Of a DNA stretch of 64,000 nucleotides, positions 1 through 64,000 are shown one piece after another. The position numbers were made by a program, and so were the translations under genes. Source of the DNA: Bacteroidales bacterium (GTDB taxonomy: Bacteria > Bacteroidota > Bacteroidia > Bacteroidales > P3); contig JAFSOU010000069.1 in assembly GCA_017443265.1 (NCBI GenBank), positions 1-64,000 on the forward strand. The letters are read 5' to 3'. The notes beneath the pieces were generated by a model, which did no database searches, was not told the origin of the DNA, and saw only the letters and a list, made by a program, of their open reading frames with translations. The stretch's first letter is position 1; each line of letters starts with the position of its first letter.

Positions 1-1
1 C

Positions 2-682
2 ACCTCCGCCTCGATGTATTTCCCTGTGGAGCGTCACGGCGACGCCGACAAGCCAAACAAAATCACTTTTGCAGTGTATGCTGCCGCCGTTCTGGTGGAG
101 ATGCTACGCCGTCAGCGCGACGCTTTCGGGCTGGCATTGCTTTCGGACAAAATCGAAATGCAGACCCCAGTGCAGTCGCGTGCCGCCAACCAGACTTTGA
201 TATACAGCCAGTTGGACCGGCTGCTGGCACCTTACCAACCCGATAAGGGCTCACCGCACACGACCCGTATTTCGGAACCGCTACACTTGCTTGCCGAACA
301 GCTGCACCGCCGTTCGCTGGTGGTAATTTTCACCGACGCCTTGGTGGACGAGCGGGAACAGGCAAGTATGTTCGATGCCATACGCCACCTGCGGCACTGC
401 AAACACGAGGTGATACTTTTCCACGTGCTTGACCACAGCCAAGAGGTACAGCTCGATTTCGACAGACGTCCGCACCTGTTCATCGATATGGAGAGCGGTC
501 GCAAACTGAAACTATCGCCCGCGGCGTTGGCCGAAAAATACAAAACTGCAATGCAGAAACGCGTGGCCGGGATAAAAGATATGGCATTGGCGCATAATAT
601 TGATTACGTGGAAGTTGATGTAGGCAAAGGTTTCGACCAAGTGCTGCAACCTTACCTTTTCAAGCGCAGCAGGATGGTGTGA
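2..682 (+). CDS. DUF58 domain protein, 5' end outside window
   Basis: C-terminal part of a DUF58 (von Willebrand-like) protein. The reading frame is open to the window edge: the codons before the first ATG (position 14) read T-S-A-S, continuing into MYFP, which fits the 'DTSxSMYFP' metal-site strand of DUF58 proteins, so the true start lies upstream. Visible family hallmarks are the RRSLVVIFTD strand near residue 103 of the visible part and the H-E-V-I-L-F-H-V-L-D block. Family members usually sit beside a MoxR AAA+ ATPase and Bat proteins and are thought to act in envelope stress or complex assembly; the neighbours that could confirm this are outside the window. It is followed by about 90 AT-rich bases before the signal peptidase gene. 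Confidence 0.85.
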   Translation, partial: TSASMYFPVERHGDADKPNKITFAVYAAAVLVEMLRRQRDAFGLALLSDKIEMQTPVQSRAANQTLIYSQLDRLLAPYQPDKGSPHTTRISEPLHLLAEQLHRRSLVVIFTDALVDEREQASMFDAIRHLRHCKHEVILFHVLDHSQEVQLDFDRRPHLFIDMESGRKLKLSPAALAEKYKTAMQKRVAGIKDMALAHNIDYVEVDVGKGFDQVLQPYLFKRSRMV

Positions 683-773
683 AGTAAAATCTTTTTTTGC
701 AAAAATGCAATAAAGAAAGATTGTTGGCGTTAATAAAATACTATAAAACAGATTAAAACAAAAAATAACAGAA

Positions 774-2552
774 ATGATTTTCGACATATTGCTTTGGGTG
801 TATATACTCACCCCGTTTTTTGGATTGTGGTTTGTGTTCGGCAAAGCCGGAATACCACGTTGGAAAGCCCTTGTACCTATATATAATTTTGTGGTATGGA
901 TAAAGGACCTGCTCGGCAAAAGCTGGAAATGGTACATCTATATGCTGATACCGGCCATCAACATATTCACCTACCTTCTTCTGGTGGTTGAAACCGCCAA
1001 GACTTTTCGTCGTTATGGTCTGTTGGAGCAGACCCTTGCGGTGATATTTCCGTCGATATACCTGCCATATCTCGGTCTGTCGCCGAAAATGGTTTATACC
1101 CATCCCAAGGACCTGCCGTCCCACAAGCTCAGCTCCGCCCGCGAGTGGCTCGACGCTTTCATTTTTGCACTTGTGGCCGCCACTATAATACGCACTTTCG
1201 TTTTCGAGCTTTACAACATACCCTCCTCGTCGATGGAGAAATCCCTTATGGTAGGCGATTTTCTGTACGTAAGCAAAACCTCCTACGGTCCGCGTTTCCC
1301 TATGACGCCGCTGGCCGTGCCGCTGGTGCACCACTCGCTGCCATTCACCAACAGCCAAGTAAAGTCCTTCTCCGACCTAATACAGCTGCCCTACCACCGC
1401 TACGGCAAATGCAACGTGGAGCGTTTCGACGCCACAGTGTTCAATTTCCCCGACGGCGACACTGTTTCGCTTTATTTCCAAAGCAACCGCAGCTACCACT
1501 CCCTTGTGCGTGAATACGGACGAGAGTACGTAAACAGCCCGCAGCAGCCTTTCGGCAAGATAATCACGCGTCCGGTGGACAAACGCGAGAATTTCATCAA
1601 ACGCACCATTGGACTGCCAGGCGAGACACTGGAGATAAAACATCGTATGGTGTATATCAACGGCAAACAGATCGACACCCCTTCGGAACTGCAGTTCCGT
1701 CACATCATCGAAATGAAACCGGGAGCAGCACCGCTTACCGCCGAAGAGTTGATGAACATCGGCGTTTCCGAAGAGGATGCCTCAACAATGCAGTTTATGG
1801 GTGATTTGCAATGCACCTATCTCACTTTGAGCAAAATACAGCTCGACAAACTTACAAAATCGGGTTTTATAGCAGGATGGGAGCCACTCCGCACCGAGGA
1901 CATCACCGCCCCCTCGTTGGACGAGCTTGGCGATTCTGCTGAATTTTTGGTGAGAATTTATGTTTACTACACACAATGGAACGAAATTACCAAAGGGCTG
2001 AATAGTTTGGGCATAGACGAAGAAGCTGCCAACCAAGCCCGCTACAGCTACTACACACTGCCTCTGACCTCCGAAAAAGTAGAGAAACTGAAAGCCCGCA
2101 CGGGAGTGTTACGCGTAATACCATCCGAGACTTTCCCCGGCTATCGCGAGTTCGAGATATTCCCTTATATGGAAAGCAAAAACTGGAATGTGGACAACTT
2201 CGGTCCCGTTTGGATACCCAAAGCAGGGGCTACAATACAGCTCACAGCCGACAATCTGCCCATCTACCGCCGCGCTATCGAAGTTTTCGAAGGAAATAAA
2301 CTGGAAGTGAAAAACGGCAAAATTTTTATCAACGACCAAGAAACAACGTCCTACACTTTCAAGATGAACTATTACTGGATGATGGGCGACAACCGCCACA
2401 ACTCGGCCGACAGCCGCTATTGGGGCTTTGTGCCCGAAGACCATATCGTTGGCAAAGCTGTGCGTATTATTTTCTCTTGGGACAAAGACCAGAAATCGTT
2501 TTTCAAAAAGATTCGCTGGAACAGGATGTTCAGGAAGGCATCTTGTATGTAA
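774..2552 (+). CDS. lepB: signal peptidase I, enlarged form
   Basis: Membrane-bound type I signal peptidase (family S26), which cleaves signal peptides from exported proteins. The catalytic serine box NIPSSSMEKSL places Ser153 before Met154; the general-base lysine box FIKRTIGLPGE gives Lys276; the MGDNRHNSADSRYWG box is at about residues 537-551. The first ~110 residues form an extra hydrophobic region with several membrane segments that precedes the usual signal-peptidase anchor (residues ~125-148). The distance from Lys276 to the MGDN box is about 260 residues, against roughly 130 in E. coli LepB, so there is a large insertion in the periplasmic domain (roughly residues 300-500). At 592 residues it is long for the family. 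The active-site residues are intact and activity is expected. Confidence 0.92.
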   Translation: MIFDILLWVYILTPFFGLWFVFGKAGIPRWKALVPIYNFVVWIKDLLGKSWKWYIYMLIPAINIFTYLLLVVETAKTFRRYGLLEQTLAVIFPSIYLPYLGLSPKMVYTHPKDLPSHKLSSAREWLDAFIFALVAATIIRTFVFELYNIPSSSMEKSLMVGDFLYVSKTSYGPRFPMTPLAVPLVHHSLPFTNSQVKSFSDLIQLPYHRYGKCNVERFDATVFNFPDGDTVSLYFQSNRSYHSLVREYGREYVNSPQQPFGKIITRPVDKRENFIKRTIGLPGETLEIKHRMVYINGKQIDTPSELQFRHIIEMKPGAAPLTAEELMNIGVSEEDASTMQFMGDLQCTYLTLSKIQLDKLTKSGFIAGWEPLRTEDITAPSLDELGDSAEFLVRIYVYYTQWNEITKGLNSLGIDEEAANQARYSYYTLPLTSEKVEKLKARTGVLRVIPSETFPGYREFEIFPYMESKNWNVDNFGPVWIPKAGATIQLTADNLPIYRRAIEVFEGNKLEVKNGKIFINDQETTSYTFKMNYYWMMGDNRHNSADSRYWGFVPEDHIVGKAVRIIFSWDKDQKSFFKKIRWNRMFRKASCM

Positions 2553-2638
2553 AAAATTTTTTTTCTTAAAATACAATAAACAATTTATTTTGTCGTTACA
2601 TCCAAAAACAAACAAATAATTTACAAAGAACAAATAAA

Positions 2639-3070
2639 ATGGAAGCTTTGATAGAAACCGTCAAGGGAACGATGAAAGTGCGTTTTTACGAGAAAGACGC
2701 ACCCAACACTGTCGCTAATTTCGTAAAACTTGCCAAGAGCGGATTTTACGACGGCCTCACATTCCACCGCGTGATACCCGATTTTGTGATACAAGGCGGA
2801 TGTCCGCGCGGCGACGGCACAGGCGGTCCCGGTTACACCATAAAATGCGAGCTCGACGGTGGAAACCAATACCACGACCGAGGAGTGCTTTCGATGGCAC
2901 ATGCAGGACGCGACACAGGAGGCTCGCAGTTCTTTATCTGCCACAACCGCGAAAACACACAGCATCTCGACCGCCATCATACCTGTTTCGGCAGAGTGTA
3001 CGAGGGGCTGGAGGTGATTGACAAAATACGTCAGGGAGACAAAATATTGAAAATAACAATAACAGAATAA
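2639..3070 (+). CDS. cyclophilin-type peptidyl-prolyl cis-trans isomerase
   Basis: A 143-residue single-domain cyclophilin with no signal peptide, so probably cytoplasmic. It catalyses proline cis-trans isomerisation during folding. The core motifs are present: [13 protein letters not shown] (with the catalytic Arg), the [12 protein letters not shown] loop, GGSQFFI and the [12 protein letters not shown] segment that takes the place of the usual tryptophan loop in many bacterial enzymes. The ATG follows an A-rich leader without a Shine-Dalgarno sequence, as is usual in Bacteroidota. Only 20 bases separate it from the downstream response regulator, so the two are probably co-transcribed. Confidence 0.93.
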
Positions 3071-3090
3071 ATAACAAACACATATACTAT

Positions 3091-3792
3091 ATGAACAACG
3101 AGATTATTAACATATTATTGGCCGAAGACGACCCCAACTTGGGGACAATACTCAGAGCATACCTTAAACAAAAAGGGTGTAATGTCTTCCTTGCCATCGA
3201 CGGTGAAAAAGCAATGGAGTTTTTCCGCAACGAAGAAAATATAGACATCTGCGTTCTCGATGTGATGATGCCTATAAAAGACGGCTTCGAGGTAGCAAAA
3301 GATATAAAACGCATCAACCCGGCGATGCCTGTCATATTCCTTACTGCCAAAGTGCTAGAGAACGACAAACTAAAAGGTTTCGAACTTGGTGCCGACGACT
3401 ATATCAACAAACCGTTCAGCATCGAAGAGCTCTTTGCCCGTATCAACGCCGTGTTGCGTCGTTGCAAAGATGAAAAACCCTCGGCAAGTATTTTCAACAT
3501 CGGACAATTTGTGTTCAACGCCGACCGCCAGTCGCTAACCATCAACGGAGAGGAGCGCCACCTCACCTCCAAAGAGTCGGACCTGATGCACATGTTCTGC
3601 CTCAACCAGAACCAAGTGATAGACCGCGTTACCACGCTGAACAAAATATGGAAGGACGACAGCTATTTCGCCGCACGCAGCATGGACGTGTACATCACCA
3701 AACTCCGTCGTTATCTCAAAGACGACCCATCGGTGAAGATAGTGAACATCCACGGAGTGGGTTTCAAACTTACCACCGAAGAGGGAATCTGA
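3091..3792 (+). CDS. OmpR/RprY-type response regulator
   Basis: Two-domain DNA-binding response regulator, 233 residues. The receiver domain (about 1-125) shows the acidic pocket A-E-D-D (residues 11-14), the phospho-acceptor Asp57 in VLDVMMP, and the conserved Lys in FLTAK. The C-terminal winged-helix domain (about 135-230) carries the typical ending with SMDVYITKLRRYL and IHGVGFKL. It resembles RprY-like regulators of Bacteroidales. No histidine kinase lies beside it, so its partner must be encoded elsewhere. A strong terminator follows directly. Confidence 0.9.
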   Translation: MNNEIINILLAEDDPNLGTILRAYLKQKGCNVFLAIDGEKAMEFFRNEENIDICVLDVMMPIKDGFEVAKDIKRINPAMPVIFLTAKVLENDKLKGFELGADDYINKPFSIEELFARINAVLRRCKDEKPSASIFNIGQFVFNADRQSLTINGEERHLTSKESDLMHMFCLNQNQVIDRVTTLNKIWKDDSYFAARSMDVYITKLRRYLKDDPSVKIVNIHGVGFKLTTEEGI

Positions 3793-3800
3793 TAAAAAAC

Positions 3801-3833
3801 AAAAAAGCAGTGCTGTTAGCACTGCTTTTTTTT
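3801..3833 (+). terminator. bidirectional rho-independent terminator
   Basis: Perfect 8-bp stem (3807-3814 with 3818-3825, loop GTT) flanked by an A-run on the left and a T-run on the right. It sits between the convergent response regulator and glycosyltransferase genes and can serve both; the glycosyltransferase stop codon overlaps the T-run. Confidence 0.9.
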
Positions 3834-4968
3834 ATGATATCTTGTCCGCAATTCGGCAAAAAGCCTCCACAAACCGCGACCAAGAGTATTTTTGTTTCTC
3901 CTCCACAATGTTATGCTCGAACTCCTCGCGTTTGTTTTTTTCGAAGAAATTGCGCAAAGCATCGGCAATGGGCTTTTTGTCGGGTTCCACAACGTAACCG
4001 ATTTTGCCGTCGGGCACTATCTCGGCCAAGCCGCCCACGTTGGTAACAAGCATCGCTTTCTCGAAATGGAAGGCAATCTGCGTTACGCCGCTCTGCGTGG
4101 CGGTTTTGTACGGCTGAGCCACTATGTCGGCTGCGCTGAAATAGCGGTTTACTTCGCCGTCGGGGATGAAGTTGGTGCAGAGCACCACCTTGTCGGCAAT
4201 GCCAAGTTGTTCGATTTTAGATAGATATGGAGCCGAGTCGCCGTAGAATTCGCCGGCAACAATCAGTTTTACGTCGTTCTGCTTCAGCCACGGGTCGGCG
4301 AAAGCGTCGAGCAACAAATCCAAGCCTTTGTATGCACGTATGAAACCGAAAAACAGCACATAGCGGTATTTCGGGTCGAGGTTGAGCAGCTGCAGTGCCT
4401 CGTCGCGCGAAAGGCGTTGACCGTAATGGTCGTAGATGGGGTGCGGCGAGAAACCTTTGGGGCAACCGCGTTTGTCGAAATGCTCGATGTCCTTGACCAC
4501 CGACTCCGACAGTGCCATAAAACCATCCATCGATTTTACAAAATATGGGGGCAGGAAACGGTCGAGGATGTTGGGTTCGTGAGGAATCATATTATGTACC
4601 AACGCCATTATTTTTGTGTGCTTGTTTTTGCGTATTTTGCGAGCAATAGTACCGAAACAGGGTGCCATAAACGACATCCAGTAGGCGAATACAACCACGT
4701 CGGGACGTTTTTTTGCTATTTCTTTGCCCACCTTAATCCAGTTGAATGGATTGCAGGAGTTCACCTTGCGGAATATTGTCAGATTTTCGGGAGCCGGGTC
4801 GGGACTGAACTGCGTTTTGCCCGGAAAAAGGAAATTAGGGTATTGCAGAGTGAAAGTGTACATCTCCACGTTGTTGCCCTGACGCTGGAACTCGGTGGCA
4901 AGCCGCTCGTTGAACGCCGCCAGACCGCCTCGATAAGGGTGTGCCGTACCTATTATTATTATGTTCAT
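3832..4968 (-). CDS. glycosyltransferase, GT4-like
   Basis: GT-B fold glycosyltransferase of 378 residues, most like family GT4, predicted to transfer a nucleotide-activated sugar to a glycan or lipid acceptor at the inner face of the membrane. The N-terminal half begins with a MNIIIIGTAHPYRGGLAAF strand and glycine loop. The C-terminal half has FFGFIRAYKGLDLLLDAF, VAGEFYGD and, in place of the usual EGFG motif, a shorter ATQSGVTQIAFHFEKAMLVTNVGGL segment that would bind the sugar nucleotide. No other glycan genes lie next to it, so the product cannot be inferred. A -7 promoter box lies about 30 bases upstream on the same strand. Confidence 0.85.
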   Translation of the reverse strand: MNIIIIGTAHPYRGGLAAFNERLATEFQRQGNNVEMYTFTLQYPNFLFPGKTQFSPDPAPENLTIFRKVNSCNPFNWIKVGKEIAKKRPDVVVFAYWMSFMAPCFGTIARKIRKNKHTKIMALVHNMIPHEPNILDRFLPPYFVKSMDGFMALSESVVKDIEHFDKRGCPKGFSPHPIYDHYGQRLSRDEALQLLNLDPKYRYVLFFGFIRAYKGLDLLLDAFADPWLKQNDVKLIVAGEFYGDSAPYLSKIEQLGIADKVVLCTNFIPDGEVNRYFSAADIVAQPYKTATQSGVTQIAFHFEKAMLVTNVGGLAEIVPDGKIGYVVEPDKKPIADALRNFFEKNKREEFEHNIVEEKQKYSWSRFVEAFCRIADKIS

Positions 4969-4997
4969 AAGTGAAATTGCTTTGTCAAATAGTTTTG

Positions 4998-5005
4998 CAA
5001 AGATA
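4998..5005 (-). promoter_or_regulatory. -7 box TATCTTTG
   Basis: On the minus strand the sequence reads TATCTTTG, an exact match to the Bacteroidota TAnnTTTG box, about 30 bases before the glycosyltransferase start. No clear -33 TTTG is visible at the expected spacing. Confidence 0.55.
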
Positions 5006-5009
5006 CGAA

Positions 5010-5262
5010 TTTTTTAGTGATTAGTTAATTGTGAATAGTGATTAGTTAGTGAACAGTGAGCTGTGAACTGTGAACTGTGAACTGTGTTTGTTTAACACCA
5101 AACTGCAAACTACAAACTAAATTCAATTACGCAACCGCTTCGCTTATGCGTGATTTTTGGCTGCACCTCAACATCATCCAAATAAATTAGGCTGCTGTGT
5201 TCGGTTTGCACAAAAATTGTCCATTGTTCATTGTTAATTATTAATTGAAATTAATTTGCTAA
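5010..5262. repeat. intergenic cluster of short degenerate repeats
   Basis: The roughly 340-base gap between the divergent glycosyltransferase and restriction-modification genes holds no gene that I can see. It contains a TAGTGATTAGTTA-like phrase repeated twice (about 5015-5058), a tandem heptamer (GTGAACT) with about five copies at 5049-5086, and TTAATTATTAATTG-like phrases near 5218-5262. Related phrases recur in other gaps of this window (10.25-10.55 kb, 30.47-30.59 kb, 32.45-32.50 kb). Confidence 0.7.
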
Positions 5263-5309
5263 ATTCGAAATAAAAGCGTATTTTTGCATTTCTAATATCA
5301 CGAAATCAG

Positions 5310-8279
5310 ATGAGGACAGAGAAACAGATTGCCGCATCGGCTGCCGAATTTGCACAACGCTGGAAGGGTAGGGGTTATGAACGGGGCGAGTCGCAACCCT
5401 TTTGGATAGACTTGCTGTCGAATGTGTTCGGTATCGAAACGCCATCCGACGGTTTTATCACTTTCGAGGACCATCGTATGGTGGATTCCTCCAACTTTAT
5501 CGACGCACGTATTCCCTCCACCCGTGTGCTTATCGAGCAGAAATCGTTCGGCAAGGACTTGCGCAAGGGCATACTGCAGAGCGACGGCTCTTTGCTCAAC
5601 CCGTTCCAGCAGGCACGACGCTATGTGGTAAGTCTGCCGGTGTCGGAACATCCGCGCTGGATTGTTACCTGCAATTTCTCCGAATTTCTGATCTATGACA
5701 TGGAGCAGCCCAACGGAGAGCCCGAAAAGGTGCTTCTGGAAAATCTCGGCAAGGAGTACTACCGTCTGTTGTTCCTTGTCGATACCAAAAACGAACATCT
5801 GAGCAAGGAGATGCAGGTGTCGATGCAAGCCGGCACCATTGTGGGCAAGATTTACGACGCGTTGCTCAAGCAGTACGGCGACGGCTCGCCCGAAGCTCTG
5901 CGATGGCTCAACATATTGTGTGTGCGCATCGTTTTCTGTCTTTATGCCGAAGATGCCGGAGTGTTCACCCACGACCAGTTCCACGACTACCTTGCGCGCT
6001 ACGACGCCACCGACCTGCGCCGCGCCATGAAAGACCTTTTCGAGGTGCTCAACACCCCGATAGACCGCCGAAGCAAATACCTGCAGCCCGACCTCGCCGC
6101 CTTCCCTTACACCAACGGCGGACTCTTCGAAGAAGTAATAGAAATACCGCAGTTTACCGAGGAACTGAAGAAAACCCTGCTCGACAACGCCAGCCTCGAC
6201 TTCGACTGGAGCGAGATAAGCCCCACCATTTTCGGCGCTGTGTTCGAAAGCACCCTCAACCCCGAAACACGGCGCAGCGGAGGGATGCACTACACCTCCA
6301 TCGAAAACATACACAAGGTTATCGACCCGCTCTTTTTGAACGACCTGCGCCGCGAACTCGACACCATTCTGGAAGAAAAGGTGGAACGCCAGCGTGTGCG
6401 TCTGCTCGACGAATACCAGAACAAACTCGCTTCACTCACTTTCCTCGACCCCGCCTGCGGCAGCGGCAACTTCCTTACCGAGACCTACCTCTCGCTGCGA
6501 CGGCTGGAAAACGAGGCCATACGCGAACGCTTCCACGGACAGTCGTTCCTTGGGTTCGACGAGGCCAACCCCATAAAGGTGAGCATACACCAGTTCTACG
6601 GCATTGAGATTAACGACTTTGCCGTTACGGTGGCCACAACCGCTCTGTGGATTTCGGAGGCGCAGATGCTGGCCGAAACGGAGAAACTTATGCACCGCGA
6701 CATCGATTTCCTGCCGCTGAAAAGCTACCACAATATAAAAGAGGGCAATGCTTTGCGGATTGACTGGGCAACTTTAGAGAAAATAACAGTGCTGCCGTAT
6801 CTTTATGCGAAAAAAATAAATGTGTTTAAAGTGGATGATGTTTCCGAAAAAATACAATCGGAAGCTTCTATGGTCAGCGAACCTTCAGCAGAATATAATA
6901 AGTTATATGATGAACTGAATATTGTAACACAAGAAATAGAAGAGAAAACTTTGCCCCCAAGCCATGCTCCTAAGCCCGTGGCTTATGACTTCATCATGGG
7001 AAATCCACCGTTTGTAGGAGCACGGATGATGTCTGAGGAACAAAAGGATGACATGCTTAATATCTTTGGTAAACAATGGAAGAATATTGGTGATTTGGAC
7101 TATGTTTGTGCATGGTACAAAAAAGCTTCTGATTATTTGCAATCCAATATTAACACCAGGGTAGCCCTTGTGTCAACAAATTCAATAACCCAAGGTGCCG
7201 CAGTTTTTAATTTGTGGAAGCCATTGTTTGAAAAACTTAACATCCATTTTGATTTTGCATACCAAACTTTTAGATGGAACAGCGAAAGTAGCCAAAAAGC
7301 GGCTGTTCATTGTGTGATAATTGGATTCAGTGTTAATCAAACTAACAATCCCAAGTTGTTGTTTGGCAACAATTCTCAATATATTATAGCAAGTAATATA
7401 AACGGTTATTTGATGGACGCACCAAACATTTGGATTACAACAAGAAATGTGCCATTGTGTGGTGTTCCACCATTACTGACTGGTAGTCAACGCATAGACA
7501 ATGACTATTTTATGTTTAATGATGAGACGAAAGCTGAATTTTTGAGGAAAGAACCTAAGGCTGAAAAGTTTTTCAAAGTGTGGTATGGTGCTGACGAGTT
7601 TATCAACAATCGTCCAAGATGGGTTTTGTATTTAGGGAATTGTTCTCCTTCAGAATTGAAAGCCATGCCTCATTGTTATGAAATTGTCAAGAAAGTTCGT
7701 GATTATCGTTTGCAAAGTAAGAGAGAAGCAACAAGGAAGGCAGCTTTTAGTCCAAATCATTTTGGATTAGAGATTATTCCAGAAAAGAATTTCATTGTTG
7801 TCCCAGTCGTGAGTTCCGAGAGGCGACGCTATGTGCCAATTGGATTTATGTCACCAGAGGTGATGTGCAGCAATCAAGTGAATCTCATTCCCGATGCCAC
7901 TCTCTACCATTTCGGCGTGCTTACTTCCAATGTCCACATGGCGTGGATGCGGGCGGTGTGCGGAAGGCTGAAATCGGACTATCGCTACAGCAAGGACATA
8001 GTTTACAACAATTTCCCGTGGCCCGATGCCACAGAGGAGCAGAAAGCGAAAATCGAGGCCACGGCGCAGGCCATTCTCGACGCCCGTGCGTTGTATCCCG
8101 AAAGCTCTCTGGCCGACCTCTACGACGAACTTACCATGCCCGCCGAGCTGCGCAAGGCACATCAGGAAAACGACCGTGCCGTGATGCAGGCCTACGGCTT
8201 CCCCGTCAAGTCCACTTTCACCGAAAGTCAGTGCGTCGCCGAGCTGTTCAAAAGGTATCAGGAGCTTTGCTCCCATTGA
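5310..8279 (+). CDS. MmeI-like single-chain restriction-modification enzyme
   Basis: A 989-residue protein with the organisation of type IIL (MmeI-family) enzymes, in which one chain cuts DNA and methylates one strand for host protection. The N-terminal nuclease shows D65-(10)-E76-Q-K78, close to the MmeI D-x9-E-x-K site. A helical linker follows. The gamma-type adenine methyltransferase has motif I DPACGSGNF (380-388) and motif IV NPPF (565-568). The C-terminal part would contain the target recognition domain. Base composition falls sharply from about codon 485 to 860 and then recovers, suggesting replacement of the segment from just before motif IV through the recognition domain. No separate methylase or nuclease gene is adjacent, consistent with a stand-alone enzyme. 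The BREX PglX family is a less likely alternative. Confidence 0.85.
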   Translation: MRTEKQIAASAAEFAQRWKGRGYERGESQPFWIDLLSNVFGIETPSDGFITFEDHRMVDSSNFIDARIPSTRVLIEQKSFGKDLRKGILQSDGSLLNPFQQARRYVVSLPVSEHPRWIVTCNFSEFLIYDMEQPNGEPEKVLLENLGKEYYRLLFLVDTKNEHLSKEMQVSMQAGTIVGKIYDALLKQYGDGSPEALRWLNILCVRIVFCLYAEDAGVFTHDQFHDYLARYDATDLRRAMKDLFEVLNTPIDRRSKYLQPDLAAFPYTNGGLFEEVIEIPQFTEELKKTLLDNASLDFDWSEISPTIFGAVFESTLNPETRRSGGMHYTSIENIHKVIDPLFLNDLRRELDTILEEKVERQRVRLLDEYQNKLASLTFLDPACGSGNFLTETYLSLRRLENEAIRERFHGQSFLGFDEANPIKVSIHQFYGIEINDFAVTVATTALWISEAQMLAETEKLMHRDIDFLPLKSYHNIKEGNALRIDWATLEKITVLPYLYAKKINVFKVDDVSEKIQSEASMVSEPSAEYNKLYDELNIVTQEIEEKTLPPSHAPKPVAYDFIMGNPPFVGARMMSEEQKDDMLNIFGKQWKNIGDLDYVCAWYKKASDYLQSNINTRVALVSTNSITQGAAVFNLWKPLFEKLNIHFDFAYQTFRWNSESSQKAAVHCVIIGFSVNQTNNPKLLFGNNSQYIIASNINGYLMDAPNIWITTRNVPLCGVPPLLTGSQRIDNDYFMFNDETKAEFLRKEPKAEKFFKVWYGADEFINNRPRWVLYLGNCSPSELKAMPHCYEIVKKVRDYRLQSKREATRKAAFSPNHFGLEIIPEKNFIVVPVVSSERRRYVPIGFMSPEVMCSNQVNLIPDATLYHFGVLTSNVHMAWMRAVCGRLKSDYRYSKDIVYNNFPWPDATEEQKAKIEATAQAILDARALYPESSLADLYDELTMPAELRKAHQENDRAVMQAYGFPVKSTFTESQCVAELFKRYQELCSH

Positions 8280-8427
8280 ACTGTGAGCTGAAGATTTTCA
8301 GATTGACAGATTTTCCGATTTTTCCGAATATCTGAAAGTCTGAATGTCTGAACATCCGCAAATCAGAAAATCGTTGTTTTTTTGACGTTTTTTTTGCCAA
8401 ATAGCCGATTATTACATTTTTTTTGAT

Positions 8428-8435
8428 TATCTTTG
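8428..8435 (+). promoter_or_regulatory. -7 box TATCTTTG in AT-rich gap
   Basis: Exact TAnnTTTG match about 70 bases before the secreted-protein gene. The rest of the 8280-8502 gap is AT-rich; it opens with short CAGATT/TCTGAA-like phrases that repeat loosely in both orientations, and no gene is visible. Confidence 0.5.
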
Positions 8436-8502
8436 TACCAAATTGCTTATTTCCATAATTGACAATAAACAATTGATATACTGATAATTAGAGCATAATA
8501 AG

Positions 8503-9318
8503 ATGAAAAAGACATTACATATTGCTGCTATAGCTACAATGATTTTTGCCTTGTCGGGCATTGAAAACAAGGCATGTGCCCAGTTTCTGCACCAGAAGAA
8601 AGAAGCTCCGATACACCTTGAAAAATATTCGTGGACGGGTTCGTTGGATTCCGTAACACCGATTTTCATCTGGTTCGAGCGCAACGACGACGATCTGCTT
8701 GCCGGCGAAATTGTTTACACCAAGTCGCAGACAAAAAGCCCGGTGCGTGTGCTGGGGCAGGTGATAGTAAACCCCAACAACGGTGTTGAGGAGTTCCGTC
8801 TGTCGGAATTTCTTGGTCGCAGAGCCGAAAAGACCGGCACTATGTATTTCACCCTCGACTCGTTGGGCAAAGGCAAAGGCGTTTGGAAAAACATCGACAC
8901 AAGCCACAGCCTTGTGCTCGACCAAGTAGCTGCTTTTCCCGCAGGCAAAGGCGGACTGCTGCAGCCCGAGAACTACACCACCATCGGCACCAAGCCCATC
9001 TACTACAGCTATTATTACTATCATCCCTACAAAGGCACCCTGGGCGGCGAGGCCACTCTGGAGCTTATGGAACACAAATACATCAAATTCCAGATAACCA
9101 TCCGCGACCCGAATATCGCCGAGGGCGACGATGAGCTCGACTACCACCGTCACGCTCCGCTGGTGGGCAACAAGTTCATCTATCACATGCGCGGCTGCGA
9201 CTATATGTTCGAGTGCCACATATTCCACGATTTCATTTTCCTGAAAACCCTCACCGACCGTCCTTCGGAATGCTTCGGCGTTGGCTCGTCGTTCGACGGG
9301 TTCCTTATCAAACGGTGA
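8503..9318 (+). CDS. secreted protein of unknown function
   Basis: I do not recognise this family. The 271-residue product begins with a clear signal peptide (basic start, hydrophobic core, A-C-A cleavage region near residue 26), so it is exported. There is no lipobox cysteine at the cleavage site and no sorting domain at the end. The mature part is rich in aromatic residues and alternating beta-strand patterns, with a conspicuous run of tyrosines (YYSYYYYHPY) near the middle. It stands alone between the restriction enzyme and a transporter gene on the same strand. Confidence 0.75.
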   Translation: MKKTLHIAAIATMIFALSGIENKACAQFLHQKKEAPIHLEKYSWTGSLDSVTPIFIWFERNDDDLLAGEIVYTKSQTKSPVRVLGQVIVNPNNGVEEFRLSEFLGRRAEKTGTMYFTLDSLGKGKGVWKNIDTSHSLVLDQVAAFPAGKGGLLQPENYTTIGTKPIYYSYYYYHPYKGTLGGEATLELMEHKYIKFQITIRDPNIAEGDDELDYHRHAPLVGNKFIYHMRGCDYMFECHIFHDFIFLKTLTDRPSECFGVGSSFDGFLIKR

Positions 9319-9357
9319 TAGGGTTGGCTTTCCACATTTTTTAAAAGCACTTTTGCA

Positions 9358-10257
9358 GTGAACAGGTTTCGCAATCTCGTTCTCCCAATTGCCATTGTTT
9401 TAGGACTTGTTTTTCATTCCTATTGCAGTATTCTCAAAGTCGGTGTTCCGTACTTGATTTTCACCATATTGCTGCTTAATTTCGTTGCCACCGACATAAA
9501 AAAACTACGTTTCACTGTTTTTGACGCAATACTAATGGCCGTGCAGGTAAGCCTCAGTCTGGGCATCTATCTGATACTTCATTTGTTGGGTGTCGACGAG
9601 ATAGTGTCGCAAGGCGTGCTGGTGGGCGTGCTTTGTCCTGTGGCTGCCTCGGTGGTTGTTATTTCGTGTATGCTTGGCGCCAACCGCGAAACGGTTACAG
9701 CCTACACTATTTTCGACAACCTGCTGGTGGCCATGCTGGCTCCGGTCATTTTTTCGTTTGTGGGCGAACATCAGGATATGCCTTTCGGCGAATCGTTTCT
9801 GCTGATAATCAGAAGGGTGGCCCCGATAATAGCTTTGCCGTTTTTTGTGGCGTGGCTGTTGCAGACGCTTCTGCCCAAGGCCAACGCTTTTTTGGTGCGC
9901 TACCGCGGACTGTCGTTCTATCTGTGGGCTGTGGCGCTGTTCATCACCTTGGGACAGACCATCGACTTTATAATGCTGAAAGGCGAGGAAAACCTGACCT
10001 CGATAATAGTTCTGGGAGTGGTGTCGGTGCTGTTCTGCGTTGTGCAGTTCGGCGCCGGCAAGCTCATAGGACGGCATTACGGCGACACCATTGCCGGCGG
10101 ACAGCTGTTGGGACAGAAAAACTCAGCCCTCGGCATCTGGATGGCCAACACATATCTCAATCCGCTGTCGGCGGTGTTCCCGGCATTGTATTCCATTTGG
10201 CAGAACCTGTTCAACAGCTGGCAGCTGTGGCGGCACGACAGACGAGTTGAAAATTGA
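9358..10257 (+). CDS. BASS/SBF-like membrane transporter
   Basis: An integral membrane protein of 299 residues with about nine to ten hydrophobic segments. Its layout resembles the bile acid:sodium symporter (SBF/BASS) superfamily: a P-V-A-A-S segment followed by GAN and a helix with N-L-L in the middle, and a second-half GQKNSALGIW helix followed by LNPLSAVFPALYSIW. Substrate cannot be inferred. The only plausible start is a GTG, and it lies just two bases after a TTTTGCA element that could be a -7 box, so the mRNA may be leaderless or the start may differ. Confidence 0.7.
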   Translation: MNRFRNLVLPIAIVLGLVFHSYCSILKVGVPYLIFTILLLNFVATDIKKLRFTVFDAILMAVQVSLSLGIYLILHLLGVDEIVSQGVLVGVLCPVAASVVVISCMLGANRETVTAYTIFDNLLVAMLAPVIFSFVGEHQDMPFGESFLLIIRRVAPIIALPFFVAWLLQTLLPKANAFLVRYRGLSFYLWAVALFITLGQTIDFIMLKGEENLTSIIVLGVVSVLFCVVQFGAGKLIGRHYGDTIAGGQLLGQKNSALGIWMANTYLNPLSAVFPALYSIWQNLFNSWQLWRHDRRVEN

Positions 10258-10550
10258 AAATTAATTCGGAGTTCGGAACTAATTGATAATTAACAATGAA
10301 CAATTGACAATTAACAATTAATATTAGTTAATAGTTTACAATTTATAGTTATGGCGAAGCGTTTGCCGAAGGTAAAATAATTTACAAGATTCACAATATT
10401 TCGCGAAGCGAAGCTGAGCAGGAGAAAAGTAAAAAAAGATATACAGAAACAAATTGTAGTTTGCAGTTTGGAGTTTTCAGTTAAACAACTAAACAATTCA
10501 ACAATTAAACAAACAGTTCACTGTTCACAGTTCACTGAGTGTCCGATTTT
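10246..10550. repeat. intergenic cluster of short degenerate repeats
   Basis: The ~300-base gap between convergent genes is filled by low-complexity phrases: TTGAAAATTGAAAATTAA, then AACAATTGACAATTAACAATTAA (about 10280-10325), then at 10490-10540 CAACAATTAAACAAACAG and GTTCACTGTTCACAGTTCACTG, the last being the reverse complement of the heptamer array at 5049-5086. A stretch with GCGAAGCG words lies between them. No gene or clear terminator is visible. Confidence 0.7.
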
Positions 10551-10554
10551 CCAA

Positions 10555-11454
10555 TCACGGTTTTAATTTTTTACGGCTTCGCCACACCGCATCCACCGAA
10601 AACAAAATCAGTCCTACCCAGATGCAGGAAAAACAGACCACGTGCGACGGGGTGAAGGGTTCGCCGAAGATTATTACACCTATAAGCAGCTGCAACGAGG
10701 GCGACAGATACTGTATGAAACCCATAGTGGAGAGCGGTATGCGTTCTGCCGCCTTGCCGAACCACAGCAGAGGCAGGGCCGTAACCACGCCGCCGAAAGC
10801 AAGGAGCAGGGCTGTGGGCAGATGAAAATCGTTCAAGGCGTTGTTGCCCTGCACAAAGGTTATTATAAGATAGGCCAGAGCCGGAAAACTCATATAAAAA
10901 GTCTCCACCGTCAGCGCCGATGTGGCGTCGATGTCGATTTTTTTGCGGATAAGTCCGTACAGGGCGAACGTGAGCGCAAGCAGTATGGAAATTAGCGGGA
11001 AACTGCCGAAATCCACTGTGAGATAGGTCACCCCCAACACCGCCAGCAGCAGCGACACGCACTGCCAGCGGTTTAGGCGCTCGCCAAGAAAAAGAAAACC
11101 GAAAAGTACGTTAAGGAGCGGGTTGATATAGTATCCAAGGCTCGACTGCACTATGTGTCCGTTGTTTATGGCCCATATATATATGCCCCAGTTTGCCGCC
11201 ATCAGCGCACCGGTGATGAGCAACAAAAGAAAATGTCGCCATGTGCGGACGTGTTGGCGGACAGGGTAGTGGCGTATGCCTACGAAAAGCGTTGCCATAA
11301 ACACCATCGACCAGAACATGCGATGGCAAAGTATCTCAACCGGTGGCACGTGCTGCAACATTTTCCAATACAAAGGGAAAAATCCCCATGTGCCATAGCA
11401 CAAAATGCCGTAAAGCACCCCTTTCCTATGTTCGTTGTGGCCGTCGGACGACAT
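10555..11454 (-). CDS. rarD: RarD-like EamA-family transporter
   Basis: A 299-residue protein with about ten transmembrane segments that matches the RarD branch of the EamA/DMT superfamily. The diagnostic start KGVLYGILCYGTWGFFPLYWK and the central block ANWGIYIWAINNGHIVQSSLGYYINPLLNVL are both present, as is ERLNRWQ after the fourth helix. Members are probably small-molecule exporters; some are annotated as chloramphenicol-sensitive proteins, but the substrate is not known. It is transcribed alone, divergently from the Sua5-type gene, with about 190 bases between them. Confidence 0.9.
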   Translation of the reverse strand: MSSDGHNEHRKGVLYGILCYGTWGFFPLYWKMLQHVPPVEILCHRMFWSMVFMATLFVGIRHYPVRQHVRTWRHFLLLLITGALMAANWGIYIWAINNGHIVQSSLGYYINPLLNVLFGFLFLGERLNRWQCVSLLLAVLGVTYLTVDFGSFPLISILLALTFALYGLIRKKIDIDATSALTVETFYMSFPALAYLIITFVQGNNALNDFHLPTALLLAFGGVVTALPLLWFGKAAERIPLSTMGFIQYLSPSLQLLIGVIIFGEPFTPSHVVCFSCIWVGLILFSVDAVWRSRKKLKP

Positions 11455-11619
11455 TGTTTTGTTTTTGTATATTTCTAATATGCAGTGGATTAAGTTTTGT
11501 GTAAGCCATTTTTCGAAAATGCGAATTTACGACATTTTTTCCAACAACGCAAAACATTTTTCACAATACACAGTTCAAAACTCACTGCCAAAAAGAGTTA
11601 TGGCTTGTTTATTTATTCG

Positions 11620-11627
11620 TAATTTTG
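11620..11627 (+). promoter_or_regulatory. -7 box TAATTTTG
   Basis: Exact TAnnTTTG box 20 bases upstream of the ATG at 11648. It decides the start of the next gene: longer in-frame starts further upstream would lie before the transcription start. No good -33 element is visible. Confidence 0.65.
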
Positions 11628-11647
11628 CAAAATCATTTGCGAAGTCA

Positions 11648-12214
11648 ATGGACATACAAAAAACACTTCAACATACAGTCGACGTGCTCCAAAGCGGGGG
11701 AGTGGTGATCTATCCCACCGACACCATCTGGGGTTTGGGCTGCGACGCCACAAACGCCGAAGCGATACGGAAATTGTGCGGTATCAAGCGTCGCGACCCG
11801 CACAAAAGTATGCTGATACTGTGCAGCGACTTCGAGCAGGTGGCACAGTATGTGGCGGATTTAGACAGCAAGGTTGTAGATTACATTTCGCGATGGAAAA
11901 CGCCCACCACGGTGGTATATCCCAAAGCCAAAAACCTGCCGCAAAGCCTGCTGGCTCCCGACGGAAGCATAGGCATACGTGTGCCCAAGTCGGATTTCTG
12001 CAAATCGCTGATAGAAAAATTCGGCAAACCGATTGTAAGCACATCGGCAAACTTCGCTGGCGAGGAACCGCCAAGATATTACTACAACATCGACGCATGG
12101 CTTATTGCGCAGGTGGATTTTATGGTGCCTGTGGAGTGCTGCGACTCGCGTTATCACAAAAGTTCGAGAATAGTGAAAACAAACGAGAACGGCGAATTTG
12201 TTGTAATAAGATAA
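11648..12214 (+). CDS. threonylcarbamoyl-AMP synthase, YrdC/Sua5 family
   Basis: Makes threonylcarbamoyl-AMP from threonine, bicarbonate and ATP, the first step of t6A37 modification in ANN-decoding tRNAs. The 188-residue product is a single YrdC-like domain without the C-terminal Sua5 extension. Visible hallmarks are GGVVIYPTDTIWGLGCDA near the N-terminus, the KRRDPHKSM segment with nucleotide-binding basic residues, GIRVPKSDFC and VSTSANFAGEEPP. The frame is open further upstream, but the start is set at this ATG because the promoter box lies just before it and the upstream translation looks like translated non-coding sequence. Confidence 0.92.
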   Translation: MDIQKTLQHTVDVLQSGGVVIYPTDTIWGLGCDATNAEAIRKLCGIKRRDPHKSMLILCSDFEQVAQYVADLDSKVVDYISRWKTPTTVVYPKAKNLPQSLLAPDGSIGIRVPKSDFCKSLIEKFGKPIVSTSANFAGEEPPRYYYNIDAWLIAQVDFMVPVECCDSRYHKSSRIVKTNENGEFVVIR

Positions 12215-12302
12215 AAAAAAACATATCTGATTAAAATAAAAACAAATAAATAACGTTAAGTACATTGCTAATAATTAAAACAACACACAAAAATAGATTA
12301 TC

Positions 12303-13178
12303 ATGAAAAAAACCATCATTTTGGCCGGACTGCTTTCGTGCGTTGCACTGGTTTTCACCTCCTGCAACTCCGGCGAAGAGGAAAAACTCAAAGCACAGAA
12401 AACGATAGACTCCTTGCAGGCTATTGTCGATAACAAAAACGAAGAAGTGGACGGCTTGTTCGAAGTGCTGAACGAAATCGAGGACAACCTTGCAAGCGTT
12501 TCGTCAAAATTCGGTCAGGTGGAAGAACTGCAGCGCGGTCAGGTGGAAGGTCGCAACGACGTGAAACTGAAAATCAACGACCAGATACAGCAAATCAGCC
12601 AGATGATGACCGAAAACAAAGAGAAGATTGCCAAACTGAACCAACAGATACAAAGCTCCCACAAGGAGAACGCCAAACTGCAGGAGTTCGTGGAAAAACT
12701 TGAGACACGTATCGCCGAGCAGGAGACCCAGATTCAGGACCTCGTATCGCAGCTTGAACACAAAAACATCGTTATCGAAAACCTGAACAAAGACGTGGCC
12801 ACCCTTACCGAAACCAACGCCGAAAAGGACAAAGTGATAGAGGAACAGGTGAACGACATGAACAAGGTTTACTACATTGTGGACAGCTACAACAACCTCA
12901 AAGCCCTCGGCATAGTGAACAAAACAGGCGGTTTCATAGGCATCGGCAAAAAACAACAGCTCACCAACGACATAGATGTGTCGGCTTTCACCTGCATCGA
13001 CAAACGCAAAGTTACCAACATCCAAGTAAATGCCAAAGGCGCTCAGGTTGTTTCCAAACACCCCGAAAACTCCTACGAACTGGTGATAAACGAGGACAAA
13101 GTTTGCACACACATCAAAATACTGAACCCCACCGAATTCTGGAAAACAACCAAATATCTCGTGATTTCAACGAAATAA
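12303..13178 (+). CDS. coiled-coil lipoprotein of unknown function
   Basis: A 291-residue putative lipoprotein. The signal peptide ends in a lipobox (V-F-T-S-C, Cys20), so the protein is probably anchored in the inner or outer membrane facing the periplasm. Residues ~25-205 are almost continuous heptad-like coiled coil rich in Lys, Glu, Gln and Leu. The last ~90 residues form a compact globular domain starting at the KVYYIVDSYNNLKALGIV segment. Similar long coiled-coil lipoproteins are widespread in Bacteroidales but I know of no assigned function. It is closed by a strong terminator and appears to be a single-gene unit. Confidence 0.85.
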   Translation: MKKTIILAGLLSCVALVFTSCNSGEEEKLKAQKTIDSLQAIVDNKNEEVDGLFEVLNEIEDNLASVSSKFGQVEELQRGQVEGRNDVKLKINDQIQQISQMMTENKEKIAKLNQQIQSSHKENAKLQEFVEKLETRIAEQETQIQDLVSQLEHKNIVIENLNKDVATLTETNAEKDKVIEEQVNDMNKVYYIVDSYNNLKALGIVNKTGGFIGIGKKQQLTNDIDVSAFTCIDKRKVTNIQVNAKGAQVVSKHPENSYELVINEDKVCTHIKILNPTEFWKTTKYLVISTK

Positions 13179-13212
13179 TAAATTTTTTCATAGCATTATT
13201 GGTTGATTATTG

Positions 13213-13252
13213 GCAATGGGGAATTTTATCAAAAAATTCCCCATTGCTTTTC
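13213..13252 (+). terminator. rho-independent terminator
   Basis: A perfect 15-bp stem (13213-13227 with 13233-13247, loop ATCAA) followed by TTTTCT. It ends the coiled-coil lipoprotein unit and lies only about 20 bases before the dihydrouridine synthase ATG, so read-through could place the hairpin in that gene's leader. Confidence 0.88.
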
Positions 13253-13271
13253 TAAAGTAATAAAAAATGTC

Positions 13272-14252
13272 ATGCTCAAGATAGGCAATTTGGAATTGGA
13301 AGGTTTCCCCCTTGTACTTTCGCCGATGGACGACGTCACCGACCGCCCGTTCCGCGGAGTGTGCAAGCGTTTTGGCGCCGATTTGCTTATCACGGAGTTC
13401 ATAGCTTCCGAGGCGTTGGTGCGCGAGGTGGAGAAAAGTCGACGCAAGATGCAGTTCGACGAGGCCGAACGACCTATCGGCATACAGATTTTCGGCCACG
13501 ACGCCGACGCCCTGATACGCTCGCTGGAGTTCGTGGAACAGGCCAAACCCGATTTTGTGGACATCAACTGGGGATGCCCTATGCGCAAGATTGCCGGGCG
13601 TGGTGCTGGCTCGGGCGCACTGCGCGACCCCGACCGACTGGTGGAGACTACCGCAGCCATAGTAAAGGCATCGCACCTGCCTGTAACAGTGAAGACACGT
13701 CTCGGCTACGACGAAAACAGCAAACCCATCGTAGAACTTGCCGAACGTCTGCAGGACGTGGGGGTGGCGGCCATCAGCATCCACGGACGTACCAAGACAC
13801 AGCTGTACCGCGGCACCGCCGACTGGACCCTGATAGGCAAGGTGAAGGAAAATCCTAGGATGCAGATTCCTGTGTTCGGCAACGGCGACATCACCACCCC
13901 GGAAATGGCCGACGAATACCGCCGACGCTACGGCGTTGACGGCATACTGATCGGACGCGCCGCCATTGGCAACCCGTGGATTTTCGAGCAGACTCACCAC
14001 GTTATGGACGGACAGCCCCAACGCACCATAACTGTCGCCGAAAGGGTGGAGGTGTGTCGCAGCCACCTGCTTGCCGCCGTGCAATGGAAAGACGAGCGGA
14101 CGGCAATACTCGAAATGCGCAAACATTATTCGGGCTATTTCAAAGGATTGTTCGATTTCAAGCCTTTCCGGCTCAAACTGGTGTCGCTTACCAACCTCGA
14201 CGAGCTGCTTGCCGTCTTCGATGATATAGCCGAACATTACCAAAACATCTGA
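13272..14252 (+). CDS. dusB: tRNA-dihydrouridine synthase
   Basis: Flavin-dependent enzyme that reduces specific uridines in the tRNA D-loop to dihydrouridine. The 326-residue protein has the FMN-binding TIM barrel with the start motif LSPMDDVTDRPFR, the active-site cysteine in DINWGCPMRKIAGRGAG, VKTRLGYD, the AISIHGRTKTQLYRG strand and the C-terminal GILIGRAAIGNPWIF phosphate-binding motif. It is closest to the DusB-type enzymes. An upstream in-frame TTG lies inside the preceding terminator and is rejected as a start. The next gene starts 4 bases after its stop, indicating co-transcription. Confidence 0.92.
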   Translation: MLKIGNLELEGFPLVLSPMDDVTDRPFRGVCKRFGADLLITEFIASEALVREVEKSRRKMQFDEAERPIGIQIFGHDADALIRSLEFVEQAKPDFVDINWGCPMRKIAGRGAGSGALRDPDRLVETTAAIVKASHLPVTVKTRLGYDENSKPIVELAERLQDVGVAAISIHGRTKTQLYRGTADWTLIGKVKENPRMQIPVFGNGDITTPEMADEYRRRYGVDGILIGRAAIGNPWIFEQTHHVMDGQPQRTITVAERVEVCRSHLLAAVQWKDERTAILEMRKHYSGYFKGLFDFKPFRLKLVSLTNLDELLAVFDDIAEHYQNI

Positions 14253-14256
14253 CATT

Positions 14257-15261
14257 ATGAGAGTGTTGCTTACGGGTGCCAACGGGCTATTGGGACATAA
14301 TATCATACTTCGGTTGTTGGAAAGCGGACACGAAATCAATGCCATAGTACGCAACGCCAAGTCGCTGATGCTGAGCGACAACAGTCTTCACGTGTTCGAA
14401 GGCAGTTTTTTGAACAACAGCGAATTGCGCAATGCGGCAGAAAGTTGCGATGCCGTTATCCATGCCGCTGCCACCACCGATATGAGCCTGTTGCGGTATT
14501 CCGATTTCGAGAAAGTGATTGTGCAAGGCTCGCAAACGGTGATAGATATTTGCAACGAACTCGGAATAAAAAATGTGGTTTATATAAGTTCCGCCAATAC
14601 AATTGGTTATGGAACTGCCGACAGCCTTGCAACGGAAACCGAACCGATGGAGTCGCCATTCACCAAATCGTTCTACGCCAAAGCCAAAAAGCAGGCGGAG
14701 GGGTTGTTTTTAAGGCTTTCACAACACACAGACAATCACGTTGTTATCATCAATCCCACTTTTATGCTCGGTGCTTACGACACCAAGCCGAGTTCCGGAG
14801 CCATGCTATTGGCCGCACACCACAAGTATATAGCTTTTGCCACAACGGGAGGTAAGAATTTTGTCCACGTGTGCGATGTAGCTCAAGCTGCGGTAAATGC
14901 TTTGTCGATGGGTAGAAGCGGAGAGTGTTATATCGCTGGAAATCAGAATCTCACATTGAGGCAACTGTACCAAATACAGAAAAAAGTGTCGGGGTACCCA
15001 AAACATATTGTTGTCCTGCCCAACGCTTTGGCAAAATGTGCGGGAGTTTTGGGCGATTTGTTGCGACTTTGCCATATCCGAGTTTCTTTTTCTTCGGTGA
15101 ATATCAAACAGTTGTGCATAAGAGAACATTATTCGCCACAAAAAGCCGTTAAAGAGTTGCAGATGCCGCAAACACCTGTGGAAGAGGCTGTTGTCGACAG
15201 TCTAAGGTGGTTTGTTTCGGCAGGAAAAATACGTACAACAAAAAAACTATCGAACCGATGA
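14257..15261 (+). CDS. NAD-dependent epimerase/dehydratase family protein
   Basis: An extended or atypical short-chain dehydrogenase/reductase of 334 residues. The N-terminal Rossmann motif is GANGLLGHN, followed by the VIHAAATTD segment; Tyr and Lys of the YxxxK pair appear in FYAKAKKQAEG, with a Ser-rich strand VYISSANTIGYG before it. The rest resembles NAD(P)-dependent sterol or sugar-nucleotide modifying enzymes, but the substrate is unknown. Its stop codon overlaps the start of the next gene (ATGA), so the two are translationally coupled and probably work together. Confidence 0.85.
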   Translation: MRVLLTGANGLLGHNIILRLLESGHEINAIVRNAKSLMLSDNSLHVFEGSFLNNSELRNAAESCDAVIHAAATTDMSLLRYSDFEKVIVQGSQTVIDICNELGIKNVVYISSANTIGYGTADSLATETEPMESPFTKSFYAKAKKQAEGLFLRLSQHTDNHVVIINPTFMLGAYDTKPSSGAMLLAAHHKYIAFATTGGKNFVHVCDVAQAAVNALSMGRSGECYIAGNQNLTLRQLYQIQKKVSGYPKHIVVLPNALAKCAGVLGDLLRLCHIRVSFSSVNIKQLCIREHYSPQKAVKELQMPQTPVEEAVVDSLRWFVSAGKIRTTKKLSNR

Positions 15262-15812
15262 ACAGACTTGCCTACATTTTGAAAGCAAAAACACAATACA
15301 ACCTGCATTCGCCCTTTGTTTTCGACCTATACAACGAGGCTCTGTTGCCGCGTGTGGATTCGAAAAAGCTGAAAACCAATACATTGTCGGGACAAGAACG
15401 CCGCAACGCCGCTTTGATTTACAAAATTGCCGACCATTATGGTGTTAAAAATATAGTTCTGTGCGGTTTCCAGAAAGAAATTCCTTTCTCCAACTGGGTT
15501 GAGAATGTGCTGCCACAGCTTGTGGGCGCTTCCAATATCGATGTTAGGTCGTTGGGGGGAGAAAGGAAAAGCAATCTTTTAATCGTTTGTCCGATAGGCT
15601 GCTATGCGATGCTGAAAGAAGAAAACGAGGGTTTTATGTCAAACGACACAATTGTTGTTGCCACCAACATACACGGAGGCAAACTCGCCGAACGCCAATG
15701 GGACGATCTGTGTTTCGACAGTTTCAACAGACTTGCCATCGACCTGTATTCGATGGGTTTGGTGTTTTACCGCAAGGAACTGAGCGAGGAGCGCTATACC
15801 TTGCTGGTATAG
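15258..15812 (+). CDS. degenerate class I methyltransferase-like protein
   Basis: A 184-residue protein that resembles the ends, but not the centre, of a Bacteroidota-specific class I SAM methyltransferase family. The N-terminus has the signature LHSPFVFDLYNE and the C-terminus has the matching LYSMGLVFYRKELSEERYTLLV. Between them the usual glycine-rich SAM-binding loop and downstream acidic residue are not recognisable: the corresponding strand reads IVLCGFQKE with no GxGxG. This suggests loss of SAM binding or a divergent function. The start at 15258 overlaps the stop of the upstream SDR gene by ATGA; a longer frame starting upstream lies inside that gene and is rejected. It converges on the M23 gene with only 20 bases between. 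Confidence 0.7.
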   Translation: MNRLAYILKAKTQYNLHSPFVFDLYNEALLPRVDSKKLKTNTLSGQERRNAALIYKIADHYGVKNIVLCGFQKEIPFSNWVENVLPQLVGASNIDVRSLGGERKSNLLIVCPIGCYAMLKEENEGFMSNDTIVVATNIHGGKLAERQWDDLCFDSFNRLAIDLYSMGLVFYRKELSEERYTLLV

Positions 15813-15832
15813 CTGTTTTCGGAGTCTCCAAA

Positions 15833-17584
15833 CTATCTCTTCACCGTCCATTCGTAGGTATTTTCGTTTTTCCTGGCATCGCCTATTATCAGCCGTATGT
15901 TGTTTGTGCCGGCTGTAAGTTTGTCGGCGGCCACGGTAAGAGACGATGTTTTGCCGTCGAATTCGGCGAGGGTCCAGTTGCCGTTTATGTAACAATGGTA
16001 GTACGAAACTCCCGAAAGGTTGTCGGAAACTTTGATAATCAAACTGTTGCCTTTCAGCGGCTTTGTGGAACTGAAATTGGAAGGCGTGGCGGTGGGGGCG
16101 GTGGTGTCCATGGCTATTGCAAAACTTCCGAAAGTACGCACGTCGGCCACCACAAATCCTTTCTCCACACGGCTTTGCTGTGCAAACATCTGTCTGCCCC
16201 ATGTGGAGACGATGAGCAGTTTGTCTTTCATGTTGCGATAGCGGTCGGGGATGCGGATTTTCAGTTGGAACGTCTTGTGTGGCGGCAGGTCGGTGTTTAC
16301 AAGCTTCAAAGTATAAATTGTGGACAGCAGTTTGGAGTTGCCCGGCGACGATGTGGTAAAATCGAGGTAGTCGTTATCGTAGATGGTGTATTCATCCATC
16401 TCGAAACCGAAATCGCCTTTCTGATGGGAGTTTTTGAGGTAGTATGCCAACGGGATGTATCGGGCAAGGGCTTTCTGTTTGGAGGGCGATGCTGTTTTCT
16501 GTTCCACCGACTGCACGTAAAACGTTTTAGTGGCTACATTGTCGGCATAATCGGTAACGGTGTAGGTGATGGTATGCACGTCGTTGTCGGTGAAATAGAT
16601 ATATCCTCCATCGCTGTGAGCCTTGCACAATCCGGCCTTATGTCCTTTCAGCACACGGCTTAGCAGGTAAGGGGTGCGTTTGTTGATATAAAGCGGGTAG
16701 TCTATCATTGCGTTGATGGCGCGTGTCTCCTCGAACATGAAAGCGGTGTCCTGATAGCTGTAAACCAGTTTGTCGTCGGCGGTAAGCAGCACGCGGTAAA
16801 CCCCGTTTCGGCCTGTGGAGCCGTCCGATGCATCGGAGGTGTGGATGCCGAGGTAGAACTTGCCGCTGACTTTCACCGTGTCGCCCACAGGACGCGGCAC
16901 AGCGGCTTTCTTTTTCGACTTGGGGTTGCTTTTGGGTTGGGGAGCGTAGAGCGACAGAGCCTCGTTTTTGCCGTTGATAGTGGTGCTTTCGCCGAAAGGA
17001 TAAATTCGGATGTCGTGGATGGTGGGGGCGGTCTTGTCCTTCATGTAATATCCGAACAGCAGAGGGTTGATGGTTTTGTCGTTGTCGGCGTAGCGCAGCT
17101 CGAAATGCAGGTGAGGTCCGCCGGAGCTGCCTGTGTTGCCCGCATTGGCGATCTGGTCGCCGCCGCGTACAGGAAGCGTCTCGGGCGAAATCTCCACATC
17201 GAGGTCGAAAGTGTGGTTGGTGTATTGGTATTTTTCAACCCAGTCGGCAATTTTTCCGCAGAAGTTGTTGAGGTGCATATACACACTCTTGAATCCGTTG
17301 GGATGAGTGATGTAAACGATTTTGCCTCCACCGTAGCCCGACACCTTTATGCGCGAAACATATCCGTCGCCGACGGCATATACGGGGTCGCCAACCACGC
17401 CGCCCACACGCAGGTCGAGCCCCGAATGGAAATGGTTGGAACGGAAGTCGCCGAATGTGCCCGAAGCTTGAAAAGGTCTGTTGATTGGGGAAATGAAGTG
17501 GTTCTGCGGGAATTTGCTATGCTGTGAGTGCGAAATGCCCACGGACAAAAGGATAACGGCGGATAGGCATAAAAAACGTTTCAT
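15833..17584 (-). CDS. M23 family peptidoglycan endopeptidase
   Basis: Secreted zinc metallopeptidase of 583 residues, LytM/M23 type, predicted to cleave peptidoglycan cross-links. A signal peptide occupies the first ~20 residues. The M23 domain lies unusually near the N-terminus (about 45-195) and keeps the zinc ligands in HFHSGLDLR and HLHFELR with the preceding GNTGSSGGPH loop. The remaining ~380 residues are beta-rich, Ig-like repeats probably for wall or partner binding; this N-terminal catalytic layout is common in Bacteroidota. The ATG at 17584 is preferred over a longer frame because the longer version has no signal peptide and runs across a promoter box. Confidence 0.9.
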   Translation of the reverse strand: MKRFLCLSAVILLSVGISHSQHSKFPQNHFISPINRPFQASGTFGDFRSNHFHSGLDLRVGGVVGDPVYAVGDGYVSRIKVSGYGGGKIVYITHPNGFKSVYMHLNNFCGKIADWVEKYQYTNHTFDLDVEISPETLPVRGGDQIANAGNTGSSGGPHLHFELRYADNDKTINPLLFGYYMKDKTAPTIHDIRIYPFGESTTINGKNEALSLYAPQPKSNPKSKKKAAVPRPVGDTVKVSGKFYLGIHTSDASDGSTGRNGVYRVLLTADDKLVYSYQDTAFMFEETRAINAMIDYPLYINKRTPYLLSRVLKGHKAGLCKAHSDGGYIYFTDNDVHTITYTVTDYADNVATKTFYVQSVEQKTASPSKQKALARYIPLAYYLKNSHQKGDFGFEMDEYTIYDNDYLDFTTSSPGNSKLLSTIYTLKLVNTDLPPHKTFQLKIRIPDRYRNMKDKLLIVSTWGRQMFAQQSRVEKGFVVADVRTFGSFAIAMDTTAPTATPSNFSSTKPLKGNSLIIKVSDNLSGVSYYHCYINGNWTLAEFDGKTSSLTVAADKLTAGTNNIRLIIGDARKNENTYEWTVKR

Positions 17585-17625
17585 TGCGGCAAGAGTTGTT
17601 TTAAAGTTAGTGGATTTTAATGGTG

Positions 17626-17633
17626 CAAAATTA
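17626..17633 (-). promoter_or_regulatory. -7 box TAATTTTG
   Basis: Exact TAnnTTTG on the minus strand about 40 bases before the M23 peptidase start. The -33 element is not clear. Confidence 0.6.
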
Positions 17634-17720
17634 CGTATTCCGCACGAAATAGGAAGACATTTTGAAAAACAATTTTTAACAGGTCGATGTGGAATGCGAT
17701 GATTCACAAAAAAGACAACG

Positions 17721-17758
17721 AAAAAAACGGCCAACAATCTGTCGGTCGTTTTTTTTTG
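17721..17758 (-). terminator. rho-independent terminator
   Basis: Hairpin ACGACC/GGCCGT on the minus strand (one G-T wobble) followed by a T-run, with an A-run on the other side. It lies just after the stop of the T9SS protein gene and before the M23 promoter, so the two minus-strand genes are separate units. Confidence 0.75.
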
Positions 17759-17777
17759 TGCAAATAGGGATGGGCAG

Positions 17778-19277
17778 CTATTTCTTCACCAGCCTACTAA
17801 CAGCAGTTCGTCCGTCGCTGGTGGCGATGCGCAGGGCGTAAATGCCTTTCGGCAGTCCCGAAACATTTATATCGAAAGCAGTGTGCGGAACCGCAATGGT
17901 GCGGCCTGATATGTCGATAGCGTAAACATTGTCGATGTGGCAGCCTTCAACCGTTACTCTGTCGGTGGCGGGATTGGGGAAAATCTTGATTTCGGTATTT
18001 TGGGCAGTGATGGTGACGTTTTCGCTTGAAAGATAAATAGTGCGGGTGAGAGTGTCGCTCAAACCTGTAGAGCCGCTGTTTGTAACCAGCGAAACGGTGT
18101 GCCAACCTTGGCTTGTCTCGATAACGGGGTTGCGTTGGTAGCAGAGACTGTTGGTGTCGAAAATCCAATGGAAGTCTTCGAGGTCGGGCAGAGAGGTATT
18201 GTCTGATGTGTCGAACAGTTGTGCGAGGTTGGTCAGACTAAGGATAAATGTATTGTTTCCAATGCTTTCCGCGGAATATGCGAAATCTGAGTGCGGGCGG
18301 CGCGGTACAGACTTGGAGCGAAATGTTCGGGTATTGCCGAAATAGTCGGTAACTTGGCACGAAAAGGATGCTCCTGCGGGAATGGTGACGGATTGTGCTG
18401 AGTCGAAAACGTCGGAAGGGGCGGAGTCGAGAAACCATTCGTATTTCATATATCCTTCAGGAGCGCGGAAAACAATACCGTTACTCATGGCCGGATTAGG
18501 CAAAGTAACAAGGGAAGAATTGTGGTAATTTACTGTATAATAAGAGTAGCCGCCATGATTATCACCGCCTTGCCCGCAGGAGAAAGTGGTGAAACGAAGT
18601 ATTATGTTTTTACCATGATAAGGACGAAGATCCAAATTGATGGGAGTCCAGTCGTGGAAGCCGCAATACGAATTAGCGCCAGTGTCCCACGCAAAATTCA
18701 AATAGCCTGATGAGCCGCTGCTTCTCGAGATGTTGCCGGTCATATCCAGATACCCATATTGATTCCCCGATGTGTCGAGTAGCTCCAAATATAGACGTTC
18801 TCTTTTGGTGGCAGGGTGTAAGTTTGTTTCGCCGCCTGAAACAAGGGTGGCGTTTATGGCCAGCATGTCGTTTTGAGTGGTGTCCACAGTGAAATTGTAC
18901 GCAATGGCCTGACATCTGTAGGCTTCGTACAAACTTCCCAATCGCACTGCCGAGGAGCTACCAAGTGGTATGCAGCGCAGTTTGAAATTGCTTGTGGTGT
19001 CGCGTGCGGCAGTGTCGGTGTGTATGGTGTGTCGGCTGCCGGTGTGATTATGCCATCCGTAGTCGTTAGGACCGTTGTCTATAACACCAATATTTGCGTA
19101 TGGTCCTTGGAAATTGCCGTTAGTGTCGTAATTGTTGAACTCTCGATAGTTGCCGTAGGTGCATAATACATTGCTTGCGTGCAGACTGTCGTAATTGAAA
19201 CGGCCTATGATGGTCTGGGCCTGCATGGAAAACAAGGACATTAAAACTATGGACAAAAGTGATACTATTTTTTTCAT
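17778..19277 (-). CDS. T9SS type A sorting domain surface protein
   Basis: A 499-residue exported protein. A signal peptide ends at Q-A-Q near residue 20. The C-terminal ~75 residues form a type A T9SS sorting domain: IKIFPNPATDRVTVEG, then the IDISGRTI strand, ending with LPKGIYALRI and a basic tail (RLVKK). This domain directs passage through the type IX system and attachment to or release from the cell surface. The centre has jelly-roll-like strands and a PKD-like region (about 330-420). No enzymatic motif is visible, so it may be a surface adhesin or binding protein. The start was taken at the ATG giving a proper signal peptide rather than 14 codons upstream. Confidence 0.85.
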   Translation of the reverse strand: MKKIVSLLSIVLMSLFSMQAQTIIGRFNYDSLHASNVLCTYGNYREFNNYDTNGNFQGPYANIGVIDNGPNDYGWHNHTGSRHTIHTDTAARDTTSNFKLRCIPLGSSSAVRLGSLYEAYRCQAIAYNFTVDTTQNDMLAINATLVSGGETNLHPATKRERLYLELLDTSGNQYGYLDMTGNISRSSGSSGYLNFAWDTGANSYCGFHDWTPINLDLRPYHGKNIILRFTTFSCGQGGDNHGGYSYYTVNYHNSSLVTLPNPAMSNGIVFRAPEGYMKYEWFLDSAPSDVFDSAQSVTIPAGASFSCQVTDYFGNTRTFRSKSVPRRPHSDFAYSAESIGNNTFILSLTNLAQLFDTSDNTSLPDLEDFHWIFDTNSLCYQRNPVIETSQGWHTVSLVTNSGSTGLSDTLTRTIYLSSENVTITAQNTEIKIFPNPATDRVTVEGCHIDNVYAIDISGRTIAVPHTAFDINVSGLPKGIYALRIATSDGRTAVSRLVKK

Positions 19278-19600
19278 GATTGTGTGTGTTATTTGTTTGT
19301 AATTTGTTTTTTTTGACACATATAGTTGCTTGTTTGCAACAATGGTGAGTAACTATGTTGAATTGTTGAAGTGTTTATTTGTTTAATTGAATATTGATTA
19401 AAAATAAATTTAATGTGTATCATTTTTTTGCAATGCGACGTAGAGTGTGTCCTTGTTGTGCATTTTTTTGTCGTCTTTTCTATTGCTGTTCAGTACTTTA
19501 TACCATCACATTGCACATAGTTGGTCATGTTTTGAATTATTGCAATGGCGATGTTTATAAAAAATGGTCGTTGTTTTTAGGAAAAACCGTTTTTTTTGCG

Positions 19601-19608
19601 TATTTTTG
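19601..19608 (+). promoter_or_regulatory. -7 box TATTTTTG for parC unit
   Basis: Exact TAnnTTTG match 41 bases before the topoisomerase start. The full 19278-19648 gap is AT-rich and T-rich; apart from this box nothing was recognised in it. An in-frame upstream extension of the topoisomerase frame crosses this promoter and is rejected. Confidence 0.65.
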
Positions 19609-19648
19609 CACGGCATTTTATGCAAAAACAAACAAATTCATTAGAACA

Positions 19649-22429
19649 ATGGCAGAAGAAAACGAAGAGAAAAAAAATGACAAACCATTAGCACACAACG
19701 ACGACAATGGCACCACCATTTCGCTTGAGGGTATGTATCAGGACTGGTTTCTGACCTACGCCTCTTACACCATTATGGACCGTGCCATACCCACGCTGAA
19801 AGACGGACTGAAACCCGTGCAGCGACGCATACTGCACTCCATGCGCGAGCTGGAGGACGGCCGCTACAACAAAGTGGCCAACATTGTGGGTAACACCATG
19901 AAATACCACCCCCACGGCGACGCTTCCATTGGCGACGCTCTTGTAACCTTGGGGCAGAAAGACCTGCTTATCGACTGTCAGGGTAACTGGGGCAACATAC
20001 TCACCGGCGACGGCGCGGCCGCACCACGTTACATCGAGGCGCGCCTCTCCAAATTCGCCCTCGACGTGGTGTTCAACCCCAAAATCACCGAATGGAAACC
20101 GTCCTACGACGGACGCAACAAAGAGCCCATAACCCTGCCGGTGAAATTTCCTCTGCTGCTTGCGCAAGGCACCGAGGGTATCGGTATGGCTTTTGCCACC
20201 AAGATACTGCCGCACAATTTCAACGAACTTATCGACGCCTCGATAGCCTACCTTCGCGACCAGCCTTTCGAGCTGTTCCCCGATTTCCCCACAGGTGGCA
20301 TGATCGACGTGTCGCGCTACAACGACGGCCTGCGCCGCATCAAAGGCGTGAACGACATCGACGCTGACGACGACCCCTATGCCGACCTCGGCGATTTCGA
20401 CGACTTCGACGACGAGGAAGGCGGCGGCAAACGCAAGAAAAACGCACCCAAGGATTCGGCCAACGCAAGCCGCGTACGTGTGAGGGCACGAATACAGCAG
20501 GTGGACAAAAAGACATTGGTAATCACCGAGTTGCCATACACCGTAACCACGCTAAGCCTCATCGACTCCATCGAAGAAGCCAAGGACAAAGGCCGTTTGA
20601 AAATCAGCAAAATCGACGACAACACCGCCGAAAACGCCGAAATAGTGCTTCATCTGGCGCAGAACGTCTCGCCCGACCAAACCATCGACGCCCTTTACAA
20701 ATTCACCCTATGCGAGATACCGCTGTCGCCCAACTCTTTCGTAATATACAACGACAGGCCGGTGTTCATGTCCATCTCCGAGATGCTGCGCAAATCCACC
20801 GACTACACGGTGGACCTACTCAGCTGGGAGTTGCGAATACTTATCGACGAGCTGGAAAGCAGCTGGCACTGGATTTCGTTGGAAAAGATATTCTTCGAAA
20901 AAGGAATATACAAAGAGCTGGAGAAAAAGAACTACGACACTTGGGACGACCAGCTTACAGGCATCGAACGCCGTTTCGACGACTACCGCAACCTGCTGAA
21001 ACGCGAGATTACCCGCGAGGACGTGGAGAAACTCTGCGAAAAACCGGTGCGCAAGATTTCCAAATTCGACATCAAGAAAGCCGACGAACAGCTGGCCGAA
21101 ATAGAGAAACGTCTGGAAGAGGCTCGCTACAACCTCGACCACATAGTGGACTACACCATCGACTATTTCAAACGCATCAAGGAGAAATACGGCAAAGGCC
21201 GGGAACGCAAGACCGAGATACGCAATTTCGAGAACATCGAAGCTGTTACCGTTACGGTGGCCAACCAGAAACTATGCGTGAACAAGAAAGAAGGTTTCGC
21301 AGGCTACGACCTGAAAAAGGACGAAAACGTGGAATATGTGTGCGACTGCTCCGACATCGACGACATAATAGCTTTCCGCAAGGACGGCACTTTCGTCGTT
21401 TCCAAAGTTCAGTCGAAAGGATTCCTCGGCACCGCCGAATGCAAGGAGCTGATTTATGTGAGCGTGTTCCGCCGCAACGACGAGCGCACCATCTACAACA
21501 TGGTTTACAGCGACGGGGCTTTCGGCAACGTGATGGTGAAACGATTCTCCGTTACGGGCATCACCCGCGACAAGAACTACGACCTAACCAAAGGCACCAA
21601 GGGCACCAAAGTGCTTTATTTCTCGGCAAACCCCAACGGCGAGGCCGAGGTGATAACCGTACACCACAAAGCCAAGCCGAAGCTGAAAAAGATACGTTTC
21701 GACTTCGATTTTGCCGAGATTGCCATCAAAGGCCGCGCAGCAGCAGGCAACATCCTCACCCGCAACGCCGTGCAGAAAATCACCGTGAAAGGGGAGGGCG
21801 TATCCACACTCGGCGCACGCCAGATTTGGTACGACGAAAGCATCAAACGTCTCAACGTGGAAGGACGCGGCACGCTGCTCGGCGATTTCAAAGGCACCGA
21901 CCGCATACTCTCCATCACGCGCTCGGGATTTTTCCGCACATGCAACTTCGACCTCAGCAACCATTTCGACGACGACATGATTGCAATACGCAAATACAAT
22001 CCCAACACCATCATAACCGCTGTGTATCAGGACGGTGAAAACAAGAATTTCTACATCAAACGTTTCAAGGTGGAGGATTTGGACAAAAAACTGCCATTTA
22101 TCGACGAAAGCACCGAGGACAGCCTTATCGACTTCGCTTTCGACACCTTCCCGCGTCTGGAAGTGGTTTACGACACCGAAAACTCCAACAAAAAGATACC
22201 GTCGGAGATAATAGAGGTTACCGATTTTATTGGCGTGAAAGGCTACAAAGCCAAAGGCAAACGCATAACAACCTCCATTGTCGAGAAATTTACATGGCTC
22301 GACCCGCTGCCTGAGCCTGAACCCGAACCGGAGCCCGAACATGCGCCGTCCGACGACGCCCCGTCTCCCGACGAACTCAATCCCGAATTCGACCCCGACG
22401 CCGATGTTATCCAGGGAACTTTGTTTTAA
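19649..22429 (+). CDS. parC: DNA topoisomerase IV subunit A (ParC/GyrA family)
   Basis: Type IIA topoisomerase A subunit of 926 residues, which breaks and rejoins DNA for decatenation or supercoil control. The N-terminal region has TYASYTIMDRAIPTLKDGLKPVQRRIL; the active-site tyrosine is Tyr128 in AAPRYIEARLS. The C-terminal half has the degenerate beta-pinwheel repeats of ParC-type proteins. Two odd features: a ~38-residue acidic then basic insertion (about residues 235-272, with repeated D-D-F-D and GGGKRKK), placed just before the RVRVRARI strand, and a Pro-Glu repeat in the C-terminal tail. No parE neighbour is present. It may head a long transcript, since the following genes are closely spaced on the same strand. 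Confidence 0.92.
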   Translation: MAEENEEKKNDKPLAHNDDNGTTISLEGMYQDWFLTYASYTIMDRAIPTLKDGLKPVQRRILHSMRELEDGRYNKVANIVGNTMKYHPHGDASIGDALVTLGQKDLLIDCQGNWGNILTGDGAAAPRYIEARLSKFALDVVFNPKITEWKPSYDGRNKEPITLPVKFPLLLAQGTEGIGMAFATKILPHNFNELIDASIAYLRDQPFELFPDFPTGGMIDVSRYNDGLRRIKGVNDIDADDDPYADLGDFDDFDDEEGGGKRKKNAPKDSANASRVRVRARIQQVDKKTLVITELPYTVTTLSLIDSIEEAKDKGRLKISKIDDNTAENAEIVLHLAQNVSPDQTIDALYKFTLCEIPLSPNSFVIYNDRPVFMSISEMLRKSTDYTVDLLSWELRILIDELESSWHWISLEKIFFEKGIYKELEKKNYDTWDDQLTGIERRFDDYRNLLKREITREDVEKLCEKPVRKISKFDIKKADEQLAEIEKRLEEARYNLDHIVDYTIDYFKRIKEKYGKGRERKTEIRNFENIEAVTVTVANQKLCVNKKEGFAGYDLKKDENVEYVCDCSDIDDIIAFRKDGTFVVSKVQSKGFLGTAECKELIYVSVFRRNDERTIYNMVYSDGAFGNVMVKRFSVTGITRDKNYDLTKGTKGTKVLYFSANPNGEAEVITVHHKAKPKLKKIRFDFDFAEIAIKGRAAAGNILTRNAVQKITVKGEGVSTLGARQIWYDESIKRLNVEGRGTLLGDFKGTDRILSITRSGFFRTCNFDLSNHFDDDMIAIRKYNPNTIITAVYQDGENKNFYIKRFKVEDLDKKLPFIDESTEDSLIDFAFDTFPRLEVVYDTENSNKKIPSEIIEVTDFIGVKGYKAKGKRITTSIVEKFTWLDPLPEPEPEPEPEHAPSDDAPSPDELNPEFDPDADVIQGTLF

Positions 22430-22448
22430 TAAAGTAAATAGTTGAAAA

Positions 22449-23627
22449 ATGAAGATATTAGTTGTATTGCCGCGTTTTCCGCATCCCTTGGACAAAGGGG
22501 ACAAGCTGCGAGCTTTCCATCAGATTCGATGTCTGTCGGAAAAACACGAGGTGTATCTTTTCTGCACATCGCACTCTTGGGTGGACGACGAGGATTATAA
22601 TGCCGTGAAAAGCTTTTGCAAGGACATCAAAGTGGTGCATCCCAACAAAATTGTGTCGGCATGGAACGTGGTCAAGGCGTTTTTCTCGGTGCGTTCGCTG
22701 CAGGTGGCATACTGGACATCGAAAAAGACAATAAAGAAATTCCGCAAATTCGAGAAAAAAGTCAAGCCCGACGTGCTATACTGCCAAATGATACGCACCA
22801 TGAAATGGGTAAAAAAATCTGAAACGCCCAAAGTGCTTGATTTTCAGGATGCCCTGTCGAAAAATATAGAGCGCAGGATGTACCACTCCGGATGGTTTTG
22901 GAAAAAAGTGCTGCATTTCGAATTCAAGATGGTGCGCTCGTGCGAGTACGACGCTTTCGACATCTTCGACGCCTTCACCATCATCTCGGCACCCGACCGC
23001 GATGTGATTCCGCACCGCCGCAGCTCTGAAATTGTGGTGCTGCCCAACGGCATCGACACCGACTTTTTCAAACCCATCGACACACCTAAAAACTACGACG
23101 TGGTGTTCTGCGGCAATATGAGCTATACCCCCAACGTGGATGCCGCCAAGCATTTGGTGAAGGACATCATGCCCAAGGTTTGGGAGAAACACCCCGAAGC
23201 GCATGTGCTGATTTCGGGCACCAACCCTGCCATGGAGGTAAAACATCTTGCCAGTGAGCGTGTTACAGTTACCGGCAGGGTGGCAGACATACGTCAGAGC
23301 TACGCCCTGTCGAAAGTCTTTGTGGCACCTATGCGTATGGGCAGCGGCTTGCAGAACAAACTGCTGGAGGCTATGGCAATGGGACTGCCCTGCGTTACCT
23401 CTAAACTAGCCGCCGACCCGCTTGGCACCCAATCGGGAAAACATCTGCTTCTTGGCGAAAACAGCGACGATTTTGCCCAAAAAGTGGTAACACTGCTCGA
23501 CAACGAAAGTTATCGTACCGGACTTGCCGATGAGGGCAACCGTTTTGTTCGCGACAATTTCAACTGGGAGCGATACAACGAAACGTTGGAAAATGTTTTG
23601 AGCGATGCTTTAAATAATCACAAATAA
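22449..23627 (+). CDS. glycosyltransferase, GT4-like
   Basis: GT-B glycosyltransferase of 392 residues. It opens with KILVVLPRFPHPLDKGDKLR, the start seen in a branch of GT4 enzymes (sometimes named TIGR03087-like), and the C-terminal half carries VVFCGNMSYTPNVDA, VTGRVADIR and the nucleotide-sugar site PMRMGSGLQNKLLEAMAMGLP. The acceptor is unknown. It starts 19 bases after the topoisomerase stop and ends 34 bases before the FHA-like gene, so it may be in the same transcript as the phosphosignalling genes and could supply a wall or surface glycan step. Confidence 0.87.
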   Translation: MKILVVLPRFPHPLDKGDKLRAFHQIRCLSEKHEVYLFCTSHSWVDDEDYNAVKSFCKDIKVVHPNKIVSAWNVVKAFFSVRSLQVAYWTSKKTIKKFRKFEKKVKPDVLYCQMIRTMKWVKKSETPKVLDFQDALSKNIERRMYHSGWFWKKVLHFEFKMVRSCEYDAFDIFDAFTIISAPDRDVIPHRRSSEIVVLPNGIDTDFFKPIDTPKNYDVVFCGNMSYTPNVDAAKHLVKDIMPKVWEKHPEAHVLISGTNPAMEVKHLASERVTVTGRVADIRQSYALSKVFVAPMRMGSGLQNKLLEAMAMGLPCVTSKLAADPLGTQSGKHLLLGENSDDFAQKVVTLLDNESYRTGLADEGNRFVRDNFNWERYNETLENVLSDALNNHK

Positions 23628-23661
23628 AATATTGTATAACAAAAATATAGGAGTTTGTATA

Positions 23662-24762
23662 ATGGGATTTTTCAAGAAAGTAAAAGACGGTTTGCTGGGA
23701 ACCGACGGCACTGGTGGCGGCAGCGGTCAGCAAGGGGTGATAACGGCACAAGAGCTCGTAGATCAGGCATTCGAACATTTCAAGATGCGGCTGAATGATT
23801 CCTCGACCGACATGAGCCTGCTTTTCCCCACAAGCATGATAATATATCTTAATCCGGAGGACTACAACGCACGAAAACAAGAATTTCCGGCACGTGCCAA
23901 CGACATCAAGAAAAAATGCATGAAGGAGGTCCGCACCCAAATCAGCGGCAATCCCGAATGGCAGGACTACATACCACATTCCAAATACTGGAAAATACAG
24001 TTTGTTGAGTTCAAGCCAGAATGCGTGATAAGTTCCGACACCGACACACATTTCTCTGTCGAGAAAGGACATGTGATGATTGTCTCCGACCTCTATGCCA
24101 ACGATTTGGGCGAATCCATCGGCGACAGCGCATCGTCGGGCGGACGCGTGGTAACCACGGTGCACAACATAAAAGGCACCACATCTTTGCAGAACCTTGC
24201 CATCAACCCCGACGCCTTCAAAGACGTAACAATATTGGGACAGAACTGTTTCCGCATAGAGTTTTTGCGCTCCGACCTCGCCGACACCACCAAAAACAAC
24301 AAACAGTCGGCGCCTCTTCACACTCAGACTCCACCGGCCTCCAATAATTATGACATAGCCACAGGCGTTTACAATGGCAACACGTCGAAACAGTCGAATT
24401 CGACCCCAAAAAAAGTTGCCGCCGAGCTGCAGATTTGGGACAGCTATTTCCTTGTAAACGGCCAAAAAGCCGACAAATACATCATAGAATCGGAAAAATT
24501 GCAGATAGCAGGCCCCAACGCCAATGCAAGCACCGACGGAGCTGAGCTGCTTAAAATCGATGACGACAGCATAATGAACCCGCATCTGAACATAAGATAC
24601 GACAACACAAACCAACGCTACCTCATTTCGGCTGTTGGCGACACAAAGCTCAACACACGGATTCTCGAGCGCAATGCCGACAACTGGTCCGAACTGCCCA
24701 ACAACTCGACAATTCTTTTAAACGGAGATATACAATTAAATTTCACTTTGAAAAATGTTTGA
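23662..24762 (+). CDS. FHA-like protein with FhaA-type N-terminal region
   Basis: A 366-residue cytoplasmic protein. It starts with a short amphipathic GFFKKVKDGLLG helix. Residues ~25-145 (TSMIIYLNPEDYNARK, then WKIQFVEFKPE) are reminiscent of the N-terminal DUF3662 region of actinobacterial FhaA; this is inference from pattern only. After a Thr/Asn/Ser-rich linker, residues ~255-366 look like a degenerate FHA domain: it keeps a DDDSIMNPHLNI segment comparable to the SxxH strand but lacks a clear GR motif. FHA domains bind phosphothreonine. The ATG at 23662 has an AGGAG element 8 bases upstream, unusual for this genome. The gene overlaps a small membrane-peptide gene and precedes a PP2C phosphatase. 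Confidence 0.65.
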   Translation: MGFFKKVKDGLLGTDGTGGGSGQQGVITAQELVDQAFEHFKMRLNDSSTDMSLLFPTSMIIYLNPEDYNARKQEFPARANDIKKKCMKEVRTQISGNPEWQDYIPHSKYWKIQFVEFKPECVISSDTDTHFSVEKGHVMIVSDLYANDLGESIGDSASSGGRVVTTVHNIKGTTSLQNLAINPDAFKDVTILGQNCFRIEFLRSDLADTTKNNKQSAPLHTQTPPASNNYDIATGVYNGNTSKQSNSTPKKVAAELQIWDSYFLVNGQKADKYIIESEKLQIAGPNANASTDGAELLKIDDDSIMNPHLNIRYDNTNQRYLISAVGDTKLNTRILERNADNWSELPNNSTILLNGDIQLNFTLKNV

Positions 24763-24838
24763 CATAATTTTATTGATAGCCATAGCCCTTTTGGTGGCTT
24801 TTCTGGCGAAAGAACATTTCACTAATTATCCCAGATAA
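24755..24838 (+). CDS. 27-residue single-span membrane microprotein
   Basis: A short open frame, ATG at 24755 to TAA at 24836-24838. The first 18 residues are almost wholly hydrophobic (MFDIILLIAIALLVAFLA), followed by a short polar tail with KEH and PR, as in a one-span membrane peptide. It overlaps the last 8 bases of the FHA-like gene (+1 frame) and ends 11 bases before the PP2C start, so it fills the gap exactly and would be translationally coupled to both. No family is recognised. Position and composition support it as real, but there is no homology evidence. Confidence 0.5.
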   Translation: MFDIILLIAIALLVAFLAKEHFTNYPR

Positions 24839-24849
24839 ACAACAACAAT

Positions 24850-25965
24850 ATGAAAGAGATGAAATACTACGGCGAGACCAATATGGGTATGCGCCGCACC
24901 AACAACGAAGACGCTTTCGTGGCCCAGAAAATCTGGAACGACCGATTCATACTTTGCATAGCCATCGACGGGGTGGGTGGCTACGAGGGTGGCGAAGTGG
25001 CCGCCCAAATTGCTCAAGACTATATCCCCAAACACCTTGCCAGCGTTACCAACGACAACCCTCTCGAAGCCCTGAAAGAGGCTGTTGTGGAGGCCAACAA
25101 CCGAATCTGCGCCGAACGTCAGCGCGACACTTCGCGTCCTAACATGGCATGCGTGCTCAGCGCCGGCATTATCGAACTCGACAACAACGTCATCGACATA
25201 GTGCACGTGGGCGACTCCCGTATCTACCGATACGAAAACGGCAATCTCGAAAAGATAACCCACGACCACTCGCTGGTGGGCTACCGCGAAGAAATTGGCG
25301 AACTCACCGAAGATGAGGCCATGAACCACCCGCAACGCAATATCATCGACCGACTGCTGGGCGACACTCCGCATTCCACCACCGACCGCAACTTTTTCGA
25401 GGCCGCCAAATACCCCCTCGACGAAAACACACAGCTGCTTTTCTGCTCCGACGGACTCACCGACCTCGTCACCAGCGCCGAAATACGCGAAATTCTCGAC
25501 CAGCGCATATCCATACAGGAAAAAACCAAACTGCTTATCGACAAAGCCAACGCCAAAGGCGGCAAGGACAACATCACCGTGGTGCTTGCCATTGCCGAGA
25601 ATCCCAACGCCAAACCAAAACAAGCCGTTGTGGAGCCTCCGCGCCACCAACAGGAGAACAATATTGAAGATCGGCCCGCAGAAGGCAAGAAATCGCGCAA
25701 AACGCTGTGGATATGCCTTATTGCCCTGTTGCTAATAATAGCAGCCTTTGTGGGAGGCAATTTCTTGGCTACCAAAGGCGTGGTTTGCGTGCCACAGTCG
25801 CCGTCCCCAAACAAAGAAGCAGATACCACCATACTCAAAAAAGATTTAGATTCGTTGAATGGGTTGCTGAAAGAAGCCAACGACACCATTAATGAATTAA
25901 AAGGAAGAATAGAGGATGCGCGAAACTCCTTGTCGAATCCCCCAAAACACATAGCAAAACACTAA
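24850..25965 (+). CDS. membrane-anchored PP2C-type Ser/Thr phosphatase
   Basis: Metal-dependent protein phosphatase of 371 residues, similar in layout to PstP/Stp1. The catalytic domain (about 5-250) has the metal ligands and motifs in order: RRTNNEDAF (Asp21), IDGVGGYEGGE (Asp40, Gly41), VGDSRIYRY, CSDGLTD (Asp201) and GGKDNITV (Asp240). A basic, glutamine-rich linker leads to one transmembrane helix at about 286-308 and a ~60-residue extracytoplasmic coiled-coil-like tail. It would remove phosphates from Ser/Thr kinase targets, including the two kinases encoded downstream. The extracytoplasmic tail distinguishes it from soluble PP2Cs and resembles the anchored actinobacterial form. Confidence 0.92.
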   Translation: MKEMKYYGETNMGMRRTNNEDAFVAQKIWNDRFILCIAIDGVGGYEGGEVAAQIAQDYIPKHLASVTNDNPLEALKEAVVEANNRICAERQRDTSRPNMACVLSAGIIELDNNVIDIVHVGDSRIYRYENGNLEKITHDHSLVGYREEIGELTEDEAMNHPQRNIIDRLLGDTPHSTTDRNFFEAAKYPLDENTQLLFCSDGLTDLVTSAEIREILDQRISIQEKTKLLIDKANAKGGKDNITVVLAIAENPNAKPKQAVVEPPRHQQENNIEDRPAEGKKSRKTLWICLIALLLIIAAFVGGNFLATKGVVCVPQSPSPNKEADTTILKKDLDSLNGLLKEANDTINELKGRIEDARNSLSNPPKHIAKH

Positions 25966-26057
25966 AAAAAAAACAAACGCAAAAATACAAAAACTCTGAC
26001 ACATCAGTAGAATAAAGTGAGCCAGAAGGTTGATAGTTTATTTCCAAAATTTACGGA

Positions 26058-29000
26058 ATGATGAAACGTAAAAACAACGGTTTTATACCACTTCTATTTG
26101 TAACCATAGTCCTATGCTTCGGTTTTATCACACTATACCACAACCAAAGCGCCTTTCTGAAAACGGTAGATGAGAACTACAAGACAAAACGTTCCGTCAA
26201 CTTGGAAAAAGGACTTCCGGCCACGGTGCTTAGCGAATTCCTTGTCAATCAGGACTATGTGAGCGACCGTCGCGACGCCGATTTCATTGCCAAACAGCTG
26301 ACCTCAAAAATAGACAGCGGCTACGCTCTGCCCAACCTCGGCGCCATCAACACCAGCCTATACAAGGTGCGTGCCTCGCTGGCCGACTCGCTGGGAGGAG
26401 CCCTTTTCCGAAGCCGTTGCATGGCATCCCGCGAAACCCTTGGCCTTGACCAAAACGTGCGGGCTCTCTACGCCAACCCAGGACTGCTGAAAACCGACAC
26501 TTTCCCGCACAGCGCAGGCAACAAAGAGCTGAAAGTAAAAGTGTTCCAAACAGACACTACCAACACTTTCTTTAACAGATTGCGAAAAAAAGTAGGCAAG
26601 CCAAAGAAAAAACCTGCCGCAGGAGTGCTTGTGTGCCTGCGTCAGCACGAGCTGGTGTATGCAAAACAAATAACCATCGACGGCAAGGACACCAACGTCA
26701 GATACACCGACACCACGGCACACGACACCGTTGTGGAATACGCTTTCACAAACAAAGAAGGGGAGGTGTCGTTCAAAATCTACGACAGCCTCAACTACAG
26801 CGTGTTGCCCGTAAAAGCAGGCTTCAACTACGGCTCGCCGAAAGGCACTTTGAAAAACAAAAAATTCGTTTTCACCGAAAGTCCTGACAAGATAAAACTT
26901 TTCGACACATACACCTACAAACGCCTCAAAGACGACGGGGCACTGACGGTGCGCACACCTAAGACCTACCGCAACTATCTGATTATCGCCTTTTTGCTAT
27001 TTGTGGCCATGTGGTGGCTGCTCTACGGCTTTGTATTGGCGCGCGACCGCAACACCAAACGCCAGAGCGACACCCTTATTATGGCTCTGCTGATGACCCT
27101 TACAGGCTTGGGACTGCTGTCGAAATTCGCGCTTGTCAATCCCGTTTCCGACAAATTGTTGGGCTGGGATACGCTCGTTGGCACCGTAATTGGCCTTGTG
27201 GCGATGATATTGATAGCCCGTTTCGATATGGTTAAGTTCTACAACAGCGGTATGCGGATTTTAGGTGTTTCGGTGGATTTCGATTTCGTGATGCAGTTTT
27301 TCCGCTGGTGCGGACTGCCTTTCGGCAAAAAATTGGACAATTTCAGCAACGACATACAGCGTCGTACACGCAACAGTTCCCTGCAGCTGTTCTGCAAACT
27401 GCTGTTTCTGTTGGTTCTGTTTTTCCTGCTGCCGGTTATTCTGCTTGTCAAACTGATAACATTTGTTTGTTCCAAAATTCCCAAAATCAGGGATTTAAGC
27501 GTGCCTCACGGTTTTGGTTATATGTTGCTGGCGTTGGCTTTGCTGGTGCTTCTGTTTTTCTTCGGTTCAGGCCCCGAAGGCAGCAACGCCAAGGTTAACC
27601 TCGGCCCGATACAGGTGAGCGAGCTGGCCAAACTGCTTACGATGTTCTTTGTGGCGGCTTTCTTCGCCGAGAACTCCGACACCCTTCAGGCTTTCGCCGA
27701 CAAGCAGTCCATTTTCGGGATGCGTCAGGTGAAACTGGTGCTTTTCATCCTTGCCTTTATGGTTGTGATGATGGGCGTTGCCGTGATGCTGAGCGACATG
27801 GGTCCCGCCATAGTGGTGATACTCTCGTTTATACTCATCTACAGCGTTGCCCGTCGCGACACAGTGCAGATGTTTATCGGCGTGGTTACCTTTATAGCAA
27901 TGCTTTTCCTTGCCTATCTGTTCAACCATTCCATAGGACTGATGGCCGTGGCCGCACTGGTGTGGCTTGTGGCGTGGGTAGCAATTAGTTGGACTCGCGG
28001 CAAACGCATCTACGAAAGTGCCGTTTTCTTCAACCTCATCATAGTGGCCTTCCTGTTCGGCGGTCCTTTGCTCGACACCCTTGGTTTCCACAACGAGGCC
28101 GAGCGTCTTACAAGCCGCAACGAAATGGTTTGGAGCGGTGTTTGGAACAACGATGTCAAAGGCGGCGACCAAGTGGCGCAAGGCTACTGGGCATTGGCCA
28201 GCGGCGGTTTATCCGGTCAGGGCTTGGGCAGCGGCCATGCAAGTGTGGTGCCCGCCTGCCATACCGATATGATTTTCACCAGCATAGGCGAGGAAATGGG
28301 TTGGATAACCCTTTTGCTGATAGTGCTTTGCATGGCGCTTTTGGTACACCGCGGACTGCTTATAGCACGCAAGGCGGGCAACCGTTTCGCTTTCTTCCTT
28401 GTGGCAGGTCTGGCCACGGTTACAGGCATACAGTTCCTTGTTATAATTTTAGGCAGTCTCGGACTTATACCGCTAACAGGCGTGGCGGTGCCGTTCCTGA
28501 GCTACGGCAAGTCGAGCATTGTGGTCAATATGATTGCCTTCGGGTTCATACTCTCGCTTTCGCGCGAAAAAGCCACCGAGCGTCAGGCGGAATATATACG
28601 CAGCAAATACGACGGCATCATAGCCGCCGGCAGCGCATCGTTCATAGCCGTGGGATTATTCATTGTCTGCTGGCTGTTCGCCTACCAGTTCTTCGCACGC
28701 GACAACACCCTTATCCGTCCCGCCTTTGTCACCAACAACCAAGGAGCCCGTGTGGCCGAGTACAACCCACGCATCGACATACTGATGCGAAAACTCGCCG
28801 CAGGCAACATCTACGACCGCAACGGCGTTGTGCTTGCCACCAGCGTGGACAGCATACTTGACAACAAAATGGTCGTGGATAAAATTGTGGAAGCCGGTAT
28901 CTCGGCCGAAGATGTGAAAAAAGCGCACCGTTACCCCAAGATGAGGTACTATCCTTTCGGCGACCAGATGTTCTTTATGTTGGGCGATTTCAACACAAAG

Positions 29001-30470
29001 GTGCTGTGGGGCAGCCACGACGACAATCCCTACGGCTACATGGCCGAAAGCCGTCATCTGGCAATGCTGCGCGGTTTCGACAACATAGCCCGCGACGAAT
29101 ACGGGAAACCCCGCAGAGACGTGCTAAGGGCGCGCAACTATATCTACAGTCCTTACCTTGCCGAACGCGGAGAGAAAGAGTTCCGCTACACACGCTACGA
29201 CTATTCGGCGCTTCTGCCCATGCTAAAAGCCGGCACCGAAAGCCGCAAGGTGCGCCAGTGGAACGAAAAACGTCCCGAACGCGACATACGACTGACCATC
29301 GACGCCAAACTGCAGGTGCGTATGCAGAACGCCCTTCAACAGTTCGCCGACACGCGCAAAAACAACTATATGCGTGTGTCCGTTGTGGTACTCGACGCCG
29401 CAAAGGGCGACCTGCTGTGCTCGGCAAACTACCCGTTGCCCAACCAGGACACACTTGTGGCAAAGAGCCGACTGCCATATTACAGCGACAACTTCAAAGA
29501 TTTCAAAGCCTATACCGACCGCGACCTTGGCACCACTTACCAGACCCAACCCGGTTCCACGGTCAAAGTGATGTCGGCTATGGCTGGATTTATGAAATTA
29601 GGCTCCGAAGCCACAGGCAAGTCATATATGGTGTATAGCGAGGAGAAAATCGACACCAAGCTTGGCGAGCCTACAGGAAATGTCAATCTTCACTCAGCCA
29701 TAGTGCAGTCGTCGAACTGCTATTTCGTAAATTCGGTGAACGACCAAAACTTATATACACAGCTCGGCGAGATATACAAAGCCACCGGCGTGCGTATCGA
29801 CCGCGAGGCCATCGACAAACGCGGACGCACTGTCATCGACAAATCGCTGACACCATATTTCTTCTACACCAGCAATATGTCTGACACAACCGTGTTCAAC
29901 GCCGAGGTGTCGGCCACCAGCCAACGCGGCACACATAAGTACAACAACTATATCGAACGACGCTCAAAAAAACAGCAATACGAAAAAATGAACTGGAGCC
30001 ATTGTGCTTGGGCGTGGGGACAGGGCACTTTGCGCGCCACACCTCTCAATATGGCACGTGTGGCTTCTATTGTGGTAAACAATGGCACTCTGGCACAGAC
30101 TCGTTACCTGTACAACGATTCGCTTCCACAAACCAATGTGTGCCCCAATTCGCTCGAACAGCTCAAATCGTATATGAAAGACCAAGCAAAGCTGAAAGCC
30201 GGAATCTCAAATCCCGCTATCGGCGGAAAAACCGGCACACCTGAACGTTCTCACGTTGTTCGCAACAGCAAAGGCAGAAAGGTGAAAACCAGCAAAAACG
30301 ACGCTTGGTACATCTTCTTCGTCGATAGCGACGGCGTAAAACAAAACAAAGCCAGCAAACTAGCCGTGGCAGTACGTATCGAAAGAGCTAACTCCACGTC
30401 GAGCCTCGCTATGCAACTATCACGCACTCAGGTTATTCCAATTCTTACAGAAACGGGATACATGAATTAA
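26058..30470 (+). CDS. fused SEDS glycan polymerase and class B penicillin-binding protein
   Basis: A single uninterrupted 1470-residue frame. One transmembrane helix (about 8-26) leads into a ~275-residue predicted periplasmic domain that I do not recognise. Residues ~305-860 form a polytopic SEDS (RodA/FtsW) domain with SELAKLLTMFF, LSDMGPA, candidate catalytic aspartates in NNDVKGGD, YWALASGGLSGQGLG and TDMIFTSIGEEMGW. A further helix (about 865-885) joins to a PBP2/PbpA-like transpeptidase with Y-D-R-N-G-V-V-L-A, and all three active-site motifs: Ser1167-T-V-Lys1170, S1218-S-N1220 and K1391-T-G1393. It therefore could both polymerise and cross-link peptidoglycan. The usual arrangement is two separate interacting proteins. 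It sits between the phosphatase and a second FHA gene. Confidence 0.9.
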   Translation: MMKRKNNGFIPLLFVTIVLCFGFITLYHNQSAFLKTVDENYKTKRSVNLEKGLPATVLSEFLVNQDYVSDRRDADFIAKQLTSKIDSGYALPNLGAINTSLYKVRASLADSLGGALFRSRCMASRETLGLDQNVRALYANPGLLKTDTFPHSAGNKELKVKVFQTDTTNTFFNRLRKKVGKPKKKPAAGVLVCLRQHELVYAKQITIDGKDTNVRYTDTTAHDTVVEYAFTNKEGEVSFKIYDSLNYSVLPVKAGFNYGSPKGTLKNKKFVFTESPDKIKLFDTYTYKRLKDDGALTVRTPKTYRNYLIIAFLLFVAMWWLLYGFVLARDRNTKRQSDTLIMALLMTLTGLGLLSKFALVNPVSDKLLGWDTLVGTVIGLVAMILIARFDMVKFYNSGMRILGVSVDFDFVMQFFRWCGLPFGKKLDNFSNDIQRRTRNSSLQLFCKLLFLLVLFFLLPVILLVKLITFVCSKIPKIRDLSVPHGFGYMLLALALLVLLFFFGSGPEGSNAKVNLGPIQVSELAKLLTMFFVAAFFAENSDTLQAFADKQSIFGMRQVKLVLFILAFMVVMMGVAVMLSDMGPAIVVILSFILIYSVARRDTVQMFIGVVTFIAMLFLAYLFNHSIGLMAVAALVWLVAWVAISWTRGKRIYESAVFFNLIIVAFLFGGPLLDTLGFHNEAERLTSRNEMVWSGVWNNDVKGGDQVAQGYWALASGGLSGQGLGSGHASVVPACHTDMIFTSIGEEMGWITLLLIVLCMALLVHRGLLIARKAGNRFAFFLVAGLATVTGIQFLVIILGSLGLIPLTGVAVPFLSYGKSSIVVNMIAFGFILSLSREKATERQAEYIRSKYDGIIAAGSASFIAVGLFIVCWLFAYQFFARDNTLIRPAFVTNNQGARVAEYNPRIDILMRKLAAGNIYDRNGVVLATSVDSILDNKMVVDKIVEAGISAEDVKKAHRYPKMRYYPFGDQMFFMLGDFNTKVLWGSHDDNPYGYMAESRHLAMLRGFDNIARDEYGKPRRDVLRARNYIYSPYLAERGEKEFRYTRYDYSALLPMLKAGTESRKVRQWNEKRPERDIRLTIDAKLQVRMQNALQQFADTRKNNYMRVSVVVLDAAKGDLLCSANYPLPNQDTLVAKSRLPYYSDNFKDFKAYTDRDLGTTYQTQPGSTVKVMSAMAGFMKLGSEATGKSYMVYSEEKIDTKLGEPTGNVNLHSAIVQSSNCYFVNSVNDQNLYTQLGEIYKATGVRIDREAIDKRGRTVIDKSLTPYFFYTSNMSDTTVFNAEVSATSQRGTHKYNNYIERRSKKQQYEKMNWSHCAWAWGQGTLRATPLNMARVASIVVNNGTLAQTRYLYNDSLPQTNVCPNSLEQLKSYMKDQAKLKAGISNPAIGGKTGTPERSHVVRNSKGRKVKTSKNDAWYIFFVDSDGVKQNKASKLAVAVRIERANSTSSLAMQLSRTQVIPILTETGYMN

Positions 30471-30471
30471 G

Positions 30472-30589
30472 TTGAAAATTGAAAGTTGAAAATTGAAAGA
30501 TATAGGTCAAAAGTCTAAAGTCAAATGTCAAAGGACTAGTGACCATTGACCGAAGACAAATTACTAATCACTAATCACAAATCACTAAA
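30472..30589. repeat. intergenic degenerate repeats
   Basis: The gap before the second FHA gene consists of TTGAAAATTGAAAG phrases, then AGTCTAAAGTCAAATGTCAAAG, then ACTAATCACTAATCACAAATCACTAA. The last is the reverse complement of the phrase near 5015-5058. No promoter box was found here, so the gene downstream is probably read from upstream. Confidence 0.65.
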
Positions 30590-30593
30590 AAAT

Positions 30594-31658
30594 ATGAGCA
30601 CCTTTTTTGACAAAATAAAGAAATTCCTTAACCCCACCGACGAGCCGGAGGTGGAACAAAGCTCGGCAAACGTTGACACCCGTGAAACAAAAAACGAGGC
30701 TCAGCCTGCCAAACAGAACGCCACACCCGTGGAAACGCCGAAAAACGACACCCAATATGCGCCAGCTGAACCTGCTGAACCAGAACCAGTTGCAACTGCC
30801 GAAAATATAGAAAAGAGTGGGGTGGAGGAAACTCCGAAAAACGACACCCAACAACCTTCATCCACCACAGAGGCAAAGTCGGAACAACAACAGCAAACCG
30901 CACCGCAGAGCGCCCCCGCTGGCCCGAAAACCGACGAAGTGTCGGCACCGCAAATAAGGGCATCGGTGATAAAAAATGTAGTACAGATGCTAAAACCCCT
31001 GCTGGGCAAGGACGATTTCAAAGGCATCGCTTTCTATGTGGAACAGCACAACTACGCTCTGACTTTGGACAAGGAGTTTGAAAAACTGCTCCGTATCCAA
31101 TTCGACGACATGGGGTTCAGATCGCTCGGCAGCGGTAAAATAGAAGTGTTTGAAAGACCGTCGTCGGCCGACGCCCACAATGTGTACCGCGACATAATCT
31201 TCGCCGAAATCATCACCAAAGAATCCAACATACACCACGCACCGCGCAAGGCACGCATAACTGTTTTCCGTGGCAAAGGCAGCCTGAAACAAACGGAATA
31301 TATCCTCGACACCGCCGTTGACAACAAAAAAGTGTATTGTATCGGACGTGGCGAAATAAGCACCAAAGGCGGAGTGTTCCGCGACAACGACATTGTGATA
31401 AACGAAGCCGAACCCGATCCCGCCATCGCCAACCTCAACAACTACGTGAGCAGCTCCCATGCCAATATCGAAGTGCGCGACGGCGGTTTCTATCTTAAAG
31501 CCATGCAGGGCGGCATAGCTAACGGCAACGCCACCAAGTATATCCGCGACGGCAAGGTGTTCAAACTCGAGACCGACTCGATGTCGTACCCCCTTCGCGA
31601 CGGCGACCTTATCGAACTCGGACGCTCCGTGCTGCTTAAATTCGAAATTCTTATGTAA
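30594..31658 (+). CDS. FHA domain protein with Pro/Glu-rich linker
   Basis: A 354-residue cytoplasmic protein. The N-terminus (STFFDKIKKFLN) is an amphipathic helix like that of the first FHA gene of the locus. Residues ~20-130 are low-complexity, rich in Pro, Glu, Thr and Gln, and include the octamer ETPKNDTQ twice. A globular middle domain (about 135-240) is followed by an FHA domain (about 245-354) with the diagnostic IGRGEIS, YVSSSHANIEV and LRDGDLIELG strands. It should bind phosphothreonine peptides made by the downstream kinases. The start is the ATG preceding STFFD; an upstream in-frame TTG falls in repeat sequence. The next gene begins 15 bases after its stop. Confidence 0.87.
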   Translation: MSTFFDKIKKFLNPTDEPEVEQSSANVDTRETKNEAQPAKQNATPVETPKNDTQYAPAEPAEPEPVATAENIEKSGVEETPKNDTQQPSSTTEAKSEQQQQTAPQSAPAGPKTDEVSAPQIRASVIKNVVQMLKPLLGKDDFKGIAFYVEQHNYALTLDKEFEKLLRIQFDDMGFRSLGSGKIEVFERPSSADAHNVYRDIIFAEIITKESNIHHAPRKARITVFRGKGSLKQTEYILDTAVDNKKVYCIGRGEISTKGGVFRDNDIVINEAEPDPAIANLNNYVSSSHANIEVRDGGFYLKAMQGGIANGNATKYIRDGKVFKLETDSMSYPLRDGDLIELGRSVLLKFEILM

Positions 31659-31673
31659 CAACAATCGCAAGTC

Positions 31674-32447
31674 ATGAAAAAAATACGTTTATTCGCCCTT
31701 TTGGCCGCAATACCTTTGGTAATGCATGCCCAAGGCCCCAAGCCGATAGTCAACGACACCGTTTGGGTGCGGGGCATTCCCATTGTGTTGGTCAAAATCG
31801 ACGCCGGCACGTTCCAGATGGGTGCCACCACGGAGCAGAGCGTGGCAGCCAGCCGCGATGAGAAACCCGTTCACAGCGTAACCCTCGGCAGTTATATGAT
31901 AATGCAGACCGAAGTAACGCAGGAGCTATGGCAGACCATAATGGACAACAACCCAAGCCCGTTGAAAGGCAGCAACAGGCCCGTGCACAACGTCAGCTGG
32001 TACGACTGCATGGAGTTTATCGAAATGCTTAACGCCGTAAGCGGACGCCAATTCCGTCTGCCCACCGAAGCCGAATGGGAGTACGCCGCTCGTGGCGCCG
32101 AACGCAGCAAAGGCTATAAATTCTCCGGCAGCAACAACGCTGAAAAAGTGGCGTGGAACGCCGAAACCCTCGGTGGCGCCGAGCTTTATTACGTACAGCA
32201 GAAAATGCCCAACGAACTCGGTATCTTCGATATGAGCGGCAACGTGTGGGAGTGGTGTTCCGACATCTACGGGGCCTATTCCGACAAGGCACAGACCAAC
32301 CCCGCCGGTGCCGAAGCAGGGGAGAACCGCGTGCTGCGCGGTGGCAGCTGGCAGACACCACGCAACAAATGCCGCGTAAGCTGCCGTACCAACGCCATAC
32401 CCTACGAACGCCGCGAAGAATACGGATTCAGACTGGTGCTGGAATAG
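31674..32447 (+). CDS. exported SUMF1/FGE-fold protein, probably non-catalytic
   Basis: A 257-residue protein with a signal peptide (cleavage after H-A-Q near residue 20) and a formylglycine-generating-enzyme-like fold: GTFQMGA, EVTQELWQ, PVHNVSWYDCMEF, RLPTEAEWEYAARG, GNVWEWCSD and RVLRGGSW. The paired cysteines that form the catalytic site of true FGEs, expected shortly after RGGSW, are not in the usual arrangement here (the segment reads WQTPRNKCRVSC), so formylglycine formation is doubtful. In Bacteroidota this fold often serves as a structural or binding module. It lies 15 bases after the FHA gene and 58 before the kinase gene, so it is probably part of the same operon, acting on the periplasmic side. 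Confidence 0.87.
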   Translation: MKKIRLFALLAAIPLVMHAQGPKPIVNDTVWVRGIPIVLVKIDAGTFQMGATTEQSVAASRDEKPVHSVTLGSYMIMQTEVTQELWQTIMDNNPSPLKGSNRPVHNVSWYDCMEFIEMLNAVSGRQFRLPTEAEWEYAARGAERSKGYKFSGSNNAEKVAWNAETLGGAELYYVQQKMPNELGIFDMSGNVWEWCSDIYGAYSDKAQTNPAGAEAGENRVLRGGSWQTPRNKCRVSCRTNAIPYERREEYGFRLVLE

Positions 32448-32505
32448 TTGAAATTGAAAGTTGAAAATTAGATTATTACTAATTGCTAACTACTAATTAA
32501 AAAAC

Positions 32506-34803
32506 ATGGCTTCGATAAACGACGAATACGAAAAACTGATGCTGATAGGGCAGGGGAGTTTTGCCAGCATCTGGAAAGTGCGCCACCGCAAATACGGCTA
32601 CATCCGCACACTTAAGATACTCAACACCCCCGTACAGGACGAAAACGACCATGCCTACCAGCAGTTCGTAAAGGAATGCACCGTGCTGCTGAATATCGGC
32701 AACGGTGCCAACTACAACATTGTGCACATATACCAGCCGCGGCTTATCGACAACCGTGCTGTGGTGGAGATGGACTTTATCGACGGCGAGACACTCGACC
32801 AGTACCTGAGGCGCAACAAGTTTATGCCCATCGACGAGGTGATGCGCTTTATCGGCGACATAGGCGGGGCTTTGGCATACTGCCACCACGACATATACAA
32901 ATACATGATGAATCCCAACGAGGACGACCTCAAGTCGGACCCAGACGACGGCCGACGCTACATCATCGACGAAGCCACCGAACAACGTTTGGTGCGGAAA
33001 TACTCCGTAACCCACAACGACCTGCACAGCAACAATGTGATGCGCCGCGAAAACGACGGCAGCTACGTGCTATTGGATTTCGGCTTGGCCATACAAAATG
33101 GCACAGCAGTGAAATCCAGCGCAATGCGTGGTGGAGCTTTGGAGTATATGGCTCCCGAAAAGTTCGACGACAACAACGTTATCACCACCCAGAGCGACAT
33201 CTACAGCTTTGGCATACTTATGTACGAAGCCCTTGCCGGACGAGTGCCCTTCGAAATCGATAAAAAACGCCTTTCCAGCAACCCCGTTATGGCGCAATAC
33301 GAAATAATGCAGCAGCATAAAACGGGCATACCGCCCGAAATAGAGCCCCTGCGCCGCGAGGCTTTCGAGGCCGCAAACCCCGGACAGGAGTATGTGAAGG
33401 ACTTCCCCGACTGGCTGGAGCAGATGATAATGCGCTGCCTCGAAAAAGACCCCGCCCGCCGCTACACCGACGCCAAGGAACTTATGAATGAGTTTTATAG
33501 TAATAGGCGTGTGTTTGTTGATGAAAACTCGTTATCTGAAAGAGTTAATACACAATTAGACAATAACAATTACGATGTTTTTATTTCGTTTTCGACCCAA
33601 GATAGCGTTATCGTTGACAAAATATGCAATTATTTGGAAAAGACTGGGTTGAGATGTTTTGTATGTACTAGGGACATACCAAAGAGTGTTGTTTGGGCTG
33701 AGGCTATCACAGAAGCTATAGAAAATTGTAAGATGTTTCTTGCTGTTTTTTCCAAGCATTTCGATGATTCCAAGCAAACAGACCGAGAATTGGAACTCGC
33801 TTCGGAAGCTGCCCTACCAATAATTTGTTGCCGGATAACAAATGATGAAATGACTGGCGCAACAAAATATTATTTAAAAAATATCAATTGGATTGATGCC
33901 TATACTGATACTGAAGCTGGATTTTGCAAAATACTAGCTGAAATACAACGCATTAATGGTGAAAATTTTGTAAAAGACAAACCACAGCCAACGGATTTTA
34001 GTCTTGTGTCCTGCCCCGGCTGTGGCAAAATGATAAGCAAAGAGGCATCGTTCTGTCAATATTGCGGTTCCCATCTACATTCATCCGACGGCAACAAGCA
34101 GGTGAAATGCAACGGCTGTGGCAATTTGATAAGCAGTGATGACAAAGAATGTCCATATTGCGGCTATCCGGATTGTACACAGGAATCAAAACAAGGAGTC
34201 CGCAAGACACCAGATTCAACACAAAGTGTCAGCGGCAAGAAAAAATCCAAAAAATGGGTTGTTTGGCTGGTGCTTGGCATTGTCTTGACAGTGCTTGCGA
34301 TAATAGGCGTGGGGATAGCTTTGTTAGATAATAATGTACCAGAAGAGTGGACTGAAACTGAAGAAGCTAGTGATACTTTGGAATTCGTTGACCTTGGTCT
34401 GCCCAGCGGAACAAAATGGAGCAACATTAATCAGACAAACCCCAACGACAGTTACGATTTCTACACCTACGACGAGGCAGTGCAGCAGTTTGGCGACCAA
34501 CTGCCCACAAAAGCGCAGTTCGAAGAACTAAAAGAAAAGTGCGTCATAGTATGGGACGAATCTGCTCGTGGTGCTCGTGGCTGTAGGTTTTATGGCCCCA
34601 ACAACAACAGCATTTTTATTCCCTACGCGGGCTACCGCGATTGCAATGGCGGTGTGAACGGCGTGGGTTCCAGCGGCAACTATTGGTCGTCCACGCCCGG
34701 CGTTTCGGAGCTCGCGTGGAACCTCTACTTCTATTCGGGCGAAGTGTACGTGAACGGCAACTCTCGGTGCTGCGGGCAGTCCGTGCGCCTCGTCCAAGAT
34801 TAG
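32506..34803 (+). CDS. Ser/Thr kinase with TIR, zinc-ribbon and lectin-like domains
   Basis: A 765-residue multidomain protein. Residues 1-325 are a Hanks-type kinase: GQGSFASIW loop, Lys37, THNDLHSNNV (Asp172, Asn in place of the HRD arginine), DFG 191-193 and GGALEYMAPEKF, plus a ~35-residue insertion before the catalytic loop. Residues ~356-485 are a TIR domain (YDVFISFSTQD, CFVCTRDI, DRELELASE). Two four-cysteine zinc ribbons follow (about 503-522 and 535-553), then one transmembrane helix (about 583-606) and an extracytoplasmic C-type-lectin-like module (about 624-765, starting VDLGLPSGTKW and ending QSVRLV) of a kind common in Bacteroidota. The TIR-coding part is visibly richer in A+T than the kinase part. 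The kinase half is a close paralogue of the next gene. Confidence 0.88.
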   Translation: MASINDEYEKLMLIGQGSFASIWKVRHRKYGYIRTLKILNTPVQDENDHAYQQFVKECTVLLNIGNGANYNIVHIYQPRLIDNRAVVEMDFIDGETLDQYLRRNKFMPIDEVMRFIGDIGGALAYCHHDIYKYMMNPNEDDLKSDPDDGRRYIIDEATEQRLVRKYSVTHNDLHSNNVMRRENDGSYVLLDFGLAIQNGTAVKSSAMRGGALEYMAPEKFDDNNVITTQSDIYSFGILMYEALAGRVPFEIDKKRLSSNPVMAQYEIMQQHKTGIPPEIEPLRREAFEAANPGQEYVKDFPDWLEQMIMRCLEKDPARRYTDAKELMNEFYSNRRVFVDENSLSERVNTQLDNNNYDVFISFSTQDSVIVDKICNYLEKTGLRCFVCTRDIPKSVVWAEAITEAIENCKMFLAVFSKHFDDSKQTDRELELASEAALPIICCRITNDEMTGATKYYLKNINWIDAYTDTEAGFCKILAEIQRINGENFVKDKPQPTDFSLVSCPGCGKMISKEASFCQYCGSHLHSSDGNKQVKCNGCGNLISSDDKECPYCGYPDCTQESKQGVRKTPDSTQSVSGKKKSKKWVVWLVLGIVLTVLAIIGVGIALLDNNVPEEWTETEEASDTLEFVDLGLPSGTKWSNINQTNPNDSYDFYTYDEAVQQFGDQLPTKAQFEELKEKCVIVWDESARGARGCRFYGPNNNSIFIPYAGYRDCNGGVNGVGSSGNYWSSTPGVSELAWNLYFYSGEVYVNGNSRCCGQSVRLVQD

Positions 34804-34845
34804 ATGGCCGTGCGCGCCAGAGCACGGACAAAAGGCATCAACATT

Positions 34846-34883
34846 TGTAAAGGCTGTTCGGGCTCTGCCCGGCAGTCTTTACA
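34846..34883 (+). other. imperfect long hairpin after kinase gene
   Basis: TGTAAAG at 34846-34852 pairs with CTTTACA at 34877-34883, and the interior also pairs (CTG/CAG, CGGGC/GCCCG) around a TCT loop. It follows a smaller CGTGC/GCACG hairpin (34809-34826). The 34804-35169 gap contains no gene; it holds these hairpins, a terminator, a long palindrome and the promoter box of the next kinase. Confidence 0.6.
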
Positions 34884-34897
34884 TATAAATATCAAAT

Positions 34898-34920
34898 AAC
34901 GCCGTTCCGGCGTTTTTTTT
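34898..34920 (+). terminator. rho-independent terminator
   Basis: A 7-bp stem (AACGCCG with CGGCGTT, loop TTC) followed by eight T. It ends the transcript of the first kinase gene, so the second kinase needs its own promoter. Confidence 0.85.
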
Positions 34921-34949
34921 ATCCCGTTTCATCCCAATTCCGTCCCCCG

Positions 34950-34985
34950 GGGTGTAGAGACGTTTCCTGAAACGTCTCTACACCC
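34950..34985. repeat. 17-bp perfect inverted repeat (REP-like palindrome)
   Basis: The arms 34950-34966 and 34969-34985 are perfect reverse complements (GGGTGTAGAGACGTTTC and its partner), separated only by CT. There is no T-run, so it is not a simple terminator. From memory, palindromes with a GTAGAGACG core occur as dispersed repeats in several bacterial phyla; only one copy is seen in this window. Confidence 0.75.
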
Positions 34986-35096
34986 ACCCACAAAAAAATC
35001 GCGCCAAATGTATTAAAACAAAAGCGTAATATCCTAGCAATCCCGTTTCAAAAAAATGTATCGTTGCACAATTCACTTTTTTTTCGTAAATTTGCA

Positions 35097-35104
35097 ACGC
35101 ATTT
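35097..35104 (+). promoter_or_regulatory. -7 box TAAATTTG for second kinase
   Basis: Exact TAnnTTTG match about 65 bases before the second kinase start, after a T-run (TTTTTTTTCG) of the type that precedes several promoter boxes in this window. A -33 element is not clear. Confidence 0.65.
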
Positions 35105-35169
35105 TGCGGCAAGAAAAAAACACACACAACCCTCGCAAATGCCCATAGACAAACGAAAAACAACAGGAT

Positions 35170-37122
35170 ATGTCCTTTTTGAACAAATACGAAAAACTCC
35201 AGCTGATAGGCAAAGGCAGCTTCGCCACCATCTGGAAAGTGCGTCATGAGAAGTACGGATACATCCGCGCTTTGAAAGTCTCCAACGAGATGGTTGAAGA
35301 TGAGAACGACCCCGCCTACCAGTCGTTCCTCAACGAGTGCAAGGTGCTTCTTAAAATAGGCAACGGTTCGCATCCCAACATCGTGCATATCTACCAGCCC
35401 GACCTTATCGACAACCGTGCCGTGGTGGAGATGGACTACGTGGAGGGCGAAACAATGGAGAAATACCTCTCCCGCGTCAAATTCGTTCCCATCGACGAAT
35501 TTTACCGTTTTTTCGACGAGATTGTCGGCGCTTTGGCATATTGCCACCACGACATCTACCGTTTCCTTATGGACCCCAACGTCGATGACCTCGTTACCGA
35601 CCCCAACGACGGACAAAAATACATCATCGACGAAGCCACCGAACGCCGCCTTGTTGAGAAATACGGCGTCACCCACAACGACATACACTCCAACAACGTA
35701 ATGCGCCGCAGCTACGACGGCAATTTCATACTCCTCGACTTCGGCTTGGCCATTCAGGACGGCAAGGCCGTGAAAAGCAGCTCGCGAAGGGGAGGGGCTC
35801 TGGAATATATGTCGCCCGAAAAGTTCGACGACAGCAGCATAATCACCACACAGTCCGATATTTACAGTCTCGGTGTGCTGTTGTACGAAGTCCTTGCCGG
35901 ACGTGTGCCGTTCCAGATGGACCCCAAACGCTATTCGAGCAACCCCACCGCCGCCGGATACGAGATTATGACAGCCCACAAAACTGCCGTGCCGCCTCCC
36001 ATAGAACCCCTGCGCCGCGAGGCTTTCGAAAAAGCCCATCCAGGCGAGACATACGTCAAAGACTATCCCGACTGGCTTGAAGATTTGATAACCCGTTGTC
36101 TGGAAAAAAATCCCGCCAACCGTTTTGCCGACGCCAAACAGCTTCTCGACGAATACAAAGCCAAGAAAGCACTGGGAAACGACACGGTCTCTTCCCGCAC
36201 TTTCCCCACAAGCGCTCCGGCACCGAAAATCGAAGAGCCTGTCGAAAACAAACTCTCCGACACAACAATTCCCACACCTCCTCCAATGCCTCCGCGACCG
36301 GGTGCAAGGACCAACCCTCCCGTAACGCCACCCCCGCAAAGAGTTACACCTCCTACCAAAAAGAAAAAGTCACACGCTGGTCTGATCGTATTTCTGATAC
36401 TGCTGTTTTTGGCACTGTTGGGAGTAGGCGGTTATTTCGCTTACCAGTGGTACGAAGATTCGCAGTACGCACATTATTATACATACGTATCGAGCCTTAA
36501 CCTGCGCTCGTCGCAGAGTTCAAAAAGCAAGAGCAACATAATAGAAGCTCTGCCTTATGGCACAAAACTTTCCATGCTGTCGTACGGCAACGACTGGTGC
36601 GAGGTGAAAGCCAAAACCAGCAACGGTAAGCAAACAGGCTATGTGTCAACCGATTACATCCTTTCCGAGGACGATTACTACCTGCTTGACGGCATTTTCG
36701 GCAACAGCGAAGCGCGCGAAATGATTGCCGAAAAGCGTTGCCGCAAGGCGCTTCTCAACTATTTTAAAGAAAATAACTACCGTGGCGAACTCAACAACGA
36801 TGTGTATAGCGCACAAGAGCAGTTCTCCGACACCCGTCAGATTTGGCAGGTTTCGTGCTATAGCAGCAAAAGCTCATACAACTCGGTGTATTACTGCAAA
36901 GAGTACGAAAAAAATTCCAAATATAATGATATGATTGTGATAATCAGCCGCATACAGAATGGCATAACCACAGAGCGCAAATTGGTTTATTTCTATTTCG
37001 ACTCCGAAGGCAAGCCATATGTAGTGCACGAGGAAGTGCCCGATTCCGACAGGATAAAAAGTGTTTCCGTAACCACAAGTTGGTGGACCGGCAATAAAAC
37101 TTTCGATATCGAATATTATTAA
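35170..37122 (+). CDS. transmembrane Ser/Thr kinase with SH3b sensor
   Basis: A 650-residue kinase with PknB-like topology. The kinase domain (1-325) closely parallels that of the preceding kinase gene: GKGSFATIW, Lys36, THNDIHSNNV (Asp171), DFG at 190-192, GGALEYMSPEKF, and the same ~35-residue insertion before the catalytic loop. A Pro-rich linker (about 345-400) leads to one transmembrane helix (about 404-425). Outside the membrane, residues ~437-495 resemble a bacterial SH3 domain (YVSSLNLRSSQSS, NDWCEVKA, TGYVSTDYI), a fold often binding peptidoglycan, followed by a ~150-residue domain I do not recognise. Where PknB has PASTA repeats this protein has SH3b, suggesting wall sensing. It is transcribed separately from the preceding kinase. 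Confidence 0.88.
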   Translation: MSFLNKYEKLQLIGKGSFATIWKVRHEKYGYIRALKVSNEMVEDENDPAYQSFLNECKVLLKIGNGSHPNIVHIYQPDLIDNRAVVEMDYVEGETMEKYLSRVKFVPIDEFYRFFDEIVGALAYCHHDIYRFLMDPNVDDLVTDPNDGQKYIIDEATERRLVEKYGVTHNDIHSNNVMRRSYDGNFILLDFGLAIQDGKAVKSSSRRGGALEYMSPEKFDDSSIITTQSDIYSLGVLLYEVLAGRVPFQMDPKRYSSNPTAAGYEIMTAHKTAVPPPIEPLRREAFEKAHPGETYVKDYPDWLEDLITRCLEKNPANRFADAKQLLDEYKAKKALGNDTVSSRTFPTSAPAPKIEEPVENKLSDTTIPTPPPMPPRPGARTNPPVTPPPQRVTPPTKKKKSHAGLIVFLILLFLALLGVGGYFAYQWYEDSQYAHYYTYVSSLNLRSSQSSKSKSNIIEALPYGTKLSMLSYGNDWCEVKAKTSNGKQTGYVSTDYILSEDDYYLLDGIFGNSEAREMIAEKRCRKALLNYFKENNYRGELNNDVYSAQEQFSDTRQIWQVSCYSSKSSYNSVYYCKEYEKNSKYNDMIVIISRIQNGITTERKLVYFYFDSEGKPYVVHEEVPDSDRIKSVSVTTSWWTGNKTFDIEYY

Positions 37123-37190
37123 AAAACAATGCCTTGCGAGCACTGTCGAAGCAACTTGCGCGACATAGAGATTGTTTTTTCGCAGAAAAC

Positions 37191-37221
37191 TGTGAAAAAA
37201 CAATTTTTTTTCGTATCTTTG
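37191..37221 (+). promoter_or_regulatory. promoter of acyl-CoA dehydrogenase unit
   Basis: TATCTTTG at 37214-37221 with TGTG at 37191-37194 and a 19-base spacer, close to the Bacteroidota consensus. It leaves a leader of about 85 bases before the ATG at 37312. Confidence 0.65.
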
Positions 37222-37311
37222 CAAAGATAAGCCAAACAGCCGCAAAGTGCTGTTTGGCGTAATTAAACTTTTGTGTTACAACAGAATAAATAAAACATTA
37301 ACGATAAAATT

Positions 37312-38451
37312 ATGGATTTCAGCTTATCAAAAACCGAAGAACTCTTTCTGCAGATGATTCGCGAATTTGCAGAAAAAGAGGTAAAACCCCTTGCCGCCGA
37401 AGTTGACGAGGAGGAACGTTTCCCGATAGAGACCGTTCAGAAAATGGCCAAAATCGGTCTGATGGGTATTCCCATCCCGAAAGAATACGGCGGAGCCGGC
37501 GGAACCAACATCATGTACGGCATGGCCGTCGAGGAACTCTCGCGCGCCTGCGCCACCACCGGCGTGATACTCTCAGCACACACCTCGCTCTGCTGCGCCC
37601 CCATTATGGAAAACGGTACCGAAGAACAGAAACAGAAATATCTGCCCAAACTCGCCTCCGGCGAATGGATCGGCGCTTTCGGCCTCACCGAACCCAACGC
37701 CGGCACCGACGCCGCAGGACAGCAGACCATCGCCGTGCTCGACGGCGACGAATGGGTGCTCAACGGCAGCAAGATATTCATCACCAACGGCAGCTACGCC
37801 AACGTGTTCATCATCATAGCCATGACCGACAAAAGCCTCGGCACCAAAGGCATCAGCGCTTTCATCGTTGAAAAAACCGACCCGGGCTTCAGCATAGGCA
37901 AAAAAGAAAAGAAAATGGGTATCCGCGGCTCGGCTACCACAGAGCTTATCTTCGAGGACTGCCGCATTCCCAAGGACCGTCAGCTGGGTCAGCTCGGCAA
38001 AGGTTTCGGCCTTGCCATGAAAACCCTCGACGGAGGACGTATCGGTATCGCCGCACAGGCCCTCGGTATAGCACAAGGCGCTATGGACGAGACAGTTAAA
38101 TACACCAAAGAACGTAAACAGTTCGGCCGCAGCATCAGCCAGTTCCAGAACACACAGTTCCAGATGGCCGACCTCGAAACCAAAGTGCAGGCCGCCCGTT
38201 TGCTCGTGCGCTCGGCACACTACAAAAAAGACCACGGCATGCCTTATTCCGCCGACGCAGCAATGGCAAAACTGTTCTGCGCCGAAACGGCAATGGAAGT
38301 TACCACCAAGGCAGTGCAGTTCCACGGCGGCTACGGCTACACCCGCGAATATCCTGTGGAACGCATGATGCGCGACGCCAAAATCACCGAAATTTACGAA
38401 GGTACAAGCGAAGTGCAACGTATGGTTATCGCAGGCAAATTATTTAAATAA
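37312..38451 (+). CDS. short-chain acyl-CoA dehydrogenase, butyryl-CoA type
   Basis: FAD-dependent acyl-CoA dehydrogenase of 379 residues. Family landmarks are the FGLTEPNAGTDA flavin and substrate segment, FITNGSYANV, KMGIRGSATTEL, the GGRIGIAAQALG helix, QFHGGYGYTREYPVERMMRD, and the catalytic base Glu363 in IYEGTSEVQRMVI, the position used by short-chain (butyryl/crotonyl) enzymes. It is followed by etfB and etfA on the same strand, so it probably forms a Bcd-EtfAB complex that reduces crotonyl-CoA or another short enoyl-CoA. The other genes of a butyrate pathway are not in the window. Confidence 0.93.
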   Translation: MDFSLSKTEELFLQMIREFAEKEVKPLAAEVDEEERFPIETVQKMAKIGLMGIPIPKEYGGAGGTNIMYGMAVEELSRACATTGVILSAHTSLCCAPIMENGTEEQKQKYLPKLASGEWIGAFGLTEPNAGTDAAGQQTIAVLDGDEWVLNGSKIFITNGSYANVFIIIAMTDKSLGTKGISAFIVEKTDPGFSIGKKEKKMGIRGSATTELIFEDCRIPKDRQLGQLGKGFGLAMKTLDGGRIGIAAQALGIAQGAMDETVKYTKERKQFGRSISQFQNTQFQMADLETKVQAARLLVRSAHYKKDHGMPYSADAAMAKLFCAETAMEVTTKAVQFHGGYGYTREYPVERMMRDAKITEIYEGTSEVQRMVIAGKLFK

Positions 38452-38513
38452 AAACTTTAGATAAACTGTGATAAAGTTTTAATTATTAGTTATTTTTTGA
38501 AAATAGTAGAACA

Positions 38514-39296
38514 ATGAAAATAGTAGTTTGCATAAAACAAGTGCCGGACACCACCGAGGTTAAGATAAACCCGCAAACCGGCACACTGATACGCGAGGGC
38601 GTTCCCAGCATCATGAACCCCGACGACAAAGGCGGACTGGAATTCGCCCTGCAGCTTAAAGAACAATACGGTGCCCACGTTACCGTGATAACCATGGGCC
38701 TGCCTCAGGCCGACGCCATACTGCGCGAGGCACTGGCAATGGGCGTCGACCGCGCCATACTGCTCACCGACCGCAAACTCGGCGGCGCCGACACTCTGGC
38801 CACCTCAAGCGCTCTGGCAGGTGCCCTCCGCACCATGGATTTCGACCTCATCATCACCGGCCGTCAGGCTATCGACGGCGACACCGCCCAGGTGGGACCC
38901 CAGATTGCCGAACACCTCGACCTTCCGCAGGTGAGCTACCTCGAACATCTCGAATACGACGGCAACAAGACTTTCACCATCCGCAAACAGACCGAAGAAG
39001 GCTATCAGGTGCTCCAGATGGACGCCCCCTGCCTTGTAACCGTCCTTGCATCGGCAGTGAAACCGCGCTATATGAGCGTTAGCGGCATTGTTGACGCCTA
39101 CAGCCGCGAAGTGGAAGTGTGGAACGCCGACAAAATCGACGTGCCCGAAGATCGTATCGGCAAAGCCGGCTCGCCCACAAGCGTGTTCAAATCGTTCCCA
39201 AAAAGCCTCAAACCCGCCGGCGAAACCTTCGAAGTGTCGCCCGAAGAGGCCGTAGAGCTGATTGTCAACAAACTGAAAGAAAAACACATCATCTAA
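38514..39296 (+). CDS. etfB: electron transfer flavoprotein beta subunit
   Basis: EtfB of 260 residues. It begins with the classic KIVVCIKQVPDTTEVK and contains AILLTDRKLGGADTLATSSALAGAL and IITGRQAIDGDTAQVGPQIAEHL, which bind AMP or FAD. The wording of these motifs resembles the clostridial EtfB of electron-bifurcating complexes rather than mitochondrial EtfB; this is a by-eye judgement. It lies 62 bases after the acyl-CoA dehydrogenase and 20 bases before etfA. Confidence 0.95.
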   Translation: MKIVVCIKQVPDTTEVKINPQTGTLIREGVPSIMNPDDKGGLEFALQLKEQYGAHVTVITMGLPQADAILREALAMGVDRAILLTDRKLGGADTLATSSALAGALRTMDFDLIITGRQAIDGDTAQVGPQIAEHLDLPQVSYLEHLEYDGNKTFTIRKQTEEGYQVLQMDAPCLVTVLASAVKPRYMSVSGIVDAYSREVEVWNADKIDVPEDRIGKAGSPTSVFKSFPKSLKPAGETFEVSPEEAVELIVNKLKEKHII

Positions 39297-39316
39297 CCCT
39301 TTAAACCGAAATAGAA

Positions 39317-40321
39317 ATGGATATATCACAATATAAAGACGTTTATGTTTTCGCCGAACAGCGCGACGGCGTTATCCAGAATGTGGCTTTCGAACTGCTT
39401 GGCAAAGCCCGCGACTTGGCCGACACCCTCGGCGAAAAAGTCGTAGCAATACTTTTGGGCAAAGGCATCAAGGACAAAGCACAGCAACTCATTGCCTGCG
39501 GTGCCGACAAGGTGCTTGTTGTGGACAACGACATTCTTAAAGACTATATGACAGAGCCTTACACGCAGGCCATCACCCAAATCATCAAAGAGCAGAAACC
39601 CAGCATCTTCCTGCTCGGCGCAACAACCATAGGCCGCGACCTCGGTCCGCGTCTGAGTGCACGCAACGTTACCGGCCTCACCGCCGACTGCACCAAACTG
39701 GAGATTGGCGAAAACCGCGAGCTGCAGATGACTCGTCCCGCTTTCGGTGGCAACCTTATGGCTACCATCCTCTGCAAGGAACACCGTCCGCAGATGAGTA
39801 CCGTGCGTCCGGGCGTTATGCAGCGCATACCCGTGGACAACAGCCGCACAGGCGAAGTTGTGGACTACACAGTGGCTTTCGACATGGCCAAGATCAACCG
39901 TGTGAAACTGGTTAAAACCGTGAAAGAAGAGAAAACCGTAGCCGACATATCCGAAGCCAAGATATTGGTTTCCGGCGGTCGTGGCGTTGGCAACAAGGAA
40001 GGATTCCAGAAACTCGAGGCTCTGGCCAAAGAGCTTGGCGGCGAAGTGTCGTCGAGCCGTGCCATGGTCGATGCCGGCGTTATGGAACAGAGCCGTCAGG
40101 TGGGACAGACGGGTAAAACCGTGCGTCCGAACCTCTACATGGCTTGTGGCATCAGCGGCGCCATCCAACACCTTGCAGGCATGGAAGAAAGCGAATTCAT
40201 CATTGCCATCAACAAAGACAAATTCGCACCCATCTTCAACGTGGCCGACCTCGGTATCGTCGGCGACCTGCACAAAATTGTGCCCATGCTCACCGAACGT
40301 CTGAAAACTATGCAGAAATAG
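39317..40321 (+). CDS. etfA: electron transfer flavoprotein alpha subunit
   Basis: EtfA of 334 residues. The N-terminal half has the Rossmann-like strands of the ETF family, including FLLGATTIGRDLGPRLSARNVTGLTADCT. The C-terminal FAD-binding domain is complete: SGGRGVGNKEGF, SSSRAMVDAGVM, QVGQTGKTVRPNLYMACGISGAIQHLAGM and FAPIFNVADLGIVGDLH. There is no N-terminal ferredoxin domain, which some anaerobic EtfA proteins have. With EtfB it passes electrons between NADH, the acyl-CoA dehydrogenase and possibly ferredoxin. Confidence 0.95.
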   Translation: MDISQYKDVYVFAEQRDGVIQNVAFELLGKARDLADTLGEKVVAILLGKGIKDKAQQLIACGADKVLVVDNDILKDYMTEPYTQAITQIIKEQKPSIFLLGATTIGRDLGPRLSARNVTGLTADCTKLEIGENRELQMTRPAFGGNLMATILCKEHRPQMSTVRPGVMQRIPVDNSRTGEVVDYTVAFDMAKINRVKLVKTVKEEKTVADISEAKILVSGGRGVGNKEGFQKLEALAKELGGEVSSSRAMVDAGVMEQSRQVGQTGKTVRPNLYMACGISGAIQHLAGMEESEFIIAINKDKFAPIFNVADLGIVGDLHKIVPMLTERLKTMQK

Positions 40322-40342
40322 TTTCTACAGTTCATAAAACCT

Positions 40343-40399
40343 TATCACAACCTGTTTTTCGACCGATGTAAACCATTGTAAGAAAGGCAGGTTGTGATA
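40343..40399 (+). repeat. 12-bp inverted repeat with 33-base loop
   Basis: TATCACAACCTG (40343-40354) and CAGGTTGTGATA (40388-40399) are perfect reverse complements, followed by TTTTAAAG. It lies between etfA and the chromate transporter gene, and could act as a terminator for the etf unit or as a leader structure for the transporter. Confidence 0.65.
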
Positions 40400-40417
40400 T
40401 TTTAAAGATAAATAAAG

Positions 40418-40981
40418 GTGGAGCGGAAAGTCAGATACTGGGATTTGTTTTACTCCTTTTTCAAGATTGGTACATTCACCATCGGCGGCGGCTACGCCAT
40501 GATTCCGCTGATGGAGGAGATAATTGTTGACAAGCGCCAATGGATTGACAAAGAGGAGTTTATGAACATTCTCTCCATATCGCAGGCTATGCCGGGAGTA
40601 TTTGCCGTAAATATGGCCACAAATATCGGCTACAATCTCAAAGGAGTGAAAGGGTCGGTGGTGGCTGTTGTTGGCAACATAATAGTGCCGGTGGCGATAA
40701 TTCTGCTGCTGGCCATTTTCTTCCGTCAATTTCGTGAAAACCAAGTCGTTGAAGCCATTTTTAAAGGACTGCGCCCTGCAGTGGTAGCGCTGATAGCCGC
40801 ACCGGTTTTCAGCATGGCCAAAACAGCACGCATATCGTGGAAAAACATCTGGATTCCGATACTTTCCGCACTCCTGATTTGGCTGTTGGGCGTTTCGCCA
40901 GTGATAGTCATTCTCGTGGCCGGAGTGGCCGGATTTGTGTATGGCCGCATCAAAGTAGGGAAGGAGGGGAGCGCTAAATGA
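40418..40981 (+). CDS. chromate transporter, first half-size subunit
   Basis: A 187-residue protein of the CHR family, formed by one half-domain of about five to six transmembrane helices. It shows the family motifs FKIGTFTIGGGYAMIPLM near the N-terminus and ISQAMPGVFAVNMATNIGY. Short-chain CHR proteins work as pairs of homologous subunits encoded together; the second half is the next gene, overlapping by ATGA. Some members export chromate, but in gut or anaerobic Bacteroidota the physiological substrate is uncertain. The start codon is GTG, preceded by the inverted repeat 40343-40399. Confidence 0.9.
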   Translation: MERKVRYWDLFYSFFKIGTFTIGGGYAMIPLMEEIIVDKRQWIDKEEFMNILSISQAMPGVFAVNMATNIGYNLKGVKGSVVAVVGNIIVPVAIILLLAIFFRQFRENQVVEAIFKGLRPAVVALIAAPVFSMAKTARISWKNIWIPILSALLIWLLGVSPVIVILVAGVAGFVYGRIKVGKEGSAK

Positions 40982-41559
40982 TAATTCTGCGTCTGTTCCT
41001 GATATTCTGCAAGATAGGCATTTTCACCTTCGGCGGCGGCTACTCTATGGTGGCCCTGATACAGAACGAGGTGGTGGAAAAATACCACTGGCTCACTGCC
41101 GAGGAATTCACCGACCTGCTTGCCATCAGCCAGATGACTCCCGGCCCCGTGGGCATCAACACAGCCACATACACCGGCTACACCGTGGTTCTGAACAACG
41201 GAGGCGAGCCGTGGATGGGCGTTGTGGGCTCTTTTGTAGCTTCGTTTGCCGTGATACTGCTGCCGTTCATAGCCATGCTTCTGCTTTGCCGTTTCTTGGC
41301 CAAACATCGCGACAATCCCATTATCGACTTCATTTTCAGAGTATTGCGATTGGCAGTTGTTGGACTTATTGCCGCAGCGGCACTGTCGTTGGCATCGGTG
41401 GAGAATTTCGGCAGCTGGGATATTTCGCACAAACAGGTTATTATAAGCATTGCACTCTTTGTCGGAGTATTTGTGGCATCGTTCAAATTCAAAAAAAGTC
41501 CCATCATGCTGTTGTTTGCAAGTGGTGCAGTGGGGTTTATAGCTTATTATGTGTTTTGA
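40978..41559 (+). CDS. chromate transporter, second half-size subunit
   Basis: A 193-residue partner of the preceding CHR protein. It carries the same motif set: FCKIGIFTFGGGYSMVALI and AISQMTPGPVGINTATYTGY, the second matching the family's Q-x-x-P-G-P consensus better than its partner does. Five to six hydrophobic segments are visible. The start codon overlaps the stop of the first half (ATGA), which would keep synthesis of the two subunits in step. Confidence 0.9.
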   Translation: MIILRLFLIFCKIGIFTFGGGYSMVALIQNEVVEKYHWLTAEEFTDLLAISQMTPGPVGINTATYTGYTVVLNNGGEPWMGVVGSFVASFAVILLPFIAMLLLCRFLAKHRDNPIIDFIFRVLRLAVVGLIAAAALSLASVENFGSWDISHKQVIISIALFVGVFVASFKFKKSPIMLLFASGAVGFIAYYVF

Positions 41560-41574
41560 AAATATTATAATGTT

Positions 41575-42063
41575 ATGACCAAAGAAAAGTATAAAAAAAG
41601 TATCAACACACACTTCTTATTGATGGTTTGCGTTGGAGTCATCTCTCTGGTTTACTGTGTTTTGACTCAGTTCAGTTCACTATTTTCAAAGCCTGCCGAA
41701 AGCCGTACCACGCAAATCATCCTGGCAATGCTCACCGTTTTCATTGCAGCTTTGCAGTACATCTACACCCGCAACATACTGAAAAACCGTCTTGCCCAAC
41801 TCCTCAATCTCGACACGCCCGAACAGAAAGTGTCCAAATATCACTCCCTTATGTTGCAAAGTTTTTATATTTCGATGTTATCGCTTGTCACCATTGCAGT
41901 GCTGAGCTGTTTCGTTCAAAATAGTATTTTGATTTGCTTGGAGGGGCTGGTATTTCTTTTTTCTGTTATGTTGCTAAAACCCAGTGCGTACAGAATGAAA
42001 ATGGACCTGCAGTTTTCCGAAAAAGAGATTGCCGGTATTTATGGTGAAAACTGGAATAAATAA
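41575..42063 (+). CDS. small membrane protein of unknown function
   Basis: I do not recognise this family. The 162-residue product has four predicted membrane helices in two pairs (about residues 13-32, 46-66, 97-118 and 120-136) separated by a polar loop, with short cytoplasmic-looking ends; the last residues (EKEIAGIYGENWNK) are polar and probably helical. It lies 15 bases after the chromate transporter gene and 10 bases before mnmE on the same strand, so it is probably co-transcribed with both. It could be an accessory to the transporter, but nothing in the sequence shows this. Confidence 0.75.
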   Translation: MTKEKYKKSINTHFLLMVCVGVISLVYCVLTQFSSLFSKPAESRTTQIILAMLTVFIAALQYIYTRNILKNRLAQLLNLDTPEQKVSKYHSLMLQSFYISMLSLVTIAVLSCFVQNSILICLEGLVFLFSVMLLKPSAYRMKMDLQFSEKEIAGIYGENWNK

Positions 42064-42073
42064 CTGAAAAACT

Positions 42074-43453
42074 ATGAAAAACACCGAAACAATCTGTGCC
42101 GTTTCTACTCCTTCCGGAATAGGAGGTATCGCCGTAATACGCATTTCCGGCGAAAACGCCAAGCTGCTGTGTGACAACGTTTTGAGAAATAGGGCGGGGG
42201 AGGGGATAACCAATTCTCTTAAACCCAACAGCGCTCGTTTTTGTAATTTCTGCGATGGGGAACAGCTTGTGGATGAGGTGATTGCTACTTTTTTCGCCGC
42301 TCCGCATTCATACACGGGCGATGATGTGGTGGAAATCTCTTGTCACGGCTCGATTTATGTCCAGCAAAGAATTATGGAGACCCTTATCCGCAACGGCGCA
42401 CGGAGTGCCGAGGCGGGAGAGTTCACCATGCGTGCTTTCGTCAACGGAAAGATGGACCTCGCGCAGGCCGAAGCTGTCGCCGACCTCATCGACTCGCAGT
42501 CGGAGGCCTCGCACAAACTTGCCATAAACCAGATGCGTGGCGGCTTTTCGAAAAAACTGTCCCAACTTCGTCGCCAGCTTGTCGATTTGTCGGCACTGCT
42601 GGAACTAGAGCTCGATTTCAGCGACGAGGAGGTGGAATTTGCCGACCGTGACAATCTTTTTTCAATAATCCAATCAATCGACAATGAGGCAACAACCCTC
42701 ATACGCTCTTTCCGTAGCGGCAACGCAATCAAAAACGGTGTGCCGGTGGCCATCGTAGGTCGACCCAACGTGGGCAAATCCACTTTGCTCAACGCTTTGC
42801 TCAACGACGACCGCGCCATTGTTTCCGACATTCCCGGCACAACGCGCGACACCGTGGAGGACACCATCGTGTTGGACGGCGTAACATACAGATTTATAGA
42901 CACTGCCGGAATACGCGAAAGCAACGACGACATCGAAAACATCGGCATAGAACGCTCATACAAGGCCGCCGAAAAAGCGATGATAGTGCTTTATGTGGCC
43001 GACACCACCCAAAGCACCCCCGAAAGCCTTGCAAACGACATTGCCGACTTGCGCAACAAAGTGGATTTCAGCGACAAACATCTTTTCGTCCTGCTCAACA
43101 AAACCGACAAAACTCCAGCCTTTGATTTTTCGATTCCCGAAGCCGAATCATTACCGATTTCTGCAAAAAACGAAAAAGATATTTTACTTGTAGTCAACAA
43201 AATAACAAATTTACTTAAATCGGAACTCCAACAAAACGGCACAATGCTTACCAACCTTCGGCATTACGAAGCCATGTGCAACATTTTGTCATCCGTAAAA
43301 GCGGTTGAAAACGGCCTGCGCTCGGGACTTACCGCCGACTTGCTGATGATAGACATTCGTCAGGCACTTTATTATATAGGGCTTATAACCGGACAAGTCT
43401 CTACAGACGAGATACTTGGCACAATTTTCAGCCGTTTCTGTATAGGAAAATAA
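42074..43453 (+). CDS. mnmE: tRNA uridine-5-carboxymethylaminomethyl GTPase MnmE
   Basis: With MnmG this GTPase modifies U34 in the wobble position of several tRNAs. The 459-residue protein has the N-terminal folate-binding domain (AVSTPSGIGGIAVIRISG, HSYTGDDVVEISCHGS), a helical domain, and an inserted G domain with GRPNVGKSTLLNALL (about residues 226-240), DIPGTTRDTVED, DTAGIRES and NKTD. It ends in the diagnostic C-I-G-K, whose cysteine is essential in the family. All elements are intact. Confidence 0.97.
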   Translation: MKNTETICAVSTPSGIGGIAVIRISGENAKLLCDNVLRNRAGEGITNSLKPNSARFCNFCDGEQLVDEVIATFFAAPHSYTGDDVVEISCHGSIYVQQRIMETLIRNGARSAEAGEFTMRAFVNGKMDLAQAEAVADLIDSQSEASHKLAINQMRGGFSKKLSQLRRQLVDLSALLELELDFSDEEVEFADRDNLFSIIQSIDNEATTLIRSFRSGNAIKNGVPVAIVGRPNVGKSTLLNALLNDDRAIVSDIPGTTRDTVEDTIVLDGVTYRFIDTAGIRESNDDIENIGIERSYKAAEKAMIVLYVADTTQSTPESLANDIADLRNKVDFSDKHLFVLLNKTDKTPAFDFSIPEAESLPISAKNEKDILLVVNKITNLLKSELQQNGTMLTNLRHYEAMCNILSSVKAVENGLRSGLTADLLMIDIRQALYYIGLITGQVSTDEILGTIFSRFCIGK

Positions 43454-43506
43454 TCGTTCCCGATACCTTATTATTATATATGTATTGCAGGCCTTAGCAA
43501 ATTCGG

Positions 43507-43538
43507 TTTGCAAAATTGACTTTTTTTTCGTATTTTTG
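43507..43538 (+). promoter_or_regulatory. promoter of typA
   Basis: TTTG at 43507-43510, a 20-base spacer and TATTTTTG at 43531-43538 match the Bacteroidota promoter consensus very well. The ATG follows 27 bases after the box. Confidence 0.8.
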
Positions 43539-43565
43539 CACGATTTTTTCTAAAACCACTGTTTT

Positions 43566-45389
43566 ATGCAAAACATTAGAAATATAGCAATTATAGCTCA
43601 CGTAGACCACGGAAAGACCACTCTTGTGGACCGAATGTTGCACCAAGCCAAGCTTTTCCGCGATAATCAGGAGACTGCCGACCTTATTCTCGACAACAAC
43701 GATTTGGAACGCGAACGCGGAATAACAATACTTTCCAAAAACGTGTCGATACGCTACAAAGGCTGTAAAATCAACATTATAGACACTCCGGGACACAGCG
43801 ATTTCGGCGGCGAGGTGGAACGTGTGCTCAACATGGCCGACGGCGTTCTGCTTGTCGTTGATGCTTTCGAAGGTCCTATGCCGCAGACCCGTTTTGTTTT
43901 GCAGAAAGCTATTGAGCTGAACCTCAAACCAATAGTGGTGATAAACAAAGTGGACAAACCCAACTGCAACCCCGAAATGGCTCAAGAAGCCGTTTTCGAC
44001 CTGATGTTCAACCTCGGAGCCACCGAAGAACAACTCGATTTCCCGACCGCCTACGGCTCATCGAAACAAGGCTGGATGAGCGACGACTGGACCAAACCCA
44101 CCGAAGATATTTCATATCTGATGGATTTGATAATCAACACAATACCTGCCCCCGAATGTCCCCAAGGCAACACCCAGCTGATGATTTCTTCGCTCGACTA
44201 TTCGTCGTATGTTGGACGTATTGCCGTAGGACGCCTGCACCGAGGCACTCTGCAGGCCGGTCAGGATGTGATGCTCGTGCGTCGCGACGGCGAACAGGTG
44301 CGTTCTAAAATAAAGGAACTATATGTGTTTGAAGGACTTGCCAAAGAAAAAATCAAAACACCCGTCGAAGCCGGCGAGATTTGTGCCATGCTCGGACTGG
44401 AAAACTTCGACATCGGCGACAGCATCTGCGACATCGAAAATCCCGAACCGTTGCCACCAATTAAAGTCGACGAACCGACAATGAGTATGTTGTTCACAAT
44501 CAACAACTCGCCACTGTTCGGCAAGGACGGCAAATATGTTACCTCACGCCACCTGCGCGACCGTCTGTACCGCGAATTGGAGAAAAACCTCGCTCTGCGC
44601 GTTGAAGAAACCGACTCGCCCGACTCGCTGATAGTTTACGGCCGCGGAGTGCTGCATCTTTCCATACTCATCGAAACCATGCGCCGCGAAGGCTACGAAC
44701 TGCAAGTGGGACAGCCCAAGGTTATTATCAAGGAAATCGACGGCGAAAAATGCGAACCCGTGGAGCAGCTCACAATACTCGTCCCCGAGGAATTTTCGAG
44801 CAAAGTGATAAATATCGTAACCCAGCGCAAAGGCGAGGTGGACACCATCAACACCAAGGGCGACCGCGTCCAGCTCGATTTCACCATTCCTTCGAGGGGC
44901 ATTATCGGACTGAGCAACCAGCTGCTCACCATTTCCAACGGCGAGGCCATTATAGCACACCGTTTCAAGGCTTTCGAGCCGTGGAAAGGCGATTTCGGAT
45001 TCAAAAAGATGGGAGCACTCATAGCCAAGGAACCCGGCGTTGCTACTGCATACAGTATCAGCAAATTACAAGACCGTGGTCCATTTTTCATCGAGCCTGG
45101 CGACGAAGTTTATGCCGGTCAAGTGATAGGAGAGAGCTTACGTCCTGATAATGACATAGTTATAAATGTAGTAACGGCCAAAAATTTGACAAATATGCGT
45201 TCCAAGTCAGCCGACGACAAATCAACAACAACACCGCCAATAAAATTTTCTCTCGAAGAAGCTTTGGAATACATACGCGACGACGAATATCTTGAAATCA
45301 CACCAAAAGCTCTGCGTATCCGAAAAATCATTCTCGACGAAACCGCACGCAAACGTTCGCGTATCCACGAGTCCGAATCTGAAGACTAA
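43566..45389 (+). CDS. typA: ribosome-associated GTPase TypA/BipA
   Basis: Translational GTPase of 607 residues that binds ribosomes and is linked to 50S assembly and stress growth. The G domain has [15 protein letters not shown], the ERGITI switch, [16 protein letters not shown] and NKVDKP. Domains II, III, V and the TypA-specific C-terminal domain follow, with [20 protein letters not shown] and ELLGVNV-free ending typical of the family ([22 protein letters not shown]). It is a stand-alone gene with its own promoter. Confidence 0.96.
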
Positions 45390-45666
45390 TTTTTTCCGAT
45401 TTCCACAATCGTCCAGACTTCAATATTTCGACAGAATATCCGATTTTATTTCAAATATTCGATTCTCGTCGAGTTATTGATTTATTTATATTTGCTAAGA
45501 AATCTATTTACACAGTATTATGCAGCCTATTTTCAATATCACCCCTTTTGTTATATAATTTACATTATGTTAAGTAGATGATTTTTGCACATACCCTATA
45601 TAATAATAAGTACACTATTCAAAATCAAAAACATAAAAGAAAAATTAGTCCTAAAATTATATAAGA

Positions 45667-45697
45667 TTGATTTTCTGAAAAAAAAAATGTATATTTG
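45667..45697 (+). promoter_or_regulatory. promoter of deoxynucleoside kinase gene
   Basis: TTG at 45667-45669, a 20-base spacer and TATATTTG at 45690-45697. The full 45390-45791 gap is AT-rich with no visible gene; this promoter and a second isolated TATATTTG at 45487-45494 are the only signals seen. Confidence 0.75.
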
Positions 45698-45791
45698 CAG
45701 GTTGGTAAATAATTCAGCGAGAAGTCAAAATGACTGACAATGAGCTATTAACCCGAACAGATACTTTAAACAGAACTAAAAACATAAAAAA

Positions 45792-46406
45792 ATGCACATA
45801 GCAATTGCAGGAAATATCGGTTCCGGAAAAACTACTCTCACCGGGCTTCTGGCCAAACACATGAATTACGATACTTTGTACGAAAGCACCGACAACAATC
45901 CATATCTGAACAGCTTTTACGAAGATATGCGCCGTTGGTCGTTCAATCTACAGATTTATTTTCTGCACACACGTTTTAAACAAGTGCTTGATATTCAGCG
46001 CGCAGAAAAAAACGTTATACAAGACCGCACCCTCTACGAAGATGCTTATATTTTTGCTCCCAACCTGCACGATATGGGATTGATGAACACCCGAGATTTC
46101 GAGAACTATCTATCTATATTTGAGTTACTTTCGTCGTTTATCAAATACCCCGACCTGCTCATATATCTGCGCGGCAGCGTCCCCACTTTGGTGAAACAGA
46201 TTCAGAAACGCGGTCGCGAATACGAAAACACCATCCGCCTCGACTACCTGTCGAGCCTCAACCAGCGTTACGAGGAATGGATAGACCACTACGACAAAGG
46301 GAAACTCCTTATCATTGACATTGAGGAACTTAACTTTGCCGACAATCCCGAAGACCTTGGTAAGGTGATAGATAAAATAAACGCCGAAATTCACGGTTTA
46401 TTCTAA
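45792..46406 (+). CDS. deoxynucleoside kinase (dGK/dAK type)
   Basis: A 204-residue kinase that phosphorylates deoxynucleosides (probably deoxyadenosine, deoxyguanosine or deoxycytidine) for salvage. It shows the P-loop GNIGSGKTTLTGLLA, the E-S-T-D-N-N-P-Y substrate segment, the DRTLYEDA (DRS-like) motif, and IYLRGSVPTLVKQIQKRGREYE with the lid arginines. Length and motifs match the Bacteroidota and Gram-positive dNK family. It is followed after 12 bases by kdsB. Confidence 0.93.
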   Translation: MHIAIAGNIGSGKTTLTGLLAKHMNYDTLYESTDNNPYLNSFYEDMRRWSFNLQIYFLHTRFKQVLDIQRAEKNVIQDRTLYEDAYIFAPNLHDMGLMNTRDFENYLSIFELLSSFIKYPDLLIYLRGSVPTLVKQIQKRGREYENTIRLDYLSSLNQRYEEWIDHYDKGKLLIIDIEELNFADNPEDLGKVIDKINAEIHGLF

Positions 46407-46418
46407 AACTAATTACAG

Positions 46419-47162
46419 ATGAATATCGTTGGCATAATACCCGCACGCTATGCTTCTACGCGTTTTCCCGGCAAGCCTTTGGCCTTGATCGGCGGAAAAC
46501 CTATGATACAACACGTGTGCGAGCGTGTGATCCGCATTGCTTCGCTAAGCAGCGTTTTGGTTGCCACCGACGACAAACGCATTTTTGACACCGTGGTTAA
46601 TTTCGGTGGTAAAGCTGTGATGACCAGCGAGTTGCACAAAAGCGGCACCGACCGTTGCGGCGAAGTGGTGAAAAAACTACTGGCACAAGGCATCCATCCC
46701 GATGTAGTGATAAATATCCAAGGCGACGAGCCCTTTGTGGAACACACTCAAATTGAGAGTCTTACAAACTGTTTCAACGACAAGTCTGTACAGATTGCCA
46801 CACTCAAGAAGAAAATCTCCAGCCGGCAGGAACTTTTATCGCCAAACGTGGTGAAAGTTATCACCGATATCAACAACAACGCACTGTATTTCAGCAGATT
46901 TCCCCTACCATTCCAACGTGGGAAAGAGCAGGACAGCTGGTTGGAAAACCATGCCTACTACAAACATATCGGCATTTACGCCTACCGTACCGACATTTTG
47001 CTGAAACTGATAGAATTGCGACAATCCGGCTTGGAAATTTGCGAATCGCTGGAACAGTTGCGATGGCTCGAAAACGGATATGAAATACGTGTTGCCGAGA
47101 CAGACCACGAAAATATAGCAATAGACACACCCGAAGATTTGTTAAAACTGAAAAACATATAA
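46419..47162 (+). CDS. kdsB: 3-deoxy-manno-octulosonate cytidylyltransferase
   Basis: Activates Kdo to CMP-Kdo for the inner core of lipopolysaccharide. The 247-residue enzyme has the N-terminal signature IIPARYASTRFPGKPLALIGGKPMIQHV, the VATDD and VVINIQGDEPF strands, PLPFQRG, HIGIYAYR and the ending E-x-D-H-E-N-I-A-I-D-T-P-E-D-L. It confirms a Gram-negative envelope with Kdo-containing lipid A. It lies between the nucleoside kinase gene (12 bases) and the HU/SPOR gene (4 bases), an apparent operon. Confidence 0.96.
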   Translation: MNIVGIIPARYASTRFPGKPLALIGGKPMIQHVCERVIRIASLSSVLVATDDKRIFDTVVNFGGKAVMTSELHKSGTDRCGEVVKKLLAQGIHPDVVINIQGDEPFVEHTQIESLTNCFNDKSVQIATLKKKISSRQELLSPNVVKVITDINNNALYFSRFPLPFQRGKEQDSWLENHAYYKHIGIYAYRTDILLKLIELRQSGLEICESLEQLRWLENGYEIRVAETDHENIAIDTPEDLLKLKNI

Positions 47163-47166
47163 ATAA

Positions 47167-49023
47167 ATGAATATAACCGACCATATTGTAGCCCTGCTGA
47201 AAAGCGGCAAAGACGTTGAAATGAACGGCATAGGAGCCTTTGTTGTAAAAACAATCGATGCCTATATGGACGAATCGACAAAGACTTTTTACCCCAAAAG
47301 GCAAACTGTTGAATTTCACCCCTATACAGAGGATAGAGGGAATATTGTTGAGCTGATTGCACGCAAAGAATGCGTTGACGAGTCCACCGCTCAAAGAATG
47401 TGGAAAAACTACTACGATGCTTTGCAAGACAAGTTGCAATCGCAACACAGCCACACTTTCCCAGAGTTGGGCGACTTGAACTTCGACAACGGCAACTACA
47501 GTTTCTCACCTATTGAAGGTTTGAACCTTTTGGGCAACAGCGAAGAGCTACAACCCGTTGTGGGTGTCGACACCTTCGAAACCAATCCCAACGAAGATCC
47601 TTTTGCAGTGTTCGACAATCCGGAAAGTGTTGTGCCCGAGCCGGAAACATCCGATGCAGAACCCGACACTCCTACTGTTGACGACACTCCCGCCGATGCG
47701 GAACAACCCGCCAACGAGCCTGAACCCGTGGTAGTTCCCACAGCACTTCCCGAAACGGAACAACCCGAAGAAAACATCGGTCAACAGCCCGAAACAACAT
47801 CGGAGCCCGAGCCCGTAGAAGAAGCCACTAAAGACGCAGAACCTGTCCCCTCCCCCGCCCCGGCCGTAGAAGAAAAAGCCGAGCAAGTAACTGAAAACAA
47901 CCAAGTTGCCGACAAACCTGCCGACGACCTGCAAACCATTTTAGACGACGAGCCCAACGCACCAGTTGAAACAACAAAAACAAATAATCGCCGTGGCACA
48001 AAAACGCTTATAATACTTTTGATAATACTTCTTCTGCTTCTGTGGGCCGGTGCCGCCTGCTATTATTTCTTTGTATTCAAAAAGAACACAAAACCCGTGG
48101 AAGGCGATAAACCAGCTGTTGAACAGACCGACAACAATGCTGCACAAGCCTCTCAGCTCAAATCCGACGAAAACACCGTTCAACCCGAAACTGAGGCTGA
48201 GTCTGAACCCGAAGAAATTACGGCTACCGAACCCGAAACCACCCCTGTTGCAGAGCCTGAACAAGATGTTGCTCAAAACGAACCGGCAACAGATGCCAAC
48301 ACCGACAACGGCTCTCTTAACGCCGTGGCATCTAATTACGACTACAACAAATTCAACTCATCATTTGCTTTTGACCTCTCCAATGTCGAAATAACAGCAC
48401 CCGATGCCGTTGCAACCAACAAGAATTTGATTCTCAAACGCCTGTCCGGAAGAATAGAACGTTTTGTGAAAGGCAAACAGTACTCCACCGCTGCAGAGAA
48501 ACTGAAAGGAAAAATCGGACAATTTGTCGAAGAACGTTTGGGCGACAAATTCAACACTCAAAATTTCAACGTAACCGACCTTATGCCCTACACCACCGAC
48601 AATTTTGTTCGCCAATACGTCGGCGACGAGCTGCAGACACGCAAACAGCGCCGTGTGCGTTACGAGGTAATCGAAGAGATTTTTGCAAACAATATGCTCG
48701 GACAGTACCTCGACGAGCTGATAAACGCCGGCGAAGTTTCGAAAGATGTGGTGAAAGCCCCGCCTGCCCCTGTTTACACCGCCCCCGTTTACACCAACCC
48801 CAAAGCCGGTTTCGACGTTATTGCGGGCACCTATCGCGACAAACAGACGGCCATGAGAATGGCTTCGTCGCTGCGTAAGAAAGGTGCCGGAGCATACGTT
48901 ATAGAAAAAGGCGGACTGTACTACGTTAGTGCAGGCAGCGCTCCTTCGCGCACCGCCGCCGACCGTGTCATGTATCAGCTAAAGACTTGGTACACAAGCA
49001 ATTTATCTATCAAACAATGGTAA
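47167..49023 (+). CDS. HU-CCDC81-like and SPOR domain membrane protein
   Basis: A 618-residue protein joining a DNA-binding-like domain to a peptidoglycan-binding one. The first ~115 residues resemble the bacterial HU-CCDC81 domains (DHIVALLKSGKDVEMNGIGAFVV). A long acidic, Pro/Glu-rich linker (about 120-275) leads to one transmembrane helix (about 279-302), a second Pro/Glu-rich region, a conserved helical region (about 395-520) and a C-terminal SPOR domain (about 545-612: FDVIAGTYRDKQTAMRMASSL, YYVSAGSAPSRTAA). SPOR domains bind denuded septal glycan, so it may link nucleoid or cytoplasm to the division site. This architecture is common in Bacteroidota. A terminator follows. Confidence 0.88.
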   Translation: MNITDHIVALLKSGKDVEMNGIGAFVVKTIDAYMDESTKTFYPKRQTVEFHPYTEDRGNIVELIARKECVDESTAQRMWKNYYDALQDKLQSQHSHTFPELGDLNFDNGNYSFSPIEGLNLLGNSEELQPVVGVDTFETNPNEDPFAVFDNPESVVPEPETSDAEPDTPTVDDTPADAEQPANEPEPVVVPTALPETEQPEENIGQQPETTSEPEPVEEATKDAEPVPSPAPAVEEKAEQVTENNQVADKPADDLQTILDDEPNAPVETTKTNNRRGTKTLIILLIILLLLLWAGAACYYFFVFKKNTKPVEGDKPAVEQTDNNAAQASQLKSDENTVQPETEAESEPEEITATEPETTPVAEPEQDVAQNEPATDANTDNGSLNAVASNYDYNKFNSSFAFDLSNVEITAPDAVATNKNLILKRLSGRIERFVKGKQYSTAAEKLKGKIGQFVEERLGDKFNTQNFNVTDLMPYTTDNFVRQYVGDELQTRKQRRVRYEVIEEIFANNMLGQYLDELINAGEVSKDVVKAPPAPVYTAPVYTNPKAGFDVIAGTYRDKQTAMRMASSLRKKGAGAYVIEKGGLYYVSAGSAPSRTAADRVMYQLKTWYTSNLSIKQW

Positions 49024-49036
49024 AATAACAACAAAC

Positions 49037-49073
49037 AGCGGAAATCGGAAAAACTTCGGTTTCCGCTATTTTT
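49037..49073 (+). terminator. rho-independent terminator
   Basis: AGCGGAAA (49037-49044) pairs with TTTCCGCT (49060-49067), followed by ATTTTTATA. It ends the kinase-kdsB-SPOR unit. Confidence 0.8.
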
Positions 49074-49091
49074 ATATACATCTCTATTTCA

Positions 49092-49754
49092 ATGGGTAAG
49101 AATAAATTAGCGCGTTTCGAGGAAAATCTCACCTTCCCCAACCTTTTTCAAGTTTCTTACGAAGATTTGAAGAATAACCAATTCGAGCTGAAAGGCCGTT
49201 GGCACGAGCAGTTTTTCGGCAACGAAAACCCCATCGTCCTCGAACTGGGCTGCGGCAAAGGCGAATACACCGTGGCGTTGGCACGCAAATACCCCGAAAA
49301 GAACTTCATCGGAATCGACATAAAGGGCGCACGGCTGTGGCGCGGATGCAAGACATCTAACGAGGAAGGGATGAAAAACGTGGCTTTCATACGCACACGC
49401 ATACAGCTGATAGAGCAGTTTTTCGCACCCGGCGAGGTTTCGGAAATATGGGTAACCTTCCCCGACCCGCAACCAAAGAAACCCAACAAACGCCTCACCT
49501 CGGAGCGTTTTCTGTCGTACTACAAGAACATCCTGCGTCCCGACAGCACCATACATCTGAAAACCGACTCCTACGAGCTGTACGACTACACTTTGAACGA
49601 GGTTATTCCGCAAGGCAACTACCAAGTGGTTTTCGCCACCGACGACCTTTACGGCACACCATGCGACCTTGAAGTGTGCGAGGTGCGGACTTTCTACGAA
49701 AGCATGTTCCTAAAAGAAGGGAAAAAAATCACCTATATACAGTTCAAAATCTAA
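49092..49754 (+). CDS. trmB: tRNA (guanine-46-N7)-methyltransferase
   Basis: SAM-dependent enzyme of 220 residues that forms m7G46 in the tRNA variable loop. The SAM-binding motif is VLELGCGKGEYT, followed by FIGIDIKGARLWRG and the family signature WVTFPDPQPKKPNKRLTSERFL. The C-terminal FYESMFLKEGKKITYIQF ending is also typical. The gene follows a terminator and no promoter box was recognised, so its transcription is not resolved. Confidence 0.95.
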   Translation: MGKNKLARFEENLTFPNLFQVSYEDLKNNQFELKGRWHEQFFGNENPIVLELGCGKGEYTVALARKYPEKNFIGIDIKGARLWRGCKTSNEEGMKNVAFIRTRIQLIEQFFAPGEVSEIWVTFPDPQPKKPNKRLTSERFLSYYKNILRPDSTIHLKTDSYELYDYTLNEVIPQGNYQVVFATDDLYGTPCDLEVCEVRTFYESMFLKEGKKITYIQFKI

Positions 49755-49763
49755 ACACATATT

Positions 49764-49927
49764 ACGGCGTTGCATTTCTGCAACGCCGTTTCGCTATGAT
49801 AATAGAACAATGAATTCGATTTTTTGACACCATTTTGCCACACCTCCCTTTTCCATAACAAAAACACCTTGCAGCAAGGCTTGCATGCTGATACAGAACA
49901 AATTGCTCGGACAGATTTTTACAACCA
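49764..49927 (-). pseudogene. relic of a T9SS gene 3' end and terminator
   Basis: On the minus strand this stretch aligns base by base with the last ~40 codons, stop region and terminator of the T9SS protein gene at 52203-53174. The relic can be read as ICPSNLFCISMQ then LLQGVFVM, against ICPSNSFCISTQ then LQKGVYVL in the intact gene; the stop codon is lost and small indels shift the tail. The matching hairpin at 49764-49789 (11-bp stem, loop TTTC) occupies the position of the terminator at 52141-52174 but has lost its T-run. Upstream of 49927 the similarity ends. The intact gene's body is missing. Confidence 0.75.
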
Positions 49928-49982
49928 ATGTCTATCCAAAATTTTGTTTTGATATCTTTCTAATACTTTTTTTTTAAAAAAG

Positions 49983-50014
49983 TTTGTATAATCAAAAAAA
50001 TAATCATATTTTTG
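49983..50014 (+). promoter_or_regulatory. promoter of ompA-family gene
   Basis: TTTG at 49983-49986, a 20-base spacer and TATTTTTG at 50007-50014. The ATG at 50079 leaves a leader of about 60 bases. Confidence 0.8.
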
Positions 50015-50078
50015 CAAAAGCAAGTTGTGAATGATTTTCCAGTTGCATAAATGAATTATTAACCAAACAGTAAAACAG

Positions 50079-51392
50079 ATGAAAAAACATGGTATTTTCT
50101 TGGCAATAGCAATGCTGGCAAGCATGGCTGTTTTTGCACAGGAAGGAGTTCTCCCACTGCCGAAATACAAGCTTGGTTTCGGCTTGAAAGGCGGCGTAAA
50201 CATAGCCAATATGCGCTACACATTCGACGAGTTCGCCGACTACGAGAATTCGTTCCTTGTCAAACCTCAATTCGGCGTGTTTATCGACATCCCGGTAGCG
50301 CCACAATTCTCGATAGGTGGAGAGTTCGACTATTACGGTCGCGGAGTAAAAATGCACAAATATGTTGACGAAGACTACGGCAATGTGGACTACCGCATCG
50401 ACGCCCAGTATTTCGACGTACGCATGCCGTTGGTCTACTCGTTTAAACCTCGTTACATGTTCACCCCTTATTTAGTGCTGGCCCCCGGCTTGGCCATTGC
50501 TAAAGGAGGCACAATGAGCTACACAAGCGGCATTATCGCAGGTGAAGACGATAACGGTGTAGAATACTGCGAAGACTTGAAACTAAACCTCACCAAGAAA
50601 AATTTCAGGAGCTTGGATTTCAACTTGTTCCTCGGTGCAGGTATCAACTACCCCATACCCTTGGCAAACGGCAACAGGCTGAACATAGGTCTTGAGGCTG
50701 GCTACAACTGGGGATTCATCAACACTTTTTCGAAGGATGAACTTGACGAAAACCCCACGCTTGCAATCAAAGACCCCAGCACCACCGGTTCGGTAAATGT
50801 CGACAACATCATTTTCCAAGGTATAACCAACCAAGGTGGACGTTTCAACCGTGGCATAGAGGTAACTCTCCGAATCGGCCTCGCCTTGTTCGACGGTCCA
50901 AAGCCCCACAAAACCACCAATCCTCAGCCCGTCATTGTTGAAAAAACCGACACTGTGGTTGACACTGTGGTGAAATACGTTCACAAAGAATGCTACACCC
51001 TCGACGAACTTGCCGATATGCTCGAACATGGAAAGAACATAGCCGACAAACGCGCCTGCATCTTCGACATGAAATTCGAGTTCGACTCCGACAAACTCAA
51101 AAACGAGTCCAAACCTATTCTCGACAAAGTTTATAAAATGCTGAAAGCAGACAGCGACCTGCGCATACAAATAAACGGCCACACCGACAGCATAGGCACC
51201 GACCAGTACAACCAGAACCTCTCGGAACGCCGCGCTAAATCGGCAGCCAACTACCTTGTAAACAAAGGCATAAGCCGCTACAGGATAACATGCACCGGAT
51301 ACGGCGAGGACTATCCTATCGACACCAACGCCACTGAGCAGGGCCGCGCACGCAACCGCCGCGTTGAAATCGAATTCAGAAAACAAAAATAG
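50079..51392 (+). CDS. OmpA-family outer membrane protein
   Basis: A 437-residue outer membrane protein. A signal peptide ends at F-A-Q near residue 21. Residues ~30-280 are an outer-membrane beta-barrel of the OprF/PorT-like kind with GFGLKGGVNIANM and alternating aromatic strands. After a short linker with paired D-T-V-V-D-T-V repeats, the C-terminal OmpA domain (about 325-437) has INGHTDSIGTDQYNQNLSERRAKSAANYLV and R-N-R-R-V-E-I, which bind peptidoglycan. It therefore ties outer membrane to wall. It has its own promoter, and a lipoprotein gene follows after 15 bases. Confidence 0.92.
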   Translation: MKKHGIFLAIAMLASMAVFAQEGVLPLPKYKLGFGLKGGVNIANMRYTFDEFADYENSFLVKPQFGVFIDIPVAPQFSIGGEFDYYGRGVKMHKYVDEDYGNVDYRIDAQYFDVRMPLVYSFKPRYMFTPYLVLAPGLAIAKGGTMSYTSGIIAGEDDNGVEYCEDLKLNLTKKNFRSLDFNLFLGAGINYPIPLANGNRLNIGLEAGYNWGFINTFSKDELDENPTLAIKDPSTTGSVNVDNIIFQGITNQGGRFNRGIEVTLRIGLALFDGPKPHKTTNPQPVIVEKTDTVVDTVVKYVHKECYTLDELADMLEHGKNIADKRACIFDMKFEFDSDKLKNESKPILDKVYKMLKADSDLRIQINGHTDSIGTDQYNQNLSERRAKSAANYLVNKGISRYRITCTGYGEDYPIDTNATEQGRARNRRVEIEFRKQK

Positions 51393-51407
51393 CGTCTAAC
51401 ATTAAAA

Positions 51408-51977
51408 ATGTTTATTATCATTAAAAAATATATAAACATTCTTGTGGCAACTTTTATTGCTGCCGCATCAGTGATGGCAGTATCATGCCTGAAAGACGAG
51501 GAAACCTACCAAGACGAATCGGGCGCCAACGCCTCTCGCGGCACCATCGTTTTGCCATATAATCTCACCGACCCCACTTATGATGTGGAGCTCTACTACA
51601 GAGACGATTGGGATCGTTCACATCTCCTAACCTTGGAAGCCACAAACCCGGCTACTCTTCCTAATTCCATTGGCAGCGCACATCCCACTGCAGGTGGCGG
51701 TATTTACACTGAAAAATTGGATACTATCAATCTTGCCAACTACGAATTCGATCACACCCTGAAAATCCACTACGACACAGTACCCGAAGGTAATCATTCG
51801 ATACTGCTCCACTGCCCGATGGTAGTGAACAAGGGTGCCAAAATGAACCCTACTTACAGACTTCACATATCGGTACCCATTATCAAATTGGACACCATGA
51901 TTACCCACCGATTCGAAGAATTTGGAAACGGATACGACTACAGTTTCAATTTTACGGTACCTAGTTACAAAAAGTAA
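51408..51977 (+). CDS. lipoprotein of unknown function
   Basis: A 189-residue putative lipoprotein that I do not recognise. The signal sequence ends in a lipobox (M-A-V-S-C, Cys27), followed by an acidic stretch KDEETYQDE. Beta-strand patterns and aromatic residues suggest a compact beta-sandwich. It is probably co-transcribed with the OmpA-family gene, 15 bases upstream, and ends just before a bidirectional terminator shared with the convergent T9SS gene unit. A role as a partner of the OmpA-family protein is possible but unsupported. Confidence 0.75.
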   Translation: MFIIIKKYINILVATFIAAASVMAVSCLKDEETYQDESGANASRGTIVLPYNLTDPTYDVELYYRDDWDRSHLLTLEATNPATLPNSIGSAHPTAGGGIYTEKLDTINLANYEFDHTLKIHYDTVPEGNHSILLHCPMVVNKGAKMNPTYRLHISVPIIKLDTMITHRFEEFGNGYDYSFNFTVPSYKK

Positions 51978-52002
51978 GGGACTGTAGAAAACACATCTCA
52001 TC

Positions 52003-52038
52003 AAAAAAAACACAACCTTTATGGTTGTGTTTTTTTTT
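52003..52038. terminator. bidirectional rho-independent terminator
   Basis: A 10-bp stem (52008-52017 with 52023-52032) with an A-run before and a T-run after, placed between convergent units. Confidence 0.88.
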
Positions 52039-52140
52039 GATTGTGTATGGCATCACAATAAAAAGGCATCGGTTGCAACTACAATGCACAGCAATCTGAC
52101 GGTAGTTCTCTCATCGAGCCGAATTGTTTTCACATAAAGT

Positions 52141-52174
52141 ATAAAAATAAGGCGCAGCATGTAACTGCTGCGCC
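52141..52174 (-). terminator. terminator of T9SS/cobalamin unit
   Basis: A perfect 9-bp stem GGCGCAGCA/TGCTGCGCC (52151-52159 with 52166-52174). On the minus strand it is followed by TTATTTTTAT. It ends the two-gene unit controlled by the cobalamin riboswitch. Confidence 0.8.
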
Positions 52175-52202
52175 TCGCGCTAAGATAATGGAATAATGAA
52201 TT

Positions 52203-53174
52203 TTATTTCTTGACTAATTTTTTTGCCACGCGTCCAATTTTCAGCACATACACACCTTTCTGCAAATCTTGTGTGCTGATACAGAACGAATTGCTCGGGC
52301 AGATTCCTATAACCACAGACTTGCCGCTGAGGTCGTAGATACGGTACTCCTCCCCTACGGGCATTCCGGATAGCTGCACAAAGTCGCGGCAAGGGTTTGG
52401 ATAAACTTTCACGTCTGCCATTTCAGCCATGCTTATGCTCTGTGCGCGCTGATTGATGACGGCCACGCCTGTTAGGTCGAAACCGCCGGTGTTGAAAGCC
52501 GTGGGATAGGGGTCGTTCACAATATTGCCGTTGGCGTCGTAGGTGCAGTACTGCGGATTGATGGTGCCTATGCAGTCCACCAGACGCACGTGGGTGATGT
52601 TGTTTATGTCAATTCCCGTGCTGTCGGCAAGTTCTTCCAAATCGAAAGGCGTTCCCCAGCCTATGCGGTATTTGCCGGCAAGGTTGTTAATCAATGTAGG
52701 ATCCATGTTACTGACAAAGCTACCCACCTGCGACGCTGTAGGAGTGTTCGATATGGCGGGGAACCGCACGTAGCGCTGCCCGTCGGAGCTAACCTCGACG
52801 AAAGCCAGTTCAAGGAAACCGTCGCCCCAACCATTCTCATACACGGCAAAGTCGGGACCTTGGCCGTTGGCTATCGGCGTGGCAAAGGTAAGCACAGCCA
52901 CCCCGCTGTCGCCAAGACTCACGGCTTCCATAGTGTTGCTTGCCGTAGCCGGGCCTATTCCCACTGTGTCGGAGCCGAAACTGGCCAGTGTGCGGTTGTT
53001 GGCTATGTCGTAGTAGCCGCGATAAACGGTGCAGTTTGTCGCCCAATCCACTATGCGGCTGTCGTTGTACTGTATGGCCTTGCAGCCCGCAGTACCCACC
53101 GCACCGTCAAACTGGGCTGTGGCTGCACCGCAAACTGCGAACAACAATAACGCTTCTATAAGGAATCGTTTCAT
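52203..53174 (-). CDS. T9SS-sorted surface protein in cobalamin unit
   Basis: A 323-residue exported protein. A signal peptide ends at A-T-A-Q near residue 21. The body (about 30-235) has the pattern VSLGDSGVAVLTFATPIANGQGPDFAVYENG and LELAFVEVSSDGQRYVRF, recalling a family of Bacteroidota cell-surface proteins often found near vitamin B12 genes; this is from memory. The C-terminal ~70 residues are a type A T9SS sorting domain (VKVYPNPCRDFVQLSG, IYDLSGKSV, LQKGVYVLKI, basic tail). It begins 13 bases after the repeat protein gene, behind a cobalamin riboswitch, so it is expected to be made when B12 is scarce. It may bind or capture corrinoids at the surface. Confidence 0.82.
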   Translation of the reverse strand: MKRFLIEALLLFAVCGAATAQFDGAVGTAGCKAIQYNDSRIVDWATNCTVYRGYYDIANNRTLASFGSDTVGIGPATASNTMEAVSLGDSGVAVLTFATPIANGQGPDFAVYENGWGDGFLELAFVEVSSDGQRYVRFPAISNTPTASQVGSFVSNMDPTLINNLAGKYRIGWGTPFDLEELADSTGIDINNITHVRLVDCIGTINPQYCTYDANGNIVNDPYPTAFNTGGFDLTGVAVINQRAQSISMAEMADVKVYPNPCRDFVQLSGMPVGEEYRIYDLSGKSVVIGICPSNSFCISTQDLQKGVYVLKIGRVAKKLVKK

Positions 53175-53187
53175 TTTAGTTACAATG

Positions 53188-54876
53188 TTATTTTACAATA
53201 AGTTTGGTGGTTTTGGCGGAGTCGTTGTTGCGAACGCTCACAAAATATACGCCTTTCGGCAAAGCCGATACATTGACGGTGTAGTTGCCGTCGTTTTCGG
53301 CGTCGGTTCTGTAGAGCTCTTTTCCGCAAACGTCGAGCAGCACGATTTGAGTGCCTTTGCCGGTGCCTTCAACTGCGATGGTGGCCTGTGTGGTGGCAGG
53401 ATTGGGATAAACGTTGAAATCGATAGCGTCGGCAGTGGCCAGACCTTGCTGCTGAGGAGCCGAAACAGGAGTTATGCGTGTCGTCCAAACCACATTAGAG
53501 GGATAGCCCCAAGCGCTGTCGTTGGCAAAACCGACACTTTCGTCGCCGAATTTCACGAAATCGCCGTTTTTAACGTATTGTTCGCCGAAGCCCAGCTGGG
53601 CCATATCGCCGTTTACGTTGTATGTCCAATAGTTGCCTGCAAGTTTCAGTGTGTCGGCACCTGCGAGGAAATAGATGTCGATCAGGTACGGGCCGTAGCT
53701 TCCCATCAGTGAGTCGAAGCTGAAACGCGGGTCGGCGGCTTGTATGTCGTTCATCATATCGGAAACGAGCACGCTGTCGGTGCTGAAACGGTAGCCCCAA
53801 GCAAGGCAGGTGTCGGGGTTGGCCCAGTTTACTGCAAACACCACTTCGTTGCTGCCTGTGCCCACCCAATAAACGATGTCGGAAGCGTCTATTTTGGCAT
53901 CGGGCACATAAACAGGGGTAACGGTGGTGGTCCAAGCCACATCGGAGGGATAACCGTAAGAGTTGGTGTCGTTTACTATCTGTATCGACTCGTCGCCCCA
54001 TTTCACGAAATCGCCGTCCTTTACATACTGCGAGCCGAAGCCGAGTTGAGCCATGTGGCCGTTGACGTTGTAACTCCACCACATTCCGCTGAGTTTCAGT
54101 GTGTCGGCAGGGCCTTTAACGTAATAGATGTCGTTGAGCATAGGTCCCCAGCTGCCCATCGAGGAGTCGAAGCTGAAACGGTAGTCGGCGGCTTGTATGT
54201 CGTTCATCATATCGGAAACGAGCACGCTGTCGGCGCTGAAACGGTAGCCCCAAGCCAGGCAGGTGTCGGGGTTGGCCCAGTTTACAGCGAAAACAACTTC
54301 GTTATTGCCGTTGCCCACCCAGTATTTGATTTGTGCGGGGTCGATAGTGGCGTCGGGTATGGCAGCTCCGGCGGGAGGGTCAACGGGAGTTACGGTCTGC
54401 GACCATTCGTAAACCCATGGCCAGCCCGATGTTTCGGTATATGTAGCCACATCGGCATCGCCCCATTTCACAAAGTCGCCGTCCAAGACATATTGTTGGT
54501 TGTATCCCCAGTTTGCGAGGGAGCCGTTTACATTGTACATCCAAAAGTTATTCTGGGATGTAAATGTGGTACCACTTACGGGAGTGAATGTGATGTTGTT
54601 AAGCACGCCGGTCGAGCCGGAGTAGCTGAAACGGGAGTCGTTGGCGGCTATGGAGTCCATCATTTCCTCCACGGTGATGCTGTCGGCATTGAAACGGTAG
54701 CCCCAAGCCAAGCAGGTGTCGGGAGAGCCGAAATTGACGGCAAAAATCACTTCGTTGGAACCGCTTCCAATCCAATACCTTATCTGGCTTGCCGAAATGG
54801 TGGCATCGCCACTTTGTGCGAAAAGTCCGGCTGCAAAAGCCAGCGAAAAACAAAAAATGATAAGTTTTTTAAGCAT
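53188..54876 (-). CDS. T9SS-sorted protein with three tandem repeats, B12-regulated
   Basis: A 562-residue exported protein. After a signal peptide (to about residue 20) come three tandem repeats of roughly 140-160 residues. Each begins D-A-x-I with an IxYWxGxGxNEVxFAVN strand, then PDTCLAWGYRF, an ADSV-type segment, a hydrophobic aromatic block with Y-N-V-N-G, and ends with DGDFVKWGD. Repeats 2 and 3 are more alike than repeat 1. The last ~75 residues form a T9SS type A domain (FNVYPNPATTQATIAV, LPKGVYFVSV). The repeat family is not known to me as functionally assigned. As first gene after the cobalamin riboswitch it is a good candidate for corrinoid capture outside the cell. Confidence 0.83.
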   Translation of the reverse strand: MLKKLIIFCFSLAFAAGLFAQSGDATISASQIRYWIGSGSNEVIFAVNFGSPDTCLAWGYRFNADSITVEEMMDSIAANDSRFSYSGSTGVLNNITFTPVSGTTFTSQNNFWMYNVNGSLANWGYNQQYVLDGDFVKWGDADVATYTETSGWPWVYEWSQTVTPVDPPAGAAIPDATIDPAQIKYWVGNGNNEVVFAVNWANPDTCLAWGYRFSADSVLVSDMMNDIQAADYRFSFDSSMGSWGPMLNDIYYVKGPADTLKLSGMWWSYNVNGHMAQLGFGSQYVKDGDFVKWGDESIQIVNDTNSYGYPSDVAWTTTVTPVYVPDAKIDASDIVYWVGTGSNEVVFAVNWANPDTCLAWGYRFSTDSVLVSDMMNDIQAADPRFSFDSLMGSYGPYLIDIYFLAGADTLKLAGNYWTYNVNGDMAQLGFGEQYVKNGDFVKFGDESVGFANDSAWGYPSNVVWTTRITPVSAPQQQGLATADAIDFNVYPNPATTQATIAVEGTGKGTQIVLLDVCGKELYRTDAENDGNYTVNVSALPKGVYFVSVRNNDSAKTTKLIVK

Positions 54877-55120
54877 AATAATTTAATTTTGAAGATTTTA
54901 CAAATGCCGTAGCATTGAAACACGATGGCAACGATACAATGGCGAATACGGCGTCGGATGCGACATAACCGCAAGACACCATGTTTTTTCCCATCATTGT
55001 TTTTCCGTGCGACAGCATAAACTATTTTGACTTTCTAACTCAAAACAGCTTTCAAAAAATCAAGAAAAAAAATCGAACATTGAAGTGTTGTCTTTTTTTC
55101 AAGCTCTTTCCTCGAAAGCT

Positions 55121-55290
55121 TTTCAAAAACGAAAATTGGCAGGTCTTCTGACTTACTCCATCGTTTTCCGGCCTTCCCATCCGCAAAGGACAGTGGCGGG
55201 GTTGGAAACGACTTTGGCGGAGCTTACAGCAGCGGGACTGTCCGGGATTTGCACCCGATTCCCTTTTAATCGTCGTCGGTTTTTGAAACC
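55121..55290 (-). promoter_or_regulatory. cobalamin riboswitch
   Basis: On the minus strand this is a full B12-sensing aptamer. The closing stem pairs 55279-55288 with 55121-55130. In order it contains GGGTGCAAATCCCGGACAG, GCTGTAAGCT, the B12 box GCCACTGTCC followed by GGGAAGGCC, and AAGTCAGAAGACCTGCC. All are conserved landmarks of the family. It sits about 245 bases before the start of the tandem-repeat T9SS gene and should repress that two-gene unit when cobalamin is abundant. The 54877-55120 stretch between aptamer and start codon contains no gene that I see. Confidence 0.93.
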
Positions 55291-55313
55291 TCAAACGAAC
55301 CAAATTCGGACTG

Positions 55314-55344
55314 CAAAATTACAATTTTTTTTTCGATTGGCAAA
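55314..55344 (-). promoter_or_regulatory. promoter of riboswitch-controlled unit
   Basis: On the minus strand TTTG (55344-55341), a 19-base spacer and TAATTTTG (55321-55314) match the Bacteroidota consensus. The transcript would start just before the riboswitch closing stem. Confidence 0.82.
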
Positions 55345-55545
55345 ATAAATTCGTTATCACCATCCCAACCAACTTATTTTTAAACAATTACAATCAAATG
55401 ATATGCTTTGCAAAATAAAGTTTTGTGTTTAATTATTGTGAATTGTAAATGTTTTTTGCATCACGAAAGCAAACGCTTTTTTTTGTAACATGGTCAATTG
55501 TGGTTCAAATTTATATATGTCCGCATAAAAATCATTTTTTTTGTG

Positions 55546-55553
55546 TAAATTTG
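55546..55553 (+). promoter_or_regulatory. -7 box TAAATTTG for ostA-like gene
   Basis: Exact TAnnTTTG match 21 bases before the ATG at 55575, after a T-run. No clear -33 element. Confidence 0.65.
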
Positions 55554-55574
55554 CATATTCAAAATAGAGGTTAA

Positions 55575-57125
55575 ATGTTACGCAAAACCATTGTAATATC
55601 GCTACTTGCGCTGTTTTTCTGCGTTGGTGCCAATGCCCAAAAACTGATCGAATACGAATCGGGCATGGGTGCTCGAAAAGCCGAAAATCCCGATGTCTGG
55701 ATTTTGTACAAAACAGTGAAAGCCACCCACGAAGGAATGGTGCTGAACTCCGATTCGGCGCATTACGACACCAAAAAGAACAACTTCACCGCCTTCGGAC
55801 ACATAGTAATAGAAATTTCAGACACCACCACTATTTTCGGCGACGAGCTGTTTTACAACGGCAACACCCGTGTTGTTGAAATCTGGGGCGACGAAGTGCT
55901 GCTTGTCGACGGAGCCACCTCGCTAACAACCACTTACATCTCTTACAACCGAAAAACAGAGACGGCAAAATACACCTACCACGGACACGCTGTGAACGGC
56001 GACAAAACCCTCGACAGCTACAACGGTCTCTACTTCGCCGACCGCAACGAGTTTTTCATCTACGACGACGTGATGCTGACCGACTCCACAACGGTACTCA
56101 CCTCCGACACAATGACTTACAACACCAACACAAAACTTGCCGTTTTCCACGGCCCCACCCACATTTTTACCAACGACAGTACTATATTATATAGCGAAAA
56201 CGGTACTTACAACACCGACGACGGTCATGCCACTTCGGTGGAAAAATCAACCATATACAATGGCAATCAGCGTCTTACGTGCGACACTCTCGACTACTAC
56301 CGTAGCACCAAGTTCGGCATTGCCAAACACAACGTAAATATCTGGGATTCGGCAAACAACATCTTTTGCACCGGACATTACGGCGAAACCGACGGACAAA
56401 AGCATTACAACTACCTCACCGACAGCGCCACAGCCCATTTTGTGAACGACAAAAACGACACACTATTCATGCACTCCGACACCGTTTATTCCACCATCGA
56501 CGAAAACAACGAATTCAAGACCGTTAGCGCTTACCACAAAGTGCGGTTGTTCCGCAGCGACGTGCAAGGCCAGTGCGACTCGGCCTTTTACAACGTCCCC
56601 GACTCGCTGCTCTCGCTCTACCTCTCCCCCATCGCTTGGTACGACAGCTCGCAATGCACCGCCGACACCATTGTTTTGAAGATGGACACCACGGGGGTGA
56701 AAAACGTTTATCTAAACGGTAATGCATTTGTAAGTCAGAAAGTAGCCGAAACGCAGTACAACCAAGTCAAGGGCAAAAAAGGCGTGGTTTATTTCAAAGA
56801 GGGCGAACCCACCTACGCCGACGTGCTAGGCAACGCTCAGTCGGTTTACTACCTAACCGAGGACAAAGCCGACAAAACGCAGGAACTTCTCGGAGTTAAC
56901 GTAGGCGTGGGCTCCGACATGCGCATCTACATACGCAACCGCAAGCCCTACCGCGTAGCAACATACACCAACCCCGACATGAAAGCCTATCCCGTGCTAC
57001 AACTCCCCGAGAGCGAGAAATTTATCAAAGGGTTCCACTGGTACGGCGACATACGTCCACGCAAAAAGACTGACATCTATATATGGACACCCTCCGAAAC
57101 GGCAAACAATGAGTCCAAAAAATGA
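55575..57125 (+). CDS. OstA-like (LptA/LptD-related) protein
   Basis: A 516-residue exported protein with a signal peptide ending at A-N-A-Q. The body is a long run of beta strands with repeated D-S-x-x-x-Y-x-T-x-x-N/K motifs, as in the OstA/LptA N-domain family whose beta-jellyrolls form the bridge carrying lipopolysaccharide across the periplasm. In Bacteroidota such 'OstA-like' proteins are longer than E. coli LptA, as here. It has its own -7 box and is followed by grpE and dnaJ after about 100 bases. Confidence 0.85.
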   Translation: MLRKTIVISLLALFFCVGANAQKLIEYESGMGARKAENPDVWILYKTVKATHEGMVLNSDSAHYDTKKNNFTAFGHIVIEISDTTTIFGDELFYNGNTRVVEIWGDEVLLVDGATSLTTTYISYNRKTETAKYTYHGHAVNGDKTLDSYNGLYFADRNEFFIYDDVMLTDSTTVLTSDTMTYNTNTKLAVFHGPTHIFTNDSTILYSENGTYNTDDGHATSVEKSTIYNGNQRLTCDTLDYYRSTKFGIAKHNVNIWDSANNIFCTGHYGETDGQKHYNYLTDSATAHFVNDKNDTLFMHSDTVYSTIDENNEFKTVSAYHKVRLFRSDVQGQCDSAFYNVPDSLLSLYLSPIAWYDSSQCTADTIVLKMDTTGVKNVYLNGNAFVSQKVAETQYNQVKGKKGVVYFKEGEPTYADVLGNAQSVYYLTEDKADKTQELLGVNVGVGSDMRIYIRNRKPYRVATYTNPDMKAYPVLQLPESEKFIKGFHWYGDIRPRKKTDIYIWTPSETANNESKK

Positions 57126-57141
57126 CATTTTGTCATAACAA
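57123..57141 (+). promoter_or_regulatory. candidate heat-shock operator/promoter element
   Basis: A TGACA-TTT-TGTCA palindrome (57123-57135) runs into ATAACAA; TGTCATACAAA recurs at 57178-57188, giving two TGTCATA words about 47 bases apart before grpE. No TAnnTTTG box is present here. A role in heat-shock control of grpE-dnaJ is inference from position. Confidence 0.35.
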
Positions 57142-57222
57142 CACGTTTTGGCAAACTTTTTGAAACATAAAAAACTGTCATACAAAATGATATTCAAGAA
57201 AAATAAAAACAAACACACCACA

Positions 57223-57819
57223 ATGGACGAAAACACTAAAAATATTGACCCTCAAGATGTTGAAACAAACGAGGAAACCACCTCGGCACAAAACGGCGAG
57301 AACGTCGAAACTCCACAGACTGAGGAAAAAATAGAAAACAATAAAAAAACGGAATATAAAAAACACCACAAAACCGACAGCGAGAAAATACAGGAACTCG
57401 GTGAGAAACTCAACGAACTGAACGATAAATACTTGCGCACCTATTCGGAATACGAGAACTACCGCAAGCGCACCACCAAAGAGAAAGCAGACCTGCTTAT
57501 CAACGGCGCCGCCGACACAATAAAAGCCATACTCCCCGTAATCGACGACCTCGAAAGAGCCCTCCAGTCGATGACTGACGAGGCTTCACGCGAAGGCGTG
57601 CAGCTTATCTACAACAAACTGATGAACATACTACAGCAGAAAGGTCTGAAAGAAATCGAGGCCAAAGGCGAAAAATTCAGCGAAGAGCTGCACGAGGCCG
57701 TAACCAAGTTCCCCGCCGCCGAAGAATCGCAGAAAGGCACAGTAATCGACGTGGTGGAAAAAGGCTACTATCTGAACGACAAGGTGTTGCGTTTCCCAAA
57801 GGTGGTTGTCGCAATATAG
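57223..57819 (+). CDS. grpE: nucleotide exchange factor GrpE
   Basis: Cochaperone that releases ADP from DnaK. The 198-residue product has an acidic, Thr/Glu-rich N-terminus, a long coiled coil (about 50-100, with LRTYSEYENYRKRT) and the C-terminal beta domain with PVIDDLERAL, GVQLIYNKLM and the signature KGTVIDVVEKGYYLNDKVLRFPKVVV. The ATG at 57223 (MDENTK) is preferred because it gives the usual acidic start; an in-frame ATG at 57187 would add 12 mostly basic residues and remains possible. dnaJ begins 17 bases after its stop. Confidence 0.93.
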   Translation: MDENTKNIDPQDVETNEETTSAQNGENVETPQTEEKIENNKKTEYKKHHKTDSEKIQELGEKLNELNDKYLRTYSEYENYRKRTTKEKADLLINGAADTIKAILPVIDDLERALQSMTDEASREGVQLIYNKLMNILQQKGLKEIEAKGEKFSEELHEAVTKFPAAEESQKGTVIDVVEKGYYLNDKVLRFPKVVVAI

Positions 57820-57836
57820 AAAGGCAATTGTGAATT

Positions 57837-59018
57837 ATGGCAAAAAGAGATTATTACGAAGTTTTGGGCGTTGACAAGAACGCCACAGCGGAAGACCTGA
57901 AAAAGGCCTACCGAAAACTTGCTTTGAAATATCACCCCGACCGCAACCCTGGCGACAAAGAAGCTGAGGAGAAATTCAAGGAGGCGGCTGAGGCCTATTC
58001 CGTCCTGAGCGACCCTGACAAAAAGGCACGTTACGACCAGTTCGGCCATGCAGGTGTAGAAGGCGGTGCAGGCGGTTTCGGCGGCGGCGGTTTCGCCGAT
58101 TTCGACCTCAACGACATACTTAACAGCGTGTTCGGACGTGGCTTCAATTTCGGAGGCAGCGGCGGTTTCGGAGGTTTCAGCGGATTTGGCGGCTTCGGCG
58201 GCGGCAGCGGACGCTCGCAACAACGTGTGCAGCGCGGCGGCAACCTGCGTATCAAAGCCAAAGTTACCCTCGAAGACATCGCACAAGGCGTTGAAAAGAA
58301 ATACAAAGTAAAGAAATATGTAACTTGCAAGACCTGCCACGGCTCCGGCTCCAAGGACGGCGAGATGGAGACCTGCGGACACTGCCACGGCGCCGGCGTT
58401 GTGGTGGAAGTGCGCCGCACCATACTCGGACAGATGCAGACACAAAGCACCTGCCCCCACTGCAACGGCTTGGGCAAGATTGTGAAACACAAATGTCCCG
58501 ACTGCAACGGCGAAGGCGTACAGCTATCCGAAGAGGTGGTAACCGTTCCCATCCCCCGCGGAGTGGCCGAAGGCATGCAGTTCCAGCTTAGCGGCAAAGG
58601 CCACGCTGGCCCGCACAACGGCGTTCCCGGCGACCTGATAGTGCAAATCGAAGAACTGCCCCACGACACTTTCGAACGTCAGGAAAACAACCTATTGTAC
58701 ACCGCCTACATCAACTTTGTTGACGCCACACTCGGCACCAGCCTTGAAATACCCACTTTGCAGGGCAAGGTGAAAATGAAGATAGAACCTGGCACGCCTT
58801 CGGGTAAAATACTGAGACTCAGAGGTAAAGGATTGCCCGATGTGAACGGCTACGGCTCTGGCGACATGCTTGTGAGCATCAACGTATGGATACCCAAGGC
58901 CACCAACAAAGAGGAACGCGAACTGCTGGAAAAACTGCGCAACTCGCCCAATTTCCAGCCCAATCCTTCAAAACAGGAGAAAGGCTTTTTCAGCAAAATG
59001 AAAGACTTTTTCAACTAG
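57837..59018 (+). CDS. dnaJ: chaperone protein DnaJ
   Basis: Full-length type I J-protein of 393 residues that delivers substrates to DnaK. The J domain (about 1-70) has the HPDRN motif; a Gly/Phe-rich region follows, unusually rich in GGFGG runs (about 75-125). The zinc-binding domain contains all four CxxCxGxG motifs ([32 protein letters not shown]). Substrate-binding domains follow with [18 protein letters not shown]. Together with grpE it forms a heat-shock pair; dnaK is not in the window. Confidence 0.97.
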
Positions 59019-59044
59019 AAAAACACTTCTAATTTTATACACTT

Positions 59045-59078
59045 GGCATAGAGGCACTTGTTTCTATGCCTTTTTTAT
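59045..59078 (+). terminator. rho-independent terminator
   Basis: GGCATAGA (59045-59052) pairs with TCTATGCC (59063-59070), followed by TTTTTTATTTTT. It ends the grpE-dnaJ unit and faces a convergent gene. Confidence 0.85.
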
Positions 59079-59103
59079 TTTTGCAAAACACTTCTGAAAT
59101 CGT

Positions 59104-60300
59104 TCAGAAATTAGGCATAGATATAGCCTTCTTTAACGACTTTTTCGGCAGAGGGTTGATTTTCAGATTGAAGCCGAAAGAAAAGCTGGCTGCCGCTCCC
59201 CTCTCCACTTTGGGATAACCCGGACGGTCGCCGGTGTAGGGAAAATAAATGTACGAAAGGACATCGAACGAGAGCGTTGTGTGGCGGAACTGCCGCATTT
59301 TGTACGAAGCGCTGACTACAAGAATGTCCATCGGGTCGAACACAAGTCCGGGGGTGTTTTCCGAAATGCTGGAAAAATGCGGACTGCCAAGCAAAGGCAC
59401 AAAGTCGTCGCCGTGCCAATATGCAATGTCGAAAGCAAGGTCTTTGAATTCCATTCCTATGTGTGGATAAACGCCCCAGCCCCTTTTGTGCATCCTAACA
59501 TTGCCATTGTGCACAAAGCCCATAAACTGGCATCCGGCCAGAACTCCCAAATTTTTGTTGAAACGATAACCGGCATCAACGCCACCCGAAAAATTGAACA
59601 TGGAAATTGGCAACTTCTCATCTTCAAGCATTTCTCCACCAATATGTTGCGCAACCACATGCAAGGGCATGCGAGCCCGGAACCCCAGTGTTTCGGACTC
59701 TGTGTGGTCAATGATGCCCGAAAAACCGAACACAAACCGTTCCTGCGTTTCGCTATGGCGGTAAATGAAAACCTTCCAATCCATCCACACATCGGCATCG
59801 ATGTATCTGGTGTTCAGCAACAGCTGAATTCCCGCCTCGGGGTCGGCGGCATAGAGCAGCTCGGGGTCGTAGAGCGGACGCGGAAGTCTGTGACCGTCTT
59901 TGTTTTCCAAACTACCGAATACAAACGACAGTTGTGGCAGAACATCCACACGAGCCTGCATCCACGGCAGCACGTGGCTTGGGCGGGACTCCTCCCCCAT
60001 TTCGGGAAAGGCGGTGAAGGAAATCCTCTCCGGATACGAAGTGGCGCCCCAGTAGTGCAACCAGTGCAGTCCGGCCTCCAGTCGCACACGTTTTTCCACC
60101 TGCCACACCACCCGCGGACGGAAATAGAATCCCGGCAAAGTGTAGCCGCTTATCTTTTCAGCCGAAAACTCGTTGTCCCTGAAAAAATGTTCGAACTCAG
60201 CACTAAGACTCACTTTGCTGTGCCTTGTGGTGTCGGGAGTATGCGAAAAGGCTGTAATTGACAGTAACACATATATAAAGAGTGGCAAAACGCGTTTCAT
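59104..60300 (-). CDS. predicted outer membrane beta-barrel protein
   Basis: I do not recognise a specific family. The 398-residue product has a signal peptide (about 1-19) and a body made of alternating hydrophobic and polar residues with many aromatic strand ends (for example GFYFRPRVVWQVEKRVRLEAG), suggesting an outer-membrane barrel of about 14-18 strands. It ends with a short basic tail. It starts 6 bases after the stop of the lipoprotein gene on the same strand and so belongs to a two-gene unit with it; a barrel with a partner lipoprotein would be a sensible pair but no function is visible. Confidence 0.72.
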   Translation of the reverse strand: MKRVLPLFIYVLLSITAFSHTPDTTRHSKVSLSAEFEHFFRDNEFSAEKISGYTLPGFYFRPRVVWQVEKRVRLEAGLHWLHYWGATSYPERISFTAFPEMGEESRPSHVLPWMQARVDVLPQLSFVFGSLENKDGHRLPRPLYDPELLYAADPEAGIQLLLNTRYIDADVWMDWKVFIYRHSETQERFVFGFSGIIDHTESETLGFRARMPLHVVAQHIGGEMLEDEKLPISMFNFSGGVDAGYRFNKNLGVLAGCQFMGFVHNGNVRMHKRGWGVYPHIGMEFKDLAFDIAYWHGDDFVPLLGSPHFSSISENTPGLVFDPMDILVVSASYKMRQFRHTTLSFDVLSYIYFPYTGDRPGYPKVERGAAASFSFGFNLKINPLPKKSLKKAISMPNF

Positions 60301-60306
60301 GGTCGT

Positions 60307-61452
60307 TTATTTTTTGTATTTGGTTGCGGGTTCAGTGCCTTTGTACGAGAAATATTTTCCATCCCATTGATAGACAATGCATTGAGTGACTGGCCCTTCC
60401 AACTTTTCGGTTTTCAGCAGCGGCACAAGGATGGTCTTTGTGTCGGGAATATGGCGGAACATAACGGCATCCAGGGAGTGGCGGTCCTCGGCTAAAAAAC
60501 TGACATCGATTTCGGAGAGAGTTTTTGTGGCGGTTTTGAAGACGTTTTTCTGCACAAGTCCGCCGTTTTCTATGGCGTATGCACGAAGTATCTTGTGTAT
60601 CGCTCCGTCGGAATATTCATCGTAAGTCATTGTTTCGGTGAGATATAACGTCTTATCACCATCATCCTGCTGACCTAATATAGTAATGTAAAGGTGCGGG
60701 AAACTATAACTATGTTCGTATTCGTAGTCGGTGAATGAAAAATCATCGACAAACACCACATTTCCGTCCGCATTGTATTGTGCCACAATCATTTCCGGGT
60801 GATTGCCGTGTCCGCATCCGCCAAAATAATATCTGATGCAGTAGATACGCAGTTTTCCGTCCGGCGAAGTTTGTGTTTCCATCCAGAAATCGGACAAATT
60901 GATAGAATCCATCGGATATTCGAGCGTTGCAGGATTGTATTTAATCAAATATTTCAAACTGTCGGCGATGTACTCCGTGCTGTGGAAATCATCGGGCTCC
61001 ATTTTTTTGATGCGTCTCAACGCCTTTTCTATGTCACTCACATCGAAACTGTTATCGTAGAAATATACTCCGTAATCGTACTTCTCGCCTTGCGATGAAG
61101 TGTACATCAAACTGCCATAATCCATAAAATAAAGGGTGTAATAACCGGCAGGACCGTCGGAGATTTCGTCGAAATAAACGACAGTGGTGTCATTGTCGTA
61201 GTACCGGACATTCAACTTGGTGTCGGCCAAGGGTTTGCCCGCCCTTGTGATATAATGTGCGTACCAGCCGTCGTCCTTGCGGAAAATCTCAACAGGAAGA
61301 AATCCCTGCTTCTCTTCATAGTCGGGACGCCCGTATATGGACACAATGTCTTTCAATTTTGCAGGTTCCTTTTCGTTGTCCTTGCACGATGTACAAAACA
61401 ATGGTAGTGCCGCAATGCACAGAATAGAAATATATTTAGCTATGTTTCCCAT
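60307..61452 (-). CDS. lipoprotein of unknown function
   Basis: A 381-residue putative lipoprotein; family not recognised. The signal peptide ends in a lipobox (F-C-T-S-C, Cys23). The mature protein is acidic and tyrosine-rich, with repeated YDNDTTV and YDYGVYFYDN-like segments that suggest beta-strand blades, perhaps a propeller. It is the first gene of a two-gene unit with the predicted outer membrane protein and has a well-matched promoter 70 bases upstream. Confidence 0.75.
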   Translation of the reverse strand: MGNIAKYISILCIAALPLFCTSCKDNEKEPAKLKDIVSIYGRPDYEEKQGFLPVEIFRKDDGWYAHYITRAGKPLADTKLNVRYYDNDTTVVYFDEISDGPAGYYTLYFMDYGSLMYTSSQGEKYDYGVYFYDNSFDVSDIEKALRRIKKMEPDDFHSTEYIADSLKYLIKYNPATLEYPMDSINLSDFWMETQTSPDGKLRIYCIRYYFGGCGHGNHPEMIVAQYNADGNVVFVDDFSFTDYEYEHSYSFPHLYITILGQQDDGDKTLYLTETMTYDEYSDGAIHKILRAYAIENGGLVQKNVFKTATKTLSEIDVSFLAEDRHSLDAVMFRHIPDTKTILVPLLKTEKLEGPVTQCIVYQWDGKYFSYKGTEPATKYKK

Positions 61453-61523
61453 ATTTGTCGAAATCGTTGTAACCTATTGTTTTAAAATAATTTGGAGTTG
61501 TAATGATGCACAATTGATTTTTA

Positions 61524-61554
61524 CAAAGTTACGTTTTTTTGTTCGTAAAACCAA
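61524..61554 (-). promoter_or_regulatory. promoter of lipoprotein/barrel unit
   Basis: Minus strand TTG (61554-61552), 20-base spacer, TAACTTTG (61531-61524). About 70 bases before the lipoprotein start. Confidence 0.78.
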
Positions 61555-61570
61555 GTCTGTTTATATACAA

Positions 61571-61600
61571 AAAAAAGACGAGGTTCAATCCTCGTCTTTT
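61571..61600 (-). terminator. terminator after tRNA
   Basis: Stem GACGAGG/CCTCGTC extended by A/T pairs, loop ATTGAA on the minus strand, followed by a T-run. It begins two bases after the 3' end of the tRNA. Confidence 0.88.
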
Positions 61601-61601
61601 G

Positions 61602-61675
61602 TGGCCCCTCTAGGGCTCGAACCTAGGACCCCCTGATTATGAGTCAGATGCTCTAACCAACTGAGCTAAGGGGCC
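61602..61675 (-). tRNA. tRNA with anticodon CAU (Met or Ile2)
   Basis: A complete 74-base cloverleaf on the minus strand: acceptor GGCCCCT/AGGGGCC with discriminator A, D-arm GCTC/GAGC with AGTTGGTTA, anticodon loop CTCATAA, five-base variable loop and T-arm CTAGG/CCTAG with TTCGAGC. CCA is not encoded. The CAU anticodon fits elongator methionine or, if C34 is changed to lysidine by TilS, isoleucine for AUA codons. The acceptor pairs C4-G69, C5-G68 and C6-G67 resemble those of E. coli tRNA-Ile2, so the isoleucine identity deserves checking. It is not the initiator, since the first base pair is a normal G-C. Confidence 0.95.
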
Positions 61676-61708
61676 AATTCCGATAAAAATTTATTTCGAA
61701 ATCGGGTG

Positions 61709-61740
61709 CAAAAGTACACTTTTTTTTCCGTTCTGCCAAA
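61709..61740 (-). promoter_or_regulatory. promoter of tRNA gene
   Basis: Minus strand TTTG (61740-61737), 20-base spacer, TACTTTTG (61716-61709), about 30 bases before the tRNA 5' end. A full match to the Bacteroidota consensus. Confidence 0.8.
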
Positions 61741-61813
61741 TATTTTTTGCCAATTATTTTTACGTTGGCCGTAATTCATTGTCTTGCAAAAAAATACAAC
61801 CAGCTCAAAGTTT

Positions 61814-62857
61814 TTATTTCTTGCCGTTGTAGTCGTTCAAAATGCCTTTCAGACACTCCACAAACTGCAAAATATCTTGTTTTTGGGTGTCGAAACTGCA
61901 CATCCAACGCACCACATTCTCGGCCTCGTCCCAGTCGTAGAAAAAGTAATGTTCAAGCAGTTTGGTCCATACTTCGTGTGGTAGTTTTGCAAAAACGGCG
62001 TTCACCTGAACGGGATACACTATCTCCAGTTCAGGCAGGTCTTTCACCTGTTGGTAAAGCATTTGCGCCATGGCGTTGGAGTGTTCGGCATTGCGTCGCC
62101 AGAGGTCGTTTTCGAGATATGCGAGGAACTGAGCCGACACAAACCTCATTTTGGAGCAGAGTTGCATGGCTTGCTTGCGGCGGTAGAGGAAATCCTCGTT
62201 CAGAGCGGGATTGAGCAGCACCACGCTCTCCCCCATCATCAGTCCGTTTTTGGTGCCGCCGAACGAAACGGCGTCGGCGCCGATGTCGGTGGTCATTTGG
62301 CGGAAAGTGCAGCCCAAAGCCACAGCGGCATTGGCCAGACGCGCCCCGTCGATATGCAGAAGCATGTTGTTGGCATGCACGAAGTCAGCAAGGTTTTTCA
62401 GCTCGTCCAACGTGTAGAGGGTACCCAGCTCAGTCGATTGTGCCACGGACACCACGCGGGGTTGCGAGTGGTGCTGAAAGCCTATGCCGTGCAGGTGCTG
62501 TTTTATCAGTTCGGGGGTTAGTTTGCCGTCGGGGGTGGCTACGGTGAGCAGTTTGGCACCCGTTATACGTTGCGGGGCGCCGCACTCGTCAACGTTGATG
62601 TGGGCTGTCTCGGCACAGATGACGGCGTTGTGCGAACGCAACATGGTATCGATGCAGAGAACATTGGCTCCCGTGCCGTTGAAAACGGGATAGATTGTCG
62701 CCTGTTCGCCGAAATGACGTTTAATCTCCTTTTCCAAAGCCACCGTATATTCATCCTCGCCGTATGCCAAGGCGTGGACGGTGTTGGCTTTGTTTATCGC
62801 TTCAAGTATTTCGGGCGAGATGCCCGAATGGTTGTCGCTTCCAAATCCACGATTCAT
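61814..62857 (-). CDS. low-specificity L-threonine aldolase
   Basis: PLP-dependent enzyme of 347 residues that splits threonine or allo-threonine into glycine and acetaldehyde. It has the N-terminal SDNHSGISPEI, the HALAYGEDEYT segment, FNGTGANVL, the ETAHINVDECGAP PLP-stacking region, LHIDGARLANAAVALG with the PLP-binding Asp, and the Schiff-base lysine in SFGGTKNG. Length and motifs fit the GLY1/LtaE-like fold. It lies 49 bases after an Omp28-related gene on the same strand, so the two may be co-transcribed, although no functional link is evident. Confidence 0.92.
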   Translation of the reverse strand: MNRGFGSDNHSGISPEILEAINKANTVHALAYGEDEYTVALEKEIKRHFGEQATIYPVFNGTGANVLCIDTMLRSHNAVICAETAHINVDECGAPQRITGAKLLTVATPDGKLTPELIKQHLHGIGFQHHSQPRVVSVAQSTELGTLYTLDELKNLADFVHANNMLLHIDGARLANAAVALGCTFRQMTTDIGADAVSFGGTKNGLMMGESVVLLNPALNEDFLYRRKQAMQLCSKMRFVSAQFLAYLENDLWRRNAEHSNAMAQMLYQQVKDLPELEIVYPVQVNAVFAKLPHEVWTKLLEHYFFYDWDEAENVVRWMCSFDTQKQDILQFVECLKGILNDYNGKK

Positions 62858-62906
62858 GATAATAAGTAATTGGTTGAGTAATTGATAATTAAAGAGTTAC
62901 ACGTCG

Positions 62907-63788
62907 TCATTTTATATTCATACGTGCCTCGCAGGCGTTTATCACATCCTGTTTGCCTTTGGCTAGGAAAACAATGACTTTAAGGTGGTCGAGATTTACA
63001 TCCACGCCCGAAATCTGTTCAGGAATGGTGTAAACGAACACCCTACGAATCTGTTTTCCTGTTTCGGGCACTATGTCGCTTCCCCACTGGTCGGTAACAA
63101 GGTGGCGGAGCATATTGTTATGGCAGTATTTGCCGGTGTTGAAATCGTAATGTGAGGGATTCAATGTGGAACCGCCCTGCTGTTCGCCCCAGATGCTGTC
63201 TTCGAGCAGAGCCACGTTCAGTTTGTGTGTGGCGTTCACCGTGTCATTCTCGGTGTAATACATGGCCACTGCCACTTTCAATTCACGTGTAAGGGAGTCG
63301 ATTTCGGCTCTGGCGTCGAGGTTGACGGGTGCGGACTGAACCATAACAAGGTCGCAGGCGTTGGGAATATACCTTATTGGGATGGCCGTGCCGTTGTTGA
63401 GGGTGTCCATTGCATACGACTCGAAAAACTGACGGTTCACCGTGCCGGCTGGGAATGCGTTGATGTCGGCCTGACGCAGCAGTTCGTTGCCGAAATCGGT
63501 GGTATAGGTGTTGTCGGCATATACTCCCGAGTGGATGTTTATACAGAAAATCCTGCCGGGATGTGTCACAATCAGGCCGTTCAGGATGCGGTGGCCTTCG
63601 GCGCTTTGCTCGCTCCTTACACCGGTGAAATGCTCCACAAGAGCGTTTTTGTCCTGCGGCACGGTGGAGGCCGTTACCGAGGCGGCGAAAGCGGTGTCGT
63701 CTTTCATGTCGTCTTGGCAGTTGCAGCTTGCAAGAGTTGCGCAAACAGCCATCAATGCCACTACTGCCGATATGTAATTGTTTCTCAT
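62907..63788 (-). CDS. Omp28-related lipoprotein
   Basis: A 293-residue protein with a lipoprotein signal (T-L-A-S-C, Cys22), resembling the Omp28 family first described in Porphyromonas. The mature part starts with a thioredoxin-like segment (ALVEHFTGVRSEQSAEGH) in which the usual CxxC pair is absent, then FCINIHSGVY and a C-terminal beta region ending VIVFLAKGKQDVINACEARM. Members are outer-membrane-associated, possibly surface exposed; their function is unclear. The next gene upstream on the strand encodes a related protein, so this is a tandem pair. Confidence 0.85.
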   Translation of the reverse strand: MRNNYISAVVALMAVCATLASCNCQDDMKDDTAFAASVTASTVPQDKNALVEHFTGVRSEQSAEGHRILNGLIVTHPGRIFCINIHSGVYADNTYTTDFGNELLRQADINAFPAGTVNRQFFESYAMDTLNNGTAIPIRYIPNACDLVMVQSAPVNLDARAEIDSLTRELKVAVAMYYTENDTVNATHKLNVALLEDSIWGEQQGGSTLNPSHYDFNTGKYCHNNMLRHLVTDQWGSDIVPETGKQIRRVFVYTIPEQISGVDVNLDHLKVIVFLAKGKQDVINACEARMNIK

Positions 63789-63852
63789 CGTTTCTTCGTT
63801 TTTAATACTATAGAATTAAATAACGTAGCCAGCCCGCTTTTGTTGTGTGCTG

Positions 63853-63890
63853 CAACAAAAAAAGAGGAGAATTTAGTTCTCCCCTTTTTC
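63853..63890 (-). terminator. terminator between the Omp28-related genes
   Basis: Stem GGAGAA/TTCTCC (63866-63871 with 63877-63882) with an A-rich side and, on the minus strand, a run of seven T. It ends the upstream Omp28-related gene. Confidence 0.7.
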
Positions 63891-63910
63891 TTATACATTT
63901 TGGACAATGC

Positions 63911-64000
63911 TTATTTCAATGTAATTGGGGCTTCGCATACATTTATAACTTCATTGCGATCCTGGCAAAGGAATACTATTATATGAAGATGTGCAGGAAC
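63911..64000 (-). CDS. Omp28-related protein, C-terminal end only
   Basis: The last 29 codons and stop of a gene that continues past the right edge. The visible tail contains HLHIIVFLCQ and EVINVCEAPITLK, matching the end of the neighbouring Omp28-related protein (HLKVIVFLAK and DVINACEARMNIK). It is therefore a tandem paralogue transcribed in the same direction. Confidence 0.75.
   Translation of the reverse strand, partial: VPAHLHIIVFLCQDRNEVINVCEAPITLK

Follow-up and report, generated by a model that had tools for sequence, protein, structure and literature searches.

A Bacteroidales locus joining a RodA-PBP fusion to kinase, phosphatase and FHA genes, a probable relative of the actinobacterial wall-growth cluster

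The genes fhaA-fhaB-pstP-rodA-pbpA-pknA-pknB form a described locus (PMC6554272, PMC11898655) that is conserved in Actinobacteria, with pknB-fhaA also found in a subset of Firmicutes (PMC6554272), and a scaffold role has been proposed for FhaA (PMC11898655). We read this order directly in Nocardia farcinica, and the order FHA-PP2C-RodA-PBP2-STK in Actinomyces oris. The Bacteroidales locus described here has in common with these an FhaA_N plus FHA protein, a second FHA protein, a membrane-anchored PP2C phosphatase, a SEDS polymerase of the same branch, a class B penicillin-binding protein (PBP) and one or more transmembrane (TM) kinases, in nearly the same order. It differs in that a single protein combines RodA and PBP and has an additional N-terminal TM helix and periplasmic domain, in that the kinases carry SH3, FISUMP/TIR or coiled coils and no PASTA domains, in that the pocket of its first FHA protein (FHA1) is degenerate, and in that it is accessory beside the housekeeping RodA and FtsW, rare, patchy and in one case plasmid-borne. 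Two defining actinobacterial features, the PASTA kinase and separate rodA and pbpA genes, are thus absent. Firmicutes PASTA kinase-PP2C pairs of the PrkC/Stp type, whose linkage is stated in PMC6554272, are likewise kinase-phosphatase pairs tied to wall synthesis, whereas here PASTA is lacking and the synthase lies inside the cluster. The same two activities are expected as for the Bacteroidota housekeeping pairs RodA-PBP2 and FtsW-FtsI, the catalytic motifs being kept, but those are encoded by separate genes, belong to a different SEDS branch and have no kinase cluster that we could see.

In our reading the locus probably specifies an accessory peptidoglycan synthase under phosphorylation control and represents a Bacteroidota branch of the ancestral cluster that also gave rise to the actinobacterial locus. 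It occupies positions 23,662-37,122, on the plus strand, of the 64,000-nucleotide stretch analysed (the window), and all seven genes of the preliminary description are present: FHA1, PP2C, the RodA-PBP fusion, FHA2, a SUMF-like gene and two TM kinases, with coordinates, strand and domains in agreement (by Pfam, and for FHA1 by an AlphaFold model). The cassette is preceded by parC and a GT4 glycosyltransferase gene and followed by genes for an acyl-CoA dehydrogenase and etfB/etfA; the host genome is of gut-type Bacteroidales. Genes are spaced 34-123 bp apart from GT4 through FHA2, and 15 and 58 bp separate the SUMF gene from its neighbors, while STK1 and STK2 lie 366 bp apart with a terminator-like hairpin and T run (34898..34914, +) in the gap; a second such hairpin follows STK2 (37167..37208, +), both being pattern matches only. 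FHA1-PP2C-fusion-FHA2-SUMF-STK1 therefore looks like one transcription unit, judged by spacing and hairpin, with STK2 as a second. The SUMF1/FGE-like exported protein (31674..32447, +; Pfam FGE-sulfatase/SUMF1, 1e-46), which had been counted as a cluster member, is better placed outside the core as an accessory, because in a congeneric genome (G001) its gene adjoins GT4 without the rest of the cassette. Contamination of the metagenome-assembled genome (MAG) was ruled out, the cassette and the flanking parC and acyl-CoA dehydrogenase genes occupying the same place in a second congener (G002); in a third (G003) flank placement matches in part, and contigs break inside the fusion.

The fusion (26058..30470, +) joins a RodA/FtsW-type polymerase (Pfam FTSW_RODA_SPOVE, 2e-38) and a class B PBP (Transpeptidase, 5e-16) within a single frame of 1470 amino acids, and the two halves lay in a single open frame in each of the 22 sequences examined for this. 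A first TM helix (residues 8-26) leads into a periplasmic domain (about 30-305), further TM helices, the SEDS region (about 480-845) and the TM helix of the PBP (853-871). The periplasmic domain, about 275 residues long, has no Pfam match; its pattern resembles, by eye only, a CnaB/carboxypeptidase-regulatory-like beta sandwich. Asp737 lies in an HTDM motif, which from established RodA work we take to be the position of the SEDS catalytic aspartate, and the transpeptidase half carries S1167xxK1170, S1218SN1220 and K1391TGT. Asp737 and the SxxK, SxN and KTGT motifs are invariant across nine loci. Separate SEDS genes of the same genome lie on contig C76 at 1.6 kb and 84 kb, each near its own PBP gene (3.0 kb and 79 kb, respectively), so that the host keeps RodA-PBP2 and FtsW/FtsI pairs away from the cassette. 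Because of these pairs the fusion is to be regarded, on its sequence, as a third, accessory SEDS-class B PBP synthase with intact catalytic motifs.

Both kinases in the window match the Pfam protein kinase family (1e-36 and 3e-39), have a single TM helix each and keep the G-loop, beta-3 Lys, alpha-C Glu, HxD and DFG. STK1 (32506..34803, +) is a Ser/Thr kinase with TIR, two zinc ribbons, a TM helix at 588-606 and a weak C-terminal FISUMP/Lcl_C match; STK2 (35170..37122, +) has its TM helix at 405-423 and a periplasmic SH3_3 domain. All of these additional domains had been overlooked in the preliminary description, and Pfam detects no PASTA domain in STK1 or STK2. Across the loci the sensor ends vary between SH3, TIR plus zinc ribbon plus FISUMP, coiled coil, or no TM helix at all (the L055 and L056 kinases), so that the proposed role of the kinases as a common wall sensor is only putative. 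Kinase identity between orders is only 22-33%. Coiled-coil-like stretches flank the TM helix on both sides in some kinases, as judged by eye.

The PP2C Ser/Thr phosphatase (24850..25965, +; Pfam PF13672, 9e-15) has a cytosolic catalytic domain with all four metal-binding Asp intact, a single TM helix at 288-306 (298-316 in Nocardia PstP) and a periplasmic tail. Its catalytic residues are invariant across nine loci, and this PstP-like layout of C-terminal TM helix and outside tail was seen in 9 of 9 loci.

FHA1 (23662..24762, +), a soluble protein, comprises an FhaA_N-like domain (about 26-145) and a degenerate FHA domain (about 253-363), and the window copy has no Pfam match whatever. The AlphaFold model of its C-terminal half resembles FHA structures, 2lc1, the FHA domain from M. 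tuberculosis FhaA, ranking second. For the N-terminal half, FhaA_N (PF12401) is matched in 4 of 20 FHA1 proteins (best 9.7e-6), the window copy falling below detection; in 14 control genomes the family is present in Corynebacterium only. Aligned by hhalign, FHA1 and the N-domain of Nocardia FhaA match in register with a value of 0.0038, where FHA2 as a control gave 0.18. Foldseek with the N-domain model (pTM 0.69) returns the M. tuberculosis FhaA N-domain (2lc0) as the most probable match (0.85) at an E-value of 0.17, which is not significant, and sequence searches of the PDB gave nothing for the N-domain, a wider profile yielding mainly FHA-domain matches. Profiles and model together identify the N-terminal half as a predicted FhaA_N-like domain and FHA1 as an FhaA-type protein. 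FHA2 (30594..31658, +; start ATG at 30594) has a long low-complexity N-terminal linker and an FHA domain (Pfam, 4e-5), and compared with the FhaA N-domain and with FhaB it gives no useful match. In Bacteroidia FHA1 has a degenerate phosphothreonine pocket: the GR is lost, and the window copy lacks the Ser of SxxH as well. Outer-class FHA1 proteins have the canonical residues. FHA2 in the window keeps the full pocket (GR, SxxH, N), and in four Bacteroidales loci its GR arginine is missing. That the FHA proteins read phosphothreonine, as had been suggested, therefore holds best for FHA2, where an intact pocket predicts it; FHA1, which lacks the pThr-binding residues, is more likely, by analogy with FhaA, a scaffold than a reader.

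In the mechanism that we favor, the targets of phosphorylation by the TM kinase(s) would be Thr/Ser residues of the synthase where it faces the cytosol, of a partner protein, or of both. FHA2 with its intact pocket would dock on the phospho-mark, FhaA-type FHA1 with its degenerate pocket would scaffold the synthase to other envelope proteins, and the TM-anchored PP2C would strip the mark. Extra glycan polymerization and cross-linking would thereby be switched on and off, in addition to what the housekeeping RodA-PBP2 and FtsW-FtsI provide. What we observe directly is which genes are present, their catalytic motifs and conservation, the SEDS and FHA1 homology, the layout of the PP2C and the separate housekeeping pairs; we infer each step of phosphorylation, docking and control, as well as the condition under which the synthase is used. 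That the kinase, FHA and phosphatase proteins act on the fusion is a reading of gene content, helped by the constant linkage and by one lineage, an outer-class locus (L095), in which the PP2C is fused onto the synthase.

The main rival to this mechanism, which we judge unlikely, is that the FHA, phosphatase and kinase-like proteins serve mainly to build and position the synthase, the kinase contributing little if any catalysis. In mycobacteria, a complex of the MviN pseudokinase and FhaA offers a parallel. Ten kinases were compared, and in all seven distant ones the beta-3 Lys is replaced by Arg, so that some copies may signal weakly or without catalysis; the degenerate FHA1 pocket and the two kinases without a TM helix point the same way. 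However, every one of the ten preserves the HxD, DFG, alpha-C Glu and G-loop, the window kinases keep the Lys, and an active-looking PP2C is retained in every Bacteroidia locus.

The five-gene core (fusion, PP2C, FHA1, FHA2 and STK) is adjacent in all 18 Bacteroidia loci examined, all of which were located via the fusion protein, so the constancy of the synthase is not independent evidence. These loci cover fusions down to 29-38% identity, unrelated flanks and three gene orders: FHA1-PP2C-fusion-FHA2-SUMF-STK-STK in the window, fusion-(0 to 3 small genes)-STK-(0 to 2 small genes)-FHA2-FHA1-PP2C in distant Bacteroidales, and (STK)-FHA1-PP2C-(STK,STK)-fusion-FHA2-(STK) in other Bacteroidia. Such recurrence is far more frequent than chance would give, and the search of gene order across Bacteroidota, proposed in the preliminary description as a check, turned up conservation, though of a rare locus. 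Of 393 Bacteroidales genomes, 2 have the PBP part of the fusion, and a profile search recovers it in 15 of 395 genomes sampled across the phylum; scanning of genome contigs yielded at least 8 named loci, those listed all being in Bacteroidales MAGs. Within the genus three of four genomes have the cassette, with matching flanks wherever the contigs extend far enough. In the fourth (G001) parC-GT4-SUMF is present and the core is missing, and the simplest reading is that this genome lost the core, since in carriers SUMF sits inside the cassette; in two further genera from this family, neither core nor SUMF follows parC-GT4. A complete set, FHA-PP2C-STK-STK-fusion-FHA, lies on plasmid unnamed7 of Spirosoma oryzicola RHs26, where the public annotation is generic. 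Among outer-class loci, L094 and L095 keep FHA1, PP2C, fusion and FHA2, with no kinase seen in L094; in L093 the fusion is accompanied by FHA1 and FHA2 alone, and L096 lacks FHA genes. No fusion was found in phage records.

This distribution bears on a second rival, namely that the kinase, phosphatase and FHA genes form a broad phospho-signaling or defense-type cassette in which the synthase merely rides along or is a single target among many. Genes for BrxL and HsdM adjoin the cassette in one locus (L058) and a BrxL-like frame does so in another (L053), kinase paralogues occur elsewhere in the host genome, and the Spirosoma copy is plasmid-borne. Yet BrxL adjoins only these two loci, L095 has its PP2C joined to the synthase, and FHA1 and FHA2 stay beside the synthase in L094, where no kinase is seen; we regard this account as improbable. 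A defense system proper was rejected, PADLOC returning merely generic kinase and PP2C matches.

The origin of the locus was approached through a SEDS tree. Twenty fusions and five RodA proteins of the actinobacterial pknB-cluster type split (100/99) from 33 others, among them Bacteroidota RodA and FtsW, Firmicutes and proteobacterial sequences and another actinobacterial SEDS, from Nonomuraea. The fusions make up a single clade (100/99) whose sister is RodA of the actinobacterial locus, with long branches leading to both clades. An origin of the fusion SEDS from Bacteroidota RodA was rejected (AU p 0.009); one from Bacteroidota FtsW had p 0.065 in the first tree and was rejected with wider sampling (p 0.008). 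In the PBP tree the fusion halves form a clade of their own without specific grouping with actinobacterial PbpA. Convergent assembly, in which SEDS and PBP of a Bacteroidota pair became fused and acquired kinase, phosphatase and FHA partners independently, could draw on that PBP tree, on the lack of PASTA domains and on RodA and PBP being one protein, unlike in Actinobacteria, but it is very doubtful against the grouping of the SEDS with actinobacterial-cluster RodA, the rejected Bacteroidota origins, the FhaA_N domain in FHA1 and an order FHA1-PP2C-RodA-PBP-kinase much alike in both phyla. Because of the SEDS tree, the FhaA_N domain, the PstP-like PP2C and the near-identical order, shared descent of the cassette and the actinobacterial locus is much more likely than convergence. 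The suggestion that this is a counterpart of the actinobacterial cluster, "convergent or transferred", thus stands as to relatedness and is disfavored as to convergence; an old transfer and an older common ancestor both fit.

Taking shared descent and phosphorylation control together, we lean, if only slightly, toward a transferable, regulated wall synthase cassette, kin to the mycobacterial locus, that has spread in Bacteroidota as a third, phospho-gated fusion synthase and in some lineages may have been rewired or made partly catalysis-free by loss of the kinase Lys and the FHA1 pocket. In line with the preliminary description, which knew of no Bacteroidota example of the cluster, we found neither such an example nor a natural RodA-PBP fusion in the open-access literature searched. 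For biochemistry the fusion provides SEDS and PBP in a single chain. Because the cassette is accessory, cells would probably survive its deletion, so how the kinase, phosphatase and FHA proteins act upon the polymerase could be tested directly in cultured Spirosoma. That diderm Bacteroidota have a homologous locus whose RodA and PBP form a single polypeptide suggests that SEDS-PBP synthesis and phospho-control move as a unit.

In STK1 (32506-34803), one of the window's two Ser/Thr kinases, the kinase domain shares one chain with TIR and (weak) FISUMP domains, two zinc ribbons and a transmembrane helix. Its joining of kinase and TIR is a local feature, since the equivalent position in a congeneric genome (G003, L050:4074-4586) holds only a small zinc-ribbon and FISUMP protein. 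Kinases of the STK1/STK2 type have expanded within the genome itself, as follows from two further copies outside the cassette (L006 and L007, on contigs C98 and C115) with 61-68% identity to STK1/STK2, one of them carrying a long N-terminal extension. Three other loci of this genome (L001, L002 and L003, on C79, C23 and C14) represent a recurring kinase-partner pair: each kinase gene adjoins an opposite-strand gene for a product of about 200 aa, and the three partners have a TLKRI motif in common. In the cassette kinases of seven distant loci (L052, L053, L054, L055, L056, L057 and L058) the beta-3 catalytic Lys is replaced by Arg, with the remaining motifs intact.

An M50B-like membrane peptidase recurs downstream of the phosphatase PP2C (L053:16191-16832, L047:2264-2914 and, called by eye, L054:21080-21790), and alongside it recur exported TPR, MORN and FISUMP proteins, with which it possibly forms an accessory module. 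The cassette is followed by BREX-like BrxL and HsdM genes at L058:15608-17382 and by a BrxL-like frame at L053:17597-17938. The window itself also contains a cobalamin riboswitch (55121-55319, minus strand; Rfam RF00174, 112.6 bits).

Two of 20 proteins of the FHA2 type, the second FHA protein of the cassette, match the Swt1-like HEPN domain (PF18731; best 1.5e-25). The match table carries no member names, and the two are probably L094:11435-12802 and L095:11479-12750, from outer-class loci; both have long N-terminal extensions. Such a match would link a possible RNase domain to the cassette system.

Follow-up and report, generated by a model that had tools for sequence, protein, structure and literature searches.

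A SEDS polymerase-class B PBP fusion encoded among FHA, PP2C and Ser/Thr kinase genes in Bacteroidota

When a SEDS polymerase and a class B PBP are read from one open reading frame, do they form a genuine single protein and, if so, what would such a protein be used for in a bacterium that also has the separate pairs? This question is raised by a locus in a stretch of 64,000 nucleotides from a Bacteroidales bacterium (contig JAFSOU010000069.1), hereafter the window. A single frame of 1470 codons, from ATG to stop (26058..30470, + strand, as are all features described below), encodes in this order a membrane anchor, a periplasmic module of ~260 residues, a SEDS glycan polymerase and a class B PBP, both enzymes being complete. 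The Pfam families FTSW_RODA_SPOVE (2.1e-38) and Transpeptidase (4.9e-16) are matched in the same chain, and homologous fusions exist. Thus, the view of the initial annotation that both enzymes reside in one chain is upheld by an uninterrupted frame and by both Pfam domains. The same annotation envisaged a third, dedicated pair. The pair is indeed a third one, canonical ftsW/ftsI and rodA/mrdA genes being found elsewhere in the source genome. Taken with the structural models, the sequence comparisons make it likely that the fusion is a dedicated third peptidoglycan synthase, with its partners fused, belonging to a conserved Ser/Thr-phosphorylation cassette related to an actinobacterial operon.

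Genes around the fusion

The strongest clue to function is the kinase/phosphatase/FHA cassette that surrounds the fusion gene, overlooked by the initial annotation. Upstream lie FHAup (23662..24762, 23662 being the likely start), with an N-terminal domain and a degenerate FHA-like C-terminus, and a Stp1/PstP-type PP2C phosphatase with a C-terminal TM segment (24850..25965; Pfam, NCBIfam, hydropathy). Downstream, FHAdn (30594..31658) is a canonical FHA protein, as judged from Pfam and from the FHA-conserved G, R, S, H and N positions. It is followed by an FGE-sulfatase-type protein (31674..32447; Pfam), a lineage-specific member of the run, with a homologue at only 2 of the 42 fusion loci having enough flank, and by two Ser/Thr kinases (Pfam, hydropathy). 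The first carries a TIR domain, zinc ribbons and a TM segment (32506..34803), and the second a TM segment and a predicted periplasmic SH3_3 domain (35170..37122). An anti-phage defence role, prompted by the TIR-kinase, was considered and rejected: PADLOC matched generic kinase and PP2C models only, and gave no match for the synthase and the FHA proteins.

The cassette resembles the growth-control operon of Mycobacterium and relatives, the host here being a member of the Bacteroidota. As in the actinobacterial FhaA-FhaB-PstP-RodA-PbpA-PknA-PknB operon (PMC6554272), genes for FHA proteins, a PP2C, a RodA-type SEDS protein, a class B PBP and a Ser/Thr kinase are co-directional. In the Bacteroidota, however, the equivalents of RodA and PbpA form one chain to which the N-terminal periplasmic module is added, gene order is variable, and PASTA domains are absent from all 12 of the cassette kinases that were examined. 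Profile comparison is only suggestive of an equivalence between FHAup and FhaA: the hhalign match of the window protein to FhaA is weak (E 5.8e-4, probability 29). Among 31 Bacteroidia FHAup members, Pfam matched FhaA_N in none and FHA in 4.

A regulatory scheme can be proposed. The cassette kinases would phosphorylate cytoplasmic parts of cassette proteins, the FHA proteins would recognise these marks and either recruit the synthase or switch it, and a reset would come from the PP2C. Ser/Thr phospho-control of wall synthesis is best known from Actinobacteria and Firmicutes; the cassette would extend it to Bacteroidota such as Pedobacter, Mucilaginibacter and Spirosoma.

Origin and distribution

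In the SEDS tree, the fusions and the operon-type actinobacterial RodA group together, apart from all other RodA and FtsW (support 100/99). This grouping persists without long branches (99/94) and without the insertion described below (SH-aLRT 98.9), and a topology joining the fusions to the RodA of Bacteroidota is rejected (p-AU 0.023). For the PBP half, the tree does not settle a grouping with actinobacterial PbpA (81/25). This would suit a fusion assembled within Bacteroidota from the phylum's own RodA and PBP2, in which case any likeness to the actinobacterial operon would be convergent. The same scenario could account for a rare feature of the SEDS half, namely an insertion of ~50 residues that is predicted to add two TM helices before ECL4 (roughly residues 611-678, 27888..28091). 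Identified from the model and from the D580-R687 spacing (107, vs 49-53 in most SEDS proteins), this insertion is common to Bacteroidia RodA and Bacteroidia fusions (spacing 99-129). However, it is absent from the fusions of other Bacteroidota classes. Moreover, at one locus (L058), the FHA gene adjoining the fusion encodes a Pfam FhaA_N-FHA protein. In view of these observations and of the SEDS trees, an origin from the Bacteroidota's own pair is unlikely. Going one step further, it may tentatively be proposed that Bacteroidota possess a phospho-regulated third wall machine that shares its ancestry with the PknA/PknB-PstP-RodA-PbpA system of mycobacteria, and having a single-chain synthase with its own periplasmic regulatory module.

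The fusion occurs in 15 of the 395 phylum genomes sampled. Its presence in Bacteroidales is patchy (2/393 genomes of the order), which indicates that it is dispensable at clade level. Since both canonical pairs are already in the genome, an active third synthase could merely add wall-synthesis capacity, its kinase/FHA neighbourhood being incidental; in agreement with this, the fusion of a Flavobacterium genome (L079) has no recognised cassette neighbour. Such an incidental neighbourhood is nevertheless quite improbable with regard to its conservation. The one-strand arrangement FHA, PP2C, SEDS-PBP, FHA and Ser/Thr kinase(s) is kept in about 40 of the 42 loci, with PP2C in 40, a kinase in 41, FHAup in 39 and FHAdn in 35 of them. 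Within the sample, FHAup is confined to fusion genomes: its profile matches 14 of the 395, all among the 15 carriers. Finally, the same gene set has been kept by Actinobacteria (PMC6554272).

The SEDS and PBP halves

The SEDS domain (residues 336-850, 27063..28607) matches PF01098 with 132.7 bits (cut-off 26.4), and its model superimposes with VIA-align on FtsW (8p1u_A, Z 31.5) and on RodA (6bar, Z 29.6). The equivalog cut-offs of FtsW (TIGR02614, 144 vs 337.5 bits) and RodA (TIGR02210, 119 vs 336.7) are both missed. From the alignment, the QxxExxK motif of ECL2 (Q519, E522 and K525; 27612..27632) corresponds to Q111, E114 and K117 of E. coli RodA and is invariant in 57 SEDS sequences. The initial annotation had sought the catalytic aspartate within the NNDVKGGD stretch. 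This candidate is rejected by the alignment, which puts the stretch elsewhere in the ECL4 loop, beyond the conserved R687, and places the catalytic residue at D737 in an HTD motif (28266..28268). Also invariant in the 57 sequences, D737 aligns with D297 of FtsW and with D262 of RodA, the role of which has been described in E. coli (PMC10449877).

The PBP half begins with a TM helix at the SEDS/PBP junction (residues 851-881, 28608..28700; model and hydropathy), followed by the class B pedestal and transpeptidase (residues 882-1470, 28701..30467; PF00905, VIA-align). The model of this half is close to PBP3 (7onk_B, VIA-align Z 31.4). Pfam gives no PBP_dimer (PF03717) match, but the PBP3 fold match spans model residues 584-1141 and thus includes the pre-transpeptidase region; the GT51 domain of class A PBPs has no Pfam match in the fusion. 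As first annotated, and in agreement with translation and alignment, the three transpeptidase motifs are intact: SxxK with the acyl-enzyme serine (S1167-K1170, 29556..29567), SxN (S1218-N1220, 29709..29717) and KTG (K1391-G1393, 30228..30236). All 57 aligned fusions retain the catalytic S, K and N and the lysine of KTG, the latter motif reading KSG in five of them.

With respect to E. coli RodA-PBP2 (PMC10449877), the fusion has in common the HTD catalytic aspartate and the predicted fold. In E. coli, however, the natural genes are separate and outside any kinase cassette. The structural comparison suggested by the initial annotation was achieved in part, in that both halves match known folds, the 1470-residue chain having been modelled as two separate parts. 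As in RodA-PBP2, D737 would drive lipid II polymerisation and S1167 would cross-link the nascent strand. It could be argued that the N-terminal module, which is conserved and without likeness to canonical synthases, and the phospho-cassette make the protein mainly a wall sensor with reduced or lost synthase activity. This is very unlikely because a dead enzyme would hardly be expected to keep the catalytic residues of both halves invariant in 57 sequences. As for a sequencing or assembly error joining two adjacent genes, for which only the draft state of the source genome (134 contigs) could be invoked, it can be discarded with near certainty: the homologue alignment runs unbroken through the junction near 28650, and the same fusion recurs in independent assemblies, those of close relatives (87-95%; 87% in genome G028) as well as others across Bacteroidota, among 57 aligned sequences that include single-contig genomes.

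The periplasmic module and other natural fusions

The initial annotation described an unrecognised periplasmic domain ahead of the two enzymes. The extra module is indeed present, but part of it is recognisable, the whole being predicted to consist of helices and a transthyretin-like sandwich. In the AlphaFold2 model, an N-terminal TM helix (residues 9-42, 26082..26183; pLDDT about 95, hydropathy peak at 8-26) leads to a periplasmic helical subdomain (residues about 55-145, 26220..26492), then to the sandwich, of CarboxypepD_reg/CnaB type (residues 154-278, 26517..26891), and a second TM helix returns the chain to the cytoplasm (residues 301-329, 26958..27044; also supported by hydropathy). 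The sandwich has transthyretin/CnaB-type fold matches with VIA-align Z up to 10.3 (3e8v, 81 residues, rmsd 2.0), and CarboxypepD_reg is matched in 28 of 42 fusion homologues. The fold search of the N-terminal model covered this sandwich only and lists no match for the helical part, to which no family or fold is assigned. In E. coli, activation of RodA-PBP2 has been linked to MreC (PMC6207328), and the initial annotation saw the module as placed where such a regulator might act. The module might be a built-in input or anchor, partly replacing separate regulators.

Coupling and activation of SEDS-class B PBP pairs have been studied with engineered fusions (PMC6207328, PMC10449877), and engineered RodA-PBP2 has the same SEDS-then-PBP order (PMC6207328). 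A pair that is naturally joined in one chain, so that its stoichiometry is fixed, and that carries a further periplasmic module would be well suited to structural work. Natural fusions are not unprecedented, contrary to what could have been supposed. Single-ORF examples are mentioned in passing, with Rhodococcus RHA1 cited, in Nygaard 2023 (PMC10449877). In addition, a 961-residue SEDS-then-class B PBP frame is flanked by a PP2C gene and by that of a PASTA-type kinase in an Atopobiaceae genome (L111). The fusion as such is thus not new. The Bacteroidota cassette and its periplasmic module appear undescribed in the literature searched, which holds nothing relevant on an FHA/PP2C/SEDS cassette in this phylum, most subscription journals being outside its coverage.

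Unlike the window protein, L111 has no comparable N-terminal periplasmic module in its 961 residues. Its SEDS half falls inside the actinobacterial clade, so that it looks like an independent fusion. This second, apparently independent event suggests that fusing the pair in such an operon is a repeatable solution. Several structures of an Atopobium parvulum 'putative peptidoglycan glycosyltransferase' (4jbf, 4n1x, 4qjg, 4r0q, 4ra7), with residue numbers 523-949, match L111 at 1e-161 and represent the transpeptidase half of what seems to be an Atopobiaceae fusion. Their identity to the window protein is 20-21%, the PBP half alone having been solved.

Fusion gene, catalytic residues and occurrence

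The initial annotation described a SEDS polymerase and a class B PBP encoded in one frame. This is borne out: the ATG-to-stop frame at 26058-30470 (+) is uninterrupted and encodes 1470 residues. In the single chain Pfam recognises two domains, SEDS and penicillin-binding transpeptidase, with SxxK, SxN and KTG all found. Across 57 aligned fusions, the only catalytic position to vary is the T of KTG, which can be S. The catalytic Asp had been sought in NNDVKGGD. Alignment with E. coli RodA (D262, for its role as catalytic Asp see PMC10449877) and FtsW (D297) rules this out, placing the residue at D737 of an HTD motif and NNDVKGGD elsewhere in the ECL4 loop.

Within the genus, the fusion is intact in one genome (87%) and divided between two contig ends in a second (93-95%); a third gave no match to it. 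It also occurs in another genus of the same family (42%) and, nearly full length, in another family of the same order (41%). It is rare in the Bacteroidales sample (2/393 genomes, window counted), and is found in 15 of 395 genomes of the phylum, in several of them within a single contig. A scan of named genomes yielded about 47 fusions or partial fusions, in Spirosoma, Larkinella, Fibrella, Pedobacter, Mucilaginibacter, Niabella, Niastella and Segetibacter, as well as in a Flavobacterium, a Phocaeicola MAG and a Bacteroidales MAG. The fusion is thus no assembly artefact, and the sequencing error or absence from close relatives evoked as possible objections do not apply.

The fusion is the third SEDS/PBP pair of its genome. 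Of the other two, one lies in an ftsI-murE-mraY-(..)-ftsW-murG cluster and the other is rodA-mrdA, a separate pair; the PBPs of both have PBP_dimer and transpeptidase domains. The genome also encodes one further transpeptidase protein. The canonical FtsI (L148:2504-4840, same genome) has a C-terminal PASTA domain; none was seen in the cassette kinases examined.

Engineered SEDS-PBP fusions are functional (PMC6207328) and natural single-ORF fusions have been noted, a Rhodococcus genome being given as their origin (PMC10449877). Therefore, such a fusion as such is already known. The limited literature covered yielded no publication describing a Bacteroidota fusion that has a periplasmic module and belongs to a cassette of kinase, PP2C and FHA genes.

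Predicted architecture

The structure was predicted in two parts. In the model of residues 1-330 (pLDDT 88.6), a TM helix (9-42) is followed by a helical region, a beta sandwich (154-278) and, at 301-329, another TM helix. The N-terminal periplasmic module initially noted is not wholly without recognisable relatives: the sandwich resembles transthyretin-like and CnaB-like domains (best to 3e8v, Z 10.3, 81 residues, rmsd 2.0), and 28/42 homologues match CarboxypepD_reg. In the model of residues 330-1470 (pLDDT 77.4), the SEDS part resembles FtsW (8p1u_A, Z 31.5) and RodA (6bar, Z 29.6), and the remainder PBP3 (Z 31.4). The helix count suggests that the N-terminus is inside and the PBP outside.

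Bacteroidia fusions have about 50 additional residues between D580 and R687 (window 27888-28091), predicted to form two TM helices. This insertion before ECL4 is shared with Bacteroidia standalone RodA and was found in none of the other SEDS proteins examined.

The kinase/phosphatase/FHA cassette

On the same strand as the fusion lie an FHA-like gene and a Stp1/PstP-type PP2C gene with a TM helix (both upstream), a canonical FHA gene (downstream), an FGE-type gene and two Ser/Thr kinase genes, each with a TM helix. When these genes were compared by BLAST with the regions flanking other fusions, the same set was recovered almost everywhere. At the 42 loci with enough flanking DNA, the PP2C is found at 40, a kinase at 41, the upstream FHA gene at 39 and the downstream one at 35, all on one strand; judging from strands, most of the other recurrent ORF clusters resemble shadow frames in antisense orientation. 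Moreover, a profile of the upstream FHA protein matched 14/395 genomes of the phylum, every one a fusion genome (10 full length, 4 over the FHA end only). Both enzymes are intact and joined, and their gene is accompanied by those for kinases, phosphatase and FHA proteins.

It can be proposed that the kinases would phosphorylate cytoplasmic parts of cassette proteins, that FHA proteins would recognise these marks and govern the synthase, and that the PP2C would reset it, the periplasmic module being a possible input or anchor. The upstream FHA protein may not bind phosphothreonine, because in the alignment, as read from the sequence, it has neither the Arg nor the Ser typical of the phosphothreonine pocket.

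The kinases at 35170-37122 and 32506-34803 have HND-[LI]-HSNN rather than HRDxKxxN as catalytic loop, nearer to an APH-type loop, and an insertion precedes it. The latter kinase shares its chain with a TIR domain, two zinc ribbons, one TM helix and additional C-terminal sequence; this protein appears to be specific to the lineage, since a near relative (L063) has just a 170-aa similar ORF there. In other Bacteroidota classes (L059:11479-12750, L060:11435-12802), the FHA protein after the fusion carries an N-terminal Swt1-like HEPN domain.

Relation to the actinobacterial pstP operon

After Bacteroidota, the next best scan matches are largely actinobacterial, many at loci ordered PP2C-RodA-PbpA-kinase-kinase. 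There, both in M. smegmatis and across the phylum, pstP clusters with fhaA, fhaB, rodA, pbpA, pknA and pknB (PMC6554272); PbpA is a reported PknB substrate, and FhaA reportedly acts on MviN following PknB action (PMC3989709). SEDS trees place the fusions and operon-type RodA on one side and all other RodA/FtsW opposite (support 100/99; 99/94 without long branches; 98.9 SH-aLRT with the two-TM insertion cut out). Constraining the fusions to Bacteroidota RodA gives a worse tree (p-AU 0.023); Bacteroidia fusions and Bacteroidia standalone RodA sit apart despite the insertion they share. The tree of the PBP half gives no resolved placement. FhaA_N (Pfam) is found in the FHA gene adjoining the fusion of another Bacteroidota class (L058), whereas the window's upstream FHA protein aligns only weakly to FhaA.

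An Atopobiaceae locus (L111) has an upstream FHA protein (read by eye), a PP2C, a SEDS-PBP fusion of 961 residues and a kinase resembling PknB that has apparent PASTA repeats (also by eye). This looks like a separate fusion event, because its SEDS nests with actinobacterial RodA in the tree. Solved structures from Atopobium parvulum match the transpeptidase half of this fusion (L111:7770-10655), which has ESD in place of HTD, with the catalytic Asp retained.

What the first reader, a model, noticed from the sequence alone, without database searches (positions are those of the whole stretch)
32506..34803. Kinase-TIR-zinc ribbon-transmembrane-lectin-like protein
Seen: intact kinase motifs, a TIR domain with CFVCTRDI and DRELELASE, two zinc ribbons, one membrane helix and an extracytoplasmic C-type-lectin-like module. 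Established: bacterial TIR domains often cleave NAD+ or make signal nucleotides in defence, and kinases use extracytoplasmic sensors. Combining all of these in one chain is unusual. Inference: an external ligand could control a kinase and a TIR effector together, linking wall or phage sensing to NAD+ metabolism.
Basis: partly seen in the sequence, partly recalled or inferred. Interest (0 to 1): 0.85.

Follow-up and report, generated by a model that had tools for sequence, protein, structure and literature searches.

The report
Hypermutated membrane kinase-TIR receptor
A rumen bacterium encodes a one-piece membrane receptor with a protein kinase and an immune-type TIR domain inside the cell, and its outward-facing tip bears the marks of a genetic element that rewrites such tips at random, so it may be a bacterial sensor kept permanently variable to recognise unpredictable molecules.

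Summary
ORF 32506-34803 (765 aa) is intact and encodes a Hanks kinase, a TIR domain with the conserved Glu (E428), two zinc ribbons, one membrane helix and a C-terminal domain with a C-type-lectin fold (Fib_succ_major/Lcl_C type). The same genome carries the DGR on contig C77 (reverse transcriptase, template repeat (TR), cis VR). The window VR (34627-34798) differs from the TR at 23 of 49 template adenines but at only 3 of 123 other positions (p=4e-12). It has 26 variable codons, none able to become a stop. The gene is a lineage-specific insertion between FGE-like and kinase-SH3 genes of a conserved PP2C / FtsW-PBP / FHA / FGE / kinase operon. A low-GC3 TIR has been spliced into a kinase-ZnR-TM-FISUMP scaffold that exists without TIR in a sister species. 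DGR-diversified kinase or TIR proteins are known; both in one chain behind a membrane helix was found nowhere else in the genomes searched. Most likely it is a hypervariable periplasmic sensor driving kinase and TIR outputs; ligand, NADase activity and coupling are inferred.

The parts
32506..34803 (+). K1: kinase-TIR-ZnR-ZnR-TM-FISUMP protein, 765 aa
   Evidence: Intact ORF; Pfam
32506..33495 (+). Hanks-type kinase domain, residues 1-330, catalytic motifs intact (K37, D172, N177, D191)
   Evidence: Pfam Pkinase 1.4e-36; alignment with 7 paralogues, 65-70% identity; motifs
33520..33975 (+). TIR domain, residues 339-490, GC3 0.28 against 0.72 for the kinase; conserved Glu E428 at 33787-33789
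   Evidence: Pfam TIR_2 2.1e-19; alignment A3; AlphaFold pLDDT 87.7 and VIA Z 18-19 to SPARTA TIRs; composition
34012..34164 (+). Two CxxC-CxxC zinc ribbons, residues 503-521 and 535-553
   Evidence: Pfam Zn_ribbon_3, two stretches
34237..34326 (+). KKKSKK positive patch plus membrane helix, residues 578-607, N-in/C-out
   Evidence: Only hydrophobic 19-mer over threshold
34381..34800 (+). Extracytoplasmic FISUMP domain (Fib_succ_major / Lcl_C, C-type-lectin fold), residues 626-765
34627..34798 (+). DGR variable region (VR), residues 708-764; template on contig C77 of the same genome
   Evidence: 23/49 template-A mismatches vs 3/123 elsewhere, p=4e-12; 85% identity to TR; 26 variable codons; 0 of 200,000 permutations
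34799..34890 (+). VR 3' flank shared with the cis VR of the DGR (hairpin CCGTGC/GCACGG here, CCGCGC/GCGCGG there, then a terminator-like hairpin)
   Evidence: 74% identity to C77 309-395; sequences and folds
31674..32447 (+). FGE-sulfatase-like protein, upstream neighbour in the conserved operon
   Evidence: Pfam PF03781 1.4e-46; 76-95% identical and syntenic in sister species
35170..37122 (+). K2: kinase-TM-SH3 paralogue, downstream neighbour, conserved in the operon
   Evidence: Pfam; orthologues in L038 and L039
24850..31658 (+). Operon core: Stp1-like PP2C 24850-25965, FtsW/RodA-PBP fusion 26058-30470, FHA protein 30546-31658
   Evidence: Pfam, NCBIfam, synteny

Best explanation
K1 is a single-pass membrane receptor whose periplasmic C-type-lectin-fold domain is kept hypervariable by a diversity-generating retroelement acting in trans from contig C77 of the same genome. 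Each round of mutagenic retrohoming replaces residues 708-764 with a copy of the template repeat in which adenines are randomised: 26 variable codons, no stops possible, about 10^26 sequences. Binding of a matching periplasmic ligand would cluster or reorient the chain. That would activate the cytoplasmic kinase and, by TIR-TIR association, a TIR enzyme that cleaves NAD+ or makes a nucleotide signal. Shown from sequence: the domain layout, the DGR target status, the conserved catalytic residues and the mosaic origin. Inferred: ligand sensing, kinase/TIR coupling, NAD+ cleavage and a defensive role.
For: DGR: contig C77 holds a cis VR, a TR and an RT. The RT carries GMPIGDLTSQ and YVDDF and resembles BPP-1 brt (29% identity, E 5e-26) and other phage RTs. 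Template-adenine mismatches: window VR 23/49 vs 3/123 elsewhere (p=4e-12); cis VR 23/49 vs 1/136 (p=9e-15); C7 VR 29/47 vs 3/129 (p=1e-17); C80 VR 28/47 vs 8/134. The direction is one-way: no VR adenine in the core differs from the TR (0/26). Similarity to the cis-target gene falls from 83% in the VR to 49% just upstream. CLec fold. TIR catalytic Glu and fold. Kinase motifs intact. Topology. Published DGR targets include kinase-CLec proteins (PMC7517822) and CHAT-TIR or Pkinase targets read as antigen sensors (PMC10907252).
Against: The TR and RT lie on another contig of a draft MAG and only one genome carries K1, so ongoing diversification has not been seen. Three core mismatches lie at non-adenines (residues 732-733). 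No DGR accessory gene is seen on C77, though the contig is cut upstream. NADase activity, kinase activity and ligand are all untested. The TIR could be a scaffold.
Confidence: 0.55

Rival explanations
1. K1 is a DGR target that acts mainly as a cell-envelope regulator. Like its neighbour K2 and the operon's PP2C, FHA and FtsW-PBP proteins, it tunes peptidoglycan synthesis by phosphorylation. The variable domain reads wall or surface glycans, and the TIR is only an oligomerisation adaptor.
For: It sits inside a conserved PP2C / FtsW-PBP / FHA / FGE / kinase operon that resembles actinobacterial pstP-rodA-pbpA-fha-pkn loci (the resemblance is from general knowledge). The kinase family is shared with K2 at 69% identity.
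Against: K1 is absent from this site in two sister species, so the operon works without it. Its kinase groups with dispersed paralogues, not with K2, at moderate support of 87/93. The TIR keeps its catalytic Glu.
Confidence: 0.25
2. K1 is a recent, mostly passive mosaic made by recombination between dispersed FISUMP genes, kinase paralogues and an acquired TIR; the fusion has no selected combined function.
For: Sharp composition seams: GC3 0.72 kinase, 0.28 TIR, 0.81 VR. The genus has many kinases with swapped tails and at least 17 FISUMP matches in this genome. The fusion is in one species only.
Against: All seams are in frame over 765 codons, all catalytic and zinc residues are kept, and the VR has received adenine-directed mutations with no stops.
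Confidence: 0.15
3. The VR similarity to the TR is ordinary paralogy of FISUMP domains, not DGR retrohoming.
For: FISUMP copies are numerous, and older copies also differ more at template adenines (C40 22/47 vs 16/123; C120 28/49 vs 32/133).
Against: Non-adenine mismatch is 2.4% in the K1 VR core against 13-24% in those older copies. The pattern is directional (0/26 VR adenines changed), similarity drops at the VR edge, and a bona fide RT sits next to the TR.
Confidence: 0.04

Closest known systems
DGR-diversified kinase-CLec proteins of cyanobacteria (Vallota-Eastman et al. 2020, PMC7517822)
   Same: Ser/Thr kinase N-terminal to a DGR-mutated C-type-lectin domain; remote (trans) targets dispersed in the genome; TIR-like domains reported in other targets
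   Different: Those are mostly predicted cytosolic, and the passages read list kinase and TIR as features of targets without describing both in one chain; K1 has kinase and TIR and zinc ribbons behind a membrane helix, in a Bacteroidales
DGR-diversified putative antigen sensors of multicellular bacteria (Dore et al. 2024, PMC10907252)
   Same: DGR targets fused to TIR/CHAT, Pkinase, STAND or TM parts, read as pathogen sensors; periplasmic and cytoplasmic sensors predicted
   Different: No STAND NTPase, MoxR or vWA gene among the neighbours scanned here; host is a small-genome rumen Bacteroidales; kinase plus TIR in one polypeptide
Human-microbiome DGR variable proteins with DUF1566 / Fib_succ_major (Ye 2014, PMC4159848)
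   Same: Same variable-domain families (Fib_succ_major, DUF1566, now Lcl_C)
   Different: The table found there lists the domain families only; no kinase or TIR fusion is described in the passages read
Bacteroidales TIR-TM-FGE / TIR-FISUMP proteins (L108, L122, L047 here)
   Same: TIR coupled to a CLec-fold FGE or FISUMP domain, some through a membrane helix
   Different: TIR is N-terminal, no kinase, no DGR link tested
SPARTA TIR-APAZ and SARM1 TIR NADases
   Same: TIR fold, VIA Z 16-19 to K1 TIR; conserved Glu position
   Different: No membrane sensor or kinase; activity of K1 TIR untested

Membership tests
DGR target (variable protein) | VR near the 3' end of the gene, in a C-type-lectin-fold domain | tested here: met
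   VR at 34627-34798 of a gene ending at 34803; CLec fold
DGR target (variable protein) | A similar TR elsewhere, next to an RT gene, in the same genome | tested here: met
   C77: TR about 672-857, RT 868-2013
DGR target (variable protein) | Mismatches concentrated at TR adenines (75% or more) | tested here: met
   23 of 26 core mismatches (88%), p=4e-12
DGR target (variable protein) | RT of the DGR class | tested here: met
   Similar to BPP-1 brt (E 5e-26) and PHROG 1423; GxxxSQ motif; no tree of RT classes was built
DGR target (variable protein) | IMH-like 3' end and downstream hairpin at the VR | tested here: inconclusive
   Shared 3' flank with a compensated 6-bp stem in two VRs; not in all targets
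DGR target (variable protein) | Accessory Avd-type gene in the cassette | tested here: inconclusive
   None between VR and TR on C77, but C77 begins inside the cis target
DGR target (variable protein) | Observed VR diversity within a population | not testable with these tools
   No read data
Catalytic TIR (NADase / nucleotide signal) | TIR fold | tested here: met
   pLDDT 87.7; VIA Z 19.4 to 8i87_G, rmsd 2.0 over 131 residues
Catalytic TIR (NADase / nucleotide signal) | Catalytic Glu (SARM1 E642 position, from general knowledge) | tested here: met
   E428 in a column at least 90% Glu; position equated with SARM1 from memory
Catalytic TIR (NADase / nucleotide signal) | NAD+ cleavage | not testable with these tools
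Hanks-type Ser/Thr kinase | Catalytic Lys, Glu, Asp, Asn, DFG, APE | tested here: met
   K37, E57, D172, N177, D191, E218
PASTA kinase (PknB/Stk1) | NCBIfam PknB_PASTA_kin cut-off / PASTA repeats | tested here: not met
   123 bits against a cut-off of 450; no PASTA domain
Thoeris ThsB / retron-TIR / other named defence TIR systems | Curated NCBIfam model score | tested here: not met
   Retron_TIR 28 bits vs 600, Thoeris III ThcB4 18 vs 220; PADLOC ThsB weak
STAND or MoxR/vWA ternary conflict systems with DGR | STAND, MoxR or vWA gene with the target | tested here: not met
   None in K1 or in the nine neighbouring proteins scanned, 17.8-37.1 kb; neighbours of C77 not scanned

The most novel reading that the evidence does not exclude
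A single-chain, membrane-spanning, anticipatory immune receptor in a gut Bacteroidales. A retroelement-randomised periplasmic ectodomain signals through both a kinase and an NAD+-cleaving TIR, and is wired into the cell-wall kinase/phosphatase operon, so that recognition of an invader at the envelope can both reprogramme wall synthesis and trigger NAD+-based abortive infection.
Probability: 0.2. Interest if true: 0.92.

Novelty: new variant of a known kind. Interest (0 to 1): 0.76.

Why it matters
Bacteria have many fixed immune sensors but few known ways to make receptors that anticipate new ligands. Here a mutagenic retroelement feeds variable tips into a transmembrane chain carrying two signalling outputs, kinase and TIR. 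That resembles, in layout only, animal Toll-like and lectin receptors. The genus offers natural controls: the same kinase scaffold with and without TIR, the same operon with the site empty, and several VRs sharing one template. This makes the long-standing question of what cellular DGRs sense directly testable by comparing VR sequences and signalling outputs.

Tried and rejected
Reading the C-terminus as an ordinary lectin: replaced after the DGR template was found. Origin of K1 by duplication of its neighbour K2: not favoured by the kinase tree (87/93 support for grouping with C98/C115 paralogues). Assembly chimera: unlikely, as both flanks are syntenic with two sister genomes and all seams stay in frame, but not excluded without reads. 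Phage or plasmid source of the TIR segment: no DNA match in phages, one 27% protein match in plasmids. TIR relatives within the order: 24-39% identity, TIR N-terminal in all the open frames that were read, with no kinase upstream. One genome-contig scan found only FISUMP relatives from rumen MAGs. RTs in G002 and G003 do not match the C77 RT, so their DGR cassette is unassembled or absent. A first TR/VR count on some loci used the wrong strand and was redone. G001's TR compared with the G000 TR shows no adenine bias, as expected for two templates.

Full report
What is there. The ORF at 32506-34803 (+) is intact, 765 aa. It carries, in order: a Hanks kinase, a TIR domain, two zinc ribbons, a single membrane helix after a lysine patch, and a 140-residue C-terminal domain. 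All catalytic kinase residues are present (K37, E57, D172, N177, D191FG, APE218). The TIR model (pLDDT 87.7) aligns best with TIR-APAZ of SPARTA (Z 19.4, 2.0 A over 131 residues) and well with SARM1 (Z about 17). Residue E428 occupies the column that is Glu in at least 90% of related TIRs; I equate it with SARM1 E642 from general knowledge. The C-terminal domain is of the Fib_succ_major / Lcl_C kind. Its model (pLDDT 92.3) matches the Legionella Lcl C-terminal domain first in Foldseek, and almost all chains in the top 50 of the realignment are C-type-lectin domains, at middling Z of 5.8-8.7. Topology by the positive-inside rule puts kinase, TIR and zinc ribbons in the cytoplasm and the lectin-fold domain in the periplasm (inference).

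The decisive finding. The lectin-fold domain is a target of a diversity-generating retroelement. In the same genome (G000), contig C77 carries the 3' end of another such gene (cis VR), then a template repeat, then a reverse transcriptase. The RT (381 aa, C77 868-2013) has the motifs GMPIGDLTSQ and YVDDF, matches BPP-1 brt (E 5e-26) and other phage reverse transcriptases, and hits PHROG 1423 at 1e-88. Against the template, the window VR (34627-34798) differs at 23 of 49 adenines and at 3 of 123 other positions (Fisher p=4e-12; 0 of 200,000 permutations). The pattern is directional: none of the 26 adenines in the window VR core differs from the template, while template A became G 13 times, T 7 and C 3. 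The cis VR (23/49 vs 1/136), C7 (29/47 vs 3/129) and C80 (28/47 vs 8/134) behave alike. DNA identity to the cis-target gene is 83% in the VR and 49% just upstream, and GC3 jumps to 0.81 in the VR, as expected for a copied-in stretch. In frame, the template offers 26 variable codons, 19 of them AAY, none of which can become a stop, giving about 10^26.7 protein variants. The three non-adenine differences are clustered at residues 732-733 and are unexplained. The sister genome G001 has its own cassette with an RT 45% identical.

How the gene arose. The operon PP2C / FtsW-PBP fusion / FHA / FGE / kinase-SH3 is conserved in sister genomes. At the site of K1, G002 has nothing between FGE and kinase-SH3, and G003 has only a small soluble zinc-ribbon-FISUMP gene. 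The kinase domain belongs to a family seen, among 81 family genomes at this cut-off, only in this genus, with interchangeable tails: SH3, coiled coil-TM, MORN, ZnR-FISUMP and ZnR-TM-FISUMP. G003 has a kinase-ZnR-TM-FISUMP chain without TIR; relative to it, K1 has a TIR and a second zinc ribbon inserted between the kinase and the membrane helix. GC3 is 0.72 in the kinase and 0.28 in the TIR, so the TIR is probably acquired. No other kinase-TIR fusion was found in 393 order and 395 phylum genomes. Absence in samples is not proof of uniqueness.

How it most likely works. Steps shown from sequence: membrane layout, catalytic residues in both enzymes, DGR target status. Steps inferred: a periplasmic ligand binds the variable face; the chain clusters; the kinase trans-phosphorylates; clustered TIRs cleave NAD+ or make a signal. 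Such coupling fits the general rule that TIR enzymes are switched on by oligomerisation (general knowledge), and the proposals of Vallota-Eastman et al. (PMC7517822) and Dore et al. (PMC10907252) that DGR-mutated lectin domains act as ligand or antigen sensors. The main rival is an envelope-tuning kinase with a TIR adaptor, suggested by the operon. I give the receptor-with-two-outputs reading 0.55, the envelope reading 0.25, the passive mosaic 0.15, and ordinary paralogy of the VR 0.04; DGR target status alone I hold at about 0.93.

Comparison with the known. DGR targets with kinase-CLec are the commonest multidomain targets in cyanobacteria, with TIR-like domains as rarer features. In Thiohalocapsa one target has CHAT plus TIR, and Pkinase and TM are among target domains. 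Fib_succ_major and DUF1566 are established DGR variable domains in human microbiomes. Roux et al. found at least 75% of TR/VR mismatches at adenines across clades; K1 has 88%. So this is a new variant of a known kind: kinase and TIR in one transmembrane chain, in a Bacteroidales, fed in trans by a DGR. I could not read supplementary tables, so an unlisted precedent is possible.

Limits. Draft MAG, one genome with K1, no reads, no assay, TR/RT on a separate contig. The accessory gene could not be judged because C77 starts inside the cis target. The zinc-ribbon function and ligand are unknown.

Noticed in passing
window 24850-37122: Operon PP2C (Stp1-like) / FtsW-RodA fused to a PBP transpeptidase (1470 aa) / FHA / FGE-like / kinase-SH3, a Bacteroidales counterpart in layout of the pstP-rodA-pbpA-fha-pkn loci; conserved in sister genomes.
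   Followed up: partly
G000 contigs C7, C80, C77 (L053, L134, L055): Other strong VRs of the same DGR; three contigs break inside FISUMP genes, so the repeat family probably fragments the assembly. C7's target has a signal peptide and a long N-terminal part before FISUMP.
   Followed up: partly
L041 7956-9770 (G003 C96): Kinase-ZnR-TM-FISUMP without TIR, with an adenine-biased VR against the G000 template (24/47 vs 17/132): a second DGR-linked receptor kinase in the genus.
   Followed up: partly
L138 (G001 C4): A related DGR cassette with TR and RT (GLPIGNLTSQ) and a 179-aa ORF just upstream of the TR that could be an accessory protein.
   Followed up: no
L043 7007-8743 (G000 C98): Kinase with coiled coil, membrane helix and MORN-like tail, next to an FGE-like gene on the same strand (5469-7004): another tail swap in the kinase family.
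   Followed up: no
L047 5033-8216 (G025 C122): Neighbouring TIR-FGE and TIR-coiled coil-FISUMP genes: TIR joined to lectin-fold domains recurs in the family; DGR link not tested.
   Followed up: no
L137 (G000 C45 about 41047): A long repeat protein of Ig/fibronectin-like units ending in a FISUMP-type domain with only a 33-bp match to the VR.
   Followed up: no
L045 4223-5419 (G000 C68): The only other TIR found in the genome at this cut-off: TIR-TM protein of 398 aa, unrelated architecture.
   Followed up: no
window 23632-24762: 376-aa protein between the glycosyltransferase and PP2C genes with no hit in Pfam, NCBIfam or PADLOC, 74% identical and syntenic in G002.
   Followed up: no

Follow-up and report, generated by a model that had tools for sequence, protein, structure and literature searches.

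A two-gene unit behind a cobalamin riboswitch in the genome of a Bacteroidales bacterium is very likely a cobalamin-repressed vitamin B12 capture unit, whose proteins would leave the cell via the type IX secretion system (T9SS) and pass their catch to BtuB-BtuG. The RNA switch, the type IX export and the transcobalamin-like and BtuH-like folds of the two products together make genes A and B look like B12 catchers.

Riboswitch, genes and export signals of the unit

The window, i.e. the whole stretch of 64,000 nucleotides that was analysed, carries on its minus strand from 55344 to 52149 a complete two-gene unit of promoter, riboswitch, gene A, gene B and terminator with the following features:

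55314..55344 (-), Bacteroidota-type promoter TTTG-N19-TAATTTTG, exact match to the pattern
55121..55319 (-), cobalamin riboswitch aptamer RF00174, 112.6 bits, E 2e-27, model positions 1-189 of 189
54877..55120 (-), leader from the aptamer to gene A, hairpin no better than shuffles
53188..54876 (-), gene A, 562 aa, with Sec-type signal, three DUF4430 repeats and T9SS type A tail
54355..54807 (-), DUF4430-type repeat 1 of gene A
53902..54354 (-), DUF4430-type repeat 2 of gene A, used for the structure model
53464..53901 (-), DUF4430-type repeat 3 of gene A
52203..53174 (-), gene B, 323 aa, with Sec-type signal, BtuH-like beta-sandwich domain and T9SS type A tail
52434..53117 (-), BtuH-like domain of gene B, from family alignments
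52149..52176 (-), intrinsic terminator at the end of the unit, 11 pairs then ATTTTT

The first-pass annotation had described a complete cobalamin riboswitch on the minus strand with a consensus promoter before it, and both could be confirmed. The aptamer fits the covariance model over its full length (1-189) with 112.6 bits compared to a gathering score of 31.5 bits for RF00174, and the promoter (55344-55314, minus strand) is an exact match to a pattern that is found twice in the window versus 0.27 matches expected by chance. A search for an expression platform in the leader 54877..55120 (minus strand) gave no canonical terminator, and the best hairpin there has a z of -0.66 against shuffles. 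By analogy to the btu operons in Bacteroides, the RF00174 riboswitch would put genes A and B, which are separated by a gap of only 13 nt, under the control of cobalamin. The genes flanking the unit (OmpA-like, short lipoprotein and OstA-like) are not B12 genes according to Pfam. That the unit itself is free of B12 genes, as had also been stated, holds for btuB and btuG, neither of which was found in it by Pfam on the window genes, but not for genes A and B, which by fold and context appear to be B12 genes themselves.

Both genes indeed end in the T9SS sorting domains ascribed to them before, as TIGR04183 (T9SS type A tail) was found with 50.4 bits in gene A and 36.9 bits in gene B at a cut-off of 23, and PF18962 lies over its gathering score in both (54.1 bits in gene A). 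An N-terminal hydrophobic signal is present on both products, and the genome encodes the T9SS channel SprA (SprA_N 538.5 bits, 2447-aa frame). From these tails and this machinery, export of both products via T9SS is predicted. Two other regions of the window also show T9SS-type sequences. At 17778-19319 (minus strand) a further T9SS-tailed protein of 513 aa is encoded that has no relation to the riboswitch. At 49833-49937 (minus strand), 2.3 kb downstream of gene B, a short fragment with an in-frame stop matches the T9SS tail of gene B with 57% identity over 35 aa; it probably is either a leftover of a different, decayed T9SS gene or derives from a copied end of gene B.

Predicted folds of the two products

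PF14478 (DUF4430) was found in three stretches of gene A with 62.6 bits (cut-off 23.8), and in a family search of the whole genome these repeats are the sole DUF4430 matches. Repeat 2 was modelled from 82 aligned repeats of related loci, and the structure reached a pLDDT of 95.8. In the VIA-align comparison the top 15 rows for this model belong to transcobalamin, intrinsic factor and haptocorrin plus one Ruminococcus DUF4430-type structure, all with Z 10.5-12.3 and rmsd 2.3-2.6, compared to Z 6.3 for the next unrelated fold; for 2bb6 a Z of 12.3 was obtained over 98 residues with an rmsd of 2.3. PDB sequence searches with gene A and its profile gave only T9SS-tail or chance matches. The insertion of a beta-hairpin behind the helix defines the transcobalamin-like clade (Burroughs et al. 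2007, PMC1796856), and this trait of the beta-grasp fold is present in the model, where helix 46-56 is followed by the hairpin strands 60-67/70-81. In the beta domain of transcobalamin this hairpin touches B12, and the isolated TC-beta binds cobalamin (PMC5599065).

The repeats of gene A therefore resemble the beta domain of animal transcobalamin, intrinsic factor and haptocorrin in their fold, including the hairpin after the helix, and in a PF14478 match above cut-off, but they differ from these carriers as tandem repeats in a bacterial T9SS cargo with only 12-18% identity and without the alpha/alpha toroid. No Pfam match for an alpha toroid domain was found in gene A, which consists of three repeats and the tail and is thus called transcobalamin-like and not a transcobalamin. 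As transcobalamin uses both the alpha toroid and the beta domain, the affinity of gene A may be lower. Burroughs et al. (PMC1796856) already predicted bacterial transcobalamin-like proteins of the DUF4430 and SLBB type to bind B12, and gene A shares with them the secreted or surface DUF4430 domain and the predicted B12 binding. Their proteins were described from low-GC Gram-positives, planctomycetes and archaea, and neither T9SS tails nor cobalamin riboswitches nor partners of the BtuH-like kind were described with them. Based on the computed fold and family, the repeats of gene A are predicted to hold corrinoids.

For gene B, no named family was found outside its tail in the Pfam or TIGR-type libraries searched. 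A model of its domain from an alignment of 66 sequences (pLDDT 93.7) is closest to residues 318-593 of BtuH2 of Bacteroides thetaiotaomicron (7biz; Z 11.8, 157 residues, rmsd 3.2), which binds B12 via its C-terminal domain (PMC8941943). The second structural match is the BtuH part of BtuG1 (8blw, Z 10.8), and PAPP-A (Z 9.5) and carbohydrate-binding modules (Z 8-9) follow in lower rows. A fold search against viral structures gave nothing informative. Neither gene B nor its profile retrieved 7biz from the PDB sequences (phmmer/hmmsearch), all matches being to T9SS tails or by chance, and the link between gene B and BtuH was obtained only via the fold comparison and a BtuH profile. With this profile, made from five BtuH sequences of which one was confirmed against 8blw and 7biz, the relatives of gene B come up as the next matches (best E 1.2e-6), and the profile-profile comparison of both families gave an E of 1.4e-6 over just 35 columns. 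Common to both is the motif SLG-x-GG...LTF...PI-N...DF...EN-x-F, and the B12 contacts Asn399/Phe401 of BtuH2 align with the invariant N95 and the aromatic residue at position 97 of the gene B family; the contact segment Trp577/Leu578 has no aligned counterpart in gene B. Because of the short shared motif and this unaligned segment we named gene B BtuH-like and not BtuH. Its fold and family make the domain a second predicted corrinoid holder. According to Pfam, gene B consists of signal, one domain and tail, and lacks the PKD/Ig-like N-terminal domains and the lipoprotein signal. It was rejected as a DUF4465 (BtuJ) protein, as PF14717 matches neither gene A nor gene B, and as a BtuG protein, for which there is no Pfam match either.

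Adhesins commonly bear T9SS tails and beta-sandwiches like that of gene B also occur in the carbohydrate-binding modules, and one might therefore regard A and B as structural or adhesive surface proteins that bind no corrinoid and are regulated by cobalamin merely by happenstance. We consider this highly improbable, as both proteins have B12-binding domains as their top fold matches, ahead of the carbohydrate-binding modules, and as the coupling to proven B12 binders is conserved in many genomes.

B12 loci in this and other genomes

The genome-wide questions were answered by family searches. The second and only other cobalamin riboswitch of the genome leads a separate locus with a BtuB-like receptor and a BtuG-like propeller, the latter with a lipobox-type signal. 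Names read from the sequences point to a methylmalonyl-CoA mutase and a lysine-5,6-aminomutase-like subunit as cobalamin-dependent enzymes, and CbiC, the sole step of de novo synthesis looked at, was not found in this draft genome. In view of the cobalamin enzymes, the missing CbiC and the separate BtuB-BtuG locus, the organism uses B12, probably cannot make the corrin ring itself and encodes its import receptor elsewhere.

Of 295 genomes sampled evenly across the order, 89 have the gene B domain and 35 the gene A repeat. Reading the DNA context around 82 gene B loci of this sample, with riboswitches called by motif scan and Rfam, revealed a same-strand upstream cobalamin riboswitch at 68 of them compared to about 0.5 expected by density, and a chance association of riboswitch and gene B was thus rejected. 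One further locus has a cobalamin riboswitch downstream only. BtuB is found at 55 and BtuG at 51 of the 82 loci, DUF4430- or DUF4465-type genes at 62, and gene B itself bears a T9SS tail at 79; the labels for BtuB, BtuG and DUF4465 derive from small home-made profiles that were spot-checked with Pfam. Close to one gene B locus (L223:853-936, minus strand) there is a group II intron match.

At least 524 relatives of gene B are present in the genome collection. Among 80 named loci from it, mainly from Bacteroidales but also from Flavobacteriales, Chitinophagales and others, gene A repeats occur at 49, being fused to the B domain in 32 of these, and DUF4465 at 13. The motif scan found a riboswitch at 53 of the 80 loci, which is a lower bound as this conservative scan missed many Rfam riboswitches (Rfam detected one in 30 of 43 loci scored empty). 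In the stretch covered no riboswitch was found at L290 and L297, which have A-type matches and tails. In the close relatives L037 and L038, gene B is 83-84% identical to that of the window and the order riboswitch-A-B is kept, with four repeats. L026 and L041 are examples with A-B fusion homologues, and homologues of gene B also occur in the culturable, T9SS-bearing Brumimicrobium oceani (L090) and Mariniflexile gromovii (L108).

Neighbours and fusion partners of the gene B relatives are DUF4430, DUF4465, BtuG and BtuB. DUF4465 proteins (BtuJ), which adjoin or are fused to some of these relatives, are high-affinity B12 binders (PMC12751083, PMC13398666), and single-domain DUF4430 genes adjoin cobU/cobT-type genes or come directly behind riboswitches. 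This linkage also bears on the ligand. Instead of cobalamin, the repeats might bind some other small ligand needed when cobalamin is short, such as a corrinoid precursor or a metal complex. DUF4430 does occur in many bacteria without a tested ligand, and the solved DUF4430-type structure 3u7z is annotated just as putative metal binding. We nevertheless regard a ligand other than cobalamin as very unlikely given the linkage to cobalamin riboswitches, BtuB/BtuG and DUF4465, and to cobU/cobT-type genes in other genomes.

The frequent fusion of A and B hints that a single B12 may be gripped by both domains. It is conceivable, if rather doubtful, that the exported strings of transcobalamin-beta domains and the often fused BtuH-like domain form a two-domain clamp on B12, in which the BtuH-like domain replaces the alpha toroid. 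If true, the clamp would represent a widespread class of surface B12 capture, and bacteria would have their own counterpart to the B12 carriers of animals.

Several loci show other variants of such genes. Single-domain secreted DUF4430 proteins, some of them apparently lipoproteins, are located near cobU/cobT/cobQ-type genes and BtuG in L008, L011, L012 and L014, and their sequences suggest a non-T9SS form of the transcobalamin-like catcher. In L287, L293 and L294 a BtuH-type protein itself has a T9SS tail; its gene belongs to a riboswitch unit with BtuB-BtuG, and its neighbours are very large proteins of several domains, which include DUF5074, Ig-like and DUF4430-like parts. T9SS-tailed BtuG-type beta-propeller genes lie alongside the usual BtuG in L202, L242, L263, L289, L293 and L294, and the propeller catcher seems to exist also in a T9SS-exported form.

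BtuH, BtuG and BtuJ are surface lipoproteins of B. thetaiotaomicron (PMC8941943, PMC10404256, PMC12751083). Genes A and B share with them the predicted control by a cobalamin riboswitch, the predicted surface capture of B12 and the association with BtuB; gene B has the fold of the B12-binding domain of BtuH, and many of its relatives have DUF4465 (BtuJ) in the same unit. In contrast, they carry a T9SS tail and not a lipoprotein anchor, gene B is devoid of the N-terminal PKD/Ig-like domains of BtuH2, and DUF4430 repeats are not described in those Bacteroides loci. B12 capture led by riboswitches, export by T9SS and DUF4430 as a fold that binds B12 are all known singly. The literature searched, which covers few subscription journals and preprints, contained neither the three in combination nor a BtuH-like domain together with DUF4430 repeats.

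Proposed mechanism and significance

When cobalamin is scarce, the riboswitch would permit expression of genes A and B. Both products would cross the inner membrane via Sec and the outer membrane via T9SS and then remain on the cell surface or be shed. Outside the cell the three transcobalamin-beta-type domains of gene A and the BtuH-like domain of gene B may hold corrinoids, which would be handed to the BtuB-BtuG receptor behind the other cobalamin riboswitch of the genome. The imported cobalamin would supply the cobalamin enzymes of an organism that is probably unable to make the ring. The accessory catchers here have T9SS tails, while BtuG, judged from its signal, appears to stay a lipoprotein.

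Corrinoid-binding A and B proteins could also serve competition, being shed via T9SS in order to lock B12 away from neighbours or to strip host or microbial carriers, with the return to BtuB being secondary. T9SS cargo can be released, each gene A molecule has several repeats, and in the window genome the unit is physically separate from btuB/btuG. Yet most relatives with complete context have these genes together with BtuB and BtuG in one unit, as fits uptake, and we regard a competitive role as unlikely.

The preferred reading, T9SS-delivered capture that feeds BtuB-BtuG, agrees with one of two roles offered in the first-pass annotation, as the transcobalamin-beta-type gene A, the BtuH-like gene B and the B12 locus conserved in many genomes support corrinoid capture. 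Nothing was found in favour of the other role, corrinoid-dependent surface factors. The proposed separation from the lipoprotein route is only partly right, as BtuB and a BtuG-like lipobox protein are encoded in the same genome and many relatives have T9SS proteins, BtuB and BtuG in one unit, which argues that T9SS capture feeds or supplements BtuB/BtuG and does not replace it.

In summary, genes A and B together look like a widespread and apparently undescribed means of extracellular B12 capture. With them, bacterial DUF4430 repeats and the widespread unnamed domain of gene B gain a function that can be tested, and T9SS export is tied to the competition for a vitamin. B12-capture modules that are lipoproteins in Bacteroides are suggested to be delivered by T9SS in many other Bacteroidota, and the fold with which human transcobalamin and intrinsic factor grip B12 would be placed on the surface of gut-type bacteria under B12 control. 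This bears on the origin of the animal B12 carriers as well as on B12 competition in gut and rumen communities.
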